64,000 nucleotides of DNA from Idiomarina fontislapidosi (lineage in GTDB: Bacteria > Pseudomonadota > Gammaproteobacteria > Enterobacterales > Alteromonadaceae): NCBI RefSeq assembly GCF_003226255.1, contig NZ_QJST01000005.1, forward strand, positions 62,001 through 126,000. The letters are read 5' to 3'. This document shows positions 1 to 64,000 of the stretch, one piece after another. Numbering within the stretch: position 1 is the stretch's first letter; every line of letters starts with the position of its first letter. The notes under the pieces were generated by a model that searched no databases, was not told the origin of the DNA, and was given only the letters and a program-made list of their open reading frames with translations. Made by a program: the position numbers and the translations under genes.

Positions 1-496
<496 letters not shown>

Positions 497-3331
497 TCAC
501 GATGGGGTAACTAACTCTGTTGTGTCACTATCCTCAAGAGCCAACGGGTTTTCCTTGAACGCATCGTGACATAGCGTCAGCATTTCACAGAGCTCTTTTA
601 ACGTTTCATTTAAAATAGCGATTTGCTGGTCTTCTTCTTGCTGACTGTGCGCCACTTTCAAAAGTGTCGCATGCACATAGTTGAAAGTGCTAACAAACAA
701 TCCATAAAATACTCTATGACCTTTATGGTATGAATCATAAAGAAACTTCTTCTGCTGCTTTATGACAGCGTTCAAGTTTGAAAATGACTCATCGAGTTCT
801 TCAAAGAGCTGCATTAACTGGTTAAAGAGCCGTTCAACTTCCTCGACGTCGCACAGTGAACAAAGCTCTTGATACAATTCCTCAGATAGTCCACTTGAAA
901 ATAACTTATCAAAGTAATCAGTAATAAAGCTTTTCTTGGAAAGGCTTTTGTCAAAGTGAATATCACTCAATTGGACACCCTCCGCGCCCTCTATTTTAGC
1001 GCCGTCGCTGGTGTTTTTGACAAGCCCACCTCCCCCTTCACTGATGGTGTGGCCTAGATTTTTGGCTGATATTCTAAACTCGGGTTTCGTATATACATAA
1101 TGAGTAAAGTTTCCACGCACCATTAGCCTTCTTCCCATGGATTTCTGGTAACTAAACTTCTCTTCTCTGTCTTTATAATATAACGAGTCTTTTGAGTGGT
1201 GGTGAGTGATATCCTTAAAGCCCAAGTCAACGCCAATGAGTATTAGGTTTTGGAACCCCAAGGCAAGTAAACTACTGACCGCGAAATTAGTTACTGTTGG
1301 GTTTGGTCTCTTTGGTAATACAGGATTTATTCCAAACCTATGCTTTAAGTGCGAGAGGTACTGCATACCGCCACTAGAGGTTATAAAAACCGCATAGTGA
1401 TTTTTAAAAAGTTTTGCTGTGTCAGGATGGCTCCAACAAGGGGCTAATAGGGATATTTTCTTCAAATATTCTTTATCAGGTATTTGAGAGATGATGCTGT
1501 ATGTACACCGGTTTTGTTCAAGCTCGGCATGAAAGTCTGGCGTTATCCCATTTTTCCATAAAGAGTATAAAGCCGTACCGCAGGATACCACCAAGGCGTT
1601 TTCTTGTAGTTCTTTTAATTGCTCAATGCTGCTATCAAGAGAGGGGCCGTTACCTACAACAAAAATAGGCAATAAACCGTCAACGTTATTGCTATGCGAT
1701 ACATTAACCAAACAATTTTTAGACTTAAAGTTTTCGATAGTGTGAGAAAGTGCATAGTGAGCGTAATGAAAATGCTCAGATAACGTAAGTAAGTTACTTA
1801 ACTCTTCTCTGAACTCTATTATATTGGACGCCATATTTTTATGCTTTCTATCGATAAACAGAAAAGAGTTAAATAGATAGAACCCGTTTAATTTGCTCAT
1901 TGAGCTTTTCATGTCTTCGATGAAATAGGTACCGTCATCTCCAATACTAAAGTTAATATGCTTTTCTGACTCGTTAAAAGAATCCAGAATATCGGACCAG
2001 TTGACAAAATGCATAGCCCAATAAAAAAAGTCGATATTCGGTTCTATAACATAAAGATACTCAACGTCGTGATTTTTTATGAGCTTTTCTTGGGCTAAAC
2101 CAATACCTAAAGAGAGAAAAATCATAGACGGCACTGAGTCGGGTAGACCTTTCATGGTTTTGCCGTAACGGTTCATTATAGCCGTTACTTTTTGAGCATA
2201 CTGATAAAATGTATAGTGTGACAGCTTGCCACCGCCGACATTGTTGCTGGGTACAGTTTGTACAGGGCTCTCAACGAACGCTTCATACGCTGCCTGAATA
2301 TCCTGAGAGAGTTCAGTGGTATACCAAAAAGCTTCTCGCTCGGTGTGAAAAAGATTATATTGACCCTGCCCAGAAACAGTCAGTAGCCAATGTTGCGGAC
2401 GATATGTTGCCATCGCTCGGGATATGTCAGGGAAAAATTTATCAAAGGCTTGTAGATTTTCGTTAAAACGGGCTGTTAAGTCTGAACTAACAAGTGATGC
2501 ATTATCGTTTGCGCCTTTCAACTCGGTGCGTATCGACTGGCAAAATAAAGGTGTCTCATGTGATGGTTTTTTGTATGACATGACCGTGTTATCTACAAAG
2601 CTTTTTAAGTCATCCCCCCACAGTCCTTGCGACAGTCCAATTGTGACAGCGTCATACTCCTCGTAGTGCAGGTGTTGATAAACATCAAACTCTTTCAAGT
2701 TCAAATGCTCTTGTATCGTCTGCAATGTATCAGAGATTGGAGTTTCCTCGCCAACATCAAAAGCGAGCAGCCCTCCTTTTGAGTGAATTGACTCAGCGAT
2801 AGCACTAACGTCAATTCGGTAAAGCGAAGCCAAGAAAAAATCCCAACAGGGCTCACACAGAATGACATTTTTATATTGAGACGAATGAATAATGTACTCG
2901 CTTGACGCTCCTAGCCCGAGCCCAAGACAAACCAATGTTTCACAGCTCTGTCCCTCAGCGATACTATCAGTGCCTAAAATCAATCCGCTCTGGTCACGAT
3001 GGTAACAAGGCGCCTTATTGGAAGCTTTTCCGATACGATAGTTTGTGAGTCCCGCATCGTGGGCATGAGATAACTGGCTTTGGTCGCAGTTAAGCGGGTA
3101 GAGAGTCTCTCCAGAATTTAACTGGACAATGTTCAACTCACCATGTTTAGTAAAGAAAATACTATGGGAATCAAACCTTGAATGAGCTACCTTTTTGAAT
3201 AAATCGGGATAGTGCAGCTTTAAGAACTGAATGTTTTTATTAAACTTATTATCATAAACAGGGAACGAATCTTTATCGATATGTTTTTGCTTCTCTTCTT
3301 CTTCTACCTGGAATCTAAGAGTAGTTTGCAT
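497..3331 (-). CDS. Motility accessory factor (Maf / 6-hydroxymethylpterin pyrophosphokinase MptE-like), flagellin glycosyltransferase
   Basis: Maf proteins transfer nonulosonic acids such as pseudaminic acid onto flagellin in the cytoplasm before export. The MAF_flag10 (DUF115) domain spans roughly residues 550-730: it opens with IFVVGNGPSLDSS, continues with GTALYSLWKNGITPDFH, and includes LILIGVDLGF. The C-terminus is helical. At about 944 aa it is in the usual size range. An in-frame TTG 21 bases upstream (3352) is possible, but the ATG at 3331 sits better relative to the predicted transcript start and has a weak GGG nearby. A consensus sigma-54 promoter lies just upstream and pseB just downstream. 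Function is assigned by family and context; the sugar is inferred. Confidence 0.85.
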   Translation of the reverse strand: MQTTLRFQVEEEEKQKHIDKDSFPVYDNKFNKNIQFLKLHYPDLFKKVAHSRFDSHSIFFTKHGELNIVQLNSGETLYPLNCDQSQLSHAHDAGLTNYRIGKASNKAPCYHRDQSGLILGTDSIAEGQSCETLVCLGLGLGASSEYIIHSSQYKNVILCEPCWDFFLASLYRIDVSAIAESIHSKGGLLAFDVGEETPISDTLQTIQEHLNLKEFDVYQHLHYEEYDAVTIGLSQGLWGDDLKSFVDNTVMSYKKPSHETPLFCQSIRTELKGANDNASLVSSDLTARFNENLQAFDKFFPDISRAMATYRPQHWLLTVSGQGQYNLFHTEREAFWYTTELSQDIQAAYEAFVESPVQTVPSNNVGGGKLSHYTFYQYAQKVTAIMNRYGKTMKGLPDSVPSMIFLSLGIGLAQEKLIKNHDVEYLYVIEPNIDFFYWAMHFVNWSDILDSFNESEKHINFSIGDDGTYFIEDMKSSMSKLNGFYLFNSFLFIDRKHKNMASNIIEFREELSNLLTLSEHFHYAHYALSHTIENFKSKNCLVNVSHSNNVDGLLPIFVVGNGPSLDSSIEQLKELQENALVVSCGTALYSLWKNGITPDFHAELEQNRCTYSIISQIPDKEYLKKISLLAPCWSHPDTAKLFKNHYAVFITSSGGMQYLSHLKHRFGINPVLPKRPNPTVTNFAVSSLLALGFQNLILIGVDLGFKDITHHHSKDSLYYKDREEKFSYQKSMGRRLMVRGNFTHYVYTKPEFRISAKNLGHTISEGGGGLVKNTSDGAKIEGAEGVQLSDIHFDKSLSKKSFITDYFDKLFSSGLSEELYQELCSLCDVEEVERLFNQLMQLFEELDESFSNLNAVIKQQKKFLYDSYHKGHRVFYGLFVSTFNYVHATLLKVAHSQQEEDQQIAILNETLKELCEMLTLCHDAFKENPLALEDSDTTELVTPS

Positions 3332-3377
3332 CGCTAGTGACCCAACTGCCAAAGGTTTGACTTAGTTTAAAGTTACT

Positions 3378-3393
3378 AGCAAACCTCGTGCCA
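3378..3393 (-). promoter_or_regulatory. Sigma-54 promoter for the maf-pseB unit
   Basis: On the minus strand the site reads TGGCACG-AGGT-TTGCT, an exact match to the -24/-12 consensus (GG, ten bases, GC). It starts two bases downstream of the fliT stop. The expected transcript start is near 3367, leaving a leader of about 35 bases to the accessory factor ATG. Confidence 0.8.
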
Positions 3394-3394
3394 A

Positions 3395-3694
3395 TCAATA
3401 CTTGCGCCTTGCCTTTTTCCCCTTAGCTAAACCAAGCAAAGCCAGCTTTCTCTCGTCTTTGAGTTCATCTAGCTGTCCCTTAAGAACCTCAACAAATTTA
3501 ATCTCTTTTGATAAAATTTGAGCGGCTTCCTCCTGTCCGTTTGTCTCAAGCACTTCTTCGGTATAAAACGGCAGTTGTTTGTAATAAATATTAATATGCT
3601 TTTCGAGGTCCTCTACGGGGGCCTCGTCACTCGTTAAGAGTTGAGTAATATGCTCTCGCAGCTTAGCAAGCTTAGCTTCGAACACCTTGGTCAT
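3395..3694 (-). CDS. fliT: FliT-like flagellar export chaperone
   Basis: A 99-residue, almost wholly helical, charged protein (KLAKLREHITQLLTS, later ELKDERKLALLG) with a basic tail ending KKARRKY. Its place directly after fliD and fliS is where FliT, the cytoplasmic chaperone of the cap protein FliD, is found. FliT sequences diverge strongly, so the call rests on size, helical character and synteny more than on a motif. Its ATG overlaps the fliS stop by one base (TGATG), which indicates translational coupling. Confidence 0.6.
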   Translation of the reverse strand: MTKVFEAKLAKLREHITQLLTSDEAPVEDLEKHINIYYKQLPFYTEEVLETNGQEEAAQILSKEIKFVEVLKGQLDELKDERKLALLGLAKGKKARRKY

Positions 3695-4122
3695 CAGAAG
3701 CCTTCAGCATTTGCATGATGACTACTCAGCGTAGACTGCCTTACATCTTGAGGAATTGAGTCCCAACCTTCTTTGATTGTTGACAGAATATCTTGGCTTG
3801 CTTTGATTTTCTCAACAGAATTTTCTCGTGAGGCTTCTGACAAGCTATCTACGATGAAGTCATAGAGGCTACCTAAGTTATTAGTTATTTCCTCTCCTCC
3901 CTCAACAGGACGAAGTGAGTCGTTCAACGCACGAACGATAGCAATAGCTCTGCTTATGTGCTCAGATTTCGCCGATAGATCTTTTCGCTCGATTGCCGCT
4001 TTAGCCATAACCATGCGATCAATACCGCCTTGCATCAACATCTGAATCACTTGGTAAGCGTCGGCAGCCCCGAGCTGGTCTCTCACACCGACTTGCTTAT
4101 AAGCGTTTAACCCTTTTTTCAT
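3694..4122 (-). CDS. fliS: Flagellar export chaperone FliS
   Basis: FliS binds the C-terminal helix of flagellin in the cytoplasm and delivers it to the export gate. The 142-residue protein shows the family pattern near the N-terminus (NAYKQVGVRDQLGAADAYQVIQMLMQGG) split here as NAYKQVGVRDQ followed by a helix ending MLMQGGIDRM. The centre has RALNDSLRPVEGGEEI and LGSLYDFIVDSL, also characteristic. The ATG is preceded by GGGAG and lies 5 bases after fliD. It should be made together with FliD from the flaG-fliD-fliS-fliT run. Confidence 0.92.
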   Translation of the reverse strand: MKKGLNAYKQVGVRDQLGAADAYQVIQMLMQGGIDRMVMAKAAIERKDLSAKSEHISRAIAIVRALNDSLRPVEGGEEITNNLGSLYDFIVDSLSEASRENSVEKIKASQDILSTIKEGWDSIPQDVRQSTLSSHHANAEGF

Positions 4123-4127
4123 ATTAT

Positions 4128-5591
4128 TTAACTCCCGCCGAAACCAGGTAAGTTAGCCAGTTGCCCTTGCAGAGCTGACATTGTCTGGTTCATTTGCCCA
4201 ATCATCGAGTCTAGCGCTTGGTATTCCTCACGCAGATTTTTTTCATAGTTCTCCATGTATCGGTTAAACCGCTCGCGTTCTTGAGTTAAATTTTCTTTCT
4301 GTGATTCAAAAACATCTTCTTTCGAGTCAAAAAGACCACCCAACTGGGTATACTGCTTTATGTATGAATCGAGCTGTGTCGCAATCCCGTCTTCGTTTGA
4401 AAAAAGCTTGCTGACAGAATTAAAGTCGCTAGACAGCGCCTCATCGAGCTTAGCTTCGCCCTCATCCCCAAATTCTAACTTACCTTCAGAATCAAACGAT
4501 AAACCCAACGAGTACAAAGTTTTGAACCCAGTCTCGCCTGACGCGACTGCACCGCCGATAATATTATTCAGGCCTGAGGACAATCCACGTATCATCGAGT
4601 CTCCGACAAGCGCGCCACTGGTGCCCTCGACATTGACTTTTGTGAGCTTATTGCTTTCGTCGACAAACTTGTTGTAAGCCTCGACAAAATCTTTAACGTT
4701 GTTCTTAATACCCTCTTTGTCTGTAGCGATCTCTAGCGTTTGAGGATCGCCTGGCGACAAACTCTTGGCATTGATTTCAACACCTTCAATCGCATTGGTG
4801 AAGGTATTCGATGAGCTGTAGACATCGATACCGTCAATATTAAGGCGGGCGTCTGACGCCTGATCTTCGGCAGCGATTGTTAAGCCCGCAGCGCCAGCGC
4901 CGGAAGCGACCGTAGAAACCGCATCGAGCTCTGCGTTATCGTTAGTTACTACGAGTTCATTTTCAGCGCCCGTCACACTAGAGCTAAGTACAAGACGGGT
5001 TTCAGGGTTTGCGCCACCCGTGTTAATAATAGATGCACTCACACCATAGTTATCATTGCTGTTATTAATCGCCGAGGCAATGTCACTCAGCGTCGCTCCC
5101 GCATCAACATTGATAGAAAACGAGCTATCCCCGTTAGCCGTGGCTAATGTTAATGTTCCAGCCGTTGAGTTAATCACCTGATCGGTGCCCGTAAACGCTG
5201 CCGATTTAGCTTTACTCCCTTGCGCCAGTGCTTCTACAGACACTTCGTAAGAAGCCGCAGCAGCATTACTGCTCGCTGTGGCGGATAGATACTGATTGGT
5301 GGGCGTAGTAGAAGCGTCATCCTCATCGCCACCATCGGTCGATGACGGCGACACACCATTAATAATGGCAGTACGAGCGTTCATATCTCTGGAACTACGG
5401 AGCGTTTCTAAACTGTCTAATACTTTAGATAATTCTGACTTTAGCTTACTGTATCCGGACAGGGAGACATTAACTTCGTTTTGCCGCTCTTGAAGTGACT
5501 CAAGTTTCGGACGTCTTTCGGCTTGAATTAACTGTGTCACTAATTCTTCCAGAGCCAAACCTGACCCTACACCTAACGACGAAATTGCCAT
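4128..5591 (-). CDS. fliD: Flagellar filament capping protein FliD (hook-associated protein 2)
   Basis: FliD caps the growing filament and helps flagellin fold into place. The 487-residue protein has the N-terminal FliD domain from residue 5 on (SSLGVGSGLALEELVTQLI), a variable middle part, and the C-terminal domain with VKDFVEAYNKFVD near residue 300 and a long coiled coil near the end. It lacks a signal peptide, as expected for a type III-exported protein. The start is supported by GTGGAGG upstream of the ATG. A run of acidic and serine residues around 90-100 (GGDEDDAS) is a local peculiarity. Confidence 0.93.
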   Translation of the reverse strand: MAISSLGVGSGLALEELVTQLIQAERRPKLESLQERQNEVNVSLSGYSKLKSELSKVLDSLETLRSSRDMNARTAIINGVSPSSTDGGDEDDASTTPTNQYLSATASSNAAAASYEVSVEALAQGSKAKSAAFTGTDQVINSTAGTLTLATANGDSSFSINVDAGATLSDIASAINNSNDNYGVSASIINTGGANPETRLVLSSSVTGAENELVVTNDNAELDAVSTVASGAGAAGLTIAAEDQASDARLNIDGIDVYSSSNTFTNAIEGVEINAKSLSPGDPQTLEIATDKEGIKNNVKDFVEAYNKFVDESNKLTKVNVEGTSGALVGDSMIRGLSSGLNNIIGGAVASGETGFKTLYSLGLSFDSEGKLEFGDEGEAKLDEALSSDFNSVSKLFSNEDGIATQLDSYIKQYTQLGGLFDSKEDVFESQKENLTQERERFNRYMENYEKNLREEYQALDSMIGQMNQTMSALQGQLANLPGFGGS

Positions 5592-5630
5592 AATAACACC
5601 TCCACTTAACGACCAGACTCAAGTCTAAAG

Positions 5631-6056
5631 CTAAGTAACACTATCAATTAAGTAGCCAACACCTATATCGTCAATCTTATCACTTTCTTTAAGGCGTTCC
5701 GATAAGCGAACTAACTCTTCAGAGGGAATTTGGCGTATAACCTCTCCCGACTCCGAATCAACTACTTTCACAATAGTTTGTCCGATATCGTCATTGACTA
5801 CTAACTCTAAATTTTTACGACGGATATTCGAGTTATCATTTAACTCTTGAACAAGCTCGTTAACACGCTCTATAGATTGTTGAGAATCTGTGGCTATGCC
5901 GTTAGCTTCTTCATTCTTCACCGTACTTTTATTAATTACACTAGTCTCGGCTGCAGTTTTGACGCTTTTTTCGTTCGCCTGAACAGCAGAGGGCTCTTCA
6001 TCCTGCTTAGTAAGCCGTATGGATGAAGAAGAAAATGCATTGATTTCAATACCCAT
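5631..6056 (-). CDS. flaG: FlaG family protein
   Basis: FlaG proteins lie between flagellin and fliD in polar-flagellum clusters and affect filament length; their biochemical role is not settled. The 141-residue protein has a low-complexity N-terminal half and the conserved FlaG domain in the C-terminal half, with VNDDIGQTIVKVVD followed by VIRQIPSEELVRLSERL. GAGG precedes the ATG. The gene is 61 bases downstream of the first flagellin stop and 39 upstream of fliD. I see no sigma-28 or sigma-54 site directly before it, so readthrough from the flagellin gene is plausible. Confidence 0.88.
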   Translation of the reverse strand: MGIEINAFSSSSIRLTKQDEEPSAVQANEKSVKTAAETSVINKSTVKNEEANGIATDSQQSIERVNELVQELNDNSNIRRKNLELVVNDDIGQTIVKVVDSESGEVIRQIPSEELVRLSERLKESDKIDDIGVGYLIDSVT

Positions 6057-6077
6057 GGTATTTGCCTCAATTAAACA

Positions 6078-6110
6078 GTTGCCACTTAACTACTATAGTC
6101 AAGTGGCAAC
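6078..6110 (-). terminator. Stem-loop after the downstream flagellin gene (weak terminator or attenuator)
   Basis: Ten-base arms GTTGCCACTT and AAGTGGCAAC enclose a 13-base loop, starting 8 bases past the flagellin stop. On the minus strand only TGTTT follows, not a long T run. This suits partial termination or 3' end protection, leaving some readthrough into flaG-fliD. Confidence 0.5.
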
Positions 6111-6117
6111 TCAATTA

Positions 6118-6936
6118 CTATCCCAACAATGATAGCGCCGCTTGCGGACGTTGGTTCGCCTGAGCAAGAATGGTGGTGCTTGCCTGCTGTTGAATCTGGA
6201 ACTTGGTCAGATTTGCAGTTTCAGCTGCAAAGTCTGTGTCCTGAATACGCGAGCGAGCAGCAGTCACATTTTCTGTGATATTAGTTAAGTTACGAACTGT
6301 CGACTGAAAACGGTTTTGAAGTGCACCTAAATCAGCTCGTTGTGCATTGACAGCTGATAACGCAGCATCAATATCAGCCAGAGCAGTTGATGCTCCAGTT
6401 ACATCGGACACTGATAATCCGTCAACTCCCAAACCTGACACACCAAAAGAAGAATCAATTGTTATATCGATGTTTTGATTCGCATTCGCGCCAACTAAGA
6501 AGCTTTCGTCAAATGAGCCAGTCAACAAATTTTTACCAGCAAATTGAGTATTATCCTTAATCCGATCGATTTCATCTAGCTGTGCTTGTACCTCTTTTTG
6601 CAGTGCCAGACGATCGTCGTCACTGTTAACACCGTTCTGGGCCTGAACGGCCAACTGACGGATCCGTTGCAAAGAGTTTGTGGTCTCTTGTAACGCACCC
6701 TCTGCAGTCTGCGCAACTGAGATACCATCGTTGGCATTACGAACGGCTTGATCAAGGCCTTGAATCTGAGATGTCATACGGCTTGAAATCTGCAAGCCTG
6801 CAGCATCGTCTGCCGCACTGTTTATACGAAACCCTGACGACAAACGCTCAAACGCGGTGTCGAGACCATTGCCTGAGTTCATCAACTGTCGCTGAGCGTT
6901 AAGCGACGAAACATTAGTATTTACATATAGTGCCAT
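6118..6936 (-). CDS. fliC: Flagellin (downstream copy)
   Basis: Filament subunit, exported by the flagellar type III system and, given the neighbouring Maf and PseB genes, probably glycosylated. At 272 aa it is short and holds only the D0/D1 parts: N-terminal ALYVNTNVSSLNAQRQL and GLQISSRMTSQIQGLDQA, C-terminal RIQDTDFAAETANLTKFQI and the end QRPQAALSLLG. It is nearly identical to the second flagellin at 7547-8368, with differences concentrated in the centre. It has a strong sigma-28 promoter and a long leader hairpin just before its Shine-Dalgarno sequence. GGAGG precedes the ATG. Confidence 0.96.
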   Translation of the reverse strand: MALYVNTNVSSLNAQRQLMNSGNGLDTAFERLSSGFRINSAADDAAGLQISSRMTSQIQGLDQAVRNANDGISVAQTAEGALQETTNSLQRIRQLAVQAQNGVNSDDDRLALQKEVQAQLDEIDRIKDNTQFAGKNLLTGSFDESFLVGANANQNIDITIDSSFGVSGLGVDGLSVSDVTGASTALADIDAALSAVNAQRADLGALQNRFQSTVRNLTNITENVTAARSRIQDTDFAAETANLTKFQIQQQASTTILAQANQRPQAALSLLG

Positions 6937-6946
6937 GGCACATCCT

Positions 6947-6979
6947 CCAAAAGTGAGATAAATAGGCTCTCACTTTTGG
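6947..6979 (-). promoter_or_regulatory. Leader hairpin abutting the flagellin ribosome-binding site
   Basis: On the minus strand CCAAAAGTGAGA and TCTCACTTTTGG form a perfect 12-base inverted repeat around a 9-base loop. The last GG of the second arm is the start of the GGAGG Shine-Dalgarno. The first arm abuts the sigma-28 -10 element, so the transcript should begin inside this arm and carry a stem at or very near its 5' end. The upstream flagellin gene has no such structure. Confidence 0.7.
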
Positions 6980-7005
6980 TATCGGCAACTTTTTGCCGCC
7001 CTTTA
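6979..7005 (-). promoter_or_regulatory. Sigma-28 (FliA) promoter of the downstream flagellin gene
   Basis: The minus strand reads TAAAGGGC, 11 bases, GCCGATAC, close to the TAAAGTTT-N11-GCCGATAA consensus. It lies about 43 bases before the flagellin ATG. Confidence 0.88.
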
Positions 7006-7059
7006 GGTTTTTTTGCCGCTTTTTACAGTTTTTTTAATTTATCTTTATAAATCAATACC

Positions 7060-7458
7060 TTATTTATCTACAGCAAGAGAAAAATATTCAGAGATAGATT
7101 TTTTATCATCCGAAACCAAATTTAAATAAACAATTCCAGGAAATGGAAAGGTTTTGTCTCCATCCTGAACGTAAACCAAATTTTTGTCGGTATCAGCTTC
7201 CTCGATTAGCCAATTTCCACCTATATGCTGGATATAAACTTCGCCGCAGTAAGCACCAAGCATATTTGAGAGAGTAAAAACCACTTTATCGTCAGTCAAT
7301 TGACTAGCAAACTTTTGTTTTACTGAGTCCACTATTGCATCAATCACGGGCAAACTCTCGATTGAAAAATCCAGTTCACGCTCAAACTCAACACGAGCAA
7401 ATTTGACCGCATCTTGGCTAAGCGCTTTCATCATCTCTTCGTACTGCTTATTTTGCAT
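7060..7458 (-). CDS. Hypothetical protein between the two flagellin genes
   Basis: I do not recognise this gene with certainty. It encodes about 132 acidic residues without signal peptide or membrane segment. The middle contains MLGAYCGEVYIQHIGGNWLI, a GAYxGEV...GGxW pattern that recurs in several families of small uncharacterised proteins (DUF3806-like). I chose the ATG at 7458 because AGGGG lies 6 bases before it; an ATG at 7464 is the alternative. It is separated from the upstream flagellin gene by a strong terminator and has no visible sigma-28 site, so its expression may be independent of the flagellar cascade. It is not a standard flagellar gene. Confidence 0.6.
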   Translation of the reverse strand: MQNKQYEEMMKALSQDAVKFARVEFERELDFSIESLPVIDAIVDSVKQKFASQLTDDKVVFTLSNMLGAYCGEVYIQHIGGNWLIEEADTDKNLVYVQDGDKTFPFPGIVYLNLVSDDKKSISEYFSLAVDK

Positions 7459-7484
7459 AGTCATCCCCTGTTATTTTTCTACAG

Positions 7485-7519
7485 TGAAAAACAAAAAAGC
7501 CACTCTGTCCAGAGTGGCT
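7485..7519 (-). terminator. Rho-independent terminator of the upstream flagellin gene
   Basis: Arms AGCCACTCT and AGAGTGGCT with a 4-base loop are followed on the minus strand by TTTTTTGTTTTT. The structure lies 28 bases after the flagellin stop and before the small unknown gene. Confidence 0.88.
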
Positions 7520-7546
7520 TTCGATCTACTGCTTTGATTCTTAAAA

Positions 7547-8368
7547 TTAACCACCTAAAAGCGATAGCGCTGCCTGAGGACGCTGGTTCGCCTGGGCAAG
7601 GATTGTTGTGCTTGCCTGTTGGCGAATCTGGAACTTCGTTAAGTTCGCAGTTTCAGCAGCAAAATCGGTATCCTGGATGCGAGAACGTGCAGCAGTCACG
7701 TTTTCAGAGATATTACTCAAGTTACGAATCGTTGATTGGAAACGATTCTGCAAAGCACCCAAGTCGGCTCGTTGCGCATTGACGGATGATAACGCATCAT
7801 CAATGTCAGCCAAAGCAGTTGATGCTCCAGTTACATCGGATACTGACAATCCGTCAATTCCCAGACCCGTCACACCGTAAGACGAATCGATTGTGATATC
7901 GATGTTTTGATTCGCATTCGCTCCAACTAGGAAACTCTCGTCAAATGAGCCAGTTAGCAAGTTTTTACCAGCAAACTGAGTAGTCTCCTTGATCCGGTCA
8001 ATTTCGTCCAACTGCGCCTGAACCTCTTTTTGAAGTGCTAGACGATCTTCGTCACCGTTAACACCGTTCTGAGCTTGTACAGCTAGCTGGCGAATACGTT
8101 GCAATGCGTTTGTGGTCTCTTGTAACGCACCTTCAGCGGTCTGCGCTACAGAAATACCATCGTTAGCATTTCGAACCGCCTGATCAAGACCCTGAATTTG
8201 AGAGGTCATACGGCTTGAAATCTGCAGACCCGCAGCATCATCCGCTGCACTATTGATACGAAAGCCTGAAGACAAACGTTGAAATGCTGTGTCTAGGCCG
8301 TTACCTGATTGCATCAATTGACGCTGGGCGTTCAAAGAAGATACGTTAGTGTTTACATATAAAGCCAT
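7547..8368 (-). CDS. fliC: Flagellin (upstream copy)
   Basis: Second flagellin, 273 aa, with the same D0/D1-only architecture as its neighbour and an extra C-terminal glycine (ALSLLGG). The N-terminal 120 and C-terminal 70 residues are almost the same in the two proteins; small differences occur around residues 17, 30, 104-132 and 165-215. It has its own sigma-28 promoter and a strong terminator, so it is a separate transcription unit. TGGAGG precedes the ATG. Tandem flagellins of this kind usually form one mixed filament. Confidence 0.96.
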   Translation of the reverse strand: MALYVNTNVSSLNAQRQLMQSGNGLDTAFQRLSSGFRINSAADDAAGLQISSRMTSQIQGLDQAVRNANDGISVAQTAEGALQETTNALQRIRQLAVQAQNGVNGDEDRLALQKEVQAQLDEIDRIKETTQFAGKNLLTGSFDESFLVGANANQNIDITIDSSYGVTGLGIDGLSVSDVTGASTALADIDDALSSVNAQRADLGALQNRFQSTIRNLSNISENVTAARSRIQDTDFAAETANLTKFQIRQQASTTILAQANQRPQAALSLLGG

Positions 8369-8422
8369 GATTGCCTCCAGGCGATGTTAGCTAAAATTGT
8401 TTCATTATCTTGGTTAATTTCT

Positions 8423-8449
8423 GTATCGGCGGTTACATAGTAACCTTTA
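8423..8449 (-). promoter_or_regulatory. Sigma-28 promoter of the upstream flagellin gene
   Basis: The minus strand reads TAAAGGTT, 11 bases, GCCGATAC. The end of the -35 element plus spacer form the palindrome GGTTAC-TAT-GTAACC. It lies about 55 bases before the ATG, immediately downstream of flgL. Confidence 0.88.
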
Positions 8450-8466
8450 ATATTTTTTGAAAATTT

Positions 8467-9693
8467 TTACCGCAAGTAATCAAACAAACTTAAGCCGCTG
8501 ACCCGACTAAAAATTTGGCGGGAGGCTTCCAGAATCGTTTCCGACTTAGTTAGGTCAGTAATGGCGGTCGCCCAATCAATATCCTCTATCGAGGCGCGCG
8601 TTTCCTTGTTTACTACCTGGAAGTCGGCGTTACTGTTGTTGGCGTTTTCCATCACATTTATACGTGCACCTACGCCGGAACGCGCAGATAAAATTTGATC
8701 GTTACCTGCGGCTAAATCATCCAACGCAAAGCCAATTTGATTCTGAATTTCAACTTCAGACAGACTTGCTGAATCTTGTAGTGTGCGAGCTAAATCACCT
8801 ATTACCGATGCGACGTTACGCTCTACAGGTTCATCGAACCCCACTTGCACCGTATCACCCGCTGCGGGCGTACCTGTGTAGTCAATTTCTAGTCCAATAG
8901 CTTCGATAGGTGCTCCTGGAACAAAGGTTTGTCCACCAGCGATGGTATTGCCTGCTGCATCCAACACATCGAACGTATTCGGACCAGTGAAACTCAACTC
9001 GACAAAGTTGTTCACAGGCGTCGCATTGTCGTAAAGCTGTTCTGAAATGTCAGTAAACTGTTTACGGTCAGGCACAGTTACGTTTTCAACCCCAATCGTA
9101 TCGTTCTGCAACGTCACATTAGTACGCTTAGACACCAACCCAAACACTTCACTGCCGGGGTCGCCCGCGGCGAGCTTAAGTGTGGGTGATATTTGTATCG
9201 TCCGCTGACCATCATCGTTCTGGTATTTATAAGACTGTGAGGTGGGATCGTACTCAAAGGGTTGCTGACGGTTTTGATAGCCACCAAAGATAAAGTTACC
9301 GGCTTCGTCACGAGTATTCATCAAATCAAACACTTCTTGTTCAATTGCCGCTAACTCTTGACCAATAGCTTTATAATCCTGCTCTGAGTTCACCCCGTTA
9401 CCCGCTTGCACGGCTAACTGACGCGCCCGGTTCAGCGACAGGTTAATATTACCGAGCACGCTCTCTTCGCGCTTGAGGGAGTTCTCTAGAAAGTTTGAGT
9501 TTCGAGCAAACTGCTCGTTTTGTGAGATTTTCTCGTTCAGCGCTAACACTTGCGTGTTACCAATCGGGTCATCTGCTGGCGTCAAGATATTCGTCTGTTT
9601 GGTCAGCTTTTCCTGAACCGTATTAACCCGCTCTTGCGTACGCAGTAAATTATCTAAATTGTTTTTGAAATATAAGTTGGTACTTAATCGCAT
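8467..9693 (-). CDS. flgL: Flagellar hook-associated protein 3 FlgL
   Basis: FlgL is the hook-filament junction protein next to the filament. The 408-residue protein begins MRLSTNLYFKNNLDNLLRTQ with the flagellin-like N-terminal helix and ends with the matching C-terminal domain (DLTKSETILEASRQIF, then VSGLSLFDYLR). FGGYQNRQQPFEY in the first third is typical of FlgL. It follows flgK by 5 bases and shares the sigma-28 promoter upstream of flgK. The middle is somewhat longer than in enteric FlgL. Confidence 0.95.
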   Translation of the reverse strand: MRLSTNLYFKNNLDNLLRTQERVNTVQEKLTKQTNILTPADDPIGNTQVLALNEKISQNEQFARNSNFLENSLKREESVLGNINLSLNRARQLAVQAGNGVNSEQDYKAIGQELAAIEQEVFDLMNTRDEAGNFIFGGYQNRQQPFEYDPTSQSYKYQNDDGQRTIQISPTLKLAAGDPGSEVFGLVSKRTNVTLQNDTIGVENVTVPDRKQFTDISEQLYDNATPVNNFVELSFTGPNTFDVLDAAGNTIAGGQTFVPGAPIEAIGLEIDYTGTPAAGDTVQVGFDEPVERNVASVIGDLARTLQDSASLSEVEIQNQIGFALDDLAAGNDQILSARSGVGARINVMENANNSNADFQVVNKETRASIEDIDWATAITDLTKSETILEASRQIFSRVSGLSLFDYLR

Positions 9694-9698
9694 AATAA

Positions 9699-11708
9699 TT
9701 ACCTCGCAGCCTGCAGCAGGGTATTAAAAAGATCCTGAGCCACCGTTATAATTCGGGCACTCGCGTTGTACGCCTGCTCGTATCGGATGAGATTGCTCGC
9801 CTCTTCCTCAAGGTTGACGCCTGAAGCGGAGTCATAAAGCGCTCGCGTTTGGCCTTCTATCGCTTCAGCCGATTCTTTGGCAACGCGGCTTTGACTCACT
9901 TTACTACCAACGTCAGACACAATACGTGCATAACTGTCATTAAACGTGAGTGTCGGTTCTGCGTTGTCGACCGAGGAACGTCTTACAGTCGTCTCGCGTT
10001 GAAAATCCGCCAGCGCTTGACCATTTCTGTTGTCGTTAATGCCGTTGGTATTGAACTCAACCGTATAGCTATCGCCCGTGAGCGGAACCCCATCAACACT
10101 AAAGTCGTAATCGGGTTCAGGGTCACCTGTCATTTGGGTGACTAAGTTTTCAAGCGAGGTGGCTCCATTAATTTGTCCAAACACGTCGCCATCTTGATCA
10201 AACGCGGTGACATCGTAACTACCATCGCCGTTATTCGTGAACTCAAATCGACTCGGTGCGTCAGCATCAAGTGCATTGCCGTTATAAAACGTATCGGGTG
10301 TATTAAGTTGCGAGATAGTAAGCTCTGCGGACCCTTCGTTATCGGCCGTCGTGATTGTTCGAATGGGCGATGCCAACGCTAAGTCCTGTGGTCGGCGCAT
10401 GTTAACATCCAAGTTAAACGCTGCATTTTCTGCAGGCTTCGCCAAAAACATATCTTCGGTATCCGCGGAGTCGTTTTGAATATTTAACGAAACGCCATAG
10501 CTTTGCACTGCGTAGCTCCCCGCACCCGACGTTGTTATCACTTGCGGTTCGCTACCAGGAATAATTTCACCCTCTGCATCCGCAGCTTGCACTGTATATT
10601 CGTTTGCTCCAGTTTTGGTGATCTTCAGATTATCCGCTGTAAACTGCGAGGAGTTGCCCTCCAAAACTGATAAGGATAAGTTACCCGAGCCCGAATTGCC
10701 TTCGAATGGGAGGCCTTTCACCTCCATATCCGTTAGGTCAAAGATCTTTGTACCGAGCTGATTATCGAGGTCCATTCCTTTTTGGTTTTGCGTGTTCAAG
10801 GTGTCCGCAAACCGAACCGCCAATTGACCTAAACTCCGTTGTGCAGGGAGCAGAATTTGGTCGCGGTAGTCGAGGTAACCCCCTAATTCCCCCCCGACGT
10901 CGCCTCTATTAACAGGGAACTGAACACGGTCGCCACTGCCATTACTACCTTGTATAACCAACTCCAAGCGATTCGTATCAGGCGAACTTTTTGCTACCAA
11001 ACTGTTAAATTTGCCATCTTCAAGCACTAACGATGTGCCATTGGTCATGTTGACCCCGACCGCACCATTACCAAAATCAACAGTGCTTATTGATACAAGT
11101 TCTGACAGCTTGCGCAGCTCTTCTTCTTGTTGGTTTTTGAGCGAGTTGATATCCGCACCACGTCCAGACGCCGAACCGGTGGCAATTTCTTTATTCAGCG
11201 CAGCGATATTTGAGGTAATTGCATTAATCTGTTCGGTCGAAACCTTCAAGCGATCATTGACCACCTGTTCTTGTTCTCTTAGGTAACCCGAGAAGCTGTT
11301 AAACTGAGTTGCTACGCCTTCTGCTTCGGTTATGACGATCTGCCGCGCGGTTATTGAGCTTGGGTCGCTATTCGCGTCCTGTAATGAGTTAAAAAAGCTC
11401 TCAATGGCAGTCACGACGTTTGTTTCGCGATTACCCATTAACTTATCAAGCTGTTCCGCCTGGTCGAGCTTTGCATTTTGAAAGCCTGTCTCTGAGATAT
11501 TCCGGTACAGCTGCTTTAATACAAAGGGATCTATCACGCGCTCTACAGTGACACCCTCAAGGCCGCCGTAATCGCTTGAGTTATAGATGGTTCGCTCGCG
11601 TACGTAACCCTCGTTATTGATGTTATTTATGTTTTTACCGGTGACTTGTAAGCTCTGTTGATGAGCCAGTACTGCCTTTTTGCCAGCATCTAAAAGATCA
11701 AAACTCAT
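9699..11708 (-). CDS. flgK: Flagellar hook-associated protein 1 FlgK
   Basis: FlgK is the junction protein next to the hook. The 669-residue protein starts MSFDLLDAGKKAVLAHQQSL, has the GKNINNINNEGYVRE bb-rod motif near residue 25, and ends with the paired C-terminal helix (VNLEEEASNLIRYEQAY, then DLFNTLLQAAR). The central domain is large and acidic, as in other marine gammaproteobacteria. The gene heads the flgK-flgL unit behind a clear sigma-28 promoter. Confidence 0.95.
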   Translation of the reverse strand: MSFDLLDAGKKAVLAHQQSLQVTGKNINNINNEGYVRERTIYNSSDYGGLEGVTVERVIDPFVLKQLYRNISETGFQNAKLDQAEQLDKLMGNRETNVVTAIESFFNSLQDANSDPSSITARQIVITEAEGVATQFNSFSGYLREQEQVVNDRLKVSTEQINAITSNIAALNKEIATGSASGRGADINSLKNQQEEELRKLSELVSISTVDFGNGAVGVNMTNGTSLVLEDGKFNSLVAKSSPDTNRLELVIQGSNGSGDRVQFPVNRGDVGGELGGYLDYRDQILLPAQRSLGQLAVRFADTLNTQNQKGMDLDNQLGTKIFDLTDMEVKGLPFEGNSGSGNLSLSVLEGNSSQFTADNLKITKTGANEYTVQAADAEGEIIPGSEPQVITTSGAGSYAVQSYGVSLNIQNDSADTEDMFLAKPAENAAFNLDVNMRRPQDLALASPIRTITTADNEGSAELTISQLNTPDTFYNGNALDADAPSRFEFTNNGDGSYDVTAFDQDGDVFGQINGATSLENLVTQMTGDPEPDYDFSVDGVPLTGDSYTVEFNTNGINDNRNGQALADFQRETTVRRSSVDNAEPTLTFNDSYARIVSDVGSKVSQSRVAKESAEAIEGQTRALYDSASGVNLEEEASNLIRYEQAYNASARIITVAQDLFNTLLQAAR

Positions 11709-11745
11709 TCATATACTCCCCGACTCATACTCATCAACACGATAG

Positions 11746-11772
11746 TTATCGACTCTTATTGTTTAAACTTTA
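11746..11772 (-). promoter_or_regulatory. Sigma-28 promoter of flgKL
   Basis: The minus strand reads TAAAGTTT, 11 bases, GTCGATAA, one base off the consensus -10 and exact at -35. It lies about 38 bases before the flgK ATG. Confidence 0.85.
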
Positions 11773-11778
11773 ACGGTA

Positions 11779-11796
11779 GCGGCAAGTGATTGCCGC
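11779..11796 (-). terminator. Stem-loop between flgJ and flgK
   Basis: GCGGCAA and TTGCCGC form a 7-base stem with a 4-base loop 14 bases past the flgJ stop. No T run follows on the minus strand, so it may be only a 3'-end structure. It lies just before the flgKL promoter. Confidence 0.4.
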
Positions 11797-11809
11797 TTTT
11801 GTAGAGCAA

Positions 11810-12841
11810 TCATTCTGATAAAGACGGCTGATACCGTTCTGCGCTCTGTAGATCTTGTGTGCCCTGCATTGCTTGTACCTTTTGCACTATTTGTGCCACT
11901 TTTTGGGCATAGCTTGGATCGGTAGCGTAACCGGCATTCTGTAACTCAATCGCGAATTGCTTAGCATTGCCTGCGTGCTTCATAGCGTTTTGATAACGCG
12001 GACTGTCTTGAATAAAGCTCAGGTAATCTTTAATGCTGTGCTCAAGTGTGTCGTAACTCCGAAACGCCGCTTTTTCACGCTTTGCCACATTGCCATCAAA
12101 CTCGACGGTACTCACATGCGACTGCTTCCCCTGCCAACGAGTGTCCGCTTTAATATTAAAAAGATTGTTACTTGAACCACCACTTTGACCCGGAATAAGT
12201 CGCTGTCCCCAGCCGGTTTCAAGCGCTGCTTGCGCGATTAATACGTCAGGGTTGATACCCTCAGCAGCAGCAAACTTTTCAATTGATGGGCGAATTGCCT
12301 CGACAAAGGATTCGGGTGAAGTGAATTTGATCACCTCATCGCCTGCTTTCACCTTATTGACTCGAGTTTCTCCATAGTACAAACCTACGGGCAACCCACC
12401 TTGTTCCGAGAGGGTTTTACTGGGCGAGTGCATTCGTTTCTCACCTAAGTCACCGCCATTTCGTTGAAACTGTTCTTTTCCCTTACTTGGGCTCAACTGC
12501 TGAACCATCAGATCAGCGAGACCCAGTGCGCCTTTGTTGGATAATTCAGACGTTAACTGCTGGTCATACATATCGCGATACATGCTGGTATAACGAGAGT
12601 TAAGCGGATTATCTTCGGCGAACACGTCATTCGCCTTACGCATACTGCTCATGACCATATTCAAAAATATCGCCTCGAACTGCTGTGCCGCTTCACGTAG
12701 GGCTTTCTCTTTATCCTCACCAAAGGCTTTTTGGCGCAACGAGTCGAGTGACCCAGTGTCAAGCACCGAGCCCGTCGCTTGCGCCTTGGGCGCAAGGTCG
12801 TACAAGCGAGTCGCGTTTGTATTAAATAACGATGAGCTCAC
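11810..12841 (-). CDS. flgJ: Flagellar rod assembly protein / peptidoglycan hydrolase FlgJ
   Basis: FlgJ is the rod cap and opens the peptidoglycan for the rod. In the 343-residue protein the N-terminal rod-binding domain ([20 protein letters not shown], about 50-130) is followed by a glucosaminidase domain from about 180, with the catalytic-type glutamate in [11 protein letters not shown] and the NNLFNIKA motif. The start is a GTG lying inside the end of flgI, with AGGAG 8 bases upstream, giving a 20-base overlap. This is the two-domain form usual in gammaproteobacteria. Confidence 0.94.
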
Positions 12842-13922
12842 CAGAAATCGCTCCTGCGTGTTTTAACGCTTCAAGTACCGCAATAATGTCACCAGGTGCT
12901 GCGCCTATTTGGTTAACTGCGCGCACCAAGTCATTCAGCGTGGTACCTGGTTCAAAAACAAACATCCGGGCATCATCTTGTTGCACATCGACAATGCTCT
13001 GCGGGGTGACGACGGTTTCACCTTCTCCAAATGGATTCGGTTGATCGACCTGCACATTCTCCGAGATGGTGACCTGCATGTTGCCATGCGCTACAGCGGC
13101 TGGACGCAGTTCAACATTTTGCCCGACCACAATAGTCCCAGTGCGTGCATTAATTATTATCTTCGCTGCCGACATCGCTGGTTCCACTTCCAAGTTTTCT
13201 AATGTCGACATATAACTCACCCGTTGGCTCAATTCTCTTGGCGCTTTTACGCGAATCGAGGTGGCATCAATGGCCTGTGCCATTCCTTCACCAACTAAAC
13301 CATTGATGGTATTCGCCACTCGTTTAGCAGTGGTAAAATCAGAGTCATGCAGGTTAAATGTAAAATAGTCGCCTTGTGCAAAGGCTGTTGGAATTTCGCG
13401 CTCAACAATCGCGCCACCGGGGATACGCCCCACCGTGGGCGTGTTAATTACAATTTTAGAACCATCGTTACCTTCGGCGCCTAAACCGCCAACAATCAAG
13501 CTCCCTTGCGCGACTGCATACACCTCACCATTGGCGCCCTTCAAAAACGTTTGTAACAAGGTGCCGCCGGTCAAACTATCCGCGCTCCCCACTGACGACA
13601 CCGTCACATCTAAGGTTTGTCCTGGTTTTGCAAATGCGGGAATTTCCGCATGTACCGCCACAGCGGCGACGTTGTTAATCTTAGGTCGTTCGTTTTGAGG
13701 TACGTTGATACCAAAATTACCTAACATTGTGCGAAAGGTTTGGTCGGTAAATGGTGTTTGCTCGCCAGTGCCCGGCAGACCCACCACTAAACCATAACCA
13801 ATCAGTTGGTTTGAGCGAATACCCGCTACTGAGGCGATATCCTTTATGCGTGAAGCGTAAGCGGGCGCCAGTAATTGGCTAATAATAGCAATAATCAGTA
13901 ACCCGACTTTAACCTGTTTCAC
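12822..13922 (-). CDS. flgI: Flagellar P-ring protein FlgI
   Basis: FlgI forms the periplasmic P-ring around the rod in the peptidoglycan layer. The 366-residue precursor has a Sec signal peptide (hydrophobic segment [18 protein letters not shown], residues 6-23). The mature part opens [20 protein letters not shown], highly conserved in the family, and the C-terminus has [20 protein letters not shown]. Length is as expected. It lies 16 bases downstream of flgH and overlaps the GTG start of flgJ. Confidence 0.96.
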
Positions 13923-13938
13923 ATGTAACTCCTTAACC

Positions 13939-14613
13939 TTAGAACGGCCAATAACTGCTATTAAAGAACTTACTCAACCAGCCTTGATCTTGTGTCGCGG
14001 CGAGGGTACCCGTACCGCTGTATTCGATTCGAGCGTTGGCGACGCGTGTCGACGGAATGGTGTTATCAGCGCTAACATCTTGTGGTCGGATAATACCGGT
14101 TAGACGAATGTATTCGTCTCCCGTATTAATCCGTAGCCATTTTTCGCCGCGCACGATCAGGTTTCCGTTGGCGAGTGTTCTTATCACCGTCACAGTAATT
14201 TCACCACTCAGTTGGTTGCTTTGGTCGGCTGTTGCATCACCCGTAAAATCACGTGTACCGCCCAATGTTGCCGCTATGGGATTACCATTGATAGTCGCTG
14301 CTCGACCAAGAATGTTGGGCACAGGCAGATCAACGTTGCTTTCTTTAGCGGTTTCAGTATTAGCCGATTTGCTCGCCGTTGTACGTTCTTGCAGGGTCAC
14401 GGTGATGATGTCACCTAACCGCCGTGCCTTAATGTCCGAATACAGATTATCGGAGTATTTCGCTTCGTACAGTGAGCCAGTCGGAACCACAGGCTGCGAT
14501 CGTTCTTCTGGCAATACCGGCGCATAAAAAGGATCATCCGGCATCGGCGCAGGTTGGTTCGAACTACAGGCAGCCAAACTCAGCAATGCCAAACTCATCC
14601 AAAATAAGCGCAT
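13939..14613 (-). CDS. flgH: Flagellar L-ring lipoprotein FlgH
   Basis: FlgH forms the outer-membrane L-ring. The 224-residue precursor begins [18 protein letters not shown], a lipoprotein signal with the lipobox LAAC. The conserved [15 protein letters not shown] and [20 protein letters not shown] segments identify the family. The ATG at 14613 is preceded by TTGGAGGCG, so the in-frame TTG four codons upstream overlaps the ribosome-binding site and is not the start. flgG lies just upstream and flgI just downstream. Confidence 0.95.
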
Positions 14614-14629
14614 AATCGCCTCCAAGCCT

Positions 14630-15418
14630 TTACAACTGCTGATTAATGTAGCTCAGCATTTGGTCAACAGATGAAATCACTTTGGAGTTCATCTCGTAGC
14701 CACGTTGTGCTTCAATCAAATTGACTAACTCTTCCGTCACGTTCACATTCGACGTTTCCAAAGCACCTTGAATGGTATTGCCCATACCGTCTACGCCAGG
14801 TACGGCTTCAAGTGGCGCACCGCTAACGGCGGTCTCTTTATATAGATTTTGACCAATGGGCTCTAGGCCGGCAGGATTGATAAAGCTCGCCAAGTTCATC
14901 TGTCCGACGACAACATTATCTGCGTTACCCGGTTGACGAACCGTGACCTCACCCTCTTGTGAAATGCTCAAAGAGGTTGCGTCCTCAGGAATCTGAATGG
15001 CAGGCTCTAACGGATAACCGTTACCCGAGGTCACCAGCTCACCCTCTTCGTTTAAGGAGAACTGCCCGTTACGGGTATATGACAACGTACCATCTGGCAT
15101 CAGAATCTGGAAAAAACCTTTACCATCAATCATCACATCCAGTGAGTTATCGGTGGTCTGAACATTACCTTGGGTGTGTGACTTTTGTGTGGCGACAACT
15201 TTCGTACCGGCACCAATCATTAACCCGTTAGGTAGCTCGACATCTTGTGCAGACTGCCCACCTGGCTGGTTAATGTTTTGGTATAAAAGGTCCTCAAATA
15301 CCGCACGGCTTTTTTTAAAGCCGACGGTGCTCGCATTTGCTAAGTTATTTGAAATAACCGAGATATCACGCTGTTGCGCGTCAAGTCCGGTTTTACTAAT
15401 CCAAAGCGCTGGGTTCAT
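14630..15418 (-). CDS. flgG: Flagellar distal rod protein FlgG
   Basis: FlgG builds the distal rod. The 262-residue protein starts MNPALWISKTGLDAQQRDIS with the rod motif VISNNLANASTVGFKKSRA, and ends with the C-terminal helix NVTEELVNLIEAQRGYEMN followed by SSVDQMLSYINQQL. Length matches FlgG (about 260) rather than FlgF. It follows flgF by 22 bases. Confidence 0.95.
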   Translation of the reverse strand: MNPALWISKTGLDAQQRDISVISNNLANASTVGFKKSRAVFEDLLYQNINQPGGQSAQDVELPNGLMIGAGTKVVATQKSHTQGNVQTTDNSLDVMIDGKGFFQILMPDGTLSYTRNGQFSLNEEGELVTSGNGYPLEPAIQIPEDATSLSISQEGEVTVRQPGNADNVVVGQMNLASFINPAGLEPIGQNLYKETAVSGAPLEAVPGVDGMGNTIQGALETSNVNVTEELVNLIEAQRGYEMNSKVISSVDQMLSYINQQL

Positions 15419-15440
15419 TGTGCGTCTCCTATACGTCCGC

Positions 15441-16184
15441 TTAGCTCATACGCATGAGCGATTCCGCGCGCTGAGCATTTTCATCGGCGGTCTTCATAAT
15501 TTTGACGTTCATTTCATACTGGCGCTGTAGCGCGATCATATTGTTCATTTCCTGAACAGTATTTACGTTGCTTCCCTCGAGCGCCCCGATCGACAGCTTC
15601 ACATTGGCATCAGCCAGTGCAGGTTGACCGTCTTTGAGAGAAAACAAACCGTCAGTATCCTTTTTGACATTACCGTTAGGCGGGTTGACGAGCTTGATGC
15701 GGTCAACAATTTCGAGTGCGTCCTCGGGTGCACCTTGAGGACGAATCGAAATATTGCCATTCGCCCCAATGGTTAAATTATCAATCGGCATGGGAATAAA
15801 AATAGGTCCTGCATCGCCCATCACCGGCTGTCCACGGTCATTCTTTAACATGCCATCAGCGCCAATTTCTAAGCTTCCGTTACGGGTGTAACGTTCCTCA
15901 CCATTGGCGTTTTGCACTGCGATCCAGCCTTGTCCTTTGACCGCTACATCGAGGTTACGACCGGTGGTGACTAGGGCACCACTGGCAAAATTTTGCCCAG
16001 GGTTCTCTGTTAATGAAAACACACGTGTAGGTAATCCTTCACCAAACGCCTGCATTGAGCGCGCTTGTTGTAAATCCGCTTTAAAGCCCGTGGTATTCGC
16101 ATTGGCTAAGTTATTCGCACGCAATGCCACCGCGTTCATATTTTCTTTCGCGCCACTCATTGCGACCCAAAGCATCTTGTCCAT
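15441..16184 (-). CDS. flgF: Flagellar proximal rod protein FlgF
   Basis: FlgF is a rod subunit. The 247-residue protein begins MDKMLWVAMSGAKENMNAVA with RANNLANANTTGFKADLQQA, and ends with VNTVQEMNNMIALQRQYEMN. It opens the second structural unit (flgF-G-H-I-J), separated from flgE by a strong terminator and driven by its own sigma-54 promoter. GGAGG precedes the ATG. Confidence 0.95.
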   Translation of the reverse strand: MDKMLWVAMSGAKENMNAVALRANNLANANTTGFKADLQQARSMQAFGEGLPTRVFSLTENPGQNFASGALVTTGRNLDVAVKGQGWIAVQNANGEERYTRNGSLEIGADGMLKNDRGQPVMGDAGPIFIPMPIDNLTIGANGNISIRPQGAPEDALEIVDRIKLVNPPNGNVKKDTDGLFSLKDGQPALADANVKLSIGALEGSNVNTVQEMNNMIALQRQYEMNVKIMKTADENAQRAESLMRMS

Positions 16185-16235
16185 GCAGACCTCCAGCCAA
16201 AAATTTGTCAGATACTTCTACTAACTAATGACTAT

Positions 16236-16250
16236 GCATGTAGCGTGCCA
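16236..16250 (-). promoter_or_regulatory. Sigma-54 promoter of flgFGHIJ
   Basis: The minus strand reads TGGCACG-CTAC-ATGC (GG, ten bases, GC), with an exact -24 half. It lies 52 bases before the flgF ATG and just after the flgE terminator. Confidence 0.8.
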
Positions 16251-16275
16251 ATATTTTTTGCGGACTTCATTAAAC

Positions 16276-16303
16276 AAAAAAAGGGCTTGCGCAATGCAAG
16301 CCC
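16276..16303 (-). terminator. Rho-independent terminator after flgE
   Basis: GGGCTTGC and GCAAGCCC form an 8-base GC-rich stem with a 5-base loop, followed on the minus strand by TTTTTTTG. It ends the flgBCDE transcript. Confidence 0.88.
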
Positions 16304-16334
16304 TCGACCAAGCTATCAGCGTTTACGATGCGTG

Positions 16335-17795
16335 TTAGCGGATCTGTAAGATCGCCTGGTTAATGGTGTTGTTAACTTCTAACGAACGCGAGTTCGCCTG
16401 GAAGTTACGTTGCGCTGAAATTAAGTCTACTAACTCTTTGGTCAAGTTGACGTTAGAGTTCTCGAGTGCCGACGACTCAATCGCACCAAAGGTTCCAGAG
16501 TTGGCTTCACCGGCAAGCGCTTCACCCGAGGCACTGCTTTGTTTCCAAGACGTTCCGCCGACTTGAGTTAAACCTTGTTCATTAGCAAACCGTACCAGCG
16601 CCACTTGACCCAAGAAGCGCGTATCGCCATTCGAATAGGTTGCCGAAATCTTACCGTCTTCGGCGGTATCAACCTGAGTCAGTCGACCGACGGTGCTGCC
16701 GTCTTGCTCTAAAAAGTTCACTTCAAACTCGGATGCGTATTGAGTCGGTATCACATCACCTTGCGGATCGTTAAAGTCGATATTAATGCGCTGGGCACCG
16801 TTAGCACCATTAGTATAAGTCGAGCCGACTTGCGCCGATGCAGGTGAAAACGTTCCTAAGGTATTGTCGTACCCAGGCGAGTCAGGGCTAGGTAAACCGT
16901 CGGCACCAAAGGCGACTCGAATTCCGCTAAAGCTTGCATTGTTGTCTCCAAAGCCCGCTGTGGGTTCGGCTTCTGCACCCGGAATAGGAAGACCATCCGT
17001 GTCGAGCTGTTGTAGATCGACGCCCAGACCATCTACTGTGGAATACACATCCCAGTAGCTGTTACCGTCATCAGGCACCGCATCAGCGCCATTTTCACCG
17101 CCTTGTCCAGCTTCTCTTCGCACATAGTAGGTCGTCATCACGTGAGACTCACCTAACGAATCGTAAATCGTGGTTGATGTGGAAGAAGTATAGCTGTTGC
17201 GATCTTCTGGGTTAAAAGGACGTCCCTCAATATAATCAGGATCGGTCGGAGCGCCTGTTTCTACAGCAACTTCCTGACTGCGTGAATCCAAGTTAAATGA
17301 GAGGTTAACGTTCTCTGTTAGGTTAGGCGCACCGGCTGTGTCTGGAATGCGAATCGGTTGCGCGGTTGCCAAACTGGTTGACTGATTAGCTCCGGTCGCT
17401 TCATCCACCGGGAATCCCATAAGATAGTTGCCATTGTTGTCGACCATGTAACTTTCGTTATTCAGCTTGAACGCACCTGAACGCGTAAAGTTGTAATCCT
17501 GATCGCCAATCTGAGATGCAGTGGCAAAGAATCCATTGCCGCTGATCGCCAAGTCTAACGAGTTCTCGGTAAACTCAAGTGTGCCTTGGCTAAACTGTTG
17601 TGCAACGGATGCCGTCAAAACACCGTCGCCGACTTTTGCACGGCCCGAATTAAAGATGCTACTTGCGTAGATATCAGCAAACTCGGCACGTGATTGTTTA
17701 AAACCTGTCGTTTTTACGTTCGAAATGTTATTCGCAGTGGTATCAAGATCTTTTTGTGATGCATTGATGCCGCTCAGTGCAATATTAAATGACAT
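16335..17795 (-). CDS. flgE: Flagellar hook protein FlgE
   Basis: FlgE polymerises into the hook. The 486-residue protein has the N-terminal rod/hook motif (TANNISNVKTTGFKQSRAEF, residues 20-39) and the C-terminal counterpart (NVNLTKELVDLISAQRNFQA). The middle domain is rich in Asp, Gly and Ser, and NTINQAILQIR closes the protein. It is the last gene of flgBCDE, followed by a terminator. It is a little longer than enteric FlgE, which is common for the variable central domain. Confidence 0.95.
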   Translation of the reverse strand: MSFNIALSGINASQKDLDTTANNISNVKTTGFKQSRAEFADIYASSIFNSGRAKVGDGVLTASVAQQFSQGTLEFTENSLDLAISGNGFFATASQIGDQDYNFTRSGAFKLNNESYMVDNNGNYLMGFPVDEATGANQSTSLATAQPIRIPDTAGAPNLTENVNLSFNLDSRSQEVAVETGAPTDPDYIEGRPFNPEDRNSYTSSTSTTIYDSLGESHVMTTYYVRREAGQGGENGADAVPDDGNSYWDVYSTVDGLGVDLQQLDTDGLPIPGAEAEPTAGFGDNNASFSGIRVAFGADGLPSPDSPGYDNTLGTFSPASAQVGSTYTNGANGAQRINIDFNDPQGDVIPTQYASEFEVNFLEQDGSTVGRLTQVDTAEDGKISATYSNGDTRFLGQVALVRFANEQGLTQVGGTSWKQSSASGEALAGEANSGTFGAIESSALENSNVNLTKELVDLISAQRNFQANSRSLEVNNTINQAILQIR

Positions 17796-17810
17796 AAGTC
17801 ACCTCGCTAT

Positions 17811-18497
17811 TTAGCCAATCTCTGTGACATCTTTAAAGTTGATGCCGCCTAAACCTTTCAAATTAAGTACGATGCCACGGTCACCGCCAGTGCTGACACT
17901 TTGTACCGTCGCATGCATTTGCAATGGCAAATCTTCTGCGGAATTACCGAGCTGACCATTCGCCGTGAAGGTATATTTGCCAGCCGGCACTGAATTGCCG
18001 CTTTCATCTAAACCATCCCACTCAAAATCCTTCGTGCCAGCAGCTAGATCGCCTACATCAATGGTTCTCACTACCGAATCATTCTCATCCTTGATTCTGA
18101 TTTTTACGTTCTGCGCTGTTTGCGGCGCAGCAATTACACCCGACGCTTTACCGCCACCGTCAATCGATGCACTGTTGGTGGGTACTAAGACTTGCCGCCC
18201 CACGAGCGTCGATGCCTGCAGCGCTTGGTTCGACGACATATTATCGGTGAACTTAGTAAACTGCTCCTGCAAGCCAGTAATGCCCTCAGCCATCGTAAAA
18301 CTGGTCATTTGTGCAATCATTTGGTCGTTATCAACGGGCTTAGTTGGATCCTGCATGTTCAATTGTTCAGTAAGCAGTTTAAAAAAGTCTTGCTGCTCTA
18401 ACTTTTGATTCTCTGAGGGGTCTGCATACTTTGCCCCTTCTTGCTCTTTCCAAGTTAACTCATTGATTAACGGGTTGCTGTTACTTACGTTGTTCAT
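17811..18497 (-). CDS. flgD: Flagellar hook assembly scaffold FlgD
   Basis: FlgD caps the growing hook and is later replaced by FlgK. The 228-residue protein shows QQDFFKLLTEQLNMQDPTKP and NDQMIAQMTSFTMAEG in the N-terminal scaffold domain. A FLIG/FlgD Ig-like domain follows (FEWDGLDESGNSVPAGKYTF). It lies 13 bases after flgC and 15 before flgE. Confidence 0.95.
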   Translation of the reverse strand: MNNVSNSNPLINELTWKEQEGAKYADPSENQKLEQQDFFKLLTEQLNMQDPTKPVDNDQMIAQMTSFTMAEGITGLQEQFTKFTDNMSSNQALQASTLVGRQVLVPTNSASIDGGGKASGVIAAPQTAQNVKIRIKDENDSVVRTIDVGDLAAGTKDFEWDGLDESGNSVPAGKYTFTANGQLGNSAEDLPLQMHATVQSVSTGGDRGIVLNLKGLGGINFKDVTEIG

Positions 18498-18510
18498 GGC
18501 TTATCTCCCG

Positions 18511-18963
18511 TTACCCTTGCCCAAGACGCAACAACCGTTGTGTCATGGTTTTCGCTGTATCCGCCACCTGCACATTGGTTTGATATGAACGTGACGCAGA
18601 AATCATATTCGCCATCTCTTCAGTCACGTTGACGTTAGAGCGGTAGATGTAGCCATTACCATCCGCCATTGGGTGATTTGGAGCGTATTCAATTTGCAAG
18701 GGCTTATCGCTCTCGACAATCCCCATCACTTTGACACCCGCCGATTGACCCGTTTGGGTTTGATTTGTCAGGCTATTACCACGGTAGTCACCCTTGGCAT
18801 CGGCTAATGCAGTTGCAAACACTGGACTCCGTGCGCGGTAAGTTTCATCTACGCTGCTACTCACCGAGTTCGCATTGGCTAAGTTACTGGCGGTGGTGTT
18901 TAAGCGCACTGACTGTGCACTCATTGCCGACCCACTGACATTAAAAATATTAAAAAGACTCAT
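18511..18963 (-). CDS. flgC: Flagellar proximal rod protein FlgC
   Basis: FlgC is a proximal rod subunit. The 150-residue protein starts MSLFNIFNVSGSAMSAQSVR, continues with TTASNLANANSVSSS, and ends with VNVTEEMANMISASRSYQTN. Length is close to the usual 135-150. It follows flgB by 11 bases and precedes flgD in the same unit. Confidence 0.95.
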   Translation of the reverse strand: MSLFNIFNVSGSAMSAQSVRLNTTASNLANANSVSSSVDETYRARSPVFATALADAKGDYRGNSLTNQTQTGQSAGVKVMGIVESDKPLQIEYAPNHPMADGNGYIYRSNVNVTEEMANMISASRSYQTNVQVADTAKTMTQRLLRLGQG

Positions 18964-18974
18964 CGTTCAGTTTC

Positions 18975-19379
18975 CTATGCTTGACCGCCGCCTAGCGCTT
19001 TCTTAACGCCGCTAATGCGTCCGTCGAGGAAGTTCATGGTCATTTCGTATTCCAACGCATTTTTTGCATACAAGTTTTGTTCCACCTGTACATCGACCGT
19101 ATTGCCGTCACCGGTATCAGGTTGCGTTGGTATGCGGAACTTTTCGGTTCCTTGCGGTTTGATTTCTACAGAAAAGTGTTTTTCGTGGGTACGCGCGAGC
19201 TTGTGATTTTCAATACCCCGTTGCGCCTGTGCTAAGGCTTGTTGAAAATCGAGCCCTTTAGCTTTGTAGCCTGGGGTATCTGCATTGGCGATATTGTTAG
19301 CAATTACCTCGGCGCGACGCGTCCGGATACCTAGCGTGTGCTGCTGGATACCCATAAGCTTGTCCATAGTCAGTGCCAT
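18975..19379 (-). CDS. flgB: Flagellar proximal rod protein FlgB
   Basis: FlgB is the proximal rod subunit nearest the MS ring. The 134-residue protein starts MALTMDKLMGIQQHTLGIRT and has VIANNIANADTPGYKAKGLD. GGGAG lies 9 bases before this ATG; an in-frame GTG five codons upstream overlaps the ribosome-binding site and is less likely. It is the first gene of flgBCDE, just downstream of a sigma-54 promoter in the gap after cheR. Confidence 0.95.
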   Translation of the reverse strand: MALTMDKLMGIQQHTLGIRTRRAEVIANNIANADTPGYKAKGLDFQQALAQAQRGIENHKLARTHEKHFSVEIKPQGTEKFRIPTQPDTGDGNTVDVQVEQNLYAKNALEYEMTMNFLDGRISGVKKALGGGQA

Positions 19380-19415
19380 AATTTTGTCTCCCACATTTCA
19401 GGTGAGCAAAATAAT

Positions 19416-19430
19416 GCATTAACTGTGCCA
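19416..19430 (-). promoter_or_regulatory. Sigma-54 promoter of flgBCDE
   Basis: The minus strand reads TGGCACA-GTTA-ATGC (GG, ten bases, GC), 36 bases before the flgB ATG, in the 68-base gap between cheR and flgB. Confidence 0.75.
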
Positions 19431-19447
19431 AGCTTATTTAGCGGAGG

Positions 19448-20287
19448 TTAGTTTTTACGCTTGTAGATAATACCGGGGTTGCAGCGTATCATTTCAAAGT
19501 CATCGGTAAGACCTGAGATCGATTCAGAGGCACCTAGGAAAAGGTAACCTTGAGGATTCAACGCTTGCCTGAATTGGGCAATGATTTGCCGCTTGATGTT
19601 TGCCGAAAAGTAAATCAAGACATTACGGCAGAAGATGACATCGAATTTCCCCAACAATGCATAACTGTCGAGCAAATTGAGATGACGAAATTGTACATAT
19701 TGCTTAACTTCGTTTTTTAGTATGGACGAGCCCGGCTTGACACCCTCATCAAAAAACTTCTTGCGCCGCTCGGGCGAGAGTCCGCGCACAATGGCTAAAC
19801 TGTCGTATTCAGCCTTTGCACATTGTTCAAGGACCTTGTTCGAAATATCCGTTGCGGTAATTTTGATACCACCTTTCAACGCGTTTGGGTTTTTCGCTTT
19901 GTACTCAAGGTAAGACATCGCGATCGAATAAGGTTCTTGACCGCTGGAACACGCCGAGGACCAAATTTTTAGCGGTTTCGTTTCATTCTTATATTCTTCG
20001 AATACGCGATTAACTAAAATCTCAAACGGATAGGTGTCGCGAAACCATAGCGTCTCATTCGTCGTCATCGCGTCGATCACAGCCGAGCGCAAGGCGCGCT
20101 CACTGATTTTCATCGAACGTTTTACCAACTCCGCCAATGAATCAATGCCAAAGTGACTCATCAACGGCGACAAACGACTTTTCACCAAGTACAGTTTGTT
20201 GTCACCAAGCACTATCCCGCACTGATGTTCCAAAAACTGTCTAAACTCTTGGTATTCTTGTGTATTGAGCTCTTTATTACTCGACAT
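19448..20287 (-). CDS. cheR: Chemotaxis protein methyltransferase CheR
   Basis: CheR methylates glutamates of chemoreceptors with S-adenosylmethionine. The 279-residue protein has the all-helical N-terminal domain (FLEHQCGIVLGDNKLYLVKS) and the SAM-binding domain with KIWSSACSSGQEPYSIAM and FDVIFCRNVLIYF, both hallmark motifs. LFLGASESI near the end is also characteristic. The gene lies between cheV and flgB, a standard position in polar-flagellum clusters, 17 bases after cheV. Confidence 0.96.
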   Translation of the reverse strand: MSSNKELNTQEYQEFRQFLEHQCGIVLGDNKLYLVKSRLSPLMSHFGIDSLAELVKRSMKISERALRSAVIDAMTTNETLWFRDTYPFEILVNRVFEEYKNETKPLKIWSSACSSGQEPYSIAMSYLEYKAKNPNALKGGIKITATDISNKVLEQCAKAEYDSLAIVRGLSPERRKKFFDEGVKPGSSILKNEVKQYVQFRHLNLLDSYALLGKFDVIFCRNVLIYFSANIKRQIIAQFRQALNPQGYLFLGASESISGLTDDFEMIRCNPGIIYKRKN

Positions 20288-20304
20288 TAACTGCGTCTAT
20301 TCCA

Positions 20305-21252
20305 TTACTCAGTTTCAGCGACAATGTTTTCAGCATTGAGCCATTTCTTAACAGCGGTGGCGAGTTCGTCAGGGTGAAACTTCGCAATAAAATCGTCAGC
20401 CCCAACTTTCTTAACCATTGCCTGATTAAACACCCCACTGAGTGATGTATGCAGTATAACACGAACATCCGCTAAATTAGGGTCAGCTTTTATCTCAGCG
20501 GTTAAGGTGTAGCCATCCATGACAGGCATTTCGACGTCCGAGACTAAAACAGGTACGTGCGGTTGCACGTTACCATCGACTTCTTTCGCCTTCTCTTTTA
20601 ACCAGTCCAGCGCTTCTTTACCGTTCTTCTTAACTTCAAGTGGAATCTCGAGACTTTCCAAAGCACGCTTAATTTGCCCGCGCGCCACAGCGGAGTCATC
20701 TGTGATGAGTATCGTGAGGTTCTCTTTAGCAACGGTAATCGGCTGGTTTTTTACGTCATCACTCAGTTCGGTGCTGACAGGGGAAATATCCGCCAAAATG
20801 CGTTCGACGTCAATAATTTCAACCAATTTGTTGTCTATCTCGGTTACTGCAGTCAAATAGGCATCGCGTCCAGCACCTTTCGGTGGCGGCATGATGTTTT
20901 CCCAATTGATATTGATAATGCGATCGACACCACCCACCAAAAAGCCCTGTACCGTGCGGTTGTACTCGGCAATGATAATAAATCGATTTTCGATATCGGT
21001 AATGGCCGGACCACCTGTTGCCAGGCTTAAATCAATAATCGATATGGCTTGTCCGCGGATGTGTGCCACCCCACGAACCAGACGGTTGCGTCTCGGGATA
21101 GAGGTGAGCCGTGGGCACTGCAGCACTTCTCTTACTTTAAATACGTTGATACCAAATCGTTGCTGGCCACTGAGGCGGAACAGCAAAAGTTCCAAACGGT
21201 TCTGACCCACCATTTGCGTGCGTTGGTTTACCGAGTCAAGAATGCTCGCCAT
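20305..21252 (-). CDS. cheV: Chemotaxis coupling protein CheV
   Basis: CheV couples receptors to CheA and carries a receiver that tunes signalling. The 315-residue protein has a CheW-like domain (residues 20-165, with FRLSGQQRFGINVFKVREVL and RGVAHIRGQAISIIDL) and a receiver domain (residues 180-305) with the acidic pair in ILITDDSAVARG, the phospho-acceptor aspartate in VLVSDVEMPVMDG, and the conserved lysine in DDFIAKF. All key receiver residues are present. It is divergent from flgA across 166 bases. Confidence 0.96.
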   Translation of the reverse strand: MASILDSVNQRTQMVGQNRLELLLFRLSGQQRFGINVFKVREVLQCPRLTSIPRRNRLVRGVAHIRGQAISIIDLSLATGGPAITDIENRFIIIAEYNRTVQGFLVGGVDRIININWENIMPPPKGAGRDAYLTAVTEIDNKLVEIIDVERILADISPVSTELSDDVKNQPITVAKENLTILITDDSAVARGQIKRALESLEIPLEVKKNGKEALDWLKEKAKEVDGNVQPHVPVLVSDVEMPVMDGYTLTAEIKADPNLADVRVILHTSLSGVFNQAMVKKVGADDFIAKFHPDELATAVKKWLNAENIVAETE

Positions 21253-21283
21253 GTTATCTCCCCTCTGTGCCGCTTTTAATCAC

Positions 21284-21299
21284 TGGCATGTTCTTTGCT
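21284..21299 (+). promoter_or_regulatory. Sigma-54 promoter of flgA
   Basis: TGGCATG-TTCT-TTGCT matches the -24/-12 consensus closely (GG, ten bases, GC). It lies about 120 bases before the flgA ATG, in the cheV-flgA divergent gap. Confidence 0.78.
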
Positions 21300-21311
21300 T
21301 GCTTAACCATC

Positions 21312-21340
21312 AATAGTGTCATCTCAGGTGTAAATGTCAA
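21312..21340 (-). promoter_or_regulatory. Possible sigma-70 promoter of cheV
   Basis: TTGACA, 17 bases, ACTATT on the minus strand, 60 bases before the cheV ATG. The -35 is exact but the -10 is poor. Confidence 0.35.
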
Positions 21341-21418
21341 TTGATTGACGATGAGCGAGTTGTGCATATTTCACTATGTAATCGACCGGCAACACCTAAA
21401 ACTTTAAGTGGAGTTAAT

Positions 21419-22126
21419 ATGATAATACGGCAAACCGCGATAATCAGTTCGATCTTTTTCATATTGACGTCAAGTTTAGCATTATCAGCTGAACCTGCCT
21501 CCTATAATTACAAAAAGCTACAACAGCTGGCGAATGAATTTGTGCAACAACAAGTGACCCAACCTGACAACGGTCGAGTTGAGGTGGTGGTGAACTCACT
21601 TGACCCGCGTATGGCCCCCAAACTCTGTTCATCCGCGCCAGCTGTCAGCTTTGCACGCAACTCAGGTCTCGAAAGTTACACCACCGTCGAGATTCAGTGT
21701 ACGACTGGAAACCAGCCATGGCGGACCTATGTTCCGGTGCGCATTTATCAGTATCAAGAAGTTTGGTCAGCTGCAGTGCCAATGTCGCCTGGTCACCTCA
21801 TCAGCGATAGCGACATACGTATAGCGGAGATTGATATAAATCAGGTACGCGCAAATACCTTCACCGATAAGGCACTCCTCGTTGGCGCACGTGTAAAGCG
21901 GCGAATTTCTGCCGGCGATGCGATAGAAGCACGTGACACCTGTCTTGTTTGCGAGGGAGAAACCGTTACAATAGTGGCTACAAATAAATCGTTGCGCATC
22001 ACAGCATCCGGTAAGGCGTTAGGAGACGGATTACAAGGAGAGTCGGTAGCGGTCCGAAATGTGCGCTCAAACAAGTCGTTAGAAGCCGTTGTGACGGGCT
22101 TGAACGAAGTAACGGTTAATTTATAA
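21419..22126 (+). CDS. flgA: Flagellar P-ring assembly chaperone FlgA
   Basis: FlgA is a periplasmic chaperone for FlgI. The 235-residue precursor starts with a signal peptide (MIIRQTAIISSIFF, cleavage after ALS-A near residue 24). The C-terminal SAF domain includes GHLISDSDIRIAEIDINQV and VGARVKRRISAGDAIEARD. GTGGAG precedes this ATG by 7 bases; an upstream in-frame ATG would add 26 residues that do not look like a signal peptide. The gene is the first of the plus-strand flagellar genes. Confidence 0.93.
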   Translation: MIIRQTAIISSIFFILTSSLALSAEPASYNYKKLQQLANEFVQQQVTQPDNGRVEVVVNSLDPRMAPKLCSSAPAVSFARNSGLESYTTVEIQCTTGNQPWRTYVPVRIYQYQEVWSAAVPMSPGHLISDSDIRIAEIDINQVRANTFTDKALLVGARVKRRISAGDAIEARDTCLVCEGETVTIVATNKSLRITASGKALGDGLQGESVAVRNVRSNKSLEAVVTGLNEVTVNL

Positions 22127-22145
22127 ACTTTTTATCAAAAAGGAT

Positions 22146-22172
22146 TAAAGTTATTTTTTCTGCGGCCGATTA
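22146..22172 (+). promoter_or_regulatory. Sigma-28 promoter of flgMN
   Basis: TAAAGTTA, 11 bases, GCCGATTA, about 36 bases before flgM. A sigma-28 promoter at flgM closes the known feedback loop in which FliA makes more of its own antagonist. Confidence 0.85.
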
Positions 22173-22207
22173 CTAACCGAGAACTTATAACATGTGAGGC
22201 GAGCGAT

Positions 22208-22543
22208 ATGGCAATTAATATAAATAATAATGGTGTTAAGAACAGCACGATCGACACCAAACAGACTCAACGTCAAGCGGCGACAGACAAGTCAAGCAAC
22301 ACTGACGTAAATGCAAAAAATGGTTCTGACTCGGTTTCTTTAACCGCTGAAGCACAAAATTTATCGTCGTTGCAAGAGAAAGCAATGAACAGCAGCGGCA
22401 TTGATCAGAGCAAAGTAGACCGCATTAAAACGGCCATCGAAAACGGCTCCTATAAAGTCGATGTCGACCGCCTCGCCTCGAAACTGGCTCAGTTCGAAGG
22501 TGACTTATTTGGCGGCGCGATTGACACAGACAAAGACGCGTAA
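22208..22543 (+). CDS. flgM: Anti-sigma-28 factor FlgM
   Basis: FlgM binds FliA (sigma-28) and is exported through the finished hook, releasing late gene expression. The 111-residue protein has a disordered, polar N-terminal half (NGVKNSTIDTKQTQRQ) and the conserved sigma-binding part with DSVSLTAEAQNLSSLQEKA and VDRIKTAIENGSYKVDVDRL. GAGGCGAG lies upstream of the ATG. It is followed by flgN after 17 bases. Confidence 0.94.
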   Translation: MAININNNGVKNSTIDTKQTQRQAATDKSSNTDVNAKNGSDSVSLTAEAQNLSSLQEKAMNSSGIDQSKVDRIKTAIENGSYKVDVDRLASKLAQFEGDLFGGAIDTDKDA

Positions 22544-22560
22544 CCTGCGCTTAGGAATCT

Positions 22561-22962
22561 ATGACGCCCATCACAGAAGTTCTCGAACAAATGGCTGAGG
22601 CACTGCAGCAATTGCAGCAGTGCCAAGAGCAGGAGTTGGCAGCGATCGTTGAACGTAAACATCAAAGCGTTGCCGAGTTAACCACGCTCAAGACAAACTT
22701 ACTTGATCAATTGAGTGAGTACGATCGCGTACTTGCTGAACATCCAGAGCGGCAGCAACTCACAACTGACGAAGTGTTGAGTGAGCGAGTCGCTGAATTA
22801 CGCGCCACACTCTCGGATGTTAAACGCCAAAACGATGTGAATGAGCGCGTGGTTACACGCACGCTGTCGAACATCGATCAATTGAAACACGAAATCGTAC
22901 GTCACGCCTCTCAGGCCCGAGGTGACACGCTTACATACAATGCCAAGGGCAAAATCCGTTAA
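22561..22962 (+). CDS. flgN: Flagellar export chaperone FlgN
   Basis: FlgN is the cytoplasmic chaperone of FlgK and FlgL. The 133-residue protein is helical and glutamine/glutamate-rich (LEQMAEALQQLQQCQEQELA), as in the family, with KHQSVAELTTLKTNLLDQL following. Identification rests on size, this helical pattern and the position after flgM. Confidence 0.88.
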   Translation: MTPITEVLEQMAEALQQLQQCQEQELAAIVERKHQSVAELTTLKTNLLDQLSEYDRVLAEHPERQQLTTDEVLSERVAELRATLSDVKRQNDVNERVVTRTLSNIDQLKHEIVRHASQARGDTLTYNAKGKIR

Positions 22963-22969
22963 TCTGCAC

Positions 22970-22996
22970 TAAAGATTTTACCGCATATGCCGTTAA
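22970..22996 (+). promoter_or_regulatory. Sigma-28 promoter of flgP
   Basis: TAAAGATT, 11 bases, GCCGTTAA, starting 7 bases after the flgN stop and about 40 before flgP. Confidence 0.75.
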
Positions 22997-23035
22997 TGAA
23001 TTATCTGATATAACTCATTTAGGCTTGAGGTCGAT

Positions 23036-23515
23036 ATGAAACGTGCAGCCCTTACCGTATCGTTATTTACCAGTTTACTGATGCTCAGTGGATGCAGTGC
23101 CGTTTACGATACGCTATACGACCAGCAATACGTCGAGTGGGAGTCCACCACGCCCGAAACGTTTCCTGTCATTACCGCTACCGGTTTTGCCCCAATCGAT
23201 GCACAGCCTGGTGAAACTAAGCAGCATAAAGACCTTGCAGCGATGCGTGCGTCCAAGTTGGCAGCCTACCGCGAGCTAGCCGAGCAAGTGTATGGTCAAC
23301 GCATCTCAGGCAATACGTCCGTACAAAACTGGTCACTTGGCAACGACCAGTTCCAAGCATCTGTTGATGGCGTAATTCGTGGCGCTGAAGTGGTGCGCAC
23401 TTATACCGTCGGCGAATATTACGCGACCGAACTACGTCTAGACTTTGCCAAAGTGCATAACCTGTATGAGAGCACCAGTCGCAAGCAAAAAATCAAACGT
23501 GTTGTTTACTATTGA
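23036..23515 (+). CDS. flgP: Flagellar outer-membrane lipoprotein FlgP (LPP20 family)
   Basis: In Vibrio and relatives FlgP forms an outer-membrane-associated disk or ring around the basal body, needed for stable motility. The 159-residue precursor begins MKRAALTVSLFTSLLMLSGC, a lipoprotein signal with lipobox LSGC. The mature part has the LPP20-type segment KDLAAMRASKLAAYRELAEQ and a C-terminal basic end. The gene has its own sigma-28 promoter. flgO is not next to it; two FlgO-family genes lie 13 kb away. Confidence 0.9.
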   Translation: MKRAALTVSLFTSLLMLSGCSAVYDTLYDQQYVEWESTTPETFPVITATGFAPIDAQPGETKQHKDLAAMRASKLAAYRELAEQVYGQRISGNTSVQNWSLGNDQFQASVDGVIRGAEVVRTYTVGEYYATELRLDFAKVHNLYESTSRKQKIKRVVYY

Positions 23516-23530
23516 TAGCAACGTACACTG

Positions 23531-23546
23531 TGGTCTGATTCTTGCT
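23531..23546 (+). promoter_or_regulatory. Possible sigma-54 promoter of flgT
   Basis: TGGTCTG-ATTC-TTGCT keeps GG, ten bases, GC and an exact TTGCT, but lacks the CAC of the -24 half. It lies 48 bases before flgT, just after flgP. Confidence 0.55.
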
Positions 23547-23593
23547 TAAGTTTACCTGAAGTAACCCTAGGTTGGCTGATTAAAGGTATAAAC

Positions 23594-24781
23594 ATGCTAC
23601 GTACGTTGGTAATTGCTATAATCGTCGGATTAATGACGCTGAGTATTGATGCACGCATCATCGAAGTTGAAGGCAGTGCCCGCATCGTTAACGGCGATAC
23701 CCAAGCTGCACGTAACCAAGCTATCAAGAGCGCTCTGCAGCAGGCATTACTCATGACCGGCAGCTCTATTACCTCTGTCCAATCAATCGTCAACGGTGTT
23801 GTTAATAACAACCAAACTCAAGTATCCGCGACAGGTAATGTCGAACGTGTTGATGTGCTGCGTGAAGAAATGCGCGATGGTCGTCTGTTCGTACTTATTC
23901 AGGCGGAGATTTGGCAACGCGAACAGTCTTGTCGAGGCAGTCATTACAAAGCTGGGGTCACTATCGCGCCATTTGAGTTTTCTAACCGTGAACATGCCGC
24001 TTACGGGCAAATTTGGAATTTAGGCGACATTTCCGCTCAGCATCTCGCTCGCGATATTGCCAGCCAAAGCGATCAGTTATTCGTTAACCACACACTGCGC
24101 CGAAATGCAGGACTGCAAGCCGCCCTCGACAACCTGAACTTGGCCGAGGTGGGCCGTATTGGACGACAAATTGGCTATGCTAACGACAGTCAGTTCGTAA
24201 TCTTAGGGATCTTTGACGATCTCTCAGTCACCGAGAAAAGCGCATTCCTCGGCGTGTTTGACCAACAACCGACGCGCCACTTCGCGTTAACACTCTATTT
24301 AATTGATGCCATGAGTGGCGATCTCATCACACGAGCGCGCGTAGAAGGCGCTGAGCCATGGACTTTTCCACGCAATGCCCAGGTTGATGTTGCTACGACC
24401 CAGTTTTGGGACGCGCCTTTTGGCGTTGCGCTGGCATCATCATTAGAGGAACTTGCCTCTGGTGTTCAAATGCAAGTGCAGTGTAGACCGGTAAGAGGAC
24501 GTGTTGTTTGGCATGATCGTCAGCAGGTTCAGGTTAATCTGGGCTCATCTCACGGTGTTAAAATCGGCGACCAGTTGAACGTTGTTCATCCAAGCAACTA
24601 TGTTGATGATCAGGGTCATTTCCGTCAGCGTTGGCAAGTGAGCCGCTTCACCGTTACCGTAGAACAAGTCCAGGCAGATAGTGCTGTCGCATCAATTAAT
24701 GGTCCTGATGTATTAACTAATGTGCAAGTCAACGATTGGGTTGTGCCAGCCGCTAAGCCAGACAATGGTAATGTTCAGTAG
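23594..24781 (+). CDS. flgT: Flagellar H-ring protein FlgT
   Basis: FlgT is a periplasmic protein that builds the H-ring of sodium-driven polar flagella and helps place the T-ring. The 395-residue precursor has a signal peptide (residues 1-20, TLVIAIIVGLMTLSIDA) and an N-terminal domain starting RIIEVEGSARI with DTQAARNQAIKSALQQALLM. The C-terminal domain includes VNLGSSHGVKIGDQLNVVH. Length matches Vibrio FlgT (about 380). Its presence suggests a sodium-type stator, though none is in this window. Confidence 0.9.
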   Translation: MLRTLVIAIIVGLMTLSIDARIIEVEGSARIVNGDTQAARNQAIKSALQQALLMTGSSITSVQSIVNGVVNNNQTQVSATGNVERVDVLREEMRDGRLFVLIQAEIWQREQSCRGSHYKAGVTIAPFEFSNREHAAYGQIWNLGDISAQHLARDIASQSDQLFVNHTLRRNAGLQAALDNLNLAEVGRIGRQIGYANDSQFVILGIFDDLSVTEKSAFLGVFDQQPTRHFALTLYLIDAMSGDLITRARVEGAEPWTFPRNAQVDVATTQFWDAPFGVALASSLEELASGVQMQVQCRPVRGRVVWHDRQQVQVNLGSSHGVKIGDQLNVVHPSNYVDDQGHFRQRWQVSRFTVTVEQVQADSAVASINGPDVLTNVQVNDWVVPAAKPDNGNVQ

Positions 24782-24842
24782 GGTCGGCGTCGCTGGAAAG
24801 CGGTTGTTAACTCTGGCATAATTCGCGGCTGTATCTACGGCT

Positions 24843-24919
24843 GTCCCCGTAGCTCAGCAGGATAGAGCAGCCGCCTCCTAAGCGGCAGGTCGCAGGTTCG
24901 ACTCCTGCCGGGGACGCCA
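24843..24919 (+). tRNA. tRNA-Arg (anticodon CCT)
   Basis: A 77-base cloverleaf with acceptor arms GTCCCCG and CGGGGAC, anticodon stem GCCGC/GCGGC enclosing the loop CTCCTAA (anticodon CCT), T arm GCAGG-TTCGACT-CCTGC, and an encoded CCA end. It reads AGG codons. It is convergent with the following minus-strand gene, whose stop is 4 bases away. CATAAT about 25 bases upstream could be its -10 element. Confidence 0.95.
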
Positions 24920-24922
24920 GTA

Positions 24923-26530
24923 CTAACGTCGGTTTAGAAATTCGATTAAAGGCTCAAGCCGCATGGGCGTTGCTTCAAGAAAGCCTTGCATCACATCAGC
25001 GTGCAGCTGCTGAACCATTGCTTTTTCGGATGCCACTTCGACACCCTCTGCCACGATGTTTAAGCCCAGTTCATGTGCCATACCAATAATACCGCGTACA
25101 ATCGCTTGGTTTGCGTTATTAGTATCAATTTTACGGATGAAACTACGATCGAGTTTTACATCAGTAATAGGCATTTGAGTGAGGTAACGTAAATTCGAAA
25201 ACCCGGTACCAAAATCATCCAACGCAATCGCTATGCCCATATCCGTGAGTTTGTCGAGCGTACTGACCGCCGCCTGTGCATTGCGTAACATCATCGACTC
25301 GGTAATCTCGAGTTTGATATCTGATGGTGCAATTCCGGTATCATCTATGACTTTTTTGAGCTGCTCGATGAAATCAGTACGGGTAATGTGCACTGTCGAT
25401 ACATTGACAGAAATCCGCGCGCCCGTCGCCAGCAGAGGTTTTAATTTTTGCCAATCACTAAAGGCTTGGCGCATAATCCAATAACTCAAGGGAATAATCT
25501 GACCCGAGCTCTCTAGTATTGGAATAAATTCGCCAGGTGATAATCCCTCAATCTCAGGGTGACGCCAGCGCACCAAGGCTTCTAAGCCATAGACAGTATT
25601 CGATTCTAAACAAATTTGAGGTTGATAAACTAAATGAAACTGATCACGGTGAATGCCCTTTTGCACTGAATTACGAATTAATAATGCGCGGTTCACCTCG
25701 TCATTTAGTGCTTTATCAAACCATTGAAACGTGTTCTTACCAGCGCGCTTTGCCTCAAACATTGCAATATCAGCTTGCTGTATCATCACCTCGGCACGGT
25801 TCATACGCTCTTTGCAATATGTCACACCCGCGCTTGCGGTAATATAGATATCGGTACTATCAATTTTATAGGGGCGCGCCACGTCGTCGAGGATACGTTG
25901 TGTGACCATCGCCGCATCTTGGCGCGTCTCTAGTCCTGTCAGGATCATCAAAAACTCATCACCGCTTAGGCGGGTTAATGTATCTGAATTACGTAATTGA
26001 TTACGAATACGACCTGCAACCACCTGCAACAGTTTGTCACCCATCTCGTGACCCAGGCTATCATTGATCGCTTTAAACCCATCTAAGTCTAAAAACACCA
26101 CGGCGGTAAGACTGGTGTCACAATCCTCTGATAAACAATGACGCTGTAACCGCATAATAAACTGCATGCGGTTAGGTAGACCCGTTAATGGATCGTGCTG
26201 CGATAAAAAGGGTAACTGCTCGGTACCGCTCGGTTTCATGTTGAACGGATGCAGATAAACGATATAGTGCTTGCAGTCGTCATCGATAATGGTAATAGCG
26301 CAGTAATATACGGGTCGGGCGCCCTCTTCAAACGCTTGAAATGAGCTAGAAAAAAACTCTTTATCGCCCGCCGGCAATTGTATCGCGAGCTTGTTGCCTA
26401 ACTCAGATTGGTTCGTTAGTAACGCTTTGGCACCTTGATTCGCGTACGTGATCGCACAATTACTATCGACAATAACGATAGCAATGCGACTTTTATCAAA
26501 TATTTCATAACGCGCACAGGTATGTTGCAT
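24923..26530 (-). CDS. PAS-GGDEF-EAL signalling protein (cyclic-di-GMP turnover)
   Basis: Cytoplasmic protein of 535 aa without membrane segments. A PAS domain (about 10-115) precedes a GGDEF domain (about 125-285), with SGDEF in place of GGDEF, and an EAL domain (about 295-535). The EAL part keeps EALVRWRHP, DDFGTGFSNL, KLDRSFI and VAEGVE, so phosphodiesterase activity looks intact. SGDEF is often still active in cyclases, so the net direction cannot be told from sequence. Placement next to flagellar genes suggests a role in motility-biofilm switching, which is inference. Confidence 0.9.
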   Translation of the reverse strand: MQHTCARYEIFDKSRIAIVIVDSNCAITYANQGAKALLTNQSELGNKLAIQLPAGDKEFFSSSFQAFEEGARPVYYCAITIIDDDCKHYIVYLHPFNMKPSGTEQLPFLSQHDPLTGLPNRMQFIMRLQRHCLSEDCDTSLTAVVFLDLDGFKAINDSLGHEMGDKLLQVVAGRIRNQLRNSDTLTRLSGDEFLMILTGLETRQDAAMVTQRILDDVARPYKIDSTDIYITASAGVTYCKERMNRAEVMIQQADIAMFEAKRAGKNTFQWFDKALNDEVNRALLIRNSVQKGIHRDQFHLVYQPQICLESNTVYGLEALVRWRHPEIEGLSPGEFIPILESSGQIIPLSYWIMRQAFSDWQKLKPLLATGARISVNVSTVHITRTDFIEQLKKVIDDTGIAPSDIKLEITESMMLRNAQAAVSTLDKLTDMGIAIALDDFGTGFSNLRYLTQMPITDVKLDRSFIRKIDTNNANQAIVRGIIGMAHELGLNIVAEGVEVASEKAMVQQLHADVMQGFLEATPMRLEPLIEFLNRR

Positions 26531-26964
26531 AACCTAATCCTTTAGTTTCACCCGTTTATTTGCCAGGTGACTTTTATCCGTATTCCTTGTTTAATAGTTG
26601 ACTGGGCACTTTGCTCTACTGTGCAACGAACGGCTATTAATACACACCGAGCTACCCTAACGCCAACACCGACCGTGCTCACTGTGCTGCCCTCAAGACA
26701 GCACCTCTTTCTTTGTATCGAGTGAATACCATTACACCTCGATCAGTAAATCCGTACTTATACTGATTTTAGCATTAATCATTGATGCTCACTGTACGCC
26801 CTCTGTCATAAAGCGCCGTTGATTTTTTAAACAACCGACAGTCGCAAACCATGCTAACGGGTTGAAGTTAAAAGTGATGATTCCGTTTAAATTTTAAGAA
26901 AATGTTATTCATTAGCAACGGTGCTAGGAGTATCACGGCAACCCTATGATTGACAAGGTATTTA
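26531..26964. other. Gene-free stretch between the PAS-GGDEF-EAL gene and the hydroxylase gene
   Basis: 434 bases with no convincing open frame on either strand. The only structure I see is a small inverted repeat (GTGCTG and CAGCAC around a 9-base loop, near 26683-26703). It must contain the promoter of the PAS-GGDEF-EAL gene, but no element stands out, and I see no terminator with a T run after the hydroxylase gene. Confidence 0.5.
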
Positions 26965-27747
26965 TCAACGTTTAAAAGGCAGTATTAGGAGTGACCAAAA
27001 TGGCGTATTGCGTTTTTCTTCACGGAATTCACTGAGTCCGATATCCACGTGGTCAGAGCCAGCGGCGGCGCGGTCGGTATAGCTACTGAATAGCCAGTCC
27101 CACCACACCACACTAAAACCATAGTTGCTATTTGTCTCAGCTTTAACACTACTGTGATGAATCCGGTGCAATTCTTGGGTAATGAGCACGCGCCGAACAA
27201 CCGTCTCAAGCTTCGCAGGTAACTGAACGTTGCCGTGATTAAAGAGTGAGCATGCGTTTAAAACAATCTCGAAAAACAATACGGCGACAGCAGGCACACC
27301 CAACAAAATAATAGCGAGCGCTTTAATACCTAAACTAAGCACCATTTCAATGGGGTGAAAACGCACGCCTGTGGTCACATCAAAGTCAGGGTCGGCGTGG
27401 TGGACGCGGTGCAAGCGCCATAACCACGGCACTTGGTGAAACATGCGGTGCTGCCAATAGAGTACGAGATCGAGTACCACCATACTTAGAATAACCGCAA
27501 GCCATAGCGGCAACTCAAACTGATTAAACAGCCCCCACGTATGTTCTGTGCTCCACAAAGCAATCCCTGTCAGCCCAAGCGGCGCAACCAAACGCATTAA
27601 CACACTGGAGCTGATAATCAGTCCAAGGTGACTGCGCCAACGGCGCCACCGACTGACACGCTGTTGCCGTTTCGGATTTGCCGCCTCCCACCTCAACATC
27701 AATGCCAGTATCGCGACAAAAATGCCTAATCGAATCCATGCTTCCAT
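26965..27747 (-). CDS. Sterol desaturase / fatty acid hydroxylase family membrane protein
   Basis: Membrane di-iron enzyme family that hydroxylates or desaturates lipid chains; the substrate here is unknown. The 260-residue protein has about four hydrophobic segments and the histidine clusters HRMFH, LHRVHH, and later LHRIHH that bind the two irons. Last gene of the tight run from 36.8 kb, 4 bases after the phosphatidyltransferase gene. That neighbour, and not the family name, points to a membrane lipid as substrate; a sterol is unlikely in this kind of bacterium. Confidence 0.85.
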   Translation of the reverse strand: MEAWIRLGIFVAILALMLRWEAANPKRQQRVSRWRRWRSHLGLIISSSVLMRLVAPLGLTGIALWSTEHTWGLFNQFELPLWLAVILSMVVLDLVLYWQHRMFHQVPWLWRLHRVHHADPDFDVTTGVRFHPIEMVLSLGIKALAIILLGVPAVAVLFFEIVLNACSLFNHGNVQLPAKLETVVRRVLITQELHRIHHSSVKAETNSNYGFSVVWWDWLFSSYTDRAAAGSDHVDIGLSEFREEKRNTPFWSLLILPFKR

Positions 27748-27751
27748 CGCT

Positions 27752-28366
27752 TTAGTTGTCCGCTTTTAAGGTATTAAACCCTGCCCAAATACGCGTTGCC
27801 GTTGTAACCCAGCACACCGTACCGAATAGCCAGGCAATCATGACAAAATGCTGTGGTAACAAACACAACAGTATGAACACCGCAAAGGTTTCAAAGCCCT
27901 CTGCCAGACCGCCCATGTAATACATGGATTTATTGGGGTAATGCGGGTTGTTTAATCCGCGCTTTGATGCCTGAACAGCAAACGCTAAAAAGCTCGTACC
28001 TGTCCCAACAAAAGATAGCATCAAAAACAAGCCAGCCAGCAAGTGTTCATGCGGGCTGCTTAGAATAAATCCAACAACCACCGCCTGATAAAAAATAAAG
28101 TCTAATACAATATCCAAAAAGCCGCCTGCATCGGTGGTTCGCGTGCGCCGAGCGACGGCACCATCGAGTCCATCCGCAAGTCGATTTAGCAGAATCGCAA
28201 TAAGTGCCAGCTCGAACGCGCCAGCCGCTAACAGAGGTACGGCTAATAGACCCAACGCAAACCCTACAAGAGTCACCTGATTGGCGGTCACCGCTCGATT
28301 AACAAGTAACTCAGCTGGCTTATCCAGTAATTTGTGTAGCGGCGGAATGAGATACCGATCAATCAT
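27752..28366 (-). CDS. CDP-alcohol phosphatidyltransferase family protein (YnjF-like)
   Basis: Integral membrane enzyme family that transfers a phosphatidyl or similar group from a CDP-linked donor to an alcohol. The 204-residue protein shows the catalytic pattern LADGLDGAVARR followed by GGFLDIVLDF, with all the metal-binding aspartates. About six hydrophobic segments follow. In E. coli ynjF, of the same family, sits beside ynjBCD, and the same pairing occurs here: its start overlaps the ATPase gene by 8 bases. Donor and acceptor are unknown. Confidence 0.88.
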   Translation of the reverse strand: MIDRYLIPPLHKLLDKPAELLVNRAVTANQVTLVGFALGLLAVPLLAAGAFELALIAILLNRLADGLDGAVARRTRTTDAGGFLDIVLDFIFYQAVVVGFILSSPHEHLLAGLFLMLSFVGTGTSFLAFAVQASKRGLNNPHYPNKSMYYMGGLAEGFETFAVFILLCLLPQHFVMIAWLFGTVCWVTTATRIWAGFNTLKADN

Positions 28367-28982
28367 AATAATAGTGCTCTAAATTAACGACTTCGCCCGG
28401 CGCATCGGCTGGATCATGAGTCACCAGCATGGCAGGCATCTGTGCATCCGCCAACTTAGACCATGTAAACTCACGTACGCTTGTTCTTAATTTTACGTCG
28501 AGTGCAGAGAAGGGTTCATCCAGCAGTATACTTTTTGGTGACGCGGCTAAACTTCGCAATAGAGCAATGCGCGCACGCTGGCCGCCACTTAATTCAGCCG
28601 GGTACGCATCGCCGTACTCCGATAAGCCCACCGAATTAAGTTGCTCGGCGACCCAAGCTTGTCTATCCGCTGATTGTGCGGTTCGCGCAAAAAGTAAATT
28701 TTGCTGCACAGTCATATGCGGAAACAAATCCGCCTGTTGTGTTACTAAGCCGATATTGCGCTGCTCAATCGGTCGTTGCGTTAAATCGACGCCATTTAGG
28801 CTCAGTTCACCCGCAATGGCGACGTTGGGTTGCGGCACACCCAGCACCCATTGCAACAAACTGGATTTACCAATACCACTGGCTCCCGTTAGCGTCAGCA
28901 CTTGTCCGGGTGCCACCGACAGTTTGGGAATCACCAGTTGGTGGTGTTTGAACACCATGGTCAAATGATTAATTTCGAGCAC
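28359..28982 (-). CDS. ABC transporter ATP-binding protein, YnjD-like
   Basis: Energises the importer encoded with the next two genes upstream. The 207-residue protein has Walker A GASGIGKSS, a Q-loop in VTQQADLFP, signature LSGGQRARIAL, Walker B SILLDEPFSAL and the switch histidine in VTHD; all are intact. It is at the short end for an importer ATPase and lacks the C-terminal regulatory extension of iron or sulfate types. The start overlaps the permease gene by 14 bases. Confidence 0.92.
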   Translation of the reverse strand: MLEINHLTMVFKHHQLVIPKLSVAPGQVLTLTGASGIGKSSLLQWVLGVPQPNVAIAGELSLNGVDLTQRPIEQRNIGLVTQQADLFPHMTVQQNLLFARTAQSADRQAWVAEQLNSVGLSEYGDAYPAELSGGQRARIALLRSLAASPKSILLDEPFSALDVKLRTSVREFTWSKLADAQMPAMLVTHDPADAPGEVVNLEHYYYD

Positions 28983-30567
28983 GTGTTACTCCTAGCGCCA
29001 CCATAAATATTATCCACACACTGACCCACTGCATCAGAGCATACACGCTTGCTAAACGCCAATCACCGCCGGAGGCGATACTCACCGCTTCGGTCGTAAG
29101 CGTAGGATGGGTCACAGGCGCCAACCATTGCGTCGGTAAGTACTGTGCCACGCTAATTGAGAACGCCATCGCCCACGCCAAGGCTAGTGGCCGCTTTAAC
29201 ATCGGGGCAAGTACTCTAAACCAAGCCGCCCAAGGTCCATACCCCAAACTACGCGCTTGCCAGAGCCACCGTCTAGGATACGCTAAATAAGCGCCGTGCA
29301 AGGTTAAGTAAGCATAGGGGAAGCAAAACACTGTGTGCGACCATAACAGCCACACAAAACTGTTATCAGGTCCAACCTGCCGTTGCCAGCCAAGCACCAA
29401 TACCAGTTGTGGAATGATCAACATGATCAACCAAGCGGCATTGAGCTTGCTTTGTTGTCGCTGAGCTTGCAACTCTAAAAGAATAACCGCCGAAAGCCAT
29501 GCAAGGGTGGCGCTGAACACCGCCAGTGTCCATGTGTTATAAAGTAAAGGCGCAATGTAAGGCCACTCCGAAAGCCAGCGTTCCCATTGCCACCCTTGTG
29601 GCCATAACGCGGGATAAAACCACCCTTGCTGGCCCGACTGCAAAATCAAACTGGTAAGCACCGCTAGCGCTAATAAAGTCCAAAACCAGGGCTTGCTCGA
29701 GGCATTACCACCTGTGCCGCCGGACTGCGAGCGCCGCCCCGTTATTGCACACCGACCCAGCGCCCTTTGCAACAGCCACTCTAAACCGCGCAATAACAGC
29801 AAGCTGATGAATGCCAACAGCACTAAGAGTAACGCCCCCCAAGCGACCCAGTCGTTATCTCCGGCGCTAAATTGCCAGTTCAACTCAAACACCTGATGCG
29901 CCAGCAGTGCGGGCGCGTTGGGTCCCACCAACAACGGAATATCCACCACCGAAACGGTGTAAATTGCGATGATATACAACGGGAGTCGCAGTGGTTTAAG
30001 TAACGCGGGTACCACAATCAGCCACCAAAACCGGCGTTGGCTGTAGCCTAATGCAAGCGCCTGTTGCTGCCAGCGTGCAATCGGCATTTGCCGTATATTC
30101 GCCTGTGCCATCAGCAACAAAAACGGAAGCTCTTTAAGAATCAACACCACCAACAACGTCAAGGTGCTCTTCGCCGAGAGCCAACTCGACTGCACCGGTC
30201 CTTGCCAAGCTGGCAATAGCGCATCAACTAAGCGCACAAGCCAACCAGAAGGACTGACAAGCCATAATAAGCCAATAGCAAAGGCGACGTGCGGCACCGC
30301 AATAAAACTGGCCCAGGTAGCGTTCAGGTGGCGTCCACGGGAACCTGCCAGTGCCGCGAATAAAACCACGACGCTAGTCAGTACGGTCACCAGCAAGGTA
30401 AGCCAAGCACTCTCGCCTAAGCCCTCCCACGCACTACCAATTGACGCGTTAAGCGGCGTTGTTGTCACATGCCAAGCGATCACCACCAACGGCACAATGA
30501 TCCACAGTAATGCGAGCCCAGCGCGCGTCAACCGATTCATGGTTAACGTGGGTAACGTTGTTGCCAT
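28969..30567 (-). CDS. ABC transporter permease, double-length, YnjC-like
   Basis: 532-residue inner-membrane protein with two permease halves in one chain (about 50-270 and 320-530), each with several hydrophobic segments and a cytoplasmic loop of the EAA type (for example ARSLGYGPWAAWFRVLAP in the second half and ALALGYSQRRFWWLIVVP in the first). This two-in-one layout is that of ferric-iron, thiamine and YnjC permeases. The ATG at 30567 overlaps the binding-protein gene by 25 bases; another ATG at 30540, two bases after that gene's stop, is equally possible. Confidence 0.88.
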   Translation of the reverse strand: MATTLPTLTMNRLTRAGLALLWIIVPLVVIAWHVTTTPLNASIGSAWEGLGESAWLTLLVTVLTSVVVLFAALAGSRGRHLNATWASFIAVPHVAFAIGLLWLVSPSGWLVRLVDALLPAWQGPVQSSWLSAKSTLTLLVVLILKELPFLLLMAQANIRQMPIARWQQQALALGYSQRRFWWLIVVPALLKPLRLPLYIIAIYTVSVVDIPLLVGPNAPALLAHQVFELNWQFSAGDNDWVAWGALLLVLLAFISLLLLRGLEWLLQRALGRCAITGRRSQSGGTGGNASSKPWFWTLLALAVLTSLILQSGQQGWFYPALWPQGWQWERWLSEWPYIAPLLYNTWTLAVFSATLAWLSAVILLELQAQRQQSKLNAAWLIMLIIPQLVLVLGWQRQVGPDNSFVWLLWSHTVFCFPYAYLTLHGAYLAYPRRWLWQARSLGYGPWAAWFRVLAPMLKRPLALAWAMAFSISVAQYLPTQWLAPVTHPTLTTEAVSIASGGDWRLASVYALMQWVSVWIIFMVALGVTRARN

Positions 30568-31628
30568 TGCTGTTCAAGGTAGCTCTGCCAACTGGCATGA
30601 AACTCGGTAGCCACAGGCAGTAGAGGCGGCATATCGGCAAGCTCAAGATCCAGAACAGTGGGGTCACCCCAGCCAGACAAGTCGGCTTTTTTGCGTTGCG
30701 CCGTTTCAGACAAGAAAAAGCGAATCACGCGTTGCGCGGCTTCTGCATGCTGACTGGTTGTAGGCACGGCTAAGTAGTGGCTGTTGGTAATCGCACCCTC
30801 GCCGAGTGTCACGCGCTTGGTGCCTTGCGGCACGCGTGCTTGATTAACCAACGTTTTCACTTCGTTGGGGTTAAACGAGAGCGCGATATCTAGCTGTTGG
30901 TTAGCGAACCAATTAAGCTGCTGCGCTGCACTCGACGGAAAGTTTTCGCCCCCTTGCCATAACAAGGGTTGCAACTCATCCAAGTAAGTCCACAACGGCG
31001 CTGTCAGCTTTTCCGCATCGACAGCGTCTACTGGTTGCCTGAAGGCGGTATCTTGCTCAGACAGCGACAGCAACAAGGACTTTAAAAATGTCGTCCCGTG
31101 AAACTCCGGCGGCTTTGGATAGGTCATGCGCCCCGGGTGTTGGGCCGCGTACTCAAGTAGCTCATTGGCGCTGACTTGATCACCGGCGATACAGCTCTGG
31201 CAGGTCAACAAATAAAACTGCCCGACTCCCCACGGTACTTCCAAACCTTCAATCGGCTCACCAAAGTCACTGCGCCAATCTAAGTCATCATTCAATGTGG
31301 TGTCTAAATCGAGCTCGGCAACAACCGCACGCAACCGATCCGCGGCTTTGAGTGCATGAAAGTTCTCGCCATTAATCCACACTAAGTCAGCGTTGCTTTG
31401 TCCATCAACCAGTTGTTTAACCACCTCGGCGATATCAGCCACTTTCACATGGTGTAATTGAATCCCTTCTGGCTGCAGCTCCTTTGCGGCCCAACGTATA
31501 TAGTCATTAATCGCCGGGTTCCCGCCCCATGCGTAAAAATATACGGGTGTTGGCTTATCCTGTGCCGAACTCGGCACGGAAAAAACACTGACCACTATCG
31601 CTGTTAGCAGTAAAAACAGATATCTCAT
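30543..31628 (-). CDS. ABC transporter substrate-binding protein, YnjB-like
   Basis: Periplasmic binding protein of 361 aa. MRYLFLLLTAIVV begins a signal peptide ending near SSA-Q. Mature features include PVYFYAWGGNPAINDYIRWA at the N-terminus and ADLVWINGENFHALKAAD, as in the YnjB family of extracellular binding proteins. This ATG overlaps the upstream stop as ATGA; longer in-frame starts would bury the signal peptide. The ligand is unknown: the wider fold group binds iron, thiamine or polyamines, and no diagnostic residues can be named from sequence. Confidence 0.88.
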   Translation of the reverse strand: MRYLFLLLTAIVVSVFSVPSSAQDKPTPVYFYAWGGNPAINDYIRWAAKELQPEGIQLHHVKVADIAEVVKQLVDGQSNADLVWINGENFHALKAADRLRAVVAELDLDTTLNDDLDWRSDFGEPIEGLEVPWGVGQFYLLTCQSCIAGDQVSANELLEYAAQHPGRMTYPKPPEFHGTTFLKSLLLSLSEQDTAFRQPVDAVDAEKLTAPLWTYLDELQPLLWQGGENFPSSAAQQLNWFANQQLDIALSFNPNEVKTLVNQARVPQGTKRVTLGEGAITNSHYLAVPTTSQHAEAAQRVIRFFLSETAQRKKADLSGWGDPTVLDLELADMPPLLPVATEFHASWQSYLEQQWQQRYPR

Positions 31629-33766
31629 GAACGTAACCATCGATGCAGCTTTTCGACCCACTTTAACAGTTTTTCGGGAGCATGCGCGCGCTTCCACTCA
31701 CCGGCAGCGTATTTATTGGCTTCTGCGAGTGTCGGATAACTGTGGATGGTACCCAAAATCTTATTGAGTCCAATACCGTGCTTCATGGCTAAAACAAACT
31801 CGGCCAACAGTTCGCCTGCCTGCGGACCAACAATATTAACACCCAGGATCGTATCTTTACCGGGTTTGGTCAGCACTTTGACACGCCCATTCGCTTGGCC
31901 ATCGGCAATAGCTCGGTCTAATTCGGCGATGTCATAACAGGTGGTTTCATAGTCCACTTGCTGCGCCTGTGCTTGTTGTTCAGTCAAGCCGACGTTAGCG
32001 ACCTGAGGCGACGTGTAGGTCACCCAAGGAATCACTGAGTAATCAACACGGAATCGTTTAAAGCGTCCGAACAACGCGTTTACGGTTGCGTACCACGCCT
32101 GATGTGAAGCGACATGAGTGAACTGATAAGGCCCAGCGACATCACCGCAGGCATACATGTTCGGCATACTGGTTTGCATAAACTCATCCACCTGGATGGT
32201 TTTGCCATGCTCAATACCCAGCTCCTTAAGACCGAAGCCTTCTAGATTTGCCTGACGCCCTAATGCCAAAAGCACACGATCAGCACCGAGTTGTTGTGCG
32301 CCCTCGTTACCTTCGACATCCAGAAGGATCCCCTGCTCGCTTTGGCTAAACGCCTTGGCTTGAGTCCCTAAATGGAGCTGCACACCATCATCTTGTAAAG
32401 CACGAGCCACATAGTTCGAAGTATCTTCATCCTCATTACTCAGTACGCGGTCCTTCATTTCAACAAGGTGGACTTCACTGCCTAACCGCTGAAAAGCCTG
32501 CGCCATTTCGCAGCCAATCGGTCCGCCGCCTAGGATTAGGAGTCGTTTAGGAAGCTCATCAAGTTGCCACAAATTATCCGAGGTGAGGTAATCGATGGTA
32601 TCGATGCCCGGTAAGTTCGGTACTAATGGGCGCGCGCCTGTCGCGACAACAATGTGTTTGGTGGTTAAACGACGGACTTCGCCTTGCTGCTTAAGCTCAA
32701 CCTCCCATGGCGATACAATCGTTGCTTCTCCCAGCTCGACATTTACACCCAGACCTTGATAGCGCTCGACCGAATCATGGGGTTCAATGCGTTGAATGAC
32801 TTGCTGCACCCGTGCCAATACCTGCTTAAAATCAACACTCACAGGTTGTGCTGTGATCCCCAATTGTTCGCTATGGCGCATATGGTGCACTTGGTTGGCA
32901 ACATGTAACAACGCCTTAGAGGGCACGCACCCTGTATTTAAGCAATCACCGCCCATTTTATCACGTTCAATCAGCGTCACTTTTGCTTTAACGGTCGCAG
33001 CAATGTAAGCACTCACCAACCCCGCTGAACCAGCGCCAATGACGATGAGGTTATTGTCATACTGCTGGGGTCGAGTGAAACCTTTAAACGCCCGACGACG
33101 CTTGATGAGCGTAAGTAACCACTTCGCCAGTAACGGGAACACACCCAACAACACAAACGCCCCGATCAGGTCGGCAGAGACCACATCGCCGACTTGTTCG
33201 ATATCGGCTAACTGTGTGCCCGCGTTCACATAGACTACAGTACCGAGCAGCATGCCGACTTGACTCACCCAATAAAAGGTCCACGTGCGTATTTGCGTAA
33301 GACCCAACGCAAGATTAATCACAAAGAACGGAAAAATGGGCACCAGCCGTAAACTCAGCAGATAAAAGGCGCCGTCCCGTTTTACGCCGCGATTGATGGC
33401 CTCGAGCCGTTGACCAAACTTGCTTTGCACCCAGTCTTTTAATAAAAAGCGTGCACTTAAAAACGCCAGTAAGGCGCCAACAGAGCTTGCAAAGCTCGCC
33501 AGCAATAATCCCCAACCGAGCCCAAAGATAGCCCCCGCACCTAAGGTGAGAATGGTGGCACCGGGGATCGATAACGCGGTCACCAAGACATAAGCAACAA
33601 AGTAAATGGCAAAAGTGAGCAAGGGCTCTGCTTCGAACCATCCATTAACCCGCGCTTGTTGGTCTTTTAACGTATTGAGGTTGAGGTATTGCGTGACATC
33701 AAACACCATCACCGCGGCGATGGCGGCGACGATGACCAGCGCCAACAGAATTTTTTTTACGGACAC
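31625..33766 (-). CDS. TVP38/TMEM64 membrane domain fused to FAD-dependent disulfide oxidoreductase
   Basis: 713 aa in two parts. Residues 1 to about 225 form a DedA-superfamily TVP38/TMEM64 domain with several hydrophobic segments and the conserved ALSIPGATILTLGAGAIFG. Residues 235-713 are a pyridine nucleotide-disulfide oxidoreductase: FAD loop GAGSAGLVSAY, redox pair in GGDCLNTGCVPSKALL, NAD(P) loop LGGGPIGCEMA, and HSYPTLAEA near the C-terminus with the active-site-type histidine and glutamate. It lacks the heavy-metal domain and C-terminal cysteines of mercuric reductase. The start is GTG with AGGAG 6 bases before. It overlaps the binding-protein gene by 4 bases. Confidence 0.9.
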   Translation of the reverse strand: MSVKKILLALVIVAAIAAVMVFDVTQYLNLNTLKDQQARVNGWFEAEPLLTFAIYFVAYVLVTALSIPGATILTLGAGAIFGLGWGLLLASFASSVGALLAFLSARFLLKDWVQSKFGQRLEAINRGVKRDGAFYLLSLRLVPIFPFFVINLALGLTQIRTWTFYWVSQVGMLLGTVVYVNAGTQLADIEQVGDVVSADLIGAFVLLGVFPLLAKWLLTLIKRRRAFKGFTRPQQYDNNLIVIGAGSAGLVSAYIAATVKAKVTLIERDKMGGDCLNTGCVPSKALLHVANQVHHMRHSEQLGITAQPVSVDFKQVLARVQQVIQRIEPHDSVERYQGLGVNVELGEATIVSPWEVELKQQGEVRRLTTKHIVVATGARPLVPNLPGIDTIDYLTSDNLWQLDELPKRLLILGGGPIGCEMAQAFQRLGSEVHLVEMKDRVLSNEDEDTSNYVARALQDDGVQLHLGTQAKAFSQSEQGILLDVEGNEGAQQLGADRVLLALGRQANLEGFGLKELGIEHGKTIQVDEFMQTSMPNMYACGDVAGPYQFTHVASHQAWYATVNALFGRFKRFRVDYSVIPWVTYTSPQVANVGLTEQQAQAQQVDYETTCYDIAELDRAIADGQANGRVKVLTKPGKDTILGVNIVGPQAGELLAEFVLAMKHGIGLNKILGTIHSYPTLAEANKYAAGEWKRAHAPEKLLKWVEKLHRWLRS

Positions 33767-33777
33767 AAAGGCTCCTT

Positions 33778-36078
33778 TTAAAAGCGGTAATCAACAGTGA
33801 GCTGCGCGTGGCGCGGTAACGACGGAAACGCTAAGGTCGAACCAAAGTAGCCGCCCTCAAATACTGGTGACCAATTTTCTTCGTCGGTGACATTAAACAC
33901 ATCGACGCGCGCACTCAACTGTGCGGTCATCTGATAGGTCGCATTCAGGTTCAGCATATATTGATCGCGGATCATCACCGTTTGCAAATAATCAAGCGGG
34001 TAACTTTCGGTGTAATTGGCATCCCCCCCCACGGACCACTGTGGTGTCACCTGCCATCCCGCCACGGCCGATGCCTGCACCTCGGGCACGCCTTGTAAGC
34101 GCTGGTTAGACGCTGGAAATGCCGCAAAGTTAGGTGCGCCGATGCCCGTGCCTTCGATAATATCAGGGCGCGAATCGTCAAATAAATCCGCAATTTGCCG
34201 CGTATCTTGAAAAGCCGCGGAATTATCATAATGTGCATCAAGATAGCTCGCCGCAAGTGTCATCCAAAAGCCGTGTTCATTGCGGTAATTCCACTGCGCT
34301 TCGACCCCCTGCGTGGCAATACCACTATTGGAACCATCTCGATTACGCAAGCTGCGCGTTTGGTCAAACATGACAACGTCGGCATACCAGCGGCTATTGA
34401 CCGGTGCTATTTTGATGCCGAGTTCGTACAACGTATTTTCGGTGGCGAAATTCTGTGAATCGATGACTTGGTTGGCATTCAATACGGTACCGCCCGCCAT
34501 TGAATTTGAGGTCGAATCACTCTCGTACGCCGATGCATAGACCATCACCGCACTCGACAGTTGATACTGAGACGACAAACTCACCGCACTTAACCAATCG
34601 CTATAACTGTCTTCTGCAGCATCAAAGCCCGCAGGTGGTAACGGATCTTTGGCGATGACATCATAATAGTCGATACGTGCGCCCGCAGTAAGTTGCCAAC
34701 GATCGGTTAATGCCAGCTCATGCTGCCCAAACAATCCCCATTGTTGACTTAACGAATCGGTCGTGTCCGACAGAATATAGTCACCAATGCCATCGCCATC
34801 ATTGTCGTAATTGGTTCCTGGTGAAACGAACAGACCTGGACGCAATTGAACGAGCTGAGCTTGCTGCGCCGCAGTTAATGGAATGCGTCGGTTCGCAATC
34901 GGTCCAGTTAAGTCGGATGGGAGGTCAGCTTCGGTACTGAACTGACTGTATCCCAGAACGTCATTCACCCGTACATTAATACCTAAAATAGTGTGATCAT
35001 TGATATGCAATTCAGCGCGGTTCTCAAAGGTATGCGCGCCATCGATGATTTCGACAAAGCTATTTTGGTTTATCCCCTCACGCTCTAGGTATTGATAGTA
35101 AGTACGGTTCACAAAGGTCAGCGTGTCAGACCACTGCTGCTGAAAAGTCGAGTGCAATAACGTTGTTTTAGCGGTGTTAATGTCTGCGGGATCGGTCAAC
35201 ACACGACTGCGATCAATCTCCACTTGTCCGGTCGGACTCACCACGGCAAAGGCGCCTGGCACCGTTGAGCCATTGGGTTGCACACCCTGCCCGGTAATAT
35301 ACAGATTATCGTCAATCAACGCCTGCGTTGGCCGGTTAATACCGGCATTGTCTGTCCACTCGACATCATAGTACTCAAGCCCAATATCCCATTCAGTACG
35401 GCTATTGGGGCTATACCGATAAGCGACAAACACATCGTCGCTGCGGGTCGAGGTAAAATCGTAAAAACTGTCTTGGTCAACGAATTCAGCGCTGACCCGC
35501 AGGGCATGTTTGTCTCGTTTAAGTACCGCATTATGGTCCAACTGCAGTCGATACTGACTCCATTGACCCCACTCGCCACGCACGCGCGAGCGTTCATCAT
35601 CCGTCATCGCCTTTTTCGGCAGCAGATTGACAAAGCCTCCAACGCGTTGCGTCGTCCCAAGCATCACCGGGGGCGCGCCCTTCACCACGGCGATGCCTTC
35701 GATACTATTAAAAGACATCGGTACGCCTAAACCATTATTGCCCGCTTGGCGCCGCATGCCCGCCTCAAACAGCTCACCCAACTGACCCCGCATACTCGGC
35801 AGAGACGGATTGCCAAAGCCTGCTGCGGCAAAACTGTTGGGGGCAAACCGAGCGATATCATGCAGGTCATTAATCGCGGCTTGATCCATCAGCGAACGCG
35901 ATATCATCGTCGCTGAGCGCGGGATTTCCTGCAGTGCATCCGATAGCCCAAATAGCCCTTCGACAGGCTCCTCACTCGGCAAAACGAGGGTTTCGCCTTT
36001 ACCTATTACTTCGATAACTTCGATAGGCTCTTGTGCCAGCGCTGCCACAGGACACAGCATCAACCAAGCGTACTTCAT
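33778..36078 (-). CDS. TonB-dependent siderophore-type receptor
   Basis: Outer-membrane gated channel for a large or scarce ligand. The 766-residue precursor has a short signal peptide ending ALA-Q near residue 15, a TonB-box-like IEVIEVIGKG, a plug domain (about 45-160, with SMRGQLGELFEAGMRR), and a barrel ending in DYRF with terminal aromatic. The plug and barrel resemble ferric-siderophore receptors rather than the long receptors further on in the window. The gene lies 11 bases before the TVP38 fusion gene and 15 after the DUF1499 gene. I see no Fur-box-like palindrome upstream of this run. Confidence 0.88.
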   Translation of the reverse strand: MKYAWLMLCPVAALAQEPIEVIEVIGKGETLVLPSEEPVEGLFGLSDALQEIPRSATMISRSLMDQAAINDLHDIARFAPNSFAAAGFGNPSLPSMRGQLGELFEAGMRRQAGNNGLGVPMSFNSIEGIAVVKGAPPVMLGTTQRVGGFVNLLPKKAMTDDERSRVRGEWGQWSQYRLQLDHNAVLKRDKHALRVSAEFVDQDSFYDFTSTRSDDVFVAYRYSPNSRTEWDIGLEYYDVEWTDNAGINRPTQALIDDNLYITGQGVQPNGSTVPGAFAVVSPTGQVEIDRSRVLTDPADINTAKTTLLHSTFQQQWSDTLTFVNRTYYQYLEREGINQNSFVEIIDGAHTFENRAELHINDHTILGINVRVNDVLGYSQFSTEADLPSDLTGPIANRRIPLTAAQQAQLVQLRPGLFVSPGTNYDNDGDGIGDYILSDTTDSLSQQWGLFGQHELALTDRWQLTAGARIDYYDVIAKDPLPPAGFDAAEDSYSDWLSAVSLSSQYQLSSAVMVYASAYESDSTSNSMAGGTVLNANQVIDSQNFATENTLYELGIKIAPVNSRWYADVVMFDQTRSLRNRDGSNSGIATQGVEAQWNYRNEHGFWMTLAASYLDAHYDNSAAFQDTRQIADLFDDSRPDIIEGTGIGAPNFAAFPASNQRLQGVPEVQASAVAGWQVTPQWSVGGDANYTESYPLDYLQTVMIRDQYMLNLNATYQMTAQLSARVDVFNVTDEENWSPVFEGGYFGSTLAFPSLPRHAQLTVDYRF

Positions 36079-36093
36079 AGTGGAAGTTCCTTG

Positions 36094-36801
36094 TTATAGC
36101 TTGCTTAAGAACGAACGAATACGCTCTGCATTCTTACCCACATCGCTACGACCGACGCGTGATTTACTGCGAATATCGAGCAGTGTTTCATCATTTTGTG
36201 TTTGAATACGAATCACCACGTCGTCTTTAAAACCAAACCAAGTGGTGGTTGCAGTCGCTTCGATACGGTGCTGTTCATCCGACGTGTCGATAATTTCCCA
36301 GCCCATGTTTTCAGCAACGCTCAGCGCTTTTTGATAGAGTTCATCTGGAGACTTCGGTGACACATAAGTGGTGATATCTGGGTACGCTTCTTTTTGCTGT
36401 TTGGCCGTTTCCTCACCCGCATATTCAACGGGGTTCGGCGCATCAGCTCGTAACGGTGCAATAGCCACAAACTCGGGTGGGTTAACCGTATCTGTTGAGA
36501 TATCGTGAATCGCTGGGACCGAGGTTGCCGTCTGATATTGTGCATAGGGTAAATAAAACGCAATAAACGAAGCGACAATGGCTAAAACACTCAGCCCCGC
36601 GCGGGCACCCTTAGGTCGGCGTACGAACAACGCAATAATATTCAGAACACCGGCACCGATGGCGAGATAAACGGCCCAACGCAGTAACGTAAATGCGCCA
36701 CCTAACGTGAGCCATTCGAGTTGGTAAAGCGGACCGGACAACCCAATTAAAACAACAGAGAGTAAACCGAGGAAAATCAAAATAGAGTGCAACGCTTTCA
36801 T
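36094..36801 (-). CDS. DUF1499 domain-containing membrane protein
   Basis: 235 aa. Residues 1-105 contain about three hydrophobic segments (for example ILIFLGLLSVVLIGLSGPLY). The C-terminal half is the DUF1499 domain, with YQKALSVAENMGWEIID, TTTWFGFKDDVVIRI and the ending IRSKSRVGRSDVGKNAERIR, a strongly conserved signature. Function of the family is unknown. It is the first gene of the tightly spaced run to 26.9 kb; TATAAA about 35 bases upstream may be its -10 element. Confidence 0.85.
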   Translation of the reverse strand: MKALHSILIFLGLLSVVLIGLSGPLYQLEWLTLGGAFTLLRWAVYLAIGAGVLNIIALFVRRPKGARAGLSVLAIVASFIAFYLPYAQYQTATSVPAIHDISTDTVNPPEFVAIAPLRADAPNPVEYAGEETAKQQKEAYPDITTYVSPKSPDELYQKALSVAENMGWEIIDTSDEQHRIEATATTTWFGFKDDVVIRIQTQNDETLLDIRSKSRVGRSDVGKNAERIRSFLSKL

Positions 36802-36865
36802 AGTCTGTCCTGAACAAATTATTGTTTTATAAGATATTAGACTACGAAAGCGCGGTTAAGCCAGA

Positions 36866-37429
36866 TCAACGTATAATGGGTTGTGTATTAGGTTCGTCCA
36901 AACGCTCAATAATTGCACTCGGGATATAAACCGAGCCTACACTGACAACATGCTTACTGTTGATGTCGACTAAGCGTGCATTGGCCAGAACGCCATCACG
37001 ATAGTGACTGTAGGTGCCGACCACCACATGCGTGATAGGTAAAATTTCATCGATCTCAAGGTAATCTCGCGTTAGCGCAAAATCGCCCTGCGGGGTGACA
37101 CGAATAAACTCTGTGGTTTTAAAATCAATAATTGGTAAGTGACGAAATGCCAGTTCACCACGCAGTTGCTCAGACATGACCTGAGCAAAAGGCGTCGCTT
37201 TATTGTAGGCGGACTGCACGCCGACAAAATCGCTGACTGCAATATGGGTTTTTGCCAAATCAATCTGGCTATTACTCACCAATTGTTCAGCGAGCTGCCG
37301 ACTAAAACTATTCGTTGGCGCAGGCGCAGCGCTACCACTACCGAACTCCGCTTTTGCTTCTGGCTTAGGAAGCACCGTACAGCTTGCCAGCACAAATGTC
37401 ATGGCAACCATTAATAATAAGCGCATCAT
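36866..37429 (-). CDS. FlgO-family outer-membrane lipoprotein
   Basis: 187-residue precursor with lipoprotein signal MMRLLLMVAMTFVLASC (lipobox LASC). The rest follows the FlgO pattern: SRQLAEQLVSNSQ, KTHIAVSDFVG, an EQLRGELAFRHLPIIDFKT strand-helix unit, and THVVVGTYSHYRDGVLANAR. FlgO is an outer-membrane component of polar flagella, normally next to flgP. Here the gene is 13 kb away from flgP, in tandem with a second family member (gap 6 bases). Whether it is the working FlgO or a paralogue of other use is open. Confidence 0.75.
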   Translation of the reverse strand: MMRLLLMVAMTFVLASCTVLPKPEAKAEFGSGSAAPAPTNSFSRQLAEQLVSNSQIDLAKTHIAVSDFVGVQSAYNKATPFAQVMSEQLRGELAFRHLPIIDFKTTEFIRVTPQGDFALTRDYLEIDEILPITHVVVGTYSHYRDGVLANARLVDINSKHVVSVGSVYIPSAIIERLDEPNTQPIIR

Positions 37430-37435
37430 TTTCTC

Positions 37436-37987
37436 CTAACGACTTCTTTGTAGGTGCCCATTGACTATCTCTGCACCCTTATTTGTCCAATACAAGTGTT
37501 TGGGCACATAATGGTTTGCCGCCGCTAAAACGGACTGAGAACGACGATCTAACACACGGATACTAAGCATCACACCATCTTCCTCGCGGCTCATTGTACC
37601 AACCAAAACCCAGTCTAATTGGGGATGAAGATTCAGTTTTTCTTTATCATTAGTCAACATGGTGGAACCAGCAGACGTCATCGTCACACCATTTTGTGCA
37701 CGAAAGTCGATAAGCTGGACGTTACGTTCGGCAAGATGGCTGTATAGCAGTTCACTTAATTCATGGCTCACCGCGTAAAGTGCATTTTCGGGAGTCGGTA
37801 GCGCTAAAGTATCCGACATCACCCAACGTGTGATCCCTAGTTGCGCATAACCTTGGTGACCCTGATGCTTGTTCAACTGCAGCACAAGTTGCTGTGACAA
37901 CCTATCGGCAATTTCATCATATGGGCTAATTGAATGCGCTTGCACTGGCACCGCCAACAAGCCGAATAGAATAACCAATATACGCAT
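37436..37987 (-). CDS. FlgO-family exported protein
   Basis: 183-residue precursor with a Sec signal peptide (MRILVILFGLLAVPVQA) but no lipobox cysteine, unlike its neighbour. The mature part shows the same layout: IADRLSQQLVLQLN, GITRWVMSDTLAL, LSELLYSHLAERNVQLIDFR, and LDWVLVGTMSREEDGVMLSI. I chose the ATG at 37987, with AAGAG upstream, because the earlier in-frame GTG would place a basic stretch before the signal peptide. Downstream of a LytTR regulator gene (gap 63). Confidence 0.72.
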   Translation of the reverse strand: MRILVILFGLLAVPVQAHSISPYDEIADRLSQQLVLQLNKHQGHQGYAQLGITRWVMSDTLALPTPENALYAVSHELSELLYSHLAERNVQLIDFRAQNGVTMTSAGSTMLTNDKEKLNLHPQLDWVLVGTMSREEDGVMLSIRVLDRRSQSVLAAANHYVPKHLYWTNKGAEIVNGHLQRSR

Positions 37988-38050
37988 AGGGTGTCTCTTT
38001 ATTAAACGTGATATCACCCTATCGGCTTGTGGCAGAAAAAATTTAGTGTT

Positions 38051-38479
38051 TTAGGTGGTAGACACAATGCCTAAGCTTCGAAAGATACTCTCGCGATAAG
38101 ACTGACCGATGCGCACCTCGTCACCATTGCTGAGCACCAGTAATGTGAGCCGACCCAGTTCACTGGTGATTTCTCTAACGTGGTTTAAATTGACGATCAC
38201 ACTGCGGTGAGCGCGCTGAAACTGTGCAGCACGAAGTGTTTCAGCAACGTTTTTCATGGTATCGCGATGAAGCAGACGTTCTTGCGATGTATGCACCTCA
38301 ACGTAATTGGCAGCCCCTTTGATACAAATAATATCGGTCAGGGGAATAAAAACAATTTTACCTACCATCCTCACGGGAAATACGTTATCCATCTTACGCC
38401 AGCATCCATCAGGCTCATAAAGGTTTAACTCATGATGGTATGGCACCCAGTTCAAGATGGGATATTTTGTGACTAACAC
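38051..38479 (-). CDS. Stand-alone LytTR DNA-binding regulator
   Basis: 142 aa with only one recognisable domain: LytTR at about 35-140, with VFIPLTDIICIKGAANYVEV, the RAHRSVIVNLNHVREI motif, and EVRIGQSYRESIF at the end. No receiver domain or membrane segment precedes it, so it is not a classical response regulator. LytTR proteins bind paired direct repeats. The start is a GTG with AAGGTG upstream; an ATG at codon 30 is the alternative. It stands upstream of the FlgO-family pair and next to the receptor block; a candidate site is at 45488-45521. Confidence 0.85.
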   Translation of the reverse strand: MLVTKYPILNWVPYHHELNLYEPDGCWRKMDNVFPVRMVGKIVFIPLTDIICIKGAANYVEVHTSQERLLHRDTMKNVAETLRAAQFQRAHRSVIVNLNHVREITSELGRLTLLVLSNGDEVRIGQSYRESIFRSLGIVSTT

Positions 38480-38558
38480 GACACCTTATACCTCAAACAC
38501 TACATTTTAAGAGATATATAATGGTGTATGTGAGCCCTTTATTCTGTAATACAAAAAC

Positions 38559-38582
38559 AAAAAAAGCCCTCCGAAGGAGGGC
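38559..38582 (-). terminator. Rho-independent terminator of the first large receptor gene
   Basis: GCCCTCC and GGAGGGC stem around a 3-base loop, followed on the minus strand by seven Ts. It lies 24 bases after the receptor stop and precedes the LytTR gene. Confidence 0.88.
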
Positions 38583-38605
38583 TTTTGAACATATCGATTC
38601 GTTGA

Positions 38606-41470
38606 TTAGAAACGATAGTTAATGCCAGCTGTGATACGACGTCCGCGTAGGTCGTAGTATGCACCTTGGTCATATGCAAACGGAGTTTGCGGTGGGATAC
38701 GGTCAAACATGTTCTGGATGCCCGCACGCACTTGTAGACCTGAAGTAATATCGTAACGAGCAGTCAAACCCCAAGTGGTGTATGACGGAATCTCGTTGTA
38801 GTTATTAACTTCTGGATCCCAATCGCGATCCGCAACTGTTGCATGACGGTAGTTACCGATCAACACAGCAGAGAAGTCACCAATTTTATAATCAGTGATG
38901 AAACGACCTTTCCAACGTGGGCGAGATTGCTCACCAGTTAGCACTTGAAGGTCTTCTTCAAAGCCGGTGCTGTTGAATTGACGCTTGTCTAAGTAGGTAG
39001 AGATAACACGGAAGTTAAATGCACCAAACTCAGTGTCAAAACCGTAAGCCGCTTCGATATCTACACCGGTAGTTTCACTTGATGCAGAGTTAACTGGTTT
39101 TTCGAAATAGTTAACGATTTCGAAGTTGTTCGGATCACGTTCGATTAATGGGCAGAATGCGTTGTCTAAAGTAGACGCTTGATAGCAGTACTGCACAACC
39201 TGAGGACCAGAGAAGTACTGGATCATGTTTTCCATATCGAATGACCAGTAGTCAACTGTAAGACTCAAGTCATCAACAAATGAAGGCGTCCAAACAACAC
39301 CAACAGTGATGTCTTTTGCAACTTCGTTGACCAAGTCTTCGTTACCTACGATGAAGCCAGGCTGAGTAACACCTTTCCACTCATCAGATGGTTCGAAACC
39401 TTCTGGAATACCTTGCGCACGACAGTTTGCGATAATGTTGTCCTGATATTTTGGATTCGCATTATCGATGTTGCTTTGTGAACATGGATCAGAAAGGCTA
39501 CGGAACGTTTGTCCTGGAGGCGCGTACAACTCAGAGATGTTAGGCGCACGAACTGATTTTGAACGGTTCAAACGAACACGGAAGTCGTCGTTTAACGCGT
39601 AGTTCAAACCAATTTTCCATGCATCATCAGTACCAGAAGTCGAGTAGTCCATGTAGCGATATGCAGTTTCTAACGTCAATGACTGAACGTATTCCATATC
39701 AGCTAACAATGGGATTGAGAACTCAGCAGAAGCTTCTGACACATCGAACTCACCCGATAACGGCTGAGACTGGTTGTTAAACAACAAGCCTGCACGCATT
39801 GCTGGATCAGGCAATGTTTCAGAACGCTCTTCACGGTACTCAGCACTGAATGCTGCTGCGATTGGACCTGCCGGCAACATGAACATATCACCCGTTACCG
39901 TTGCACCAAATACAGTTTGACCGATTTCAGCTTCACGGATAGCGTCGGTTGCAACGTAGTCATAAGCTTCTTGGCTATACTGGTTACGACCAAAGATGTT
40001 CAAAGGTAAACAGCCATTTGCACGTGCGATTTCGTCACGACAAACAATTTCACCATCGACTTCTACAGCGTCGATTGCATCGTAGAAACGCTGTTCAAAC
40101 ATTTCGCCGTACCAACGGGTATCTGCTTGTACTTCGCCCACTGTTGCATATGCGTTGTAGAACCAAGTGTCTGTTAATGAGCCTTCAAGGCCTAGAGCGA
40201 TACGTGAAGTCGTACGATCTTGGCTGTACTGACGGTTACCGAAGTCCTGTGCTAGATAATAACCACCAACAACACCGCCTGCAGCATTGATCTCATCTTG
40301 TGCTTCTTGCGGTAAGAACGGGTTATCAGCATAAATTGGTAAGCCACCGAAGAATGCAGGTGAACTCTCACCGTAAGCTTGGCTGTTTGCCCAGTTTACT
40401 TCCATCGTTAACGCGTGGTCACGGTTAATATCGTAGTTGACGATAGTCGAGAAGTTGACTCGGTCAAGCGGTGTTCTCAAGTAACCGTTTTCGATGAAGC
40501 TATAGCCATCACCTTCACCAATATAGTAGTTGGTGTTAGTTGTTCCAGGAGGACCTGCTGGTAATACTTCACCTTCTTCGAATGGACGTAATTGACCATC
40601 GTTAGAGAAAGTATAGTGACCAGTTGGACCAAAGAAGTCTACGGTACGGCTATAGAAGCGCAGTGATTGAGGTGCATACGCATAAACAACACGTGCTGGG
40701 ATACCATCGGTGTTATCGACGTTTTCTGGGTTTGCAATGGTAACAGGACCATTTACATACCAATCACGGTCACTACCTTTGATTTGCTTCTGACGAGCCC
40801 AGCTCAGGTTAGTGATGAACGTTGCTTTACCTTCTTCTGAACCGAAAGTAAATGAAGCGAACTCATCTTCACCACCGCTTTGAGTCGGTTGGCTAGTAGA
40901 AACATCTAGCTCGATACCGTCAAACGATTTCTTAGTGATGATGTTAACAACACCAGCGACTGCGTCAGAACCGTAAACGGCCGATGCACCACCCGTGGTG
41001 ATCTCGATACGCTCGATCATCGCAGTTGGGATGTTGTTTAAGTCAACTGCAGAAGAACCTGGTGAACCACCGATGAAACGGCGACCATTCACAAGTACTA
41101 GCGTACGCTCACTACCTAAGCCACGTAAGTCAGTGTTGTTCAAACCACTGGCGAAGATGGTGTTGTTACTGGTTTCTGGCGAGATACCTACACTTGATGA
41201 AGGTAAGTCATTCAACAAGTCAGCTACGTTGTTAACACCCGCGTCAATTAGCGAGTCGCCTGAGATAACTGTTACAGGCGTCGGTGCTAATTCGCCGATA
41301 CGTTTGATACGAGAACCTGTAACCTCAATGCGCTCTACATCTTCTGCATTTTGGTTTTCAGTGTTGCTCGATTGGTCTTGTGCTAAAGCAGGCACTGCGA
41401 TAAACGCAGAACTTACACCTGCCATTAGAATCGTTCTGATAGAACGAGCCAATAATGACTGTTCGTTCAT
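38606..41470 (-). CDS. TonB-dependent receptor, large (1 of 4)
   Basis: 954-residue outer-membrane receptor. The signal peptide is at about 1-30 (ending ALA-Q), then RIEVTGSRIKRIGE as TonB-box region, a plug at about 60-180 with VLVNGRRFIGGSPG and AVYGSDAVAGVVNI, and a long barrel ending GRRITAGINYRF. Many tyrosines, asparagines and acidic residues in the barrel and the VTGSRIKR box place it with the large receptors of marine Alteromonadales and Xanthomonas, often used for peptide or glycan fragments. The ligand is unknown. Own terminator; GGGGAG before the ATG. Confidence 0.92.
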   Translation of the reverse strand: MNEQSLLARSIRTILMAGVSSAFIAVPALAQDQSSNTENQNAEDVERIEVTGSRIKRIGELAPTPVTVISGDSLIDAGVNNVADLLNDLPSSSVGISPETSNNTIFASGLNNTDLRGLGSERTLVLVNGRRFIGGSPGSSAVDLNNIPTAMIERIEITTGGASAVYGSDAVAGVVNIITKKSFDGIELDVSTSQPTQSGGEDEFASFTFGSEEGKATFITNLSWARQKQIKGSDRDWYVNGPVTIANPENVDNTDGIPARVVYAYAPQSLRFYSRTVDFFGPTGHYTFSNDGQLRPFEEGEVLPAGPPGTTNTNYYIGEGDGYSFIENGYLRTPLDRVNFSTIVNYDINRDHALTMEVNWANSQAYGESSPAFFGGLPIYADNPFLPQEAQDEINAAGGVVGGYYLAQDFGNRQYSQDRTTSRIALGLEGSLTDTWFYNAYATVGEVQADTRWYGEMFEQRFYDAIDAVEVDGEIVCRDEIARANGCLPLNIFGRNQYSQEAYDYVATDAIREAEIGQTVFGATVTGDMFMLPAGPIAAAFSAEYREERSETLPDPAMRAGLLFNNQSQPLSGEFDVSEASAEFSIPLLADMEYVQSLTLETAYRYMDYSTSGTDDAWKIGLNYALNDDFRVRLNRSKSVRAPNISELYAPPGQTFRSLSDPCSQSNIDNANPKYQDNIIANCRAQGIPEGFEPSDEWKGVTQPGFIVGNEDLVNEVAKDITVGVVWTPSFVDDLSLTVDYWSFDMENMIQYFSGPQVVQYCYQASTLDNAFCPLIERDPNNFEIVNYFEKPVNSASSETTGVDIEAAYGFDTEFGAFNFRVISTYLDKRQFNSTGFEEDLQVLTGEQSRPRWKGRFITDYKIGDFSAVLIGNYRHATVADRDWDPEVNNYNEIPSYTTWGLTARYDITSGLQVRAGIQNMFDRIPPQTPFAYDQGAYYDLRGRRITAGINYRF

Positions 41471-41631
41471 GTTCAGTCTCCCCGAATAATTTATTATTAT
41501 TACGACAAAATAACTTTATTTATATAGTCGTTATTCAACGCAGCCCTTTGCTAGACTGCGCTCAAAGAGAAGAAGAACATATTTTTAATAACAAGGCAAC
41601 CTTTTTATAACACTTGGGCTACAAAAGATCG

Positions 41632-42561
41632 TTATTTGATCGCTTGCAGGCAATAGCCTACAACACCGGTCTCTGGGAACTCAACATCCTGTACTACAAC
41701 GCGCTTATAGCCCGCTTGTTCCGCTAGCTTCATAAGCTGATCCGCAGATTTTACCTGTGCTACCGCATCAACCATGGTACTCAACTGTTGATGATGCAGC
41801 TTCAGATTAGTGAGGTAGTCATTGTATACCTGCCGTGCCTCAAGCTTTTTACCTTTTGAGGCGGCTTGTAAAATATGTCGTACAGCGGGTACGAAGTTAC
41901 TGCGCCCAAATGCCGGATTTTTGCGATAAGTGTGTGCCAGTTCATCCAGCTTACGTTGCGATAACGCTGCCTGTTTACCGAGCGGCTTACCCCGCGCTTC
42001 TAAAATCGCTGTATATAAAGAGAAAACGTGCTTCTCTAAATGACGGATGAGCGGCGGCATTACTTCAAAAATAGCCTTGTTATTTCGAACTAACGAGGAC
42101 TCAGGTGAATGGACGAGCGCAACTAACGCGCCATCTTTTTTAAGTTGCCCGTGTAAATGCTTTAACCCCTCGCTCAGCGGCCCATACTCAAGACCAAAAT
42201 GCGACACGACGGTACCGATCTTCTTGTTACCGGTTAGCTTAAACGTTTCGTAAGGCGTGCGCTCACGAATATCGAGTGCAGGATTAATCGGCTTCAACGC
42301 CGCTTTATCAACGCCAATGAAAGTCCATTTCGACTTATTCTTTTCCTCTTTATATTCATTAAGCCATTGCAGCACGATCCCGTTACCACAACCCACATCA
42401 ACGATAGGTGATTTAGGTTCAAACTCTTCCATACGCTCACGCCAAAACTTGCGCATCTGGTAACGTTGCAACGAGGTATTCTTGTTTAAATAACTTGCTT
42501 CTGCACCCGAGCGCCAATAACTATCCCACGCGTTGGGCTGTTGTTGAGTGTTCTTATTCAT
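41632..42561 (-). CDS. Class I SAM-dependent methyltransferase
   Basis: 309-residue cytoplasmic protein. The SAM-binding motif is at about 50-60 (IVDVGCGNGIVLQWL); the following acidic position is in FIGVDKAALKP. The rest is helical, without a recognisable substrate domain. It lies between two large receptor genes, 161 bases upstream of the first receptor's ATG. It may have been carried there independently; I see no terminator at its own 3' end. Substrate unknown. Confidence 0.82.
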   Translation of the reverse strand: MNKNTQQQPNAWDSYWRSGAEASYLNKNTSLQRYQMRKFWRERMEEFEPKSPIVDVGCGNGIVLQWLNEYKEEKNKSKWTFIGVDKAALKPINPALDIRERTPYETFKLTGNKKIGTVVSHFGLEYGPLSEGLKHLHGQLKKDGALVALVHSPESSLVRNNKAIFEVMPPLIRHLEKHVFSLYTAILEARGKPLGKQAALSQRKLDELAHTYRKNPAFGRSNFVPAVRHILQAASKGKKLEARQVYNDYLTNLKLHHQQLSTMVDAVAQVKSADQLMKLAEQAGYKRVVVQDVEFPETGVVGYCLQAIK

Positions 42562-42623
42562 ATACTGCTCTTGTGGTTATGGTTTTAAACGAACATCCCT
42601 ATCATACCCCGATAATCACGCAT

Positions 42624-42652
42624 AAAAAAAGACTCCCGAAGGAGCCTTTTTT
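42624..42652 (-). terminator. Rho-independent terminator of the second large receptor gene
   Basis: On the minus strand GGCTCC-TTCG-GGAGTC (one G-T pair) forms a stable tetraloop hairpin, followed by TTTTTTT. T-rich flanks on both sides mean it could also stop plus-strand transcription. Confidence 0.82.
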
Positions 42653-42668
42653 AAAACAATCCGTTCGA

Positions 42669-45326
42669 TTAGAACTTGATTTGATAACCCGCTACGAATT
42701 CACGACCAATATGGCCACGAACGTATAGCTCTGGGTTAGTGTATTCACCGCTGCTGTTAAGCACTGGTTCTTCATCAAACAGGTTACGCACGCCAAGTGT
42801 CGCCTTACCATACTGACCTAAGTTGTATGAGAAAGTAACGTTGTGGTACGTCGTAGACTCAAGCTCGCCAACAAAGTTGTAGTTGAAGCACTGAGAATCA
42901 CCACATGAGGTGTCAAGTACGTCAGTCTCACCTGTTGAGTCGATGTAGTCTGATGTCCAAGTCACGTTGAAGTCGTTGATTGCGTATTGCAACATCAACT
43001 GTGAACGTAACTCAGGTGCACCTGAAGAACCTGCCATATCTTGGCTTGGACCGCCGAAGTATACATCTTCTTCAACTTCCATCATGTACGTAGTACCGAA
43101 GGTCGCGTTGAATAAGCCAGCACCGAGTGGGTACTCAGCCGCTACTTCAAAATCGAACCCTTTACGTGCCAAAATCGCGCCGTTTTCTGTACGCGTGTAC
43201 ACATCGCCATCGATTGAACCATTTGCACGACGTTGTAGGTCGAATGCCGGGTTAGCCGCCAAGAACGAGTCCAAGTTGCCGCCAAGTTCGATGTTAATCA
43301 AGTCTTGTACAGTCACATCAGAGATTACGTTCTCAACTTGTAGGTCGAAGTAATCAAGGCGGAAGTCCCAGTTCTCAAGACCTGAGTATACGATACCCGC
43401 GTTGATGTATTCTGACTCTTCTGGACCTAGGTTACGGTTGCTCTGTACCTGGTTATCAATCTGAATCTCAGGACACTCGGTTAACGCGACGCCGGCAGTT
43501 TGACATGCAACATAATCATACGCGTAAGTTGCTGAGTACTGATCTTGTGCAGACAGCTCTTCTAATGAAGGTGCACGGAAGCCTTCGCTGTATGATGCAC
43601 GGATCAATAAGTCATCCATTGGACGGTATTCAGCTTTCAGGCTGCTGGTCGTTGCAGTTCCGAAGTCACTGTAATCGTCATAACGGAAAGCTGCGCTTAC
43701 AGTTAAGTCATACGTGAACGGCATCGCTACTTCGTAGAAGTATGCTTGTACGTTGCGATCTTCTGCTGCAGAGTTACCCGCACCGCCGCCAACTAAACCG
43801 GCTTCAGACTGCGCATCGTAGCTGTTTTCGAACACTTGGTCATACATTTCCCAACCGACATAGTGAGAAACCATACCACCGGCCAACTCGCCTGCATTAA
43901 AGCCGAAGCCCGCATAGTAGTGATCGAAAATCGTTTTGCCTTCGGTCAAGGTAGTGATACCGATCTTGTCAGAGTTTTCTGCAGAGAACGGGTCCTCACC
44001 TTCAGCGGCTAACCAGTTCAACGCTGAATTGCTCAAGTAATCACGACCGACTGTTTTGTAATCCATCTCTGCACGCTGGTAGTAAACTTCCCAGTCGATG
44101 TTGTCGAGTGCAAAACCACGGAAACCAACCACGTAATCCTGTTGATAGTCATCAACATAACCGTCACGGTTACCTACGGGGTACCAACGGAAGTAGCCGA
44201 CTTCTAGCTCTTCGTCATATGGGTTGTGTGAAGCGTCTGCTGGAATATTTTCCCAAGGCGCTGCTGCGGGTGCATAACGACCAAATGAGCTGTTCTTAGC
44301 GAACAAACCACGCATGTACATTTCGATGTCATCAGTAATCTTGTAGTTACCGTTAACCATCAAAGAGTTACGATCGGTCGATGCCATGTTCGTTGATACG
44401 CCTGCGAACGCGTAACCACACACAGTACCGCCGCCAACGCCGCCGAATGATGTACCTTGGTCAAGTACACCGACGAAACCTTCAACATTGTTTGCCAGAT
44501 CACCACAAAGAGGTGACGCTTCATAGTTACCTTGAGGGTTTACAAGCGTCGCACCGTAGTAAGAGATACCGATGGTCTCGTCATAGATCGAGATCAAGCC
44601 GTCGCCGTTCTCGTCGTTCATTTGTGGTGCAGTGTACGGACGGTCACGGTCATAAATGGCATCACGCGTTTGATGCTCAAACACCATGGTCAAGTTACCG
44701 CGTTCAGACGAAGTACCCGCAGTAATGCTGAAGCTCTCGTTATCGCCGCCTTCAGCTTCTGGACGACCGACTTGCGTATTAACTGCTACGCCTTCGAAAT
44801 CGTCTTTCAAAATAATGTTTACAACACCCGCTACAGCGTCAGAACCGTATACCGCAGAAGCACCATCTTTTAGTACTTCGATACGCTCGACAGCGGCCAT
44901 TGGAATGGTGCTTAAGTTTGCAGAAGAGCCACCTAATGAAGGTGAACCTGCAACACGCTTACCATCTAAAAGTACCAAAGTACGGCTAGCGCCTACACCT
45001 AAAAGGTTTACGGTAGATTGCGATTGTGCGCTGCTACCTGAACTTGGTACGAACGAACCAAATGAGTTCGACGTTAAGTTACGCAATGCGTCTGATACAG
45101 ACAAACGGCCTTGGTCAGACAATTGTTCTGCTGAAATCACTTCGACAGGTGAAGCACTCTCGAGGTCTGAGCGCTTGATACGTGAACCTGTTACTTGAAT
45201 TTTTTCGATGTTGCTTGATGATGCTTGAGCATCAACGTTGTCCTGAGCTACAGCGACTGCAGGTGCAGCTAAACTGCCCGCCACAGCGAGAGCGGTAAGG
45301 CTCTTGCGGAAGGTACTGTTAGTCAT
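42669..45326 (-). CDS. TonB-dependent receptor, large (2 of 4)
   Basis: 885 aa. Signal peptide at about 1-27 (ending AVA-Q), then KIQVTGSRIKRSDLESASPV, plug with TLVLLDGKRVAGSPSLGG and AVYGSDAVAGVVNIIL, and a barrel ending YQIKF. It is of the same VTGSRIKR class as its neighbours but distinct in sequence. Its 287-base upstream region is the longest among the receptors here and contains a pair of 14-base direct repeats at 45488-45521. Own terminator; GGGAG before the ATG. Confidence 0.92.
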   Translation of the reverse strand: MTNSTFRKSLTALAVAGSLAAPAVAVAQDNVDAQASSSNIEKIQVTGSRIKRSDLESASPVEVISAEQLSDQGRLSVSDALRNLTSNSFGSFVPSSGSSAQSQSTVNLLGVGASRTLVLLDGKRVAGSPSLGGSSANLSTIPMAAVERIEVLKDGASAVYGSDAVAGVVNIILKDDFEGVAVNTQVGRPEAEGGDNESFSITAGTSSERGNLTMVFEHQTRDAIYDRDRPYTAPQMNDENGDGLISIYDETIGISYYGATLVNPQGNYEASPLCGDLANNVEGFVGVLDQGTSFGGVGGGTVCGYAFAGVSTNMASTDRNSLMVNGNYKITDDIEMYMRGLFAKNSSFGRYAPAAAPWENIPADASHNPYDEELEVGYFRWYPVGNRDGYVDDYQQDYVVGFRGFALDNIDWEVYYQRAEMDYKTVGRDYLSNSALNWLAAEGEDPFSAENSDKIGITTLTEGKTIFDHYYAGFGFNAGELAGGMVSHYVGWEMYDQVFENSYDAQSEAGLVGGGAGNSAAEDRNVQAYFYEVAMPFTYDLTVSAAFRYDDYSDFGTATTSSLKAEYRPMDDLLIRASYSEGFRAPSLEELSAQDQYSATYAYDYVACQTAGVALTECPEIQIDNQVQSNRNLGPEESEYINAGIVYSGLENWDFRLDYFDLQVENVISDVTVQDLINIELGGNLDSFLAANPAFDLQRRANGSIDGDVYTRTENGAILARKGFDFEVAAEYPLGAGLFNATFGTTYMMEVEEDVYFGGPSQDMAGSSGAPELRSQLMLQYAINDFNVTWTSDYIDSTGETDVLDTSCGDSQCFNYNFVGELESTTYHNVTFSYNLGQYGKATLGVRNLFDEEPVLNSSGEYTNPELYVRGHIGREFVAGYQIKF

Positions 45327-45487
45327 GTTTTTACTCCCTGGTGTATGTTCTTATTCTGTCATGAACTAAGTTCGCGACTTGAACTAGAGGGCATCGCTAA
45401 GTTGAGGTCTTAGAAATACCGAGCAAGACTTTTAACGCTAGCAGAAGGGAAATTCAACTAAATGACTATAAACAGTGTGCTGTTTGG

Positions 45488-45521
45488 CTACTTTTTGGTC
45501 TGAATGTCTACTTGTTGGTCT
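45488..45521. repeat. Paired 14-base direct repeats upstream of the second large receptor gene
   Basis: CTACTTTTTGGTCT and CTACTTGTTGGTCT (one mismatch) repeat with a 20-base period. Spaced direct repeats near one or two helical turns are what LytTR-type regulators bind, and a LytTR gene lies 7 kb away. They lie about 160-195 bases before the receptor ATG. I see no second copy of the pair before the other receptors. Confidence 0.6.
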
Positions 45522-45560
45522 AATGTTTAATTTTATATTAACAGCTGTTTAAAAGATGTA

Positions 45561-45584
45561 AAAAAGGCAGCCCGAAGGCTGCCT
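45561..45584 (-). terminator. Rho-independent terminator of the third large receptor gene
   Basis: AGGCAGCC and GGCTGCCT with a TTCG loop on the minus strand, followed by Ts. It lies 30 bases after the receptor stop. Confidence 0.85.
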
Positions 45585-45613
45585 TTTAATGTTAGCTGTT
45601 GCTTAATTTTAAC

Positions 45614-48514
45614 TTACATGAACTGGTAAGAGACGCTCGCGAATACATAACGACCTAACGCATCGAAGTAACCAGGATAGGTGTTACCGTTACTACCCGG
45701 TGCGCCTGTTAAGTACGGAGGATCGTTCTCAAGTACGTTGTTCACACCCACGCTCACTGTGGTGTTCTCGCCCCAGCGATAACGAGCAGTCAAGTCAAGG
45801 TAGCTTTCAGCATCAATGTCTTGAGCGCCATCATCCAACTGCTGTGTCTCGCCAAGGTAACGCCAGTTAGCTGATACTGCTAAGCCGTCGTTATTTTCCC
45901 ACGTTGCACGCAGGTTATGCTGCCACTCTGGGTTTGGAGAACCACAGACGCCGCCCCAATAACCCGCACACTCGTATACACGAAGGCCTACGACAGGTTG
46001 TGTGTCGAACTTAGTGAAGTAAGTACCCACCAAGTTAAACTTCAATTTACCGAAGTCATCATCAAAACGAAGCGTATAGCTCGAGTTGATGTCGAAACCA
46101 GAACGTTGTTCGAAACCAATGTTAACGTTAGTGGCTACGATGTTGTCTTCGCCTAACCAAAGTGAACCTGTTTGCGAACCACGGTTGATTAAGTCACAGA
46201 ACTGAGCATCGCCGGTGTCTAAACACAGGTCCAATGTGGTCTCAGCAGCAACAATACCAATCGCGTCTTCAACTTTGATATCGAAGTAGTCAACTGATAC
46301 GTCGAAGTCGCCATCCATTGTACGATAAACAAAACCTGCCGAAACAGTATCTGAGGTTTCTGGCTCAAGATTCGGGTTACCACCAAAGATCGCATTGTAC
46401 TGGTTAGCCGGGCTTTGTGGAATGCTGCCATACTGCGCTGACGTTACGCCAGTGCGTTGACATTGTTCCAATGTCGCCTCTGGGCTAGCTCCTGCACAAG
46501 GATCCGAGTCCATATCATACAAACCTAGCGATTGTGCTTGATACAATTCGCGAATGTTTGCGTGACGCGCTGAACGTTGGAAACTACCCCGTACTTTCCA
46601 CGTTTCGTTAATATCCCAACCTAGCGCTAACTTGTATGTATCGGTTTCTTTAGCAGTTGAGTACTCAGAATAACGATAACCTAAGTCCATCGTTAATGTA
46701 TCTGCCCAGTCAGCACCTTCTACTAAGTAGATTTTTGCTTCTGAAAAGATCTCGTCAACGCTTAAGCTACCTGATACACCGATCGTAGGACCACCTTGGC
46801 CAGCACCGTCACCCGAGGTAAAGCCACTATCCGGTTGGAAAATAAGCTCTTCAGTACGAGTGGTTGCACCGATAAGAAGTTCAACGCCGCCAACGGCCCA
46901 AGGACTGCGAACGCCGTAATCACCTAAGTTACCAATTGCGTAAGCAGTATATTCGCGTAAGTTAGTTTCACCATTCGCGTACAGAGGCAGCGTGAGGTAA
47001 TCGAGTGCTTCTTGGCTGATGTTCGGTGCAAAGATATTCCAAGGCACACAGTTTGGATCAACGCCACTCAGTGCTGCGGTACAAACGGCCTCACCGGTAT
47101 CAGGATCAGTGGTAACATTCAATGCACGACCAATGTTATTGATACTTAAGTCGTTTAGGTAGGTTGAACTTAGCGTTACGTTGCCGAAGTTAGCGGATAC
47201 GTCGTAACTCCAAGTGTCATTTAGGTAACCGCGGATACCAAACACACCGCGATAAGACAAGTGTTGGATATCGTTCTGACGTGGACCACCTTCGACGTTA
47301 CGTTTACCTATATAAACGCCTTCCCACACATTCGGATCGCCCGATGCGCCAGCAGGACCACCAGGACCACAGATAACACCCGCTTGTTGTTCAGACAAGA
47401 ATGGGTTGTCACAGCTTAAGTCAACCTGTGGGAAGAACGCACCTGATTCTGCAATCTGAGATACGCTGCGGTCTTTAACAAAACCCACTTCACCAAAGAA
47501 CTCCATGTTCTTGCTGATTTCATAGTGACCGAAGGCACCGATAGTGACACGCTCGTCTGGACGTTGAAAATAGTTACGTGGGCCGAAGTTGTACAAGCGA
47601 CCGTCGTATTCTTGGAACGTCCCTTGGTCGATGAAGTAATCGTAATCAACGAAGTCAGTTAATCGACCATCAGGGATAGTACCTGAACCACCGCACGAGT
47701 ATGCACCCGGACCACCGGCGAGCGAACAGATACTGTAATCACGGTTGTCCTGAGTTACGGCTTTAATGTCGCGGTAAGTCGCATAACCCGTGATGTTACC
47801 CTTACCATCATCAGCGTTCACACCCCAGATGATAGAGAAGTCATTCATGTGACCGTCACGACCTGAGCCTGGTGCTAAGTCGAAAGAGGCATCACGCGCA
47901 GCTTGCGCCACGTCGTTCTCATTTGGGTTATTGTATTGATAGAAGCTGTGTTGATAATCGAGCTTCACCCCTTCAAAGTCATCTTTCATGATGAAGTTAA
48001 CAACACCCGCGACGGCATCAGAACCATAAGTCGCAGATGCACCACCTGTGAGTAGTTCTACGTTTTCGACTAATGCGCCTGGAATTTGGTTCAAGTCAGG
48101 TGCTATCGCGCCTTGTAACGGAGAACCCATTACCAAGCGACGACCATTCATCAAGACCAAGGTACGGTTTGAGCCTAGGCCACGCAATGAAATGGTTGCC
48201 GTACCTGTTGCACCGTTTGAATCGGTTGAAGTTTGACCTGGGAATACTTGCGGTAAGTCGTTCACCAAGTCTTCGGTACGCACGTTACCCGAAAATTCAA
48301 ATTCTTCAGAGGTAACCTGAGAAATAGGACTCGAGCTCACAACGTTTGACGACTGTGGAATACGAGAACCTGTTACCTGAATGCGCTCGGCTACTTCTTC
48401 TGCTTGTTGATCATCAGAAGCAGGATCTTGCTGGTCCTGCGCCAAAGCAGGCATGCTAAATACACCTGCAATGGTTGCAGCCAACAAACTTTTGCGAAAA
48501 GTTGTGCTTTTCAT
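45614..48514 (-). CDS. TonB-dependent receptor, large (3 of 4)
   Basis: 966 aa. Signal peptide about 1-25 (ending ALA-Q), then an acidic stretch (DQQDPASDDQQAEEVAER), IQVTGSRIPQSSNVVSS, plug with TLVLMNGRRLVMGSP and ATYGSDAVAGVVNFIM, and barrel ending VFASVSYQFM, with a terminal methionine after the aromatic. The many paired cysteines in the barrel (for example CSLAGGPGAYSC) are typical of this class. Own promoter and terminator; GGGGAG before the ATG. Confidence 0.92.
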   Translation of the reverse strand: MKSTTFRKSLLAATIAGVFSMPALAQDQQDPASDDQQAEEVAERIQVTGSRIPQSSNVVSSSPISQVTSEEFEFSGNVRTEDLVNDLPQVFPGQTSTDSNGATGTATISLRGLGSNRTLVLMNGRRLVMGSPLQGAIAPDLNQIPGALVENVELLTGGASATYGSDAVAGVVNFIMKDDFEGVKLDYQHSFYQYNNPNENDVAQAARDASFDLAPGSGRDGHMNDFSIIWGVNADDGKGNITGYATYRDIKAVTQDNRDYSICSLAGGPGAYSCGGSGTIPDGRLTDFVDYDYFIDQGTFQEYDGRLYNFGPRNYFQRPDERVTIGAFGHYEISKNMEFFGEVGFVKDRSVSQIAESGAFFPQVDLSCDNPFLSEQQAGVICGPGGPAGASGDPNVWEGVYIGKRNVEGGPRQNDIQHLSYRGVFGIRGYLNDTWSYDVSANFGNVTLSSTYLNDLSINNIGRALNVTTDPDTGEAVCTAALSGVDPNCVPWNIFAPNISQEALDYLTLPLYANGETNLREYTAYAIGNLGDYGVRSPWAVGGVELLIGATTRTEELIFQPDSGFTSGDGAGQGGPTIGVSGSLSVDEIFSEAKIYLVEGADWADTLTMDLGYRYSEYSTAKETDTYKLALGWDINETWKVRGSFQRSARHANIRELYQAQSLGLYDMDSDPCAGASPEATLEQCQRTGVTSAQYGSIPQSPANQYNAIFGGNPNLEPETSDTVSAGFVYRTMDGDFDVSVDYFDIKVEDAIGIVAAETTLDLCLDTGDAQFCDLINRGSQTGSLWLGEDNIVATNVNIGFEQRSGFDINSSYTLRFDDDFGKLKFNLVGTYFTKFDTQPVVGLRVYECAGYWGGVCGSPNPEWQHNLRATWENNDGLAVSANWRYLGETQQLDDGAQDIDAESYLDLTARYRWGENTTVSVGVNNVLENDPPYLTGAPGSNGNTYPGYFDALGRYVFASVSYQFM

Positions 48515-48574
48515 GAGTTGAAACTCCCCGGAACTTTATTGTTTTTTACCTCAAAATATGGTTGAGGCAATTTG

Positions 48575-48603
48575 AATTTAGCAAGAAGTTAATTTTATGT
48601 AAA
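48575..48603 (-). promoter_or_regulatory. Candidate sigma-70 promoter of the third large receptor gene
   Basis: TTTACA, 17 bases, TAAATT on the minus strand, 61 bases before the ATG. The spacer ends CTTGC, as in the promoter of the fourth receptor at 51819-51847. Confidence 0.5.
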
Positions 48604-48702
48604 CACTTTGTTGCGCATATGTAATTAAATTTATTATAGAGTCTTTGACACAAAATTGTTTTTCTGAACGCTAAGGGGAGGAATTGCGTGGGAAATAGAA
48701 AC

Positions 48703-48740
48703 AAAAAAAATCCGCGACTGGTTTCCCAGCCGCGGATTTT
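48703..48740 (-). terminator. Rho-independent terminator of the fourth large receptor gene
   Basis: AAAATCCGCG and CGCGGATTTT with an inner CTGG/CCAG stem, then Ts on the minus strand. It lies 20 bases after the receptor stop. Confidence 0.85.
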
Positions 48741-48760
48741 GTGTGTTATGTAAATTTAGA

Positions 48761-51751
48761 TTAGAAGCGTGCTTCGAAACCTAAACGGACATAACGTGGA
48801 GTCTGCCATGAGTATGCAGCACCGTACCATTGGTTACGGTTACCTTCAGTTACTTCATAGTGCTCGTTCAATGAAGTAGGCTCTTGAGTATTCAACACGT
48901 TGAATACGTCAAGTGATGCTTTCATATCAACGCCACCAGCAGTGAAGTTGTATGCGACAGATGCATCAACGTTGAAGGTCCAAGGCGTACGACCTACCGT
49001 ACCACGCGGTACGCGATCATAAGTACATTCGCCTGTTGCATCGTCACAATCCGCGATGTAGAACGTGTCACCGTAGCTACCATAGATGTTTGGATTTTTG
49101 TCTGGGTAACCTTGACCGAACGCTGACAATGGACGACCACTTGACAAGGTGCTGTTGAAACCAACAGTCCAGTTTTCGTCGATGTCATAGCTTCCGAACA
49201 ATTTGAATACGTGGCGACGGTCGTTTGCTTGGTAACCTTGTGCGCCATCCATCAATGCTGGGAAGTCAAAGTCCTGAGTAATACCTGGATCCGCTTGGTC
49301 GATATCAGACTTAACGGCACCTTCGAAGTTACCAGTACTACGTGACCAAGTGTAGATGAAGTTCATACGGAAGTTATCAGTATTATACTTCAACTCAGTT
49401 TGCCATGCTAAGTACTCGTTGTTCGCTTCAGGCATTTGGATAGTTGTATCGTTTGGATGCGTAGTCAAAGAACCTTCATCAGGTTGACCGTCATACAACG
49501 GCAACTTGCTTTCGTCTAGTTGCTCGCCATCCCAATAGTAACCATCTTTGAACCATGAAGAATCTTCACCTGGGTTGATCAATACGCAGTATGGATATGC
49601 GTAGATACCACAGTAGTCATCCAATGCGCTGGTCACATCGCGGTAAGTACCACGTAGTGAGAATGCAAGGTCATCATTGATAGATTGCTCAAAACCGATG
49701 ATGAATTCTTCACGTGCAAACGGGTCCGCTTCTTGTGATTGGAATACTGGTTTTGAAGGAACAACAGAAACCGAACTCACAGTTTGGCTGTTGCCAGCTG
49801 AACCGTTAACAGGGTCAAGACCTTGTGGAACACCACTGTTTGGATCGATGCTATCGAAGTAGTAATACGTAGTTGTATCACTTACGCCCGATGCAGCACG
49901 GTAGATGGTGTTGTTAGGTACTGGTAGGTAGTATTCACCCCAAGTTGCGTACAACTTAGTTTCGCCTGTACCAAATACATCCCAGCTTGCGCCTAAACGT
50001 GGAGCCCAATCTGTATCAAAAGAGTACAAGATTTGGTCAGTAGTACCTGAACCTTCAAACTTGTCTTTACGAAGACCAATGTTCAAACGGACGTTATCAG
50101 TAACGCGCCATTCGTCTTCGATGTAGTATGCAGAAAGTTCTGAACCGAACTGACCACCACCTTCGAAGATACGGTCTGAAACGTAGTCAATCGGGCCGCC
50201 GCTGTTATTGGTGAACAACACGCCGCTGTCGCCTTGAACAGAACCGCCGTTCTCAAGTGTTGCGTATTCCCAGCTGTGACCACCGATAGGACGAGTGATG
50301 TTGGTAGAATCACGCTCTTGATAATCGTAACCTGCGCGGATTGTGTGATCACCCCAATAGTACTCGATATCTAAACGATACTGAGTGTTTTTATCGAAGT
50401 TTTCACCGATAGAACCACCAGGACCACATGATACTGCTGGGTCAGCAACGTCACGTGTATCGATTACAGTAGAACATTCAGTGTTTGATGGCTGTGAACC
50501 GTATTGAGTCTCTAACTCACCCGCCATAGCAGATACAGTGAGATCGTCAGTCCAATAACCCGTGTAGCTTAAGCTGTGAGCCGTACCACCATTCTCAAGA
50601 ATCGTCGTACCGATGTTGTTACCAATAACGCCAGTATTAGGGTTATATTGGAACGTTTCACGCTCTACAGTACGCTCGTTTGAATAACCGAAATAGCTCA
50701 AGCGATGGTTTGCATTGATATCCCAGTCAATTTTCGCGCCCCAGAACAGGTTATCGCCGCCAGTCGACTCGTCAACGTTGTAACGCGTATCTGCTGCGAA
50801 CTCGCCGCCTGTTACTGCTGCGTATTTGCTCTCGCGTGAACCCGGGTTAACCAACGCATAGATGAAGAGAGTATCTTCAATGATTGGACCTGACGCACTC
50901 AAAGATACGCTATATTCGTCAGTTTCGGTGACGCTGTTGTCACGGAATACATTACCTGTACCGCCTTGACCGCGCGAAATTTCACCTTCTTCTTGTAGGC
51001 CAGACGGCTCAAAGTAAGAAACCGCTGCGAATTCCCACATGTTGGTACCGCTCTTAGTGACGGCGTTAATCACACCACCAGTAGAACGACCATATTTAGG
51101 TGACATACCACCTGTTTTAACTTGGAATTCTTTGTAGAATTCGAAAGGTACTGAACCACAACCAAGACCACGGCGAGTATCAGTAACTTCTAAGCCGTTG
51201 ATGTAGCAAGAGTTCTCTGCAACCGATGCACCACCAAATGACGCAGTGTTACCGAAACCAGAGTCACCTTGAACGGTGCCTGGTGCAAGCAATGCGACTG
51301 AGGTCAAGTTACGCGCTACAGGCAGTTTATCGAACTCAACTTCACCTACAACCAAACCTGAGTTGGTGGTGGTCACGTCGACGTTAGAGATACGCGCGCC
51401 AGTAACTTGAATGGTTTCAACTGAGTCGCCGACAGTGATAGTCGGAGTTGCGTTGGTACCCAATGAAACACGGACGTTTTGAGTCGCTACAACCTCGGTA
51501 CCACGCTTCACTTGAAGCTCGTAGTTACCAGTAGGCATCGCTGGGAAGCGGAATTTACCGTCGCTTACTTCGATTTCACGAGAAAACCCGGTTTCTGGAT
51601 TTGTTGCTGTAACAGTCAAGCCTTGAACATTCTGAGCTTGCACTTCACCCAAAATGCTTGACTGCTGCTGTGCCATTGCTGGAGCGATGGCAGTCAATGA
51701 CGCTGCGACTGCGGCAGCGGTCAATGTGCGTTTAAAAAACTGAGATTTCAT
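48761..51751 (-). CDS. TonB-dependent receptor with N-terminal carboxypeptidase-regulatory-like domain, Oar-like (4 of 4)
   Basis: 996 aa from the chosen ATG. Signal peptide at 1-28 (MKSQFFKRTLTAAAVAAS, ending AMA-Q), then a CarboxypepD_reg-like beta domain (about 35-105, with FRFPAMPTGNYELQVKRG), a TonB-box-like ETIQVTGARIS, plug, and barrel ending RLGFEARF. The extra domain marks the Oar-like group of protein- or peptide-linked receptors. The ATG at 51751 has GGGAG before it; an in-frame start 13 codons earlier would spoil the signal peptide. Confidence 0.92.
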   Translation of the reverse strand: MKSQFFKRTLTAAAVAASLTAIAPAMAQQQSSILGEVQAQNVQGLTVTATNPETGFSREIEVSDGKFRFPAMPTGNYELQVKRGTEVVATQNVRVSLGTNATPTITVGDSVETIQVTGARISNVDVTTTNSGLVVGEVEFDKLPVARNLTSVALLAPGTVQGDSGFGNTASFGGASVAENSCYINGLEVTDTRRGLGCGSVPFEFYKEFQVKTGGMSPKYGRSTGGVINAVTKSGTNMWEFAAVSYFEPSGLQEEGEISRGQGGTGNVFRDNSVTETDEYSVSLSASGPIIEDTLFIYALVNPGSRESKYAAVTGGEFAADTRYNVDESTGGDNLFWGAKIDWDINANHRLSYFGYSNERTVERETFQYNPNTGVIGNNIGTTILENGGTAHSLSYTGYWTDDLTVSAMAGELETQYGSQPSNTECSTVIDTRDVADPAVSCGPGGSIGENFDKNTQYRLDIEYYWGDHTIRAGYDYQERDSTNITRPIGGHSWEYATLENGGSVQGDSGVLFTNNSGGPIDYVSDRIFEGGGQFGSELSAYYIEDEWRVTDNVRLNIGLRKDKFEGSGTTDQILYSFDTDWAPRLGASWDVFGTGETKLYATWGEYYLPVPNNTIYRAASGVSDTTTYYYFDSIDPNSGVPQGLDPVNGSAGNSQTVSSVSVVPSKPVFQSQEADPFAREEFIIGFEQSINDDLAFSLRGTYRDVTSALDDYCGIYAYPYCVLINPGEDSSWFKDGYYWDGEQLDESKLPLYDGQPDEGSLTTHPNDTTIQMPEANNEYLAWQTELKYNTDNFRMNFIYTWSRSTGNFEGAVKSDIDQADPGITQDFDFPALMDGAQGYQANDRRHVFKLFGSYDIDENWTVGFNSTLSSGRPLSAFGQGYPDKNPNIYGSYGDTFYIADCDDATGECTYDRVPRGTVGRTPWTFNVDASVAYNFTAGGVDMKASLDVFNVLNTQEPTSLNEHYEVTEGNRNQWYGAAYSWQTPRYVRLGFEARF

Positions 51752-51818
51752 AATTGTATAACTCCCTGGAATTATTTTTTTTCGTCGCAAAGCATCTAAG
51801 ACTTTTTGACGTCATTCG

Positions 51819-51847
51819 AACATAGCAAGACCAACAACATATGTAAA
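51819..51847 (-). promoter_or_regulatory. Candidate sigma-70 promoter of the fourth large receptor gene
   Basis: TTTACA, 17 bases, TATGTT on the minus strand, 68 bases before the ATG. It shares TGTTTACAT at the -35 and CTTGC before the -10 with the site at 48575-48603. Confidence 0.5.
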
Positions 51848-51880
51848 CAATATGTTTAAAAAGTTTGCTGTTGATGTTAA

Positions 51881-52534
51881 TTATTTACTCTGTTTCAACA
51901 GAAACGCCAACGATTCATTGTAGGGCTTTATTTTTGTAGCTTGCGCTAAAAATAATTCAGCACAAGCGATGGCATCGTCCATTGCATGATGACTTGTATA
52001 TGACGGCAGCCCATGCCTTGTACGACAAGCACTCAGAGTCAGTGACGAGTTGTTTAGTTGAGATTCACTGCTAAAAGACAGTTTGTTTTTTTCATAACTC
52101 AGCGTGTCAAAAATCCCCAAAGGCTCAAAATGTAAAGATTTTGTTATAGGGTTTTCACGAAGGTAAGACCAGTCAAGGCGTTGGTGATGACATACCATGA
52201 TACGATTGTAAAGAATTGCTTCTAAATCTTTTAAGATAGTCTTTATGTCGCCACCACTCGTTAACTGCGCTTTAGTCAAACCATGTATGGTGGGGCTTTG
52301 CTGTAAGTCGACATGAGCGGCAACTTGAAACTCATGGTAACGCGCTTCGTTGATTAAAATCATGGGCGGTTCAATCGGCACCCAAGCGATCGATAGGATG
52401 TGCCCACTCACCGGATCTAAGCTCGTCGTTTCAATATCAACAGCAATGTACCTCTGATCATGCCAAGGTTTTCGCAATTGTCGCTGTCTTGACCAACGTT
52501 TTCGCAAATGACTCCACCCGATACCCTTACGCAT
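51881..52534 (-). CDS. 3'-5' exonuclease, DnaQ/DEDDh type
   Basis: 217 aa with the exonuclease fold: the DxE pair in AVDIETTSLDP, the middle aspartate region around WSYLRENP, and the last motif SHHAMDDAIACAELF with the histidine and aspartate five residues apart. It is not a DNA polymerase epsilon subunit by context: the gene is coupled to the cNMP/CBS/DUF294 gene by a one-base stop-start overlap (TAATG). The same gene pair sits next to the symporter in many marine gammaproteobacteria. Its link to acetate use is unknown. Confidence 0.85.
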   Translation of the reverse strand: MRKGIGWSHLRKRWSRQRQLRKPWHDQRYIAVDIETTSLDPVSGHILSIAWVPIEPPMILINEARYHEFQVAAHVDLQQSPTIHGLTKAQLTSGGDIKTILKDLEAILYNRIMVCHHQRLDWSYLRENPITKSLHFEPLGIFDTLSYEKNKLSFSSESQLNNSSLTLSACRTRHGLPSYTSHHAMDDAIACAELFLAQATKIKPYNESLAFLLKQSK

Positions 52535-54372
52535 TAATACCCCTGCCGACTGAACTTAAGCCCAACGCCCTGTTGCGCCTGCTTAATAATCTTAAACGCC
52601 GTCTTGAGTTGCCGTCGCGAGAGCGTACTTAAACTATCGGGATCGATGGCATTTTTGGGCTCATCAGTGTGCCAAACGCGCAACTGGTGATCGAGCCTGA
52701 GTTGGGTTAAGAATTGCCAAGCTTCAAGCAGCGACTGTCGATCGCGCTCGCTAATGAGTCGACTGGATTGTAATCGTTCAATACGTTGCACCGTCGCGGG
52801 CTCAGTTACCCCTTGATGCAGCGCGTACAAACGCACAATGTCATTAATGAGCGCAATACCGTAGCGCTTAATATCAATACGCTCACCCTGCTCTACATCT
52901 TCAGTACGAAAGCGGTTAAATAATCCCAATGGCACCGAAATTCGATTGATCAGCAAAGCCAGGTTACCAATAAAAAATTCATTTTTGCCCAGCGACGCGA
53001 CCGCCTCGCGAAACTGATTAAACATTTTTTGTTGTCCGGCTACCGCGCGACTATCAAAAAAGATCTGGCAATACATCAATGCTTTAGGAGTTGGGTGTGT
53101 GGTCCAGCGTTCAAAACGCGCCAGCCATTGCTGCTGAGTACCGCGGCACTCAGGGTTCGACGCCATAATATTGCCTGGGCAGAGTGGCACACCACAATCA
53201 TGTAAGCCCTCGCAGACATATTCACCCAAGCGCCTGAACCAATCGAGCTGACTGTCGCTGAGCCCATCGGCAAGCAATAAGCCATTATCCTGATCAGAAC
53301 TCAAAGTTTGGTCCTCGCGCCCTTGCGAACCAAAAGCAAGCCAACAATAACGTGCGGGTGCCGCGCCATTTTCAGCTTCAAATAGCTTGATGAACTGGCG
53401 GGTCATGGCGTCGGTCAACGATGCCATCAAACGTCCCAAAATGGCTGTCTGCTTTACTCGCAAGGCGAAACTGTTCAAGTACTGCGGAATCTTTTCGGCT
53501 TCCTCGACAAGTTGTGCTCGGGTTGTCGACTTGTAAATCGAGCTGATTAAATAAACGGGTTCACTGCGCTGCTGTTTGATCAAGTCGGTAGCGGTGATCA
53601 TACCTACGGGTCGCAACTGTTCATCCACTACGGGTAAGTGATGGACGTTATTTGCGGTCATCGTTGTCAACGCGTCGAGTAACGAACGATGGGCAAACAC
53701 GGACTCCGGTAAATGTGTCATCACCGCAGCGACGGTAACATTAAACCCTAAACCCTTGGCGACAACGCGATTACGGATATCGCGATCGGTGAGTATACCG
53801 ACCAACTGGTCATTATCGACCACCAAAATGGATGACACGCTATGCTCCGACATCAGCTGTGCCGCGGACTGAATCGTTGTGTCGCTGGTAAGACTAATCG
53901 GCGCCCGCTGAATCACATCTTCTACACATTGCTCGGTCCAGTCGTAGTCGTCGTAACCGGCGGTCTTTCCTCGTCGTTCGGTCAGTAAGCGCTCACCATG
54001 GGCATTGATAAAATAGCGCTCAAACGCACGTGATTGGTTGCGTAATTGATCAAATGCAACTTGCGGTAATACATAGACAATGCCGTCTTCGATACACTGC
54101 AAGGTATTAATAATAGCGCGACCGCTAAGCAGCGACGGATAACCAAATAAATCGCCCTCCTCAAGCCGCTCGACTAATGTGCCGTCTTTGCCTTTGAGAT
54201 CAAACACACCCGAACGCACAATAAAGAGAGCCGGACTGCAATTGCGCATCATTTCATTGCAGTTGTCCGCATTCATGTAGGTTGACTGCATTTGCTTAAC
54301 CGACCACGTGCGTTGTTGTTCGCTCAAGTCGTCAAACGGAGGGCAATCCGTTAAGAAGCGTTCAATATCCAT
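52534..54372 (-). CDS. cNMP-binding / CBS / DUF294 nucleotidyltransferase-like protein
   Basis: 612 aa in four parts: a cyclic-nucleotide-binding-like domain (about 15-135, with LERLEEGDLFGYPSLLSGRA), two CBS domains (about 155-275, with DRDIRNRVVAKGL and MITATDLIKQQ), the DUF294 nucleotidyltransferase-like domain (about 310-450, with FGSQGREDQTLSSDQDNG) and the C-terminal DUF294_C domain. The GS and D-x-D residues of the nucleotidyltransferase fold are intact. GlnD-like regulators of this kind sit beside acetate-type symporters; a role in sensing energy state is inference. Confidence 0.9.
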   Translation of the reverse strand: MDIERFLTDCPPFDDLSEQQRTWSVKQMQSTYMNADNCNEMMRNCSPALFIVRSGVFDLKGKDGTLVERLEEGDLFGYPSLLSGRAIINTLQCIEDGIVYVLPQVAFDQLRNQSRAFERYFINAHGERLLTERRGKTAGYDDYDWTEQCVEDVIQRAPISLTSDTTIQSAAQLMSEHSVSSILVVDNDQLVGILTDRDIRNRVVAKGLGFNVTVAAVMTHLPESVFAHRSLLDALTTMTANNVHHLPVVDEQLRPVGMITATDLIKQQRSEPVYLISSIYKSTTRAQLVEEAEKIPQYLNSFALRVKQTAILGRLMASLTDAMTRQFIKLFEAENGAAPARYCWLAFGSQGREDQTLSSDQDNGLLLADGLSDSQLDWFRRLGEYVCEGLHDCGVPLCPGNIMASNPECRGTQQQWLARFERWTTHPTPKALMYCQIFFDSRAVAGQQKMFNQFREAVASLGKNEFFIGNLALLINRISVPLGLFNRFRTEDVEQGERIDIKRYGIALINDIVRLYALHQGVTEPATVQRIERLQSSRLISERDRQSLLEAWQFLTQLRLDHQLRVWHTDEPKNAIDPDSLSTLSRRQLKTAFKIIKQAQQGVGLKFSRQGY

Positions 54373-54385
54373 AAGTCCACCTGAT

Positions 54386-54417
54386 AAAAAAAGCTCCGAT
54401 GCGATGCACCGGAGCTT
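54386..54417 (-). terminator. Rho-independent terminator of the symporter genes
   Basis: AAGCTCCG and CGGAGCTT form an 8-base stem, followed by TTTTTTT on the minus strand. It lies 26 bases after the symporter stop and separates it from the cNMP/CBS/DUF294 gene. Confidence 0.85.
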
Positions 54418-54442
54418 GCTCTTTCACTCACTGGTTGGGAAA

Positions 54443-56149
54443 TCAGTGATCCGTTGCTTCGCCTGCTCCTTTAGGATAGCGGATAGATTCCACCAAATCC
54501 TGGATGTCCTGAGGCGCATCACCTGTCATTTTGTGAACAATAAGTGCTACAACAAAGTTAAAGATCATACCTAACGTACCAATGCCTTCTGGCGAGATGC
54601 CAAACAGCCAGTACTCTGGGTTGTTTAACTCTGGTGAGATAAACTTAAAGAACACAATATAACTAAAGGTGAATACAATACCCACAATCATGCCAGCGAT
54701 AGCGCCCTTGCTGTTCATGCGTTTGTTGAAAATACCCAAGATGATCGCAGGGAAGAAGCTCGATGCCGCGAGACCGAAGGCAAAGGCAACCACCTGCGCC
54801 ACGAAGCCGGGCGGATAGACCCCAAAATAGCCGGAAATGAGGATAGCCACTGCAGCAGCGAGACGCGCATACATCAGCTCCTGCTTATCGGTAATATTGG
54901 GCATCAGATTTCGCTTGAGCAAGTCGTGAGAGACTGATGTTGAAATAACCAATAACAGACCCGCCGATGTCGACAATGCAGCAGCCACACCACCAGCAGC
55001 AACTAACGCCACAACCCAAGCCGGTAAGTCACCGATTTCTGGGTTTGCCAATACCATGATATCGCGGTCAATCGTCATTTCGTTGCGCTCATCACCTGAG
55101 TAGAACATACGACCATCGTCGTTTTTGTCTTCCCATGTAATAAGACCGGTTTTTTCCCAGTTCTTAATCCAGCTTGGTGCATTGTCATACTCAACACCTT
55201 GCAGATCTGGCCCATTAACGGTGTTGATCATGTTCATTTTACCAAATGCAGCGATAGTCGGTGCAGTCAGATAAACAACAGCAATGAATGCCAATGCCCA
55301 GAACGCTGAACGACGCGCATCACGTACCTTAGGTACGGTGAAGAAGCGTACAATTACATGCGGTAAGCCTGCTGTACCCACCATCAAGGCGGCGGTAATA
55401 AAGAACACATCGACTTTACTACGCACACCCTCGGTGTACTCAGCAAAACCCAGCTGGGTGGAGAGCCCATCAAGCCGCTCGAGCAAGAACTGGCCGGATC
55501 CGTCCGAGACGGTACCTCCAAAGCCGGTTTGCGGCAGAATGTGACCTGTCATTAAAAGTGACAAGAAAACAGCAGGTACGATGTAGGCAAACATCAACAC
55601 ACAGTATTGCGCGACTTGGGTATAAGTAATCCCTTTCATGCCGCCAAGTACCGTGTAGAAGAACACGATGACCATACCGATGATGACACCCGTCGCAATA
55701 TCAACTTCGAGGAAGCGCGAGAATACCACGCCAACCCCACGCATTTGACCTGCGATGTAGGTGAACGAAACCAAAATGGCACACAATACCGCGATGGTTC
55801 GCGCTGTCTGTGAGTAGTAACGGTCACCGATAAAGTCTGGCACAGTAAACTTGCCGAACTTACGTAGATACGGCGCTAAACACATAGCGAGTAGCACGTA
55901 ACCACCGGTCCAGCCCATCAGGTAAACCGAGCCATCATAACCTGCGAAAGCGATGATACCCGCCATCGAGATATAGGTGGCAGCAGACATCCAGTCAGCA
56001 GCGGTCGCCATACCGTTAGCAATGGGGTGTACACCACCGCCAGCAACATAAAAGTCATTGGTTGAGCCGGCACGAGACCAAATTGCGATACCGATATACA
56101 GTGCAAAGGTCAGACCGACAATAATAAATGTGAGCGTTTGAATATCCAT
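54443..56149 (-). CDS. Sodium:solute symporter, large subunit (VC_2705 subfamily, acetate/ActP-like)
   Basis: 568 aa, about 13 membrane segments, sodium:solute symporter family. Conserved parts are GGVHPIANGMATAADWMSAA (residues about 39-58), GGYVLLAMCLAPYLRKF and ALSTSAGLLLVISTSVSHD. A hydrophilic insertion near residues 315-355 (NWEKTGLITWEDKNDDGRM) is usual in this subfamily, which works with a small DUF4212 partner. Substrate is inferred as acetate or a related short-chain acid from the CrbS/CrbR-like genes close by. Confidence 0.9.
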   Translation of the reverse strand: MDIQTLTFIIVGLTFALYIGIAIWSRAGSTNDFYVAGGGVHPIANGMATAADWMSAATYISMAGIIAFAGYDGSVYLMGWTGGYVLLAMCLAPYLRKFGKFTVPDFIGDRYYSQTARTIAVLCAILVSFTYIAGQMRGVGVVFSRFLEVDIATGVIIGMVIVFFYTVLGGMKGITYTQVAQYCVLMFAYIVPAVFLSLLMTGHILPQTGFGGTVSDGSGQFLLERLDGLSTQLGFAEYTEGVRSKVDVFFITAALMVGTAGLPHVIVRFFTVPKVRDARRSAFWALAFIAVVYLTAPTIAAFGKMNMINTVNGPDLQGVEYDNAPSWIKNWEKTGLITWEDKNDDGRMFYSGDERNEMTIDRDIMVLANPEIGDLPAWVVALVAAGGVAAALSTSAGLLLVISTSVSHDLLKRNLMPNITDKQELMYARLAAAVAILISGYFGVYPPGFVAQVVAFAFGLAASSFFPAIILGIFNKRMNSKGAIAGMIVGIVFTFSYIVFFKFISPELNNPEYWLFGISPEGIGTLGMIFNFVVALIVHKMTGDAPQDIQDLVESIRYPKGAGEATDH

Positions 56150-56155
56150 AGCGCA

Positions 56156-56422
56156 TCAGTCCTCGTGAACTTCGTATTTATTATCGAGTTTCGCCATTCC
56201 CCGCACGTAAAGGAAAATCAGCACGATAAAGGTAATAATGGAGCCCTGCTGCGCAAACCAGAATCCTAGCTTAAAGCCAAAGAAACGGATTTCATTCAGC
56301 ACATCCACTAAGAGAATTCCAAAGCCATAGGAAACCACAAACCACACGACGAGCAGTTTAAGCATTAAGCTCAGGTTCTCTTTCCAATACGCTTTGGCAT
56401 CATCTTCGTTTTTAAATGCCAT
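56156..56422 (-). CDS. DUF4212 protein, small subunit of the sodium:solute symporter
   Basis: 88 aa with two hydrophobic segments (LMLKLLVVWFVVSYGFGILL and GSIITFIVLIFLYVRGMAKL), and the conserved FGFKLGFWFAQQGS between them. The family always accompanies the large symporter subunit; here it is 6 bases upstream, so the two are co-translated. First gene of this unit, with an inverted repeat 27 bases before it. Confidence 0.92.
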   Translation of the reverse strand: MAFKNEDDAKAYWKENLSLMLKLLVVWFVVSYGFGILLVDVLNEIRFFGFKLGFWFAQQGSIITFIVLIFLYVRGMAKLDNKYEVHED

Positions 56423-56448
56423 AACGTCCCCTCCTGTTGTAAGAATAA

Positions 56449-56477
56449 TTGTTAACCTTTGTTAGGGTCGTTAACAA
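56449..56477. promoter_or_regulatory. Inverted repeat upstream of the symporter unit (candidate operator)
   Basis: TTGTTAAC and GTTAACAA flank a 13-base spacer, 27-55 bases before the DUF4212 ATG. The perfect 8-base arms suit a dimeric activator. The LuxR-type regulator of the CrbR kind at the right edge is one possible ligand. Confidence 0.5.
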
Positions 56478-56633
56478 ATGTAGGTGGAGTTGTATACAGG
56501 TGAAATTGGACTTTGGTCGTAGTGGGTTCTTACTGAGCGATTTAAGTTCTAACCACTAATCACGATTGTAGTTTGACTTTTTCATTTTGAATGACAATTA
56601 TATATATTCATATGTTAAAAAATGGTGAACAAA

Positions 56634-57449
56634 ATGAAGAAAGCTTTAATAGCTCTTGCTACTATTTCCTTTAGTGTTAGTGCGTATGCCGACATTTCAT
56701 ACTCGGAGAAGGAGAGCCTCTGTGGTCAAGCAACAGTCGATGATCCTTGGCTTCAGCGACCAACGGTTTATACGGGCAATATTTTTGAAGGAAGTTCGAA
56801 AAGATATGTCAGCACTGCTGAACCTGCCTCATTCGAAGCCGAGCAAAATCATTTCGTGGACTATGATGGTGGTGTCCCCGAATACCGAACGACTCGGGAC
56901 TTTGCTTTCTTCAAATCATTTGGACAGTGGTCCACTCTTCAGCTAGTTCGCGGAATGACGTCTGATGAAGATGTTGAGATATCTTTCCCAATTCGGGGGG
57001 AACATCGAGCGGTCGTTCTTGTGAAAGATGAAGATCTAAGACAGCCGAATGGCCCGGGGGGCGACTACTGGTATCCACCTCTTTGTGATGTTGTTGAAGT
57101 CATCGCTCACAATGACCCAAGTGTTGGTGCAGCTTCTGCAACCAGCGGAGCGGGCATTTCAGTTAATATTGCAAACGTCGATATCGATAGCTTATCTGCA
57201 CGGGCTCAACAAGGGTACGATGCCAGTATCACCTACATATTCCGGCATCAGCGTGACAGAAATACAGAGTTCACTTACACCACTACTTCACCGGATATTA
57301 CTTTTACTCCTACTTACCAAGGTTCATATTATGTGTTCGTACGCGTGAGTGATGGTAACTTGACTAAGTTCATTGACGTGACAGAGGGTGTGCCTGTGTT
57401 CTCTAGTAGTGGTCAACCCTTACCTGGTGGTCCAATCGAAGTTTTTTAA
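56634..57449 (+). CDS. Secreted protein of unknown function
   Basis: I recognise no family. About 271 aa with a Sec signal peptide (MKKALIALATISFSVSAYA). The mature part has two cysteines (SLCGQ and PLCDVV), a probable disulfide, and is rich in beta-type residues. The C-terminal third (TYIFRHQRDRNTEFTY, then YYVFVRVSDGNLTKFIDV) looks like a small beta-sandwich. I chose the ATG at 56634, with GGTG 6 bases upstream; an ATG four codons earlier is possible. A terminator follows. The composition is AT-richer than its neighbours. It is the first gene of the accessory patch. Confidence 0.65.
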   Translation: MKKALIALATISFSVSAYADISYSEKESLCGQATVDDPWLQRPTVYTGNIFEGSSKRYVSTAEPASFEAEQNHFVDYDGGVPEYRTTRDFAFFKSFGQWSTLQLVRGMTSDEDVEISFPIRGEHRAVVLVKDEDLRQPNGPGGDYWYPPLCDVVEVIAHNDPSVGAASATSGAGISVNIANVDIDSLSARAQQGYDASITYIFRHQRDRNTEFTYTTTSPDITFTPTYQGSYYVFVRVSDGNLTKFIDVTEGVPVFSSSGQPLPGGPIEVF

Positions 57450-57459
57450 TACCTACCAG

Positions 57460-57512
57460 AAAATGGTGCTTTCTGTGCCAATGTTAGGCGGTTTAGAAAG
57501 TACCATTTTTTT
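57460..57512 (+). terminator. Terminator of the secreted-protein gene
   Basis: AAAATGGTGCTTTCT and AGAAAGTACCATTTT form a 15-base stem with one G-T pair around a 20-base loop, followed by Ts. Confidence 0.75.
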
Positions 57513-57830
57513 GACTTTAATTAGATTAACTCAGCGAGGCTCAACATGAGAAACTTTATACTCGTTGGATTAATAATAGCCTTTAGTCAGCAAGCTATAG
57601 CATTAGTCAACCCTCCAACTCGGTGTAAATTAGGTCCCGTTCAAGGCGCTAGTATAAGTGTCAAAGGAGATTGAGCCTTCTATTTCAGTAGTAACGATAC
57701 CGTTGAATTCTATGACTCTATTAATGGTTTTGTCGGTTCAGATGAGACAAATACGGAGAGTAACCCTTATTTAGCTTATAAAATGGCGTCAAGTTCCGCG
57801 TATGGTGTGTTGAGTAGTGATTTAGTAAAA

Positions 57831-57859
57831 AAGTCGCGCAAAATGCACGATCTACCGCG
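57831..57859 (-). repeat. REP-like palindromic repeat, copy 1
   Basis: On the minus strand CGCGGTAG is followed by ATCGTGCA-TTT-TGCGCGAC, an imperfect palindrome, then TT. A GTAG head before a palindrome is the layout of REP elements moved by REP-associated tyrosine transposases. Two bases differ from copy 2 at 60041-60069. It lies inside the broken secreted-protein gene. Confidence 0.7.
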
Positions 57860-57948
57860 GTGCGTACGACCCGATACACTCATCAGTTGGTCTTGTGCAT
57901 CGTAGTGATAGGTTTGAGATACCCCATATTGCCACACCGAATTTAAGC
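57860..57948 (-). pseudogene. Rhs fragment (about 29 codons)
   Basis: Minus-strand codons read SLNSVWQYGVSQTYHYDAQD and continue QLMSVSGRTH, a YD-repeat unit of an Rhs protein. It is in the same orientation as the Rhs gene at 58.7-60.0 kb and ends at the REP-like repeat. It is a leftover, not a gene. Confidence 0.65.
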
Positions 57949-58247
57949 TTGTGAAGCCAGAGCAGGTTGAAAACGTGCTGTCTACTTTCACGAGAGAATG
58001 CTTTGTCGGCGGTCGTGCTGCCTATCAACTCGGCGACGGTATTTATTCAGTCGATGCCGGGGAAAACGATATTCGGGCTATCTATGACCAAGAAAATGCA
58101 GAAATAAAGTTCTTCTGCCGCTACCAACGGGATATGAACTTTTACGATAAGAAACTGATGGCTTTTGCCACCAAGCATGGCATTGATACGAAACCTTGCA
58201 CCGTCACATCTGAATAGTGAACAGCTACGACTTGTCTTGATGTGAGC

Positions 58248-58278
58248 AAAAAACAAAGCCCCGCGAGTGCGGGGCTTT
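58248..58278 (-). terminator. Rho-independent terminator of the Rhs-immunity unit
   Basis: AAAGCCCCGC and GCGGGGCTTT form a 10-base stem with loop GAGT (plus strand), followed on the minus strand by TGTTTTTT. It lies 36 bases after the immunity-like gene. Confidence 0.85.
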
Positions 58279-58313
58279 GGATTCAAAGGCTGATAATGTC
58301 TACCAACTGTTAT

Positions 58314-58691
58314 TTATTCATATTCAATAATTATGTCTTTTGGTGATATTTCTAGCTTTCCCCAATCACCGCTAAGCACATATTTTTCGTCGTCCGATTT
58401 AATAAAAGTATCAATATTTCCAAAGTCTACTTCACCATTTATGTCAGTGGTTCTGTTTTCATTTCTTTTAATCCACCTGACAACTTTCGGCTCAGTGAAC
58501 TTAATTTTACCTTTCCTGTAACAATAGTTCTCTTCGGAAGAGGGTTCAGAATAAAGTGGATGGTTTTCATTTAATACAAAATCCATGCTGAAAACGATCT
58601 CCCCTTCAAATTCGTCAATGCTGAGTACAAACGAATCTTCAAGGTATAAATTTTTTAGATCTGTCATTTCGTAATAATTTATTGTCATCAT
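58314..58691 (-). CDS. Putative immunity protein for the Rhs C-terminal toxin
   Basis: 125 aa, strongly acidic, cytoplasmic, AT-rich coding, no recognised domain. The ATG overlaps the Rhs stop by 4 bases (ATGA), the usual layout of a toxin-immunity pair. Evident features are an acidic start (LYLEDSFVLSIDEFEGEIVF) and single cysteine and tryptophans. Role is inferred from position, size and charge only. Confidence 0.6.
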   Translation of the reverse strand: MMTINYYEMTDLKNLYLEDSFVLSIDEFEGEIVFSMDFVLNENHPLYSEPSSEENYCYRKGKIKFTEPKVVRWIKRNENRTTDINGEVDFGNIDTFIKSDDEKYVLSGDWGKLEISPKDIIIEYE

Positions 58692-60040
58692 AAATCATTC
58701 CTAATAGGCGTGTGATTCTCAGGGCTTCTTCTTGTTACAGGTTCTCCAGCAGGGTTGACTCGCTGTCCACTTGAATCTTTTAATTCTACATGTGGTCCTC
58801 GACTACCCGGCGCTCTCTCACTGCCGCCTTTTATGGTTACCCTAGCAGTTCCATTTTCATCAACCATTTTAAGTGGGCCATTCCCACTTTGGGTTGGCTT
58901 GAACCCAACTGATCCAGCTTTTGATTTTATATCACTAGCCTTTGTTGAGCCATCAGCCTTAATCATATTGCCGACTTGCTTTCCTCTCCCTATAGTTGAC
59001 GCACGTCCTAATACGCCAGCAAGTGCAATATCTTCAGGGCCGGGAATTAATAGTGAAACAGCTCCAAGGCCTCCGGCGGCCTCAGCCATATTTTCCGCAT
59101 TATATTGCTGAGTATTAATTTCACCTGACGCTAGTCTTTGAACACGCAAGTCCAGTCGCTGACCAATTCTGGTAGCATCACGTCCGTCGGGATCAATATA
59201 CTTGTACGGATTATTATTCGCATAAGCATAACGGTTAAAGCTATGCACATCACGGAAGCCAATGGGATCGTTGCTGTAAAACCGCCCAATCACTGGATCA
59301 TAGTATCGTGCCTGCATATAAACTAAACCGGTATCGGCATCAAAACGGTGACCCGTGTATCCAACATCATCAACCGCGCCTTCGATACTCTCACCAAAAG
59401 GCTGGTAATGTTGCGTACCGCTGTCTTCCGGAATATAACCGTCTTTAGCAATCAGTTTATCGCCTAGGTAAACGTAATTAATACTACCCGCCTCGGTTTC
59501 ACGATAAACCAGAGTCCCATCTAATCGGTAAAAGCTGTATCGGTGGCTGCCGTTATTGGTTTCCATCACCCGCCGGCTATGCCCATCATAGCGGTAACGG
59601 ATGTCGCCGGACTGCACCAATTGATTAGCGTGGTTATAAGTGAATGTCCGTGTGCCGTTGTCAATCACATTACCGCGCGCGTCGTAAGTGAACGCATCGT
59701 AAGCCGGGCCAGCCCCCTCAACGGCAATTAACCGATTGGTTGAGTCACTGTAATGATAACTCAGCTCCCGATCTAAGAGCGACTGATCGTATGAACGAAT
59801 ATTACCCAACCCATCATAAGTTAACTCCGAGGTGCCAACTCCGTTTCCACCTTTCACAAACAATAGCCGGTCTAAGCCGTCATAAGCCAGCTGGGTTAAC
59901 GTAAAATCACTATTGAGATGGTCATGCTGATAAACAATATTAAGGTTGTCATCGTAGCCGAACTGGTAATCTAACGCCGTGACATTATCACCTGAGTCAT
60001 TCAGGCGTGTAGGAACTTGCCTAGCGGTATCAAGTAATGA
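58688..60040 (-). CDS. Rhs protein, 5'-truncated, with C-terminal toxin-like domain
   Basis: About 450 codons of an Rhs core that is normally over 1,000 residues. YD repeats are clear (YDGLGNIRSYDQ, YDARGNVIDNG, YRYDGHSRRVMETN), then the core end YTGHRFDADTGLVYMQARYY and YANNNPYKYIDPDGRD. About 170 variable residues follow, ending RGPHVELKDSSGQRVNPAG with RRSPENHTPI, a toxin-type C-terminus of unrecognised activity (a nuclease is a guess). The frame is open right up to a REP-like repeat and has no ATG there; a TTG at 59863 is the only plausible start. The C-terminal domain and immunity gene look intact. Confidence 0.7.
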   Translation of the reverse strand, partial: SLLDTARQVPTRLNDSGDNVTALDYQFGYDDNLNIVYQHDHLNSDFTLTQLAYDGLDRLLFVKGGNGVGTSELTYDGLGNIRSYDQSLLDRELSYHYSDSTNRLIAVEGAGPAYDAFTYDARGNVIDNGTRTFTYNHANQLVQSGDIRYRYDGHSRRVMETNNGSHRYSFYRLDGTLVYRETEAGSINYVYLGDKLIAKDGYIPEDSGTQHYQPFGESIEGAVDDVGYTGHRFDADTGLVYMQARYYDPVIGRFYSNDPIGFRDVHSFNRYAYANNNPYKYIDPDGRDATRIGQRLDLRVQRLASGEINTQQYNAENMAEAAGGLGAVSLLIPGPEDIALAGVLGRASTIGRGKQVGNMIKADGSTKASDIKSKAGSVGFKPTQSGNGPLKMVDENGTARVTIKGGSERAPGSRGPHVELKDSSGQRVNPAGEPVTRRSPENHTPIRNDL

Positions 60041-60069
60041 AAGTCGCGCAAAATGCGCGACCTACCGCG
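60041..60069 (-). repeat. REP-like palindromic repeat, copy 2
   Basis: On the minus strand CGCGGTAG is followed by GTCGCGCA-TTT-TGCGCGAC, a perfect 8-base palindrome with GTAG head, same orientation as copy 1, 2,210 bases away. Its TAG is the stop codon of the hybrid kinase gene, and its other end touches the truncated Rhs frame. Confidence 0.75.
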
Positions 60070-63000
60070 AGGAGATGTATTTTAGCAGGGCTTTGAGGGC
60101 GGCGGGTTTGACTGGTTTGGGCATGAAGTGCAAGCCGCCTTGGCGCGCGTTGCGCTTTACGTGGTCGTCGCGCATAGCGGTGACCAGTGCACCAGGTAAG
60201 TCTCGTTGCCAAATGGTGCGGAGTTCATTCGCCAATTGAATGCCATCGTCGCCTCCGAGTTGGTAGTCAAGCAACATGCCGTCTAACGGCTCATTGCCGT
60301 GTGCGTAGGCAACAGCATCTGCATAGGAGCGACAGGTTATCGCACAGCAATTCCACTTCTCTAGCAGTGCGCTCACAGCACTGAGGTTATCCTTGTCATC
60401 GTCCACCACCAACAAACTGAGCTCCGCGGTTGGCGTTTGGTCAGTTTGCTCGGTGCGTTTAGCGACCACTTGCGTCGGGTGACCTAAGGGGATAGTCACT
60501 GAGAAACACGAACCTTTACCCTCAATCGAGCGGATCTGTGGCTCGCAACCGAGCTGTTCACTCATCCGCTGCGCGACACTCAGACCTAAGCCGACACCAT
60601 CCACCGTTTGATTCTGTATCCGATAAAACGCGTCGAAAATTTTATTCTGTTGCTGCGCAGCGATGCCAGGGCCGGTATCCCATACCGCAATCTGTAAGTA
60701 GTCACCCCGCTTACGCACACCGAGTAATACTTTACCTTTGGGTGTGTACTTAATGGCATTCGATAAAAAGTTCTGCACAATACGGCGCAAATAGGTCGGA
60801 TCGGTGTACACCGGGCGATCCACATAAAACGCGCGGAACTCAAGTTGCCGCTGTTCCGCCAGAACGTGATACTCCTCAATCAAGGGTTTTAAAACACTGC
60901 TTAACATCACATGTTTAAACTGCGGCTTAAGTGCCCCTTGGTCCATTTTGGCGATCGAGAGCAGCGTCGATAACAAGTGTTCGGTAGAGCCCAGTGCCGT
61001 ATCTAACTTACCCAATAACCCCTGATTGCGCTCTGATAACTCATGTTCGTTAACTGCCGACAAATACAATCGCGCCGCATTGAGTGGCTGCAAAATGTCA
61101 TGACTGGCAAGTGCTAAAAATCGTGTTTTTGATGCGTTCGCCGCCTCAGCTTCGGCTTTTGCCTTTTTCAACTCCTTCTCAACTTCACGGCGTCTATCAA
61201 TCTCAGCAGTGAGCTCTTGGTTTATCTCGCGGATCTCTTGAGTCCGCGTATCCACGCGTTGCTCAAGGTCGATATTGGCGTCTTCAAGCGCCTGCTGAGT
61301 TTCTACGTGCTCGGTAATATCGGTGAAACTGGTTACGAAGCCGCCACTCGGTAATGGGTTACCCACCATTTCAATAACGCGACCATCGGCACGACGTCGA
61401 ATAAATCGGTGCGCCGAACCCATTTGCATGTAGCGTAAGCGTTTACTTACTAACTCCTCAACCTCACCGGGACCACACTCGCCTCGCTCGGCGTTATAAC
61501 GAATTAATGTCGCTATCGGTTGGCCCGGTCTCACCATACCTTCTGGATAGTCGAATAGGTCGGTATAGCGTTTATTCCACGCGACCAGGCGCAACTCGGA
61601 GTCAACCACGCTGATACCTTGCGCCAAGTTCTCTAGCGAACTAAACAAAATCGACTGCTGGGTTTGAAGCGCTTGCGTAGTGTCATCAAAGAAATGAACG
61701 ACTTCCTCAAGATTGAGTTGCCTATCCCGCAGTGCCGCCTCGACCAAAGAACGCGCCGTAGCAGACCCTAAAACGCCGGCGATAGCACGCTCAACATAAT
61801 TAATTAAACTTTGGTCCGCCACGGCTTCAGCGCGCAAGGACACCGATTCATTAGGTGCCTGATAGTAACGCATGAGTTGTTGCGCGCGCTCGGCTCCCAA
61901 AAAGGTCTTAAGCAGCAGCAACATATCAGCGTTGGTGGCTGATTGATTTTTATGCAGTGGACTGTCGGGTAACGACGCCCGTGGTTTGACGAATGCAGTG
62001 GCTTGGATACGATCGACCAATCGCGGACGCGCCAGCAGCGAGAAGGCAACGTAGGCGAAGCTGTTCATTAGTAATGATATCACCGTGCCACGCGTGATGA
62101 TCTCAACGTCGGAGAGCAACGCATCGCTATACAGCGGTATCAATACGCTCACTATCCAGCCAATTGAGCCGGCAGCGAGCCCCGCGTAGACACCTCGGGC
62201 ATGACCACGCCGCCAATACAGTGCCCCAATAAGCGTGGGCAACAGCTGTAAGACTAAGGAAAAAGCGAGTAAGCCAATACTCACCAAGTTTGTGCGTGCC
62301 GCCCAAAAGTAGTAGCACAGAAACGCCAGTGCCATCGTGACGCCAATGGCCACGCGCCGAAACAGTAGCAAACTGCGATCATATTCGCGCCGTCGCTCAC
62401 GCAAGGGTAACCGCGATTCGCGCTGCAATAAGATAGGCATAATGACATCGTTGGTAATCATCGTACTGAGCGTCACCGATGCAATAATCACCATGGCCGT
62501 AGCGGCCGAAATACCGCCAATAAATATAATCAGCGAGAGCCAAAGCTGGTCTTTTAATAGTGGAAGTTGCAACGCAAACGTGGAGCCATCTTGATAGTTG
62601 GGCAGTAGTAAACTGCCTGCCAACGCGATGGGCACTATCGCCAACGCGGTGAGCCCCAAGTAAACAGGAAAGCCCCAGCGCGCGGTGCCCAAGTGTTTTA
62701 TATCCACGTTATCAACGACCGCCACATGGAACTGACGCGGCAAACATAAAATCGCCCCAGCCGCCATAAAGGTCTGTACGATAAACTCAAAGGAGCCAAA
62801 ACTTGCCAGGCTCCAGTGTGGACTCACAGTCGATGAAAACGTTTGCGTCCAATCAAAACTCGGCTGTTCGCTAAGCAAGTGCCACGCAAATATACCCGCG
62901 GCTGTCAGCGCGGTCAGTTTTATCATCGACTCAACGGCTATCGCTAACATCATTCCGCTGCGGTACTCTGTCACCTCGACATGACGTGTACCAAATAACA

Positions 63001-63508
63001 TCGCAAACAATGCCATCAAAGCCGCTGCTCCAAGCTCTTTTAACGAGAACTGACTGGTGATGGAGTCACTCTCAGTCAGTACCGCAAAGCTCAAGCCCAC
63101 CGCTTTGAGCTGTAATGCGATATAAGGCACAATCGCGAGCGCGGCAATCGAGGTGACCACCACCGCTAAACGCCGTTTTTTGCCATACCGTGAAGAGATG
63201 AAATCGGCTATCGAGGTAATATTCTGCTGTTTACTCACCGAAACAAGCTTTTTCAGGACGCGGATCCCAAAGGTAAACAACAAAATTGGACCTAATAGAA
63301 TAGGAAGGAATGCCCAGCCATCCACAGCGGCGTTGCCTACTGCACCGTAATAGGTCCAGCTAGTGCAATAAATGGCAAGGGACATCGCGTAGACAAACGG
63401 ACGGTGACTCAGCTTATTCGCCCATGAATCTTTTTTATCACCCCAACTCGCAATGGCGAATAGAAACACAACATAAAGTAGTGAGGCCAGTACGAGTATC
63501 CAAGTCAT
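60062..63508 (-). CDS. crbS: Hybrid sensor histidine kinase with sodium:solute symporter-like sensor, CrbS-like
   Basis: 1,148 aa. Residues 1 to about 490 form a symporter-like membrane domain of about 13 segments (YCTSWTYYGAVGNAAVDGWA near residue 48). A PAS domain (about 620-740), coiled coil, HisKA (histidine in ASHDILQPLNAARL), HATPase (NFLSNAIKYT, DTGPGI, GLGLSVAQ) and receiver (LLVVDDDKDN, phospho-aspartate in LLDYQLGG, lysine in MPKPVKP) follow. In Vibrio cholerae CrbS with CrbR activates acs, for acetate use. It lies 51 bases after the regulator gene. Its last codon and stop lie in a REP-like repeat, so the original 3' end may have been altered. Confidence 0.85.
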   Translation of the reverse strand: MTWILVLASLLYVVFLFAIASWGDKKDSWANKLSHRPFVYAMSLAIYCTSWTYYGAVGNAAVDGWAFLPILLGPILLFTFGIRVLKKLVSVSKQQNITSIADFISSRYGKKRRLAVVVTSIAALAIVPYIALQLKAVGLSFAVLTESDSITSQFSLKELGAAALMALFAMLFGTRHVEVTEYRSGMMLAIAVESMIKLTALTAAGIFAWHLLSEQPSFDWTQTFSSTVSPHWSLASFGSFEFIVQTFMAAGAILCLPRQFHVAVVDNVDIKHLGTARWGFPVYLGLTALAIVPIALAGSLLLPNYQDGSTFALQLPLLKDQLWLSLIIFIGGISAATAMVIIASVTLSTMITNDVIMPILLQRESRLPLRERRREYDRSLLLFRRVAIGVTMALAFLCYYFWAARTNLVSIGLLAFSLVLQLLPTLIGALYWRRGHARGVYAGLAAGSIGWIVSVLIPLYSDALLSDVEIITRGTVISLLMNSFAYVAFSLLARPRLVDRIQATAFVKPRASLPDSPLHKNQSATNADMLLLLKTFLGAERAQQLMRYYQAPNESVSLRAEAVADQSLINYVERAIAGVLGSATARSLVEAALRDRQLNLEEVVHFFDDTTQALQTQQSILFSSLENLAQGISVVDSELRLVAWNKRYTDLFDYPEGMVRPGQPIATLIRYNAERGECGPGEVEELVSKRLRYMQMGSAHRFIRRRADGRVIEMVGNPLPSGGFVTSFTDITEHVETQQALEDANIDLEQRVDTRTQEIREINQELTAEIDRRREVEKELKKAKAEAEAANASKTRFLALASHDILQPLNAARLYLSAVNEHELSERNQGLLGKLDTALGSTEHLLSTLLSIAKMDQGALKPQFKHVMLSSVLKPLIEEYHVLAEQRQLEFRAFYVDRPVYTDPTYLRRIVQNFLSNAIKYTPKGKVLLGVRKRGDYLQIAVWDTGPGIAAQQQNKIFDAFYRIQNQTVDGVGLGLSVAQRMSEQLGCEPQIRSIEGKGSCFSVTIPLGHPTQVVAKRTEQTDQTPTAELSLLVVDDDKDNLSAVSALLEKWNCCAITCRSYADAVAYAHGNEPLDGMLLDYQLGGDDGIQLANELRTIWQRDLPGALVTAMRDDHVKRNARQGGLHFMPKPVKPAALKALLKYISSR

Positions 63509-63559
63509 GGGTGAGTCCTCTGTAATTGCATCGTGGTTTTCTCGCGCATGGTGCGCAGT

Positions 63560-64000
63560 CTACAATTGCAAACGCTCCGCGACGAGGACGGCTTGTGTGC
63601 GGCTATAAACCCCAAGCTTACGAAAAATAGCAGTGATATGCGCCTTGACCGTCGCTTCGGTGATATTTAACTGATACGCAATCTGTTTATTAAGAAGACC
63701 TTCGTGCAGAAAGTGCAGCACGCGGTACTGTTGGGGTGTTAATTCAGAGACCTTACGCGCCAGCTCTTGATCCTCGTTCGAAATACCATCGAGTCGGTCA
63801 CGATTATCTTTTGGTACCCAGGTATCGCCATCGAGGATGGTACTAATCGCTTCGGCTATTTGCGCTGAAGGCAGGGATTTAGGAATGAAGCCGAGCGCAC
63901 CAAAGCCGATGCATTTAGCGACAATCGAGGCGTCTTCGGAGCCTGAAATAATGGCAACGGGAAGCATAGGATAGTCTTCCCGCACCCGAATAAGACCATA
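63560..64000 (-). CDS. crbR: LuxR-family response regulator, CrbR-like, truncated by window edge
   Basis: The C-terminal 146 codons are present and the frame is open to the edge. The end of a receiver domain (PVAIISGSEDASIVAKC, with the lysine in FIPKSL) is followed by a LuxR-type helix-turn-helix (LTPQQYRVLHFLHEGLLNKQ, then ATVKAHITAIFRKLGV). It precedes the CrbS-like kinase gene in the same unit, and is the likely acceptor of its phosphoryl group. The phospho-acceptor aspartate is outside the window. Confidence 0.85.
   Translation of the reverse strand, partial: YGLIRVREDYPMLPVAIISGSEDASIVAKCIGFGALGFIPKSLPSAQIAEAISTILDGDTWVPKDNRDRLDGISNEDQELARKVSELTPQQYRVLHFLHEGLLNKQIAYQLNITEATVKAHITAIFRKLGVYSRTQAVLVAERLQL

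Follow-up and report, generated by a model that had tools for sequence, protein, structure and literature searches.

The window, meaning the whole 64,000-nucleotide stretch of Idiomarina fontislapidosi DNA analysed here, holds at positions 26965-36801 a run of eight minus-strand genes that, in the ORF list, either overlap or lie at most 15 bases apart (Table 1). Three of the junctions are gaps (15, 11 and 4 bases) and the remaining four are overlaps. The original prediction had described eight close-set genes on this strand, with a DUF1499 protein, a TonB-dependent receptor, a fused oxidoreductase, an importer and two lipid enzymes, and this description was borne out by the ORF list and by the Pfam and NCBIfam profiles from which the domain labels of the run genes are taken. 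For the YnjB-like protein, the true start is likely the ATG at 31628, which gives a 4-base overlap with the end of the fusion gene. The importer genes follow the order B-C-D, with a double-length permease and an ATPase, and the permease YnjC had no match in Pfam.

Table 1. Genes of the minus-strand run, with their positions in the window and the support for each label.
Feature	Position	Strand	Support
DUF1499 membrane protein, loosely attached accessory gene	36094..36801	-	PF07386 93 bits
TonB-dependent outer-membrane receptor	33778..36078	-	PF00593 80 bits, PF07715
VTT (TVP38/DedA) domain fused to FAD/NAD(P)H disulfide reductase	31625..33766	-	PF09335+PF07992+PF02852
YnjB-like periplasmic solute-binding protein	30543..31628 (ORF-list start 31697)	-	NF008633 361.3 bits, cut-off 203
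YnjC-like double-length ABC permease	28969..30567	-	homology and place; weak PotC/ModB similarity
YnjD-like ABC ATPase	28359..28982	-	PF00005 100 bits; after YnjC in loci
YnjF-like CDP-alcohol phosphatidyltransferase (predicted)	27752..28366	-	PF01066 42.9 bits
Membrane hydroxylase, FA_hydroxylase superfamily	26965..27747	-	PF04116 106 bits, cut-off 31

By the original prediction, an internal promoter and terminator dividing the run would speak against a single system. A pattern scan revealed no convincing terminator inside the run and one minus-strand promoter-like site, at 31306-31277 within ynjB. The scanned stretch held 18 terminator-like sites against 14.9 (sd 4.0) in shuffled sequences, and 8 promoter-like sites against 12.9, counts that say little either way. 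A strong terminator-like stem lies upstream of the run at 38586-38562, and since the FlgO gene, on the same strand, stops just 64 bases short of DUF1499, the transcript may begin further upstream. Riboswitch control was rejected, as Rfam at gathering thresholds gave tRNA alone and no other family in the window. The regions upstream of the receptor were inspected by eye in genus and family loci, where the stretch separating the receptor from the divergent DoxX gene showed a GAACGnnCGTTC-like palindrome in one locus (L041) and a less perfect one in two others (L045, L046).

The conservation of the run was followed across 140 fetched YnjB neighbourhoods (60, plus 80 from named organisms), of which the 112 flank-complete ones, with at least 7.5 kb on each side of YnjB, were counted and the 28 short-flank ones left out. 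The named-organism loci, taken as the 80 best among 576, are thus biased towards close YnjB relatives; two or more places enter the 112 twice (L032 = L081, L068 = L107), and in L161, L162 and L180 the fusion escaped ORF calling. Receptor, fusion, YnjB, YnjC, YnjD, transferase and hydroxylase were all present in each of the 16 flank-complete loci of the same genus, and in 33 of the 112 overall. Among 39 other flank-complete loci from outside the genus, 15 had the receptor, 24 the fusion, 32 the transferase and 16 the hydroxylase, while the 57 flank-complete named loci (from the best 80 of 576) gave 4, 21, 49 and 10, respectively, the receptor being uncommon outside the family sample described below. 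YnjC homologues followed YnjB in 54 of 60 loci. The counts over the 112 loci therefore identify YnjBCD and the transferase as a wide core, ranging from Vibrio to Rhodoferax in named loci, and the fusion as a frequent partner. The receptor and the hydroxylase, by gene content, are an extension of marine lineages, also present in Gilvimarinus and Aliiglaciecola.

At broader scale, of 394 genomes in the order, 133 had a YnjB scoring over the NF008633 cut-off. It was present in 17 of 19 same-genus genomes, and the two without it (G011, G012) also lacked the fused protein, with reductase-only matches alone. Local variation is considerable: the hydroxylase is inverted in one genus locus (L031), a two-gene insert separates receptor and fusion in five, and DUF1499 is inverted or elsewhere in many. 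A DUF547 gene occurs in 26 of the 112 flank-complete loci, mostly between the fusion and YnjB, and in genus loci it stands inverted upstream. Some YnjBCD loci show no transferase (e.g. L210, L151, L197), and four Pseudidiomarina loci (L085-L087, L116) carry YnjBCD, the transferase and an inverted hydroxylase, receptor and fusion being absent from the part shown. One locus (L209) retains the fusion, the hydroxylase and DUF1499 but has no importer, receptor or transferase, a partial set suggesting that the parts can work apart.

A family sample of 98 genomes from 52 genera separated the firm members of the unit from the loose one. YnjB was found in 25 of these genomes and the receptor in 23, and every receptor-bearing genome had YnjB within 10 kb (23/23), which makes the receptor firmly part of the unit. 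The hydroxylase was found in 22 genomes, 21 of them with YnjB and 20 of these within 10 kb; in G720 the two genes are on different contigs, and G412 is the lone genome with the hydroxylase but without YnjB, its fusion, hydroxylase and DUF1499 genes standing together while importer, receptor and transferase are absent. In G707, which had no hydroxylase match at 1e-40, a gene some 80 bases ahead of YnjB is, on inspection of its sequence, a putative further member of the FA_hydroxylase superfamily. DUF1499 occurred in 20 genomes, 19 of them with YnjB, at a distance of at most 10 kb in 9, at most 20 kb in 11, and farther away or on another contig in 8; it thus tracks YnjB across genomes without being a steady operon member. 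Co-occurrence with YnjB gave p values of 2e-20 for the receptor, 2e-16 for the hydroxylase and 4e-14 for DUF1499, which, like all p values reported here, come from plain Fisher tests that ignore kinship. The original prediction of a single system, expected to stay together in relatives, therefore needs to be narrowed: it holds for seven of the eight genes, well supported by gene content as a single conserved system, the receptor never occurring apart from YnjB in the family sample, whereas DUF1499 is only loosely attached. The expected togetherness is complete in the 16 genus loci and partial over the 112 loci, above all for the receptor in named organisms.

Within this unit, the two lipid enzymes are recognisable by their catalytic residues. 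CDP-alcohol phosphatidyltransferases carry the motif D(x2)DG(x2)AR(x8)G(x3)D(x3)D. It is present in the YnjF-like protein of the window, its spacing read by eye, and residues D65, D68, G69, A72, R73, G81, D85 and D89 (numbered along the window protein, its first residue being 1) are invariant in 26 sequences. The protein thereby fits the family and is predicted to transfer a phosphatidyl group to an alcohol. Among solved structures, profile comparison places it closest to AF2299, the bifunctional inositol-phosphate enzyme 4mnd and PIP synthases; the acceptor class may be PIP-synthase-like, judged from alignments that mostly cover the catalytic half. The hydroxylase belongs to the FA_hydroxylase superfamily by PF04116 and a conserved histidine cluster, ten histidines (100, 104, 113, 116, 117, 131, 171, 194, 197 and 198) being invariant in 15 sequences, and no PDB sequence relative was found for it at E 0.01.

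The third enzyme joins a membrane domain to a thiol reductase. A CxxxxC motif (C275, C280) and the C-terminal H675/E682 are invariant in 24 fusion sequences. The AF2 model (pLDDT 83.2) has a reductase half resembling lipoamide dehydrogenase and MerA folds, and a less confident VTT half, with block means of 52-86 pLDDT over residues 1-220; all 50 PDB matches among the matches listed were reductases of the C-terminal kind. The protein scores over the cut-off for dihydrolipoyl dehydrogenase (TIGR01350, 418.2 bits against 408.8), although it is VTT-fused and the run has no 2-oxoacid complex. Mercuric reductase identity was rejected, the score for TIGR02053 (387.9 bits) lying below the cut-off of 454.45, and no C-terminal Cys pair of the MerA type was seen in the fusion sequence. 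A quick tree was built from 97 fusion proteins, with 6 of the 16 same-genus loci kept; a context label of 'none' may in part be due to short contigs. In this tree YnjB-linked and arsenic-linked copies were intermixed. Parsimony counted 5 changes between YnjB and arsenic contexts; given the well-supported branches, the YnjB label must have changed 4 times or more. YnjB-linked fusions thus stand in several places of the tree, indicating that the link between fusion and YnjB was formed or kept repeatedly.

Our tentative reading, possible rather than probable, is that the run encodes one import and membrane-modification system, in which uptake of an organic solute feeds an unusual phospholipid and is coupled with a thiol redox step. 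The receptor would move a scarce organic solute through the outer membrane, and YnjB would pass it on for import through YnjC/YnjD. The YnjF-like enzyme could then join a phosphatidyl group from CDP-diacylglycerol to the solute, or to a product thereof, and yield an unusual phospholipid, of which the hydroxylase might oxidise the head group or the lipid. The VTT-reductase would perform an NAD(P)H-driven disulfide/thiol step at the membrane, perhaps together with lipid flipping, and DUF1499, as well as DUF547 in relatives, would be accessory. Import feeding membrane chemistry is plausible as a general idea, and the lipid step is predicted from family membership. The corresponding part of the original prediction, an import route leading to lipid with a redox step, fits the protein families of the run.

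The redox step could also be the centre of the system rather than its accompaniment. A sulfur compound, or a thiol in oxidised form, would then be reduced or processed by the VTT-reductase, with YnjA-like AhpD and YnjE rhodanese proteins as partners in relatives, and the lipid enzymes would be secondary. Three thiol-type proteins do recur in these neighbourhoods, namely the CxxxxC fusion, a YnjA-like protein whose gene adjoins that of the fusion in Aeromonas and Photobacterium loci, and YnjA and YnjE in E. coli, and the reductase half is closest to lipoamide dehydrogenase. However, YnjA and YnjE are absent from the window run, and a thiol system gives no reason for the transferase being the partner that accompanies YnjBCD most constantly, so that we consider this reading somewhat unlikely.

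The uptake side of the run raises the question of a metal cargo, in which case receptor and YnjB would bring in metal, as a ferric or another complex, for use by the reductase or the hydroxylase. The AF2 model of YnjB (pLDDT 92.3) has an FbpA/FutA/ThiB-type fold, and its top five fold matches are ferric-binding proteins (FutA1, FbpA); siderophore receptors, e.g. the ferripyoverdine receptor, are the only PDB sequence matches of the receptor. Furthermore, DedA proteins are linked to selenite uptake and indium extrusion in the available part of one source (PMC8679861). Yet the identity of the YnjB fold matches is only about 15%, and the Foldseek matches, at about 10-18% identity, spread over binders of iron, thiamine, GABA, sugar and polyamine, so that no ligand can be assigned. 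The receptor scored 95.5 bits against the siderophore receptor family TIGR01783, under its cut-off of 223.5, which rejects a strict siderophore receptor identity. No Fur-like box was noticed by eye upstream of the receptor in genus and family loci, and the transferase is left unexplained. Metal uptake is thus an unlikely function of the run.

The arsenic-linked copies of the fusion point to yet another cargo. YnjBCD might import a ready-made organoarsenical (e.g. an arsenosugar) or a similar selenium compound, which the transferase would convert into a phospholipid, an alternative we judge quite unlikely. The neighbours of the fusion were surveyed in a phylum sample of 299 genomes, with thresholds of E up to 1e-200 for the fusion and 1e-70 for ArsS. 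At 1e-100, 71 genomes had a fusion match; the 45 at 1e-200 or better were used and 26 dropped, 23 of which match only from about residue 200-240 on (including G428, at 54% identity), while G532, G619 and G621 have distant fused proteins (36-37% identity, internal stop). ArsS was found in 113 genomes (112 over cut-off) and YnjB in 31. The fusion occurred together with ArsS in 23 genomes, at most 4 kb apart in 11 of them (54 and 69 bases in the closest cases), and together with YnjB in 14, at most 6 kb apart in 10; eight of the 45 had neither. Not one of the 299 genomes had both ArsS and YnjB, a mutual exclusion that would suit this alternative but is confounded by phylogeny. In the window's class the fusion was present in all 8 ArsS genomes, whereas elsewhere in the phylum 15 of 105 carried it; taken over all 299 genomes, fusion and ArsS are weakly associated (p 0.035).

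Beside the fusion, four ArsS and one ArsM genes scored over their NCBIfam cut-offs, with two other ArsM-like genes below, and two loci (L151, L197) bring YnjBCD and the fusion together with TIGR04282/TIGR04283 arsenosugar glycosyltransferases. By contrast, none of the 8 loci with ArsS found by clustering had YnjB or the transferase alongside, and no ArsS (TIGR04167) over cut-off was detected in 40 genomes, comprising the window's own (best 20.5 bits) and 39 relatives, which rejects direct arsenosugar synthesis in the genus. A wider version of the idea is improbable to a marked degree: receptor, YnjBCD and VTT-reductase would scavenge an algal organometalloid (arsenosugar-like or selenium), the YnjF-type enzyme would place it into phospholipid, and the same VTT-reductase would serve ArsS producers. 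A VTT-reductase common to scavengers and ArsS makers would explain a fusion found with ArsS (23/45) or with YnjB (14/45) and the lack of genomes having ArsS and YnjB together. In the open-access literature, most subscription journals lying outside that scope, no paper brought TVP38 together with arsenosugars. TVP38 and arsenic coincided there only in work on indium.

Finally, that the genes are loose neighbours without joint function is highly improbable: DUF1499 is mobile and parts exist alone, but the co-occurrence in the 98 family genomes, the recurrent association in the fusion tree and the 112-locus counts strongly disfavour it.

The core of importer and transferase has been kept from Vibrio to Burkholderiales. 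By adding the receptor, the hydroxylase and the fused reductase, the marine form reduces the question to a single pathway open to testing, and the shared fusion protein ties the orphan importer YnjBCD to arsenosugar gene neighbourhoods. A bench test is worthwhile, since a single mutant together with a ligand screen would tell the readings apart.

Several components have described relatives. A DedA protein of COG0398 joined to a pyridine nucleotide-disulfide oxidoreductase is the commonest COG0398 fusion according to the accessible portion of one study, which suggests possible phospholipid scrambling and an aerobic link for such fusions (PMC10127716). The window fusion has the identical domain pair, whereas that portion of the study gives no role for an operon of the window's type (PMC10127716). 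In NCBIfam and the PDB, archaetidylinositol phosphate and phosphatidylinositol phosphate synthases rank with the best relatives of the transferase, which nevertheless scores below both equivalog cut-offs (60.1 of 180 and 41.2 of 170 bits). Similarly, at E up to 0.001 NCBIfam gave a single match for the hydroxylase, the ornithine lipid hydroxylase OlsE (NF052566), and the window protein, at 98.3 bits, is far under the family cut-off of 475. Arsenosugar clusters (ArsS, ArsM, TIGR04282, TIGR04283) may share the VTT-reductase fusion and DUF547 with YnjB-type loci; the window run differs from them in its importer and lipid enzymes, and its genome has no ArsS over cut-off.

The closest likeness in gene order is with E. 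coli K-12, where ydjX, ydjY, ydjZ, ynjA, ynjB, ynjC, ynjD and ynjE follow one another and ynjF is convergent on the opposite strand. The proximity of ynjBCD to ynjF in this organism, named as known in the original prediction, was thus confirmed, and the set is wider than foreseen, with ydjX and ydjZ, which encode DedA/VTT proteins, adjoining ynjA-ynjE and ynjF. In the available parts of the sources, ydjXYZ-ynjABCD and, separately, ynjE are listed as directly FNR-activated (PMC3688515), and a BaeR study reports ynjA up 1.6-fold and ynjB 1.4-fold, an effect its authors think is maybe indirect (PMC2731931). Neither these two sources nor the COG0398 study names a substrate of the importer in those parts. 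The E. coli importer is annotated as putative only, and a search of the open-access literature, with most subscription journals outside its scope, found no function for YnjBCD or YnjF. Both sets place a DedA/VTT protein, a YnjBCD importer and a YnjF-type phosphatidyltransferase side by side. The E. coli set differs in having YdjY, YnjA and YnjE, all absent from the window run, in lacking the fused reductase, the receptor and the hydroxylase, and in carrying ynjF on the other strand. The window run is therefore a new version of a known gene set without an assigned role and, judged by its gene content, an extended relative of E. coli ydjXYZ-ynjABCDE/ynjF.

Within the window, G+C content per kilobase was 0.50–0.545 across the eight-gene run (27000–36000) and 0.43–0.49 in the flanking kilobases of 20000–45000, with a single exception at 24000–24999 (0.517). 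Directly upstream lie three genes on the run's strand; before them comes another TonB-dependent receptor gene, the second here, which ends at a strong terminator-like stem.

Among the neighbourhoods fetched from other genomes (L-handles), L210 carries YnjBCD with other flanking genes in place of the usual partners, and in L053 (genome G024) YnjB is split over two frames, with YnjC, YnjD and the transferase still present. In other lineages (L188, L190, L192 and L194), a radical SAM protein adjoins the VTT-reductase fusion; a profile scan of one protein of these four loci, that of L192, identified it as Rv1681-like, under the cut-off. Several loci (L132, L151, L037, L049, L173, L180 and L197) have a TIGR03169-like FAD protein in the vicinity of YnjBCD or of the fusion gene, a possible link with selenium.

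Coordinates of features at or near the run and its relatives
Feature	Locus	Positions	Remarks
Hydroxylase-like gene, different from the usual one	L210	7847-9064	~80 bases upstream of YnjBCD; named by eye
Radical SAM gene	L210	12810-13898	downstream of YnjBCD; named by eye
Split YnjB	L053	9235-10414	
TIGR03169-like FAD protein	L132	12493-14778	over cut-off; fused to SelD-like domain
TIGR03169-like FAD protein	L151	5378-6523	slightly under cut-off (306.9 of 310)
TIGR03169-like FAD protein	L037	5216-6346	
TIGR03169-like FAD protein	L049	13591-14646	
Two-gene insert	L021	6549-7080	YnjB-oriented
Two-gene insert	L024	6510-7041	YnjB-oriented
Two-gene insert	L025	6573-7104	YnjB-oriented
Two-gene insert	L029	6537-7068	YnjB-oriented
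Two-gene insert	L030	6510-7041	YnjB-oriented
FlgO, FlgP-like gene, LytTR-like regulator	window	36866-38479	run's strand; last two named by eye
Second TonB-dependent receptor	window	38606-41470	before the FlgO/FlgP-like/LytTR-like genes

In five loci of the same genus, a two-gene pair separates the receptor from the fusion gene; inspected by eye, it reads like a Phd/YefM-RelE antitoxin-toxin module. Upstream of the receptor, between the divergent DoxX and receptor genes, L041, L045 and L046 hold a GAACGnnCGTTC-like palindrome, perfect in L041 only, whose sequence appears, again by eye, TetR-operator-like.
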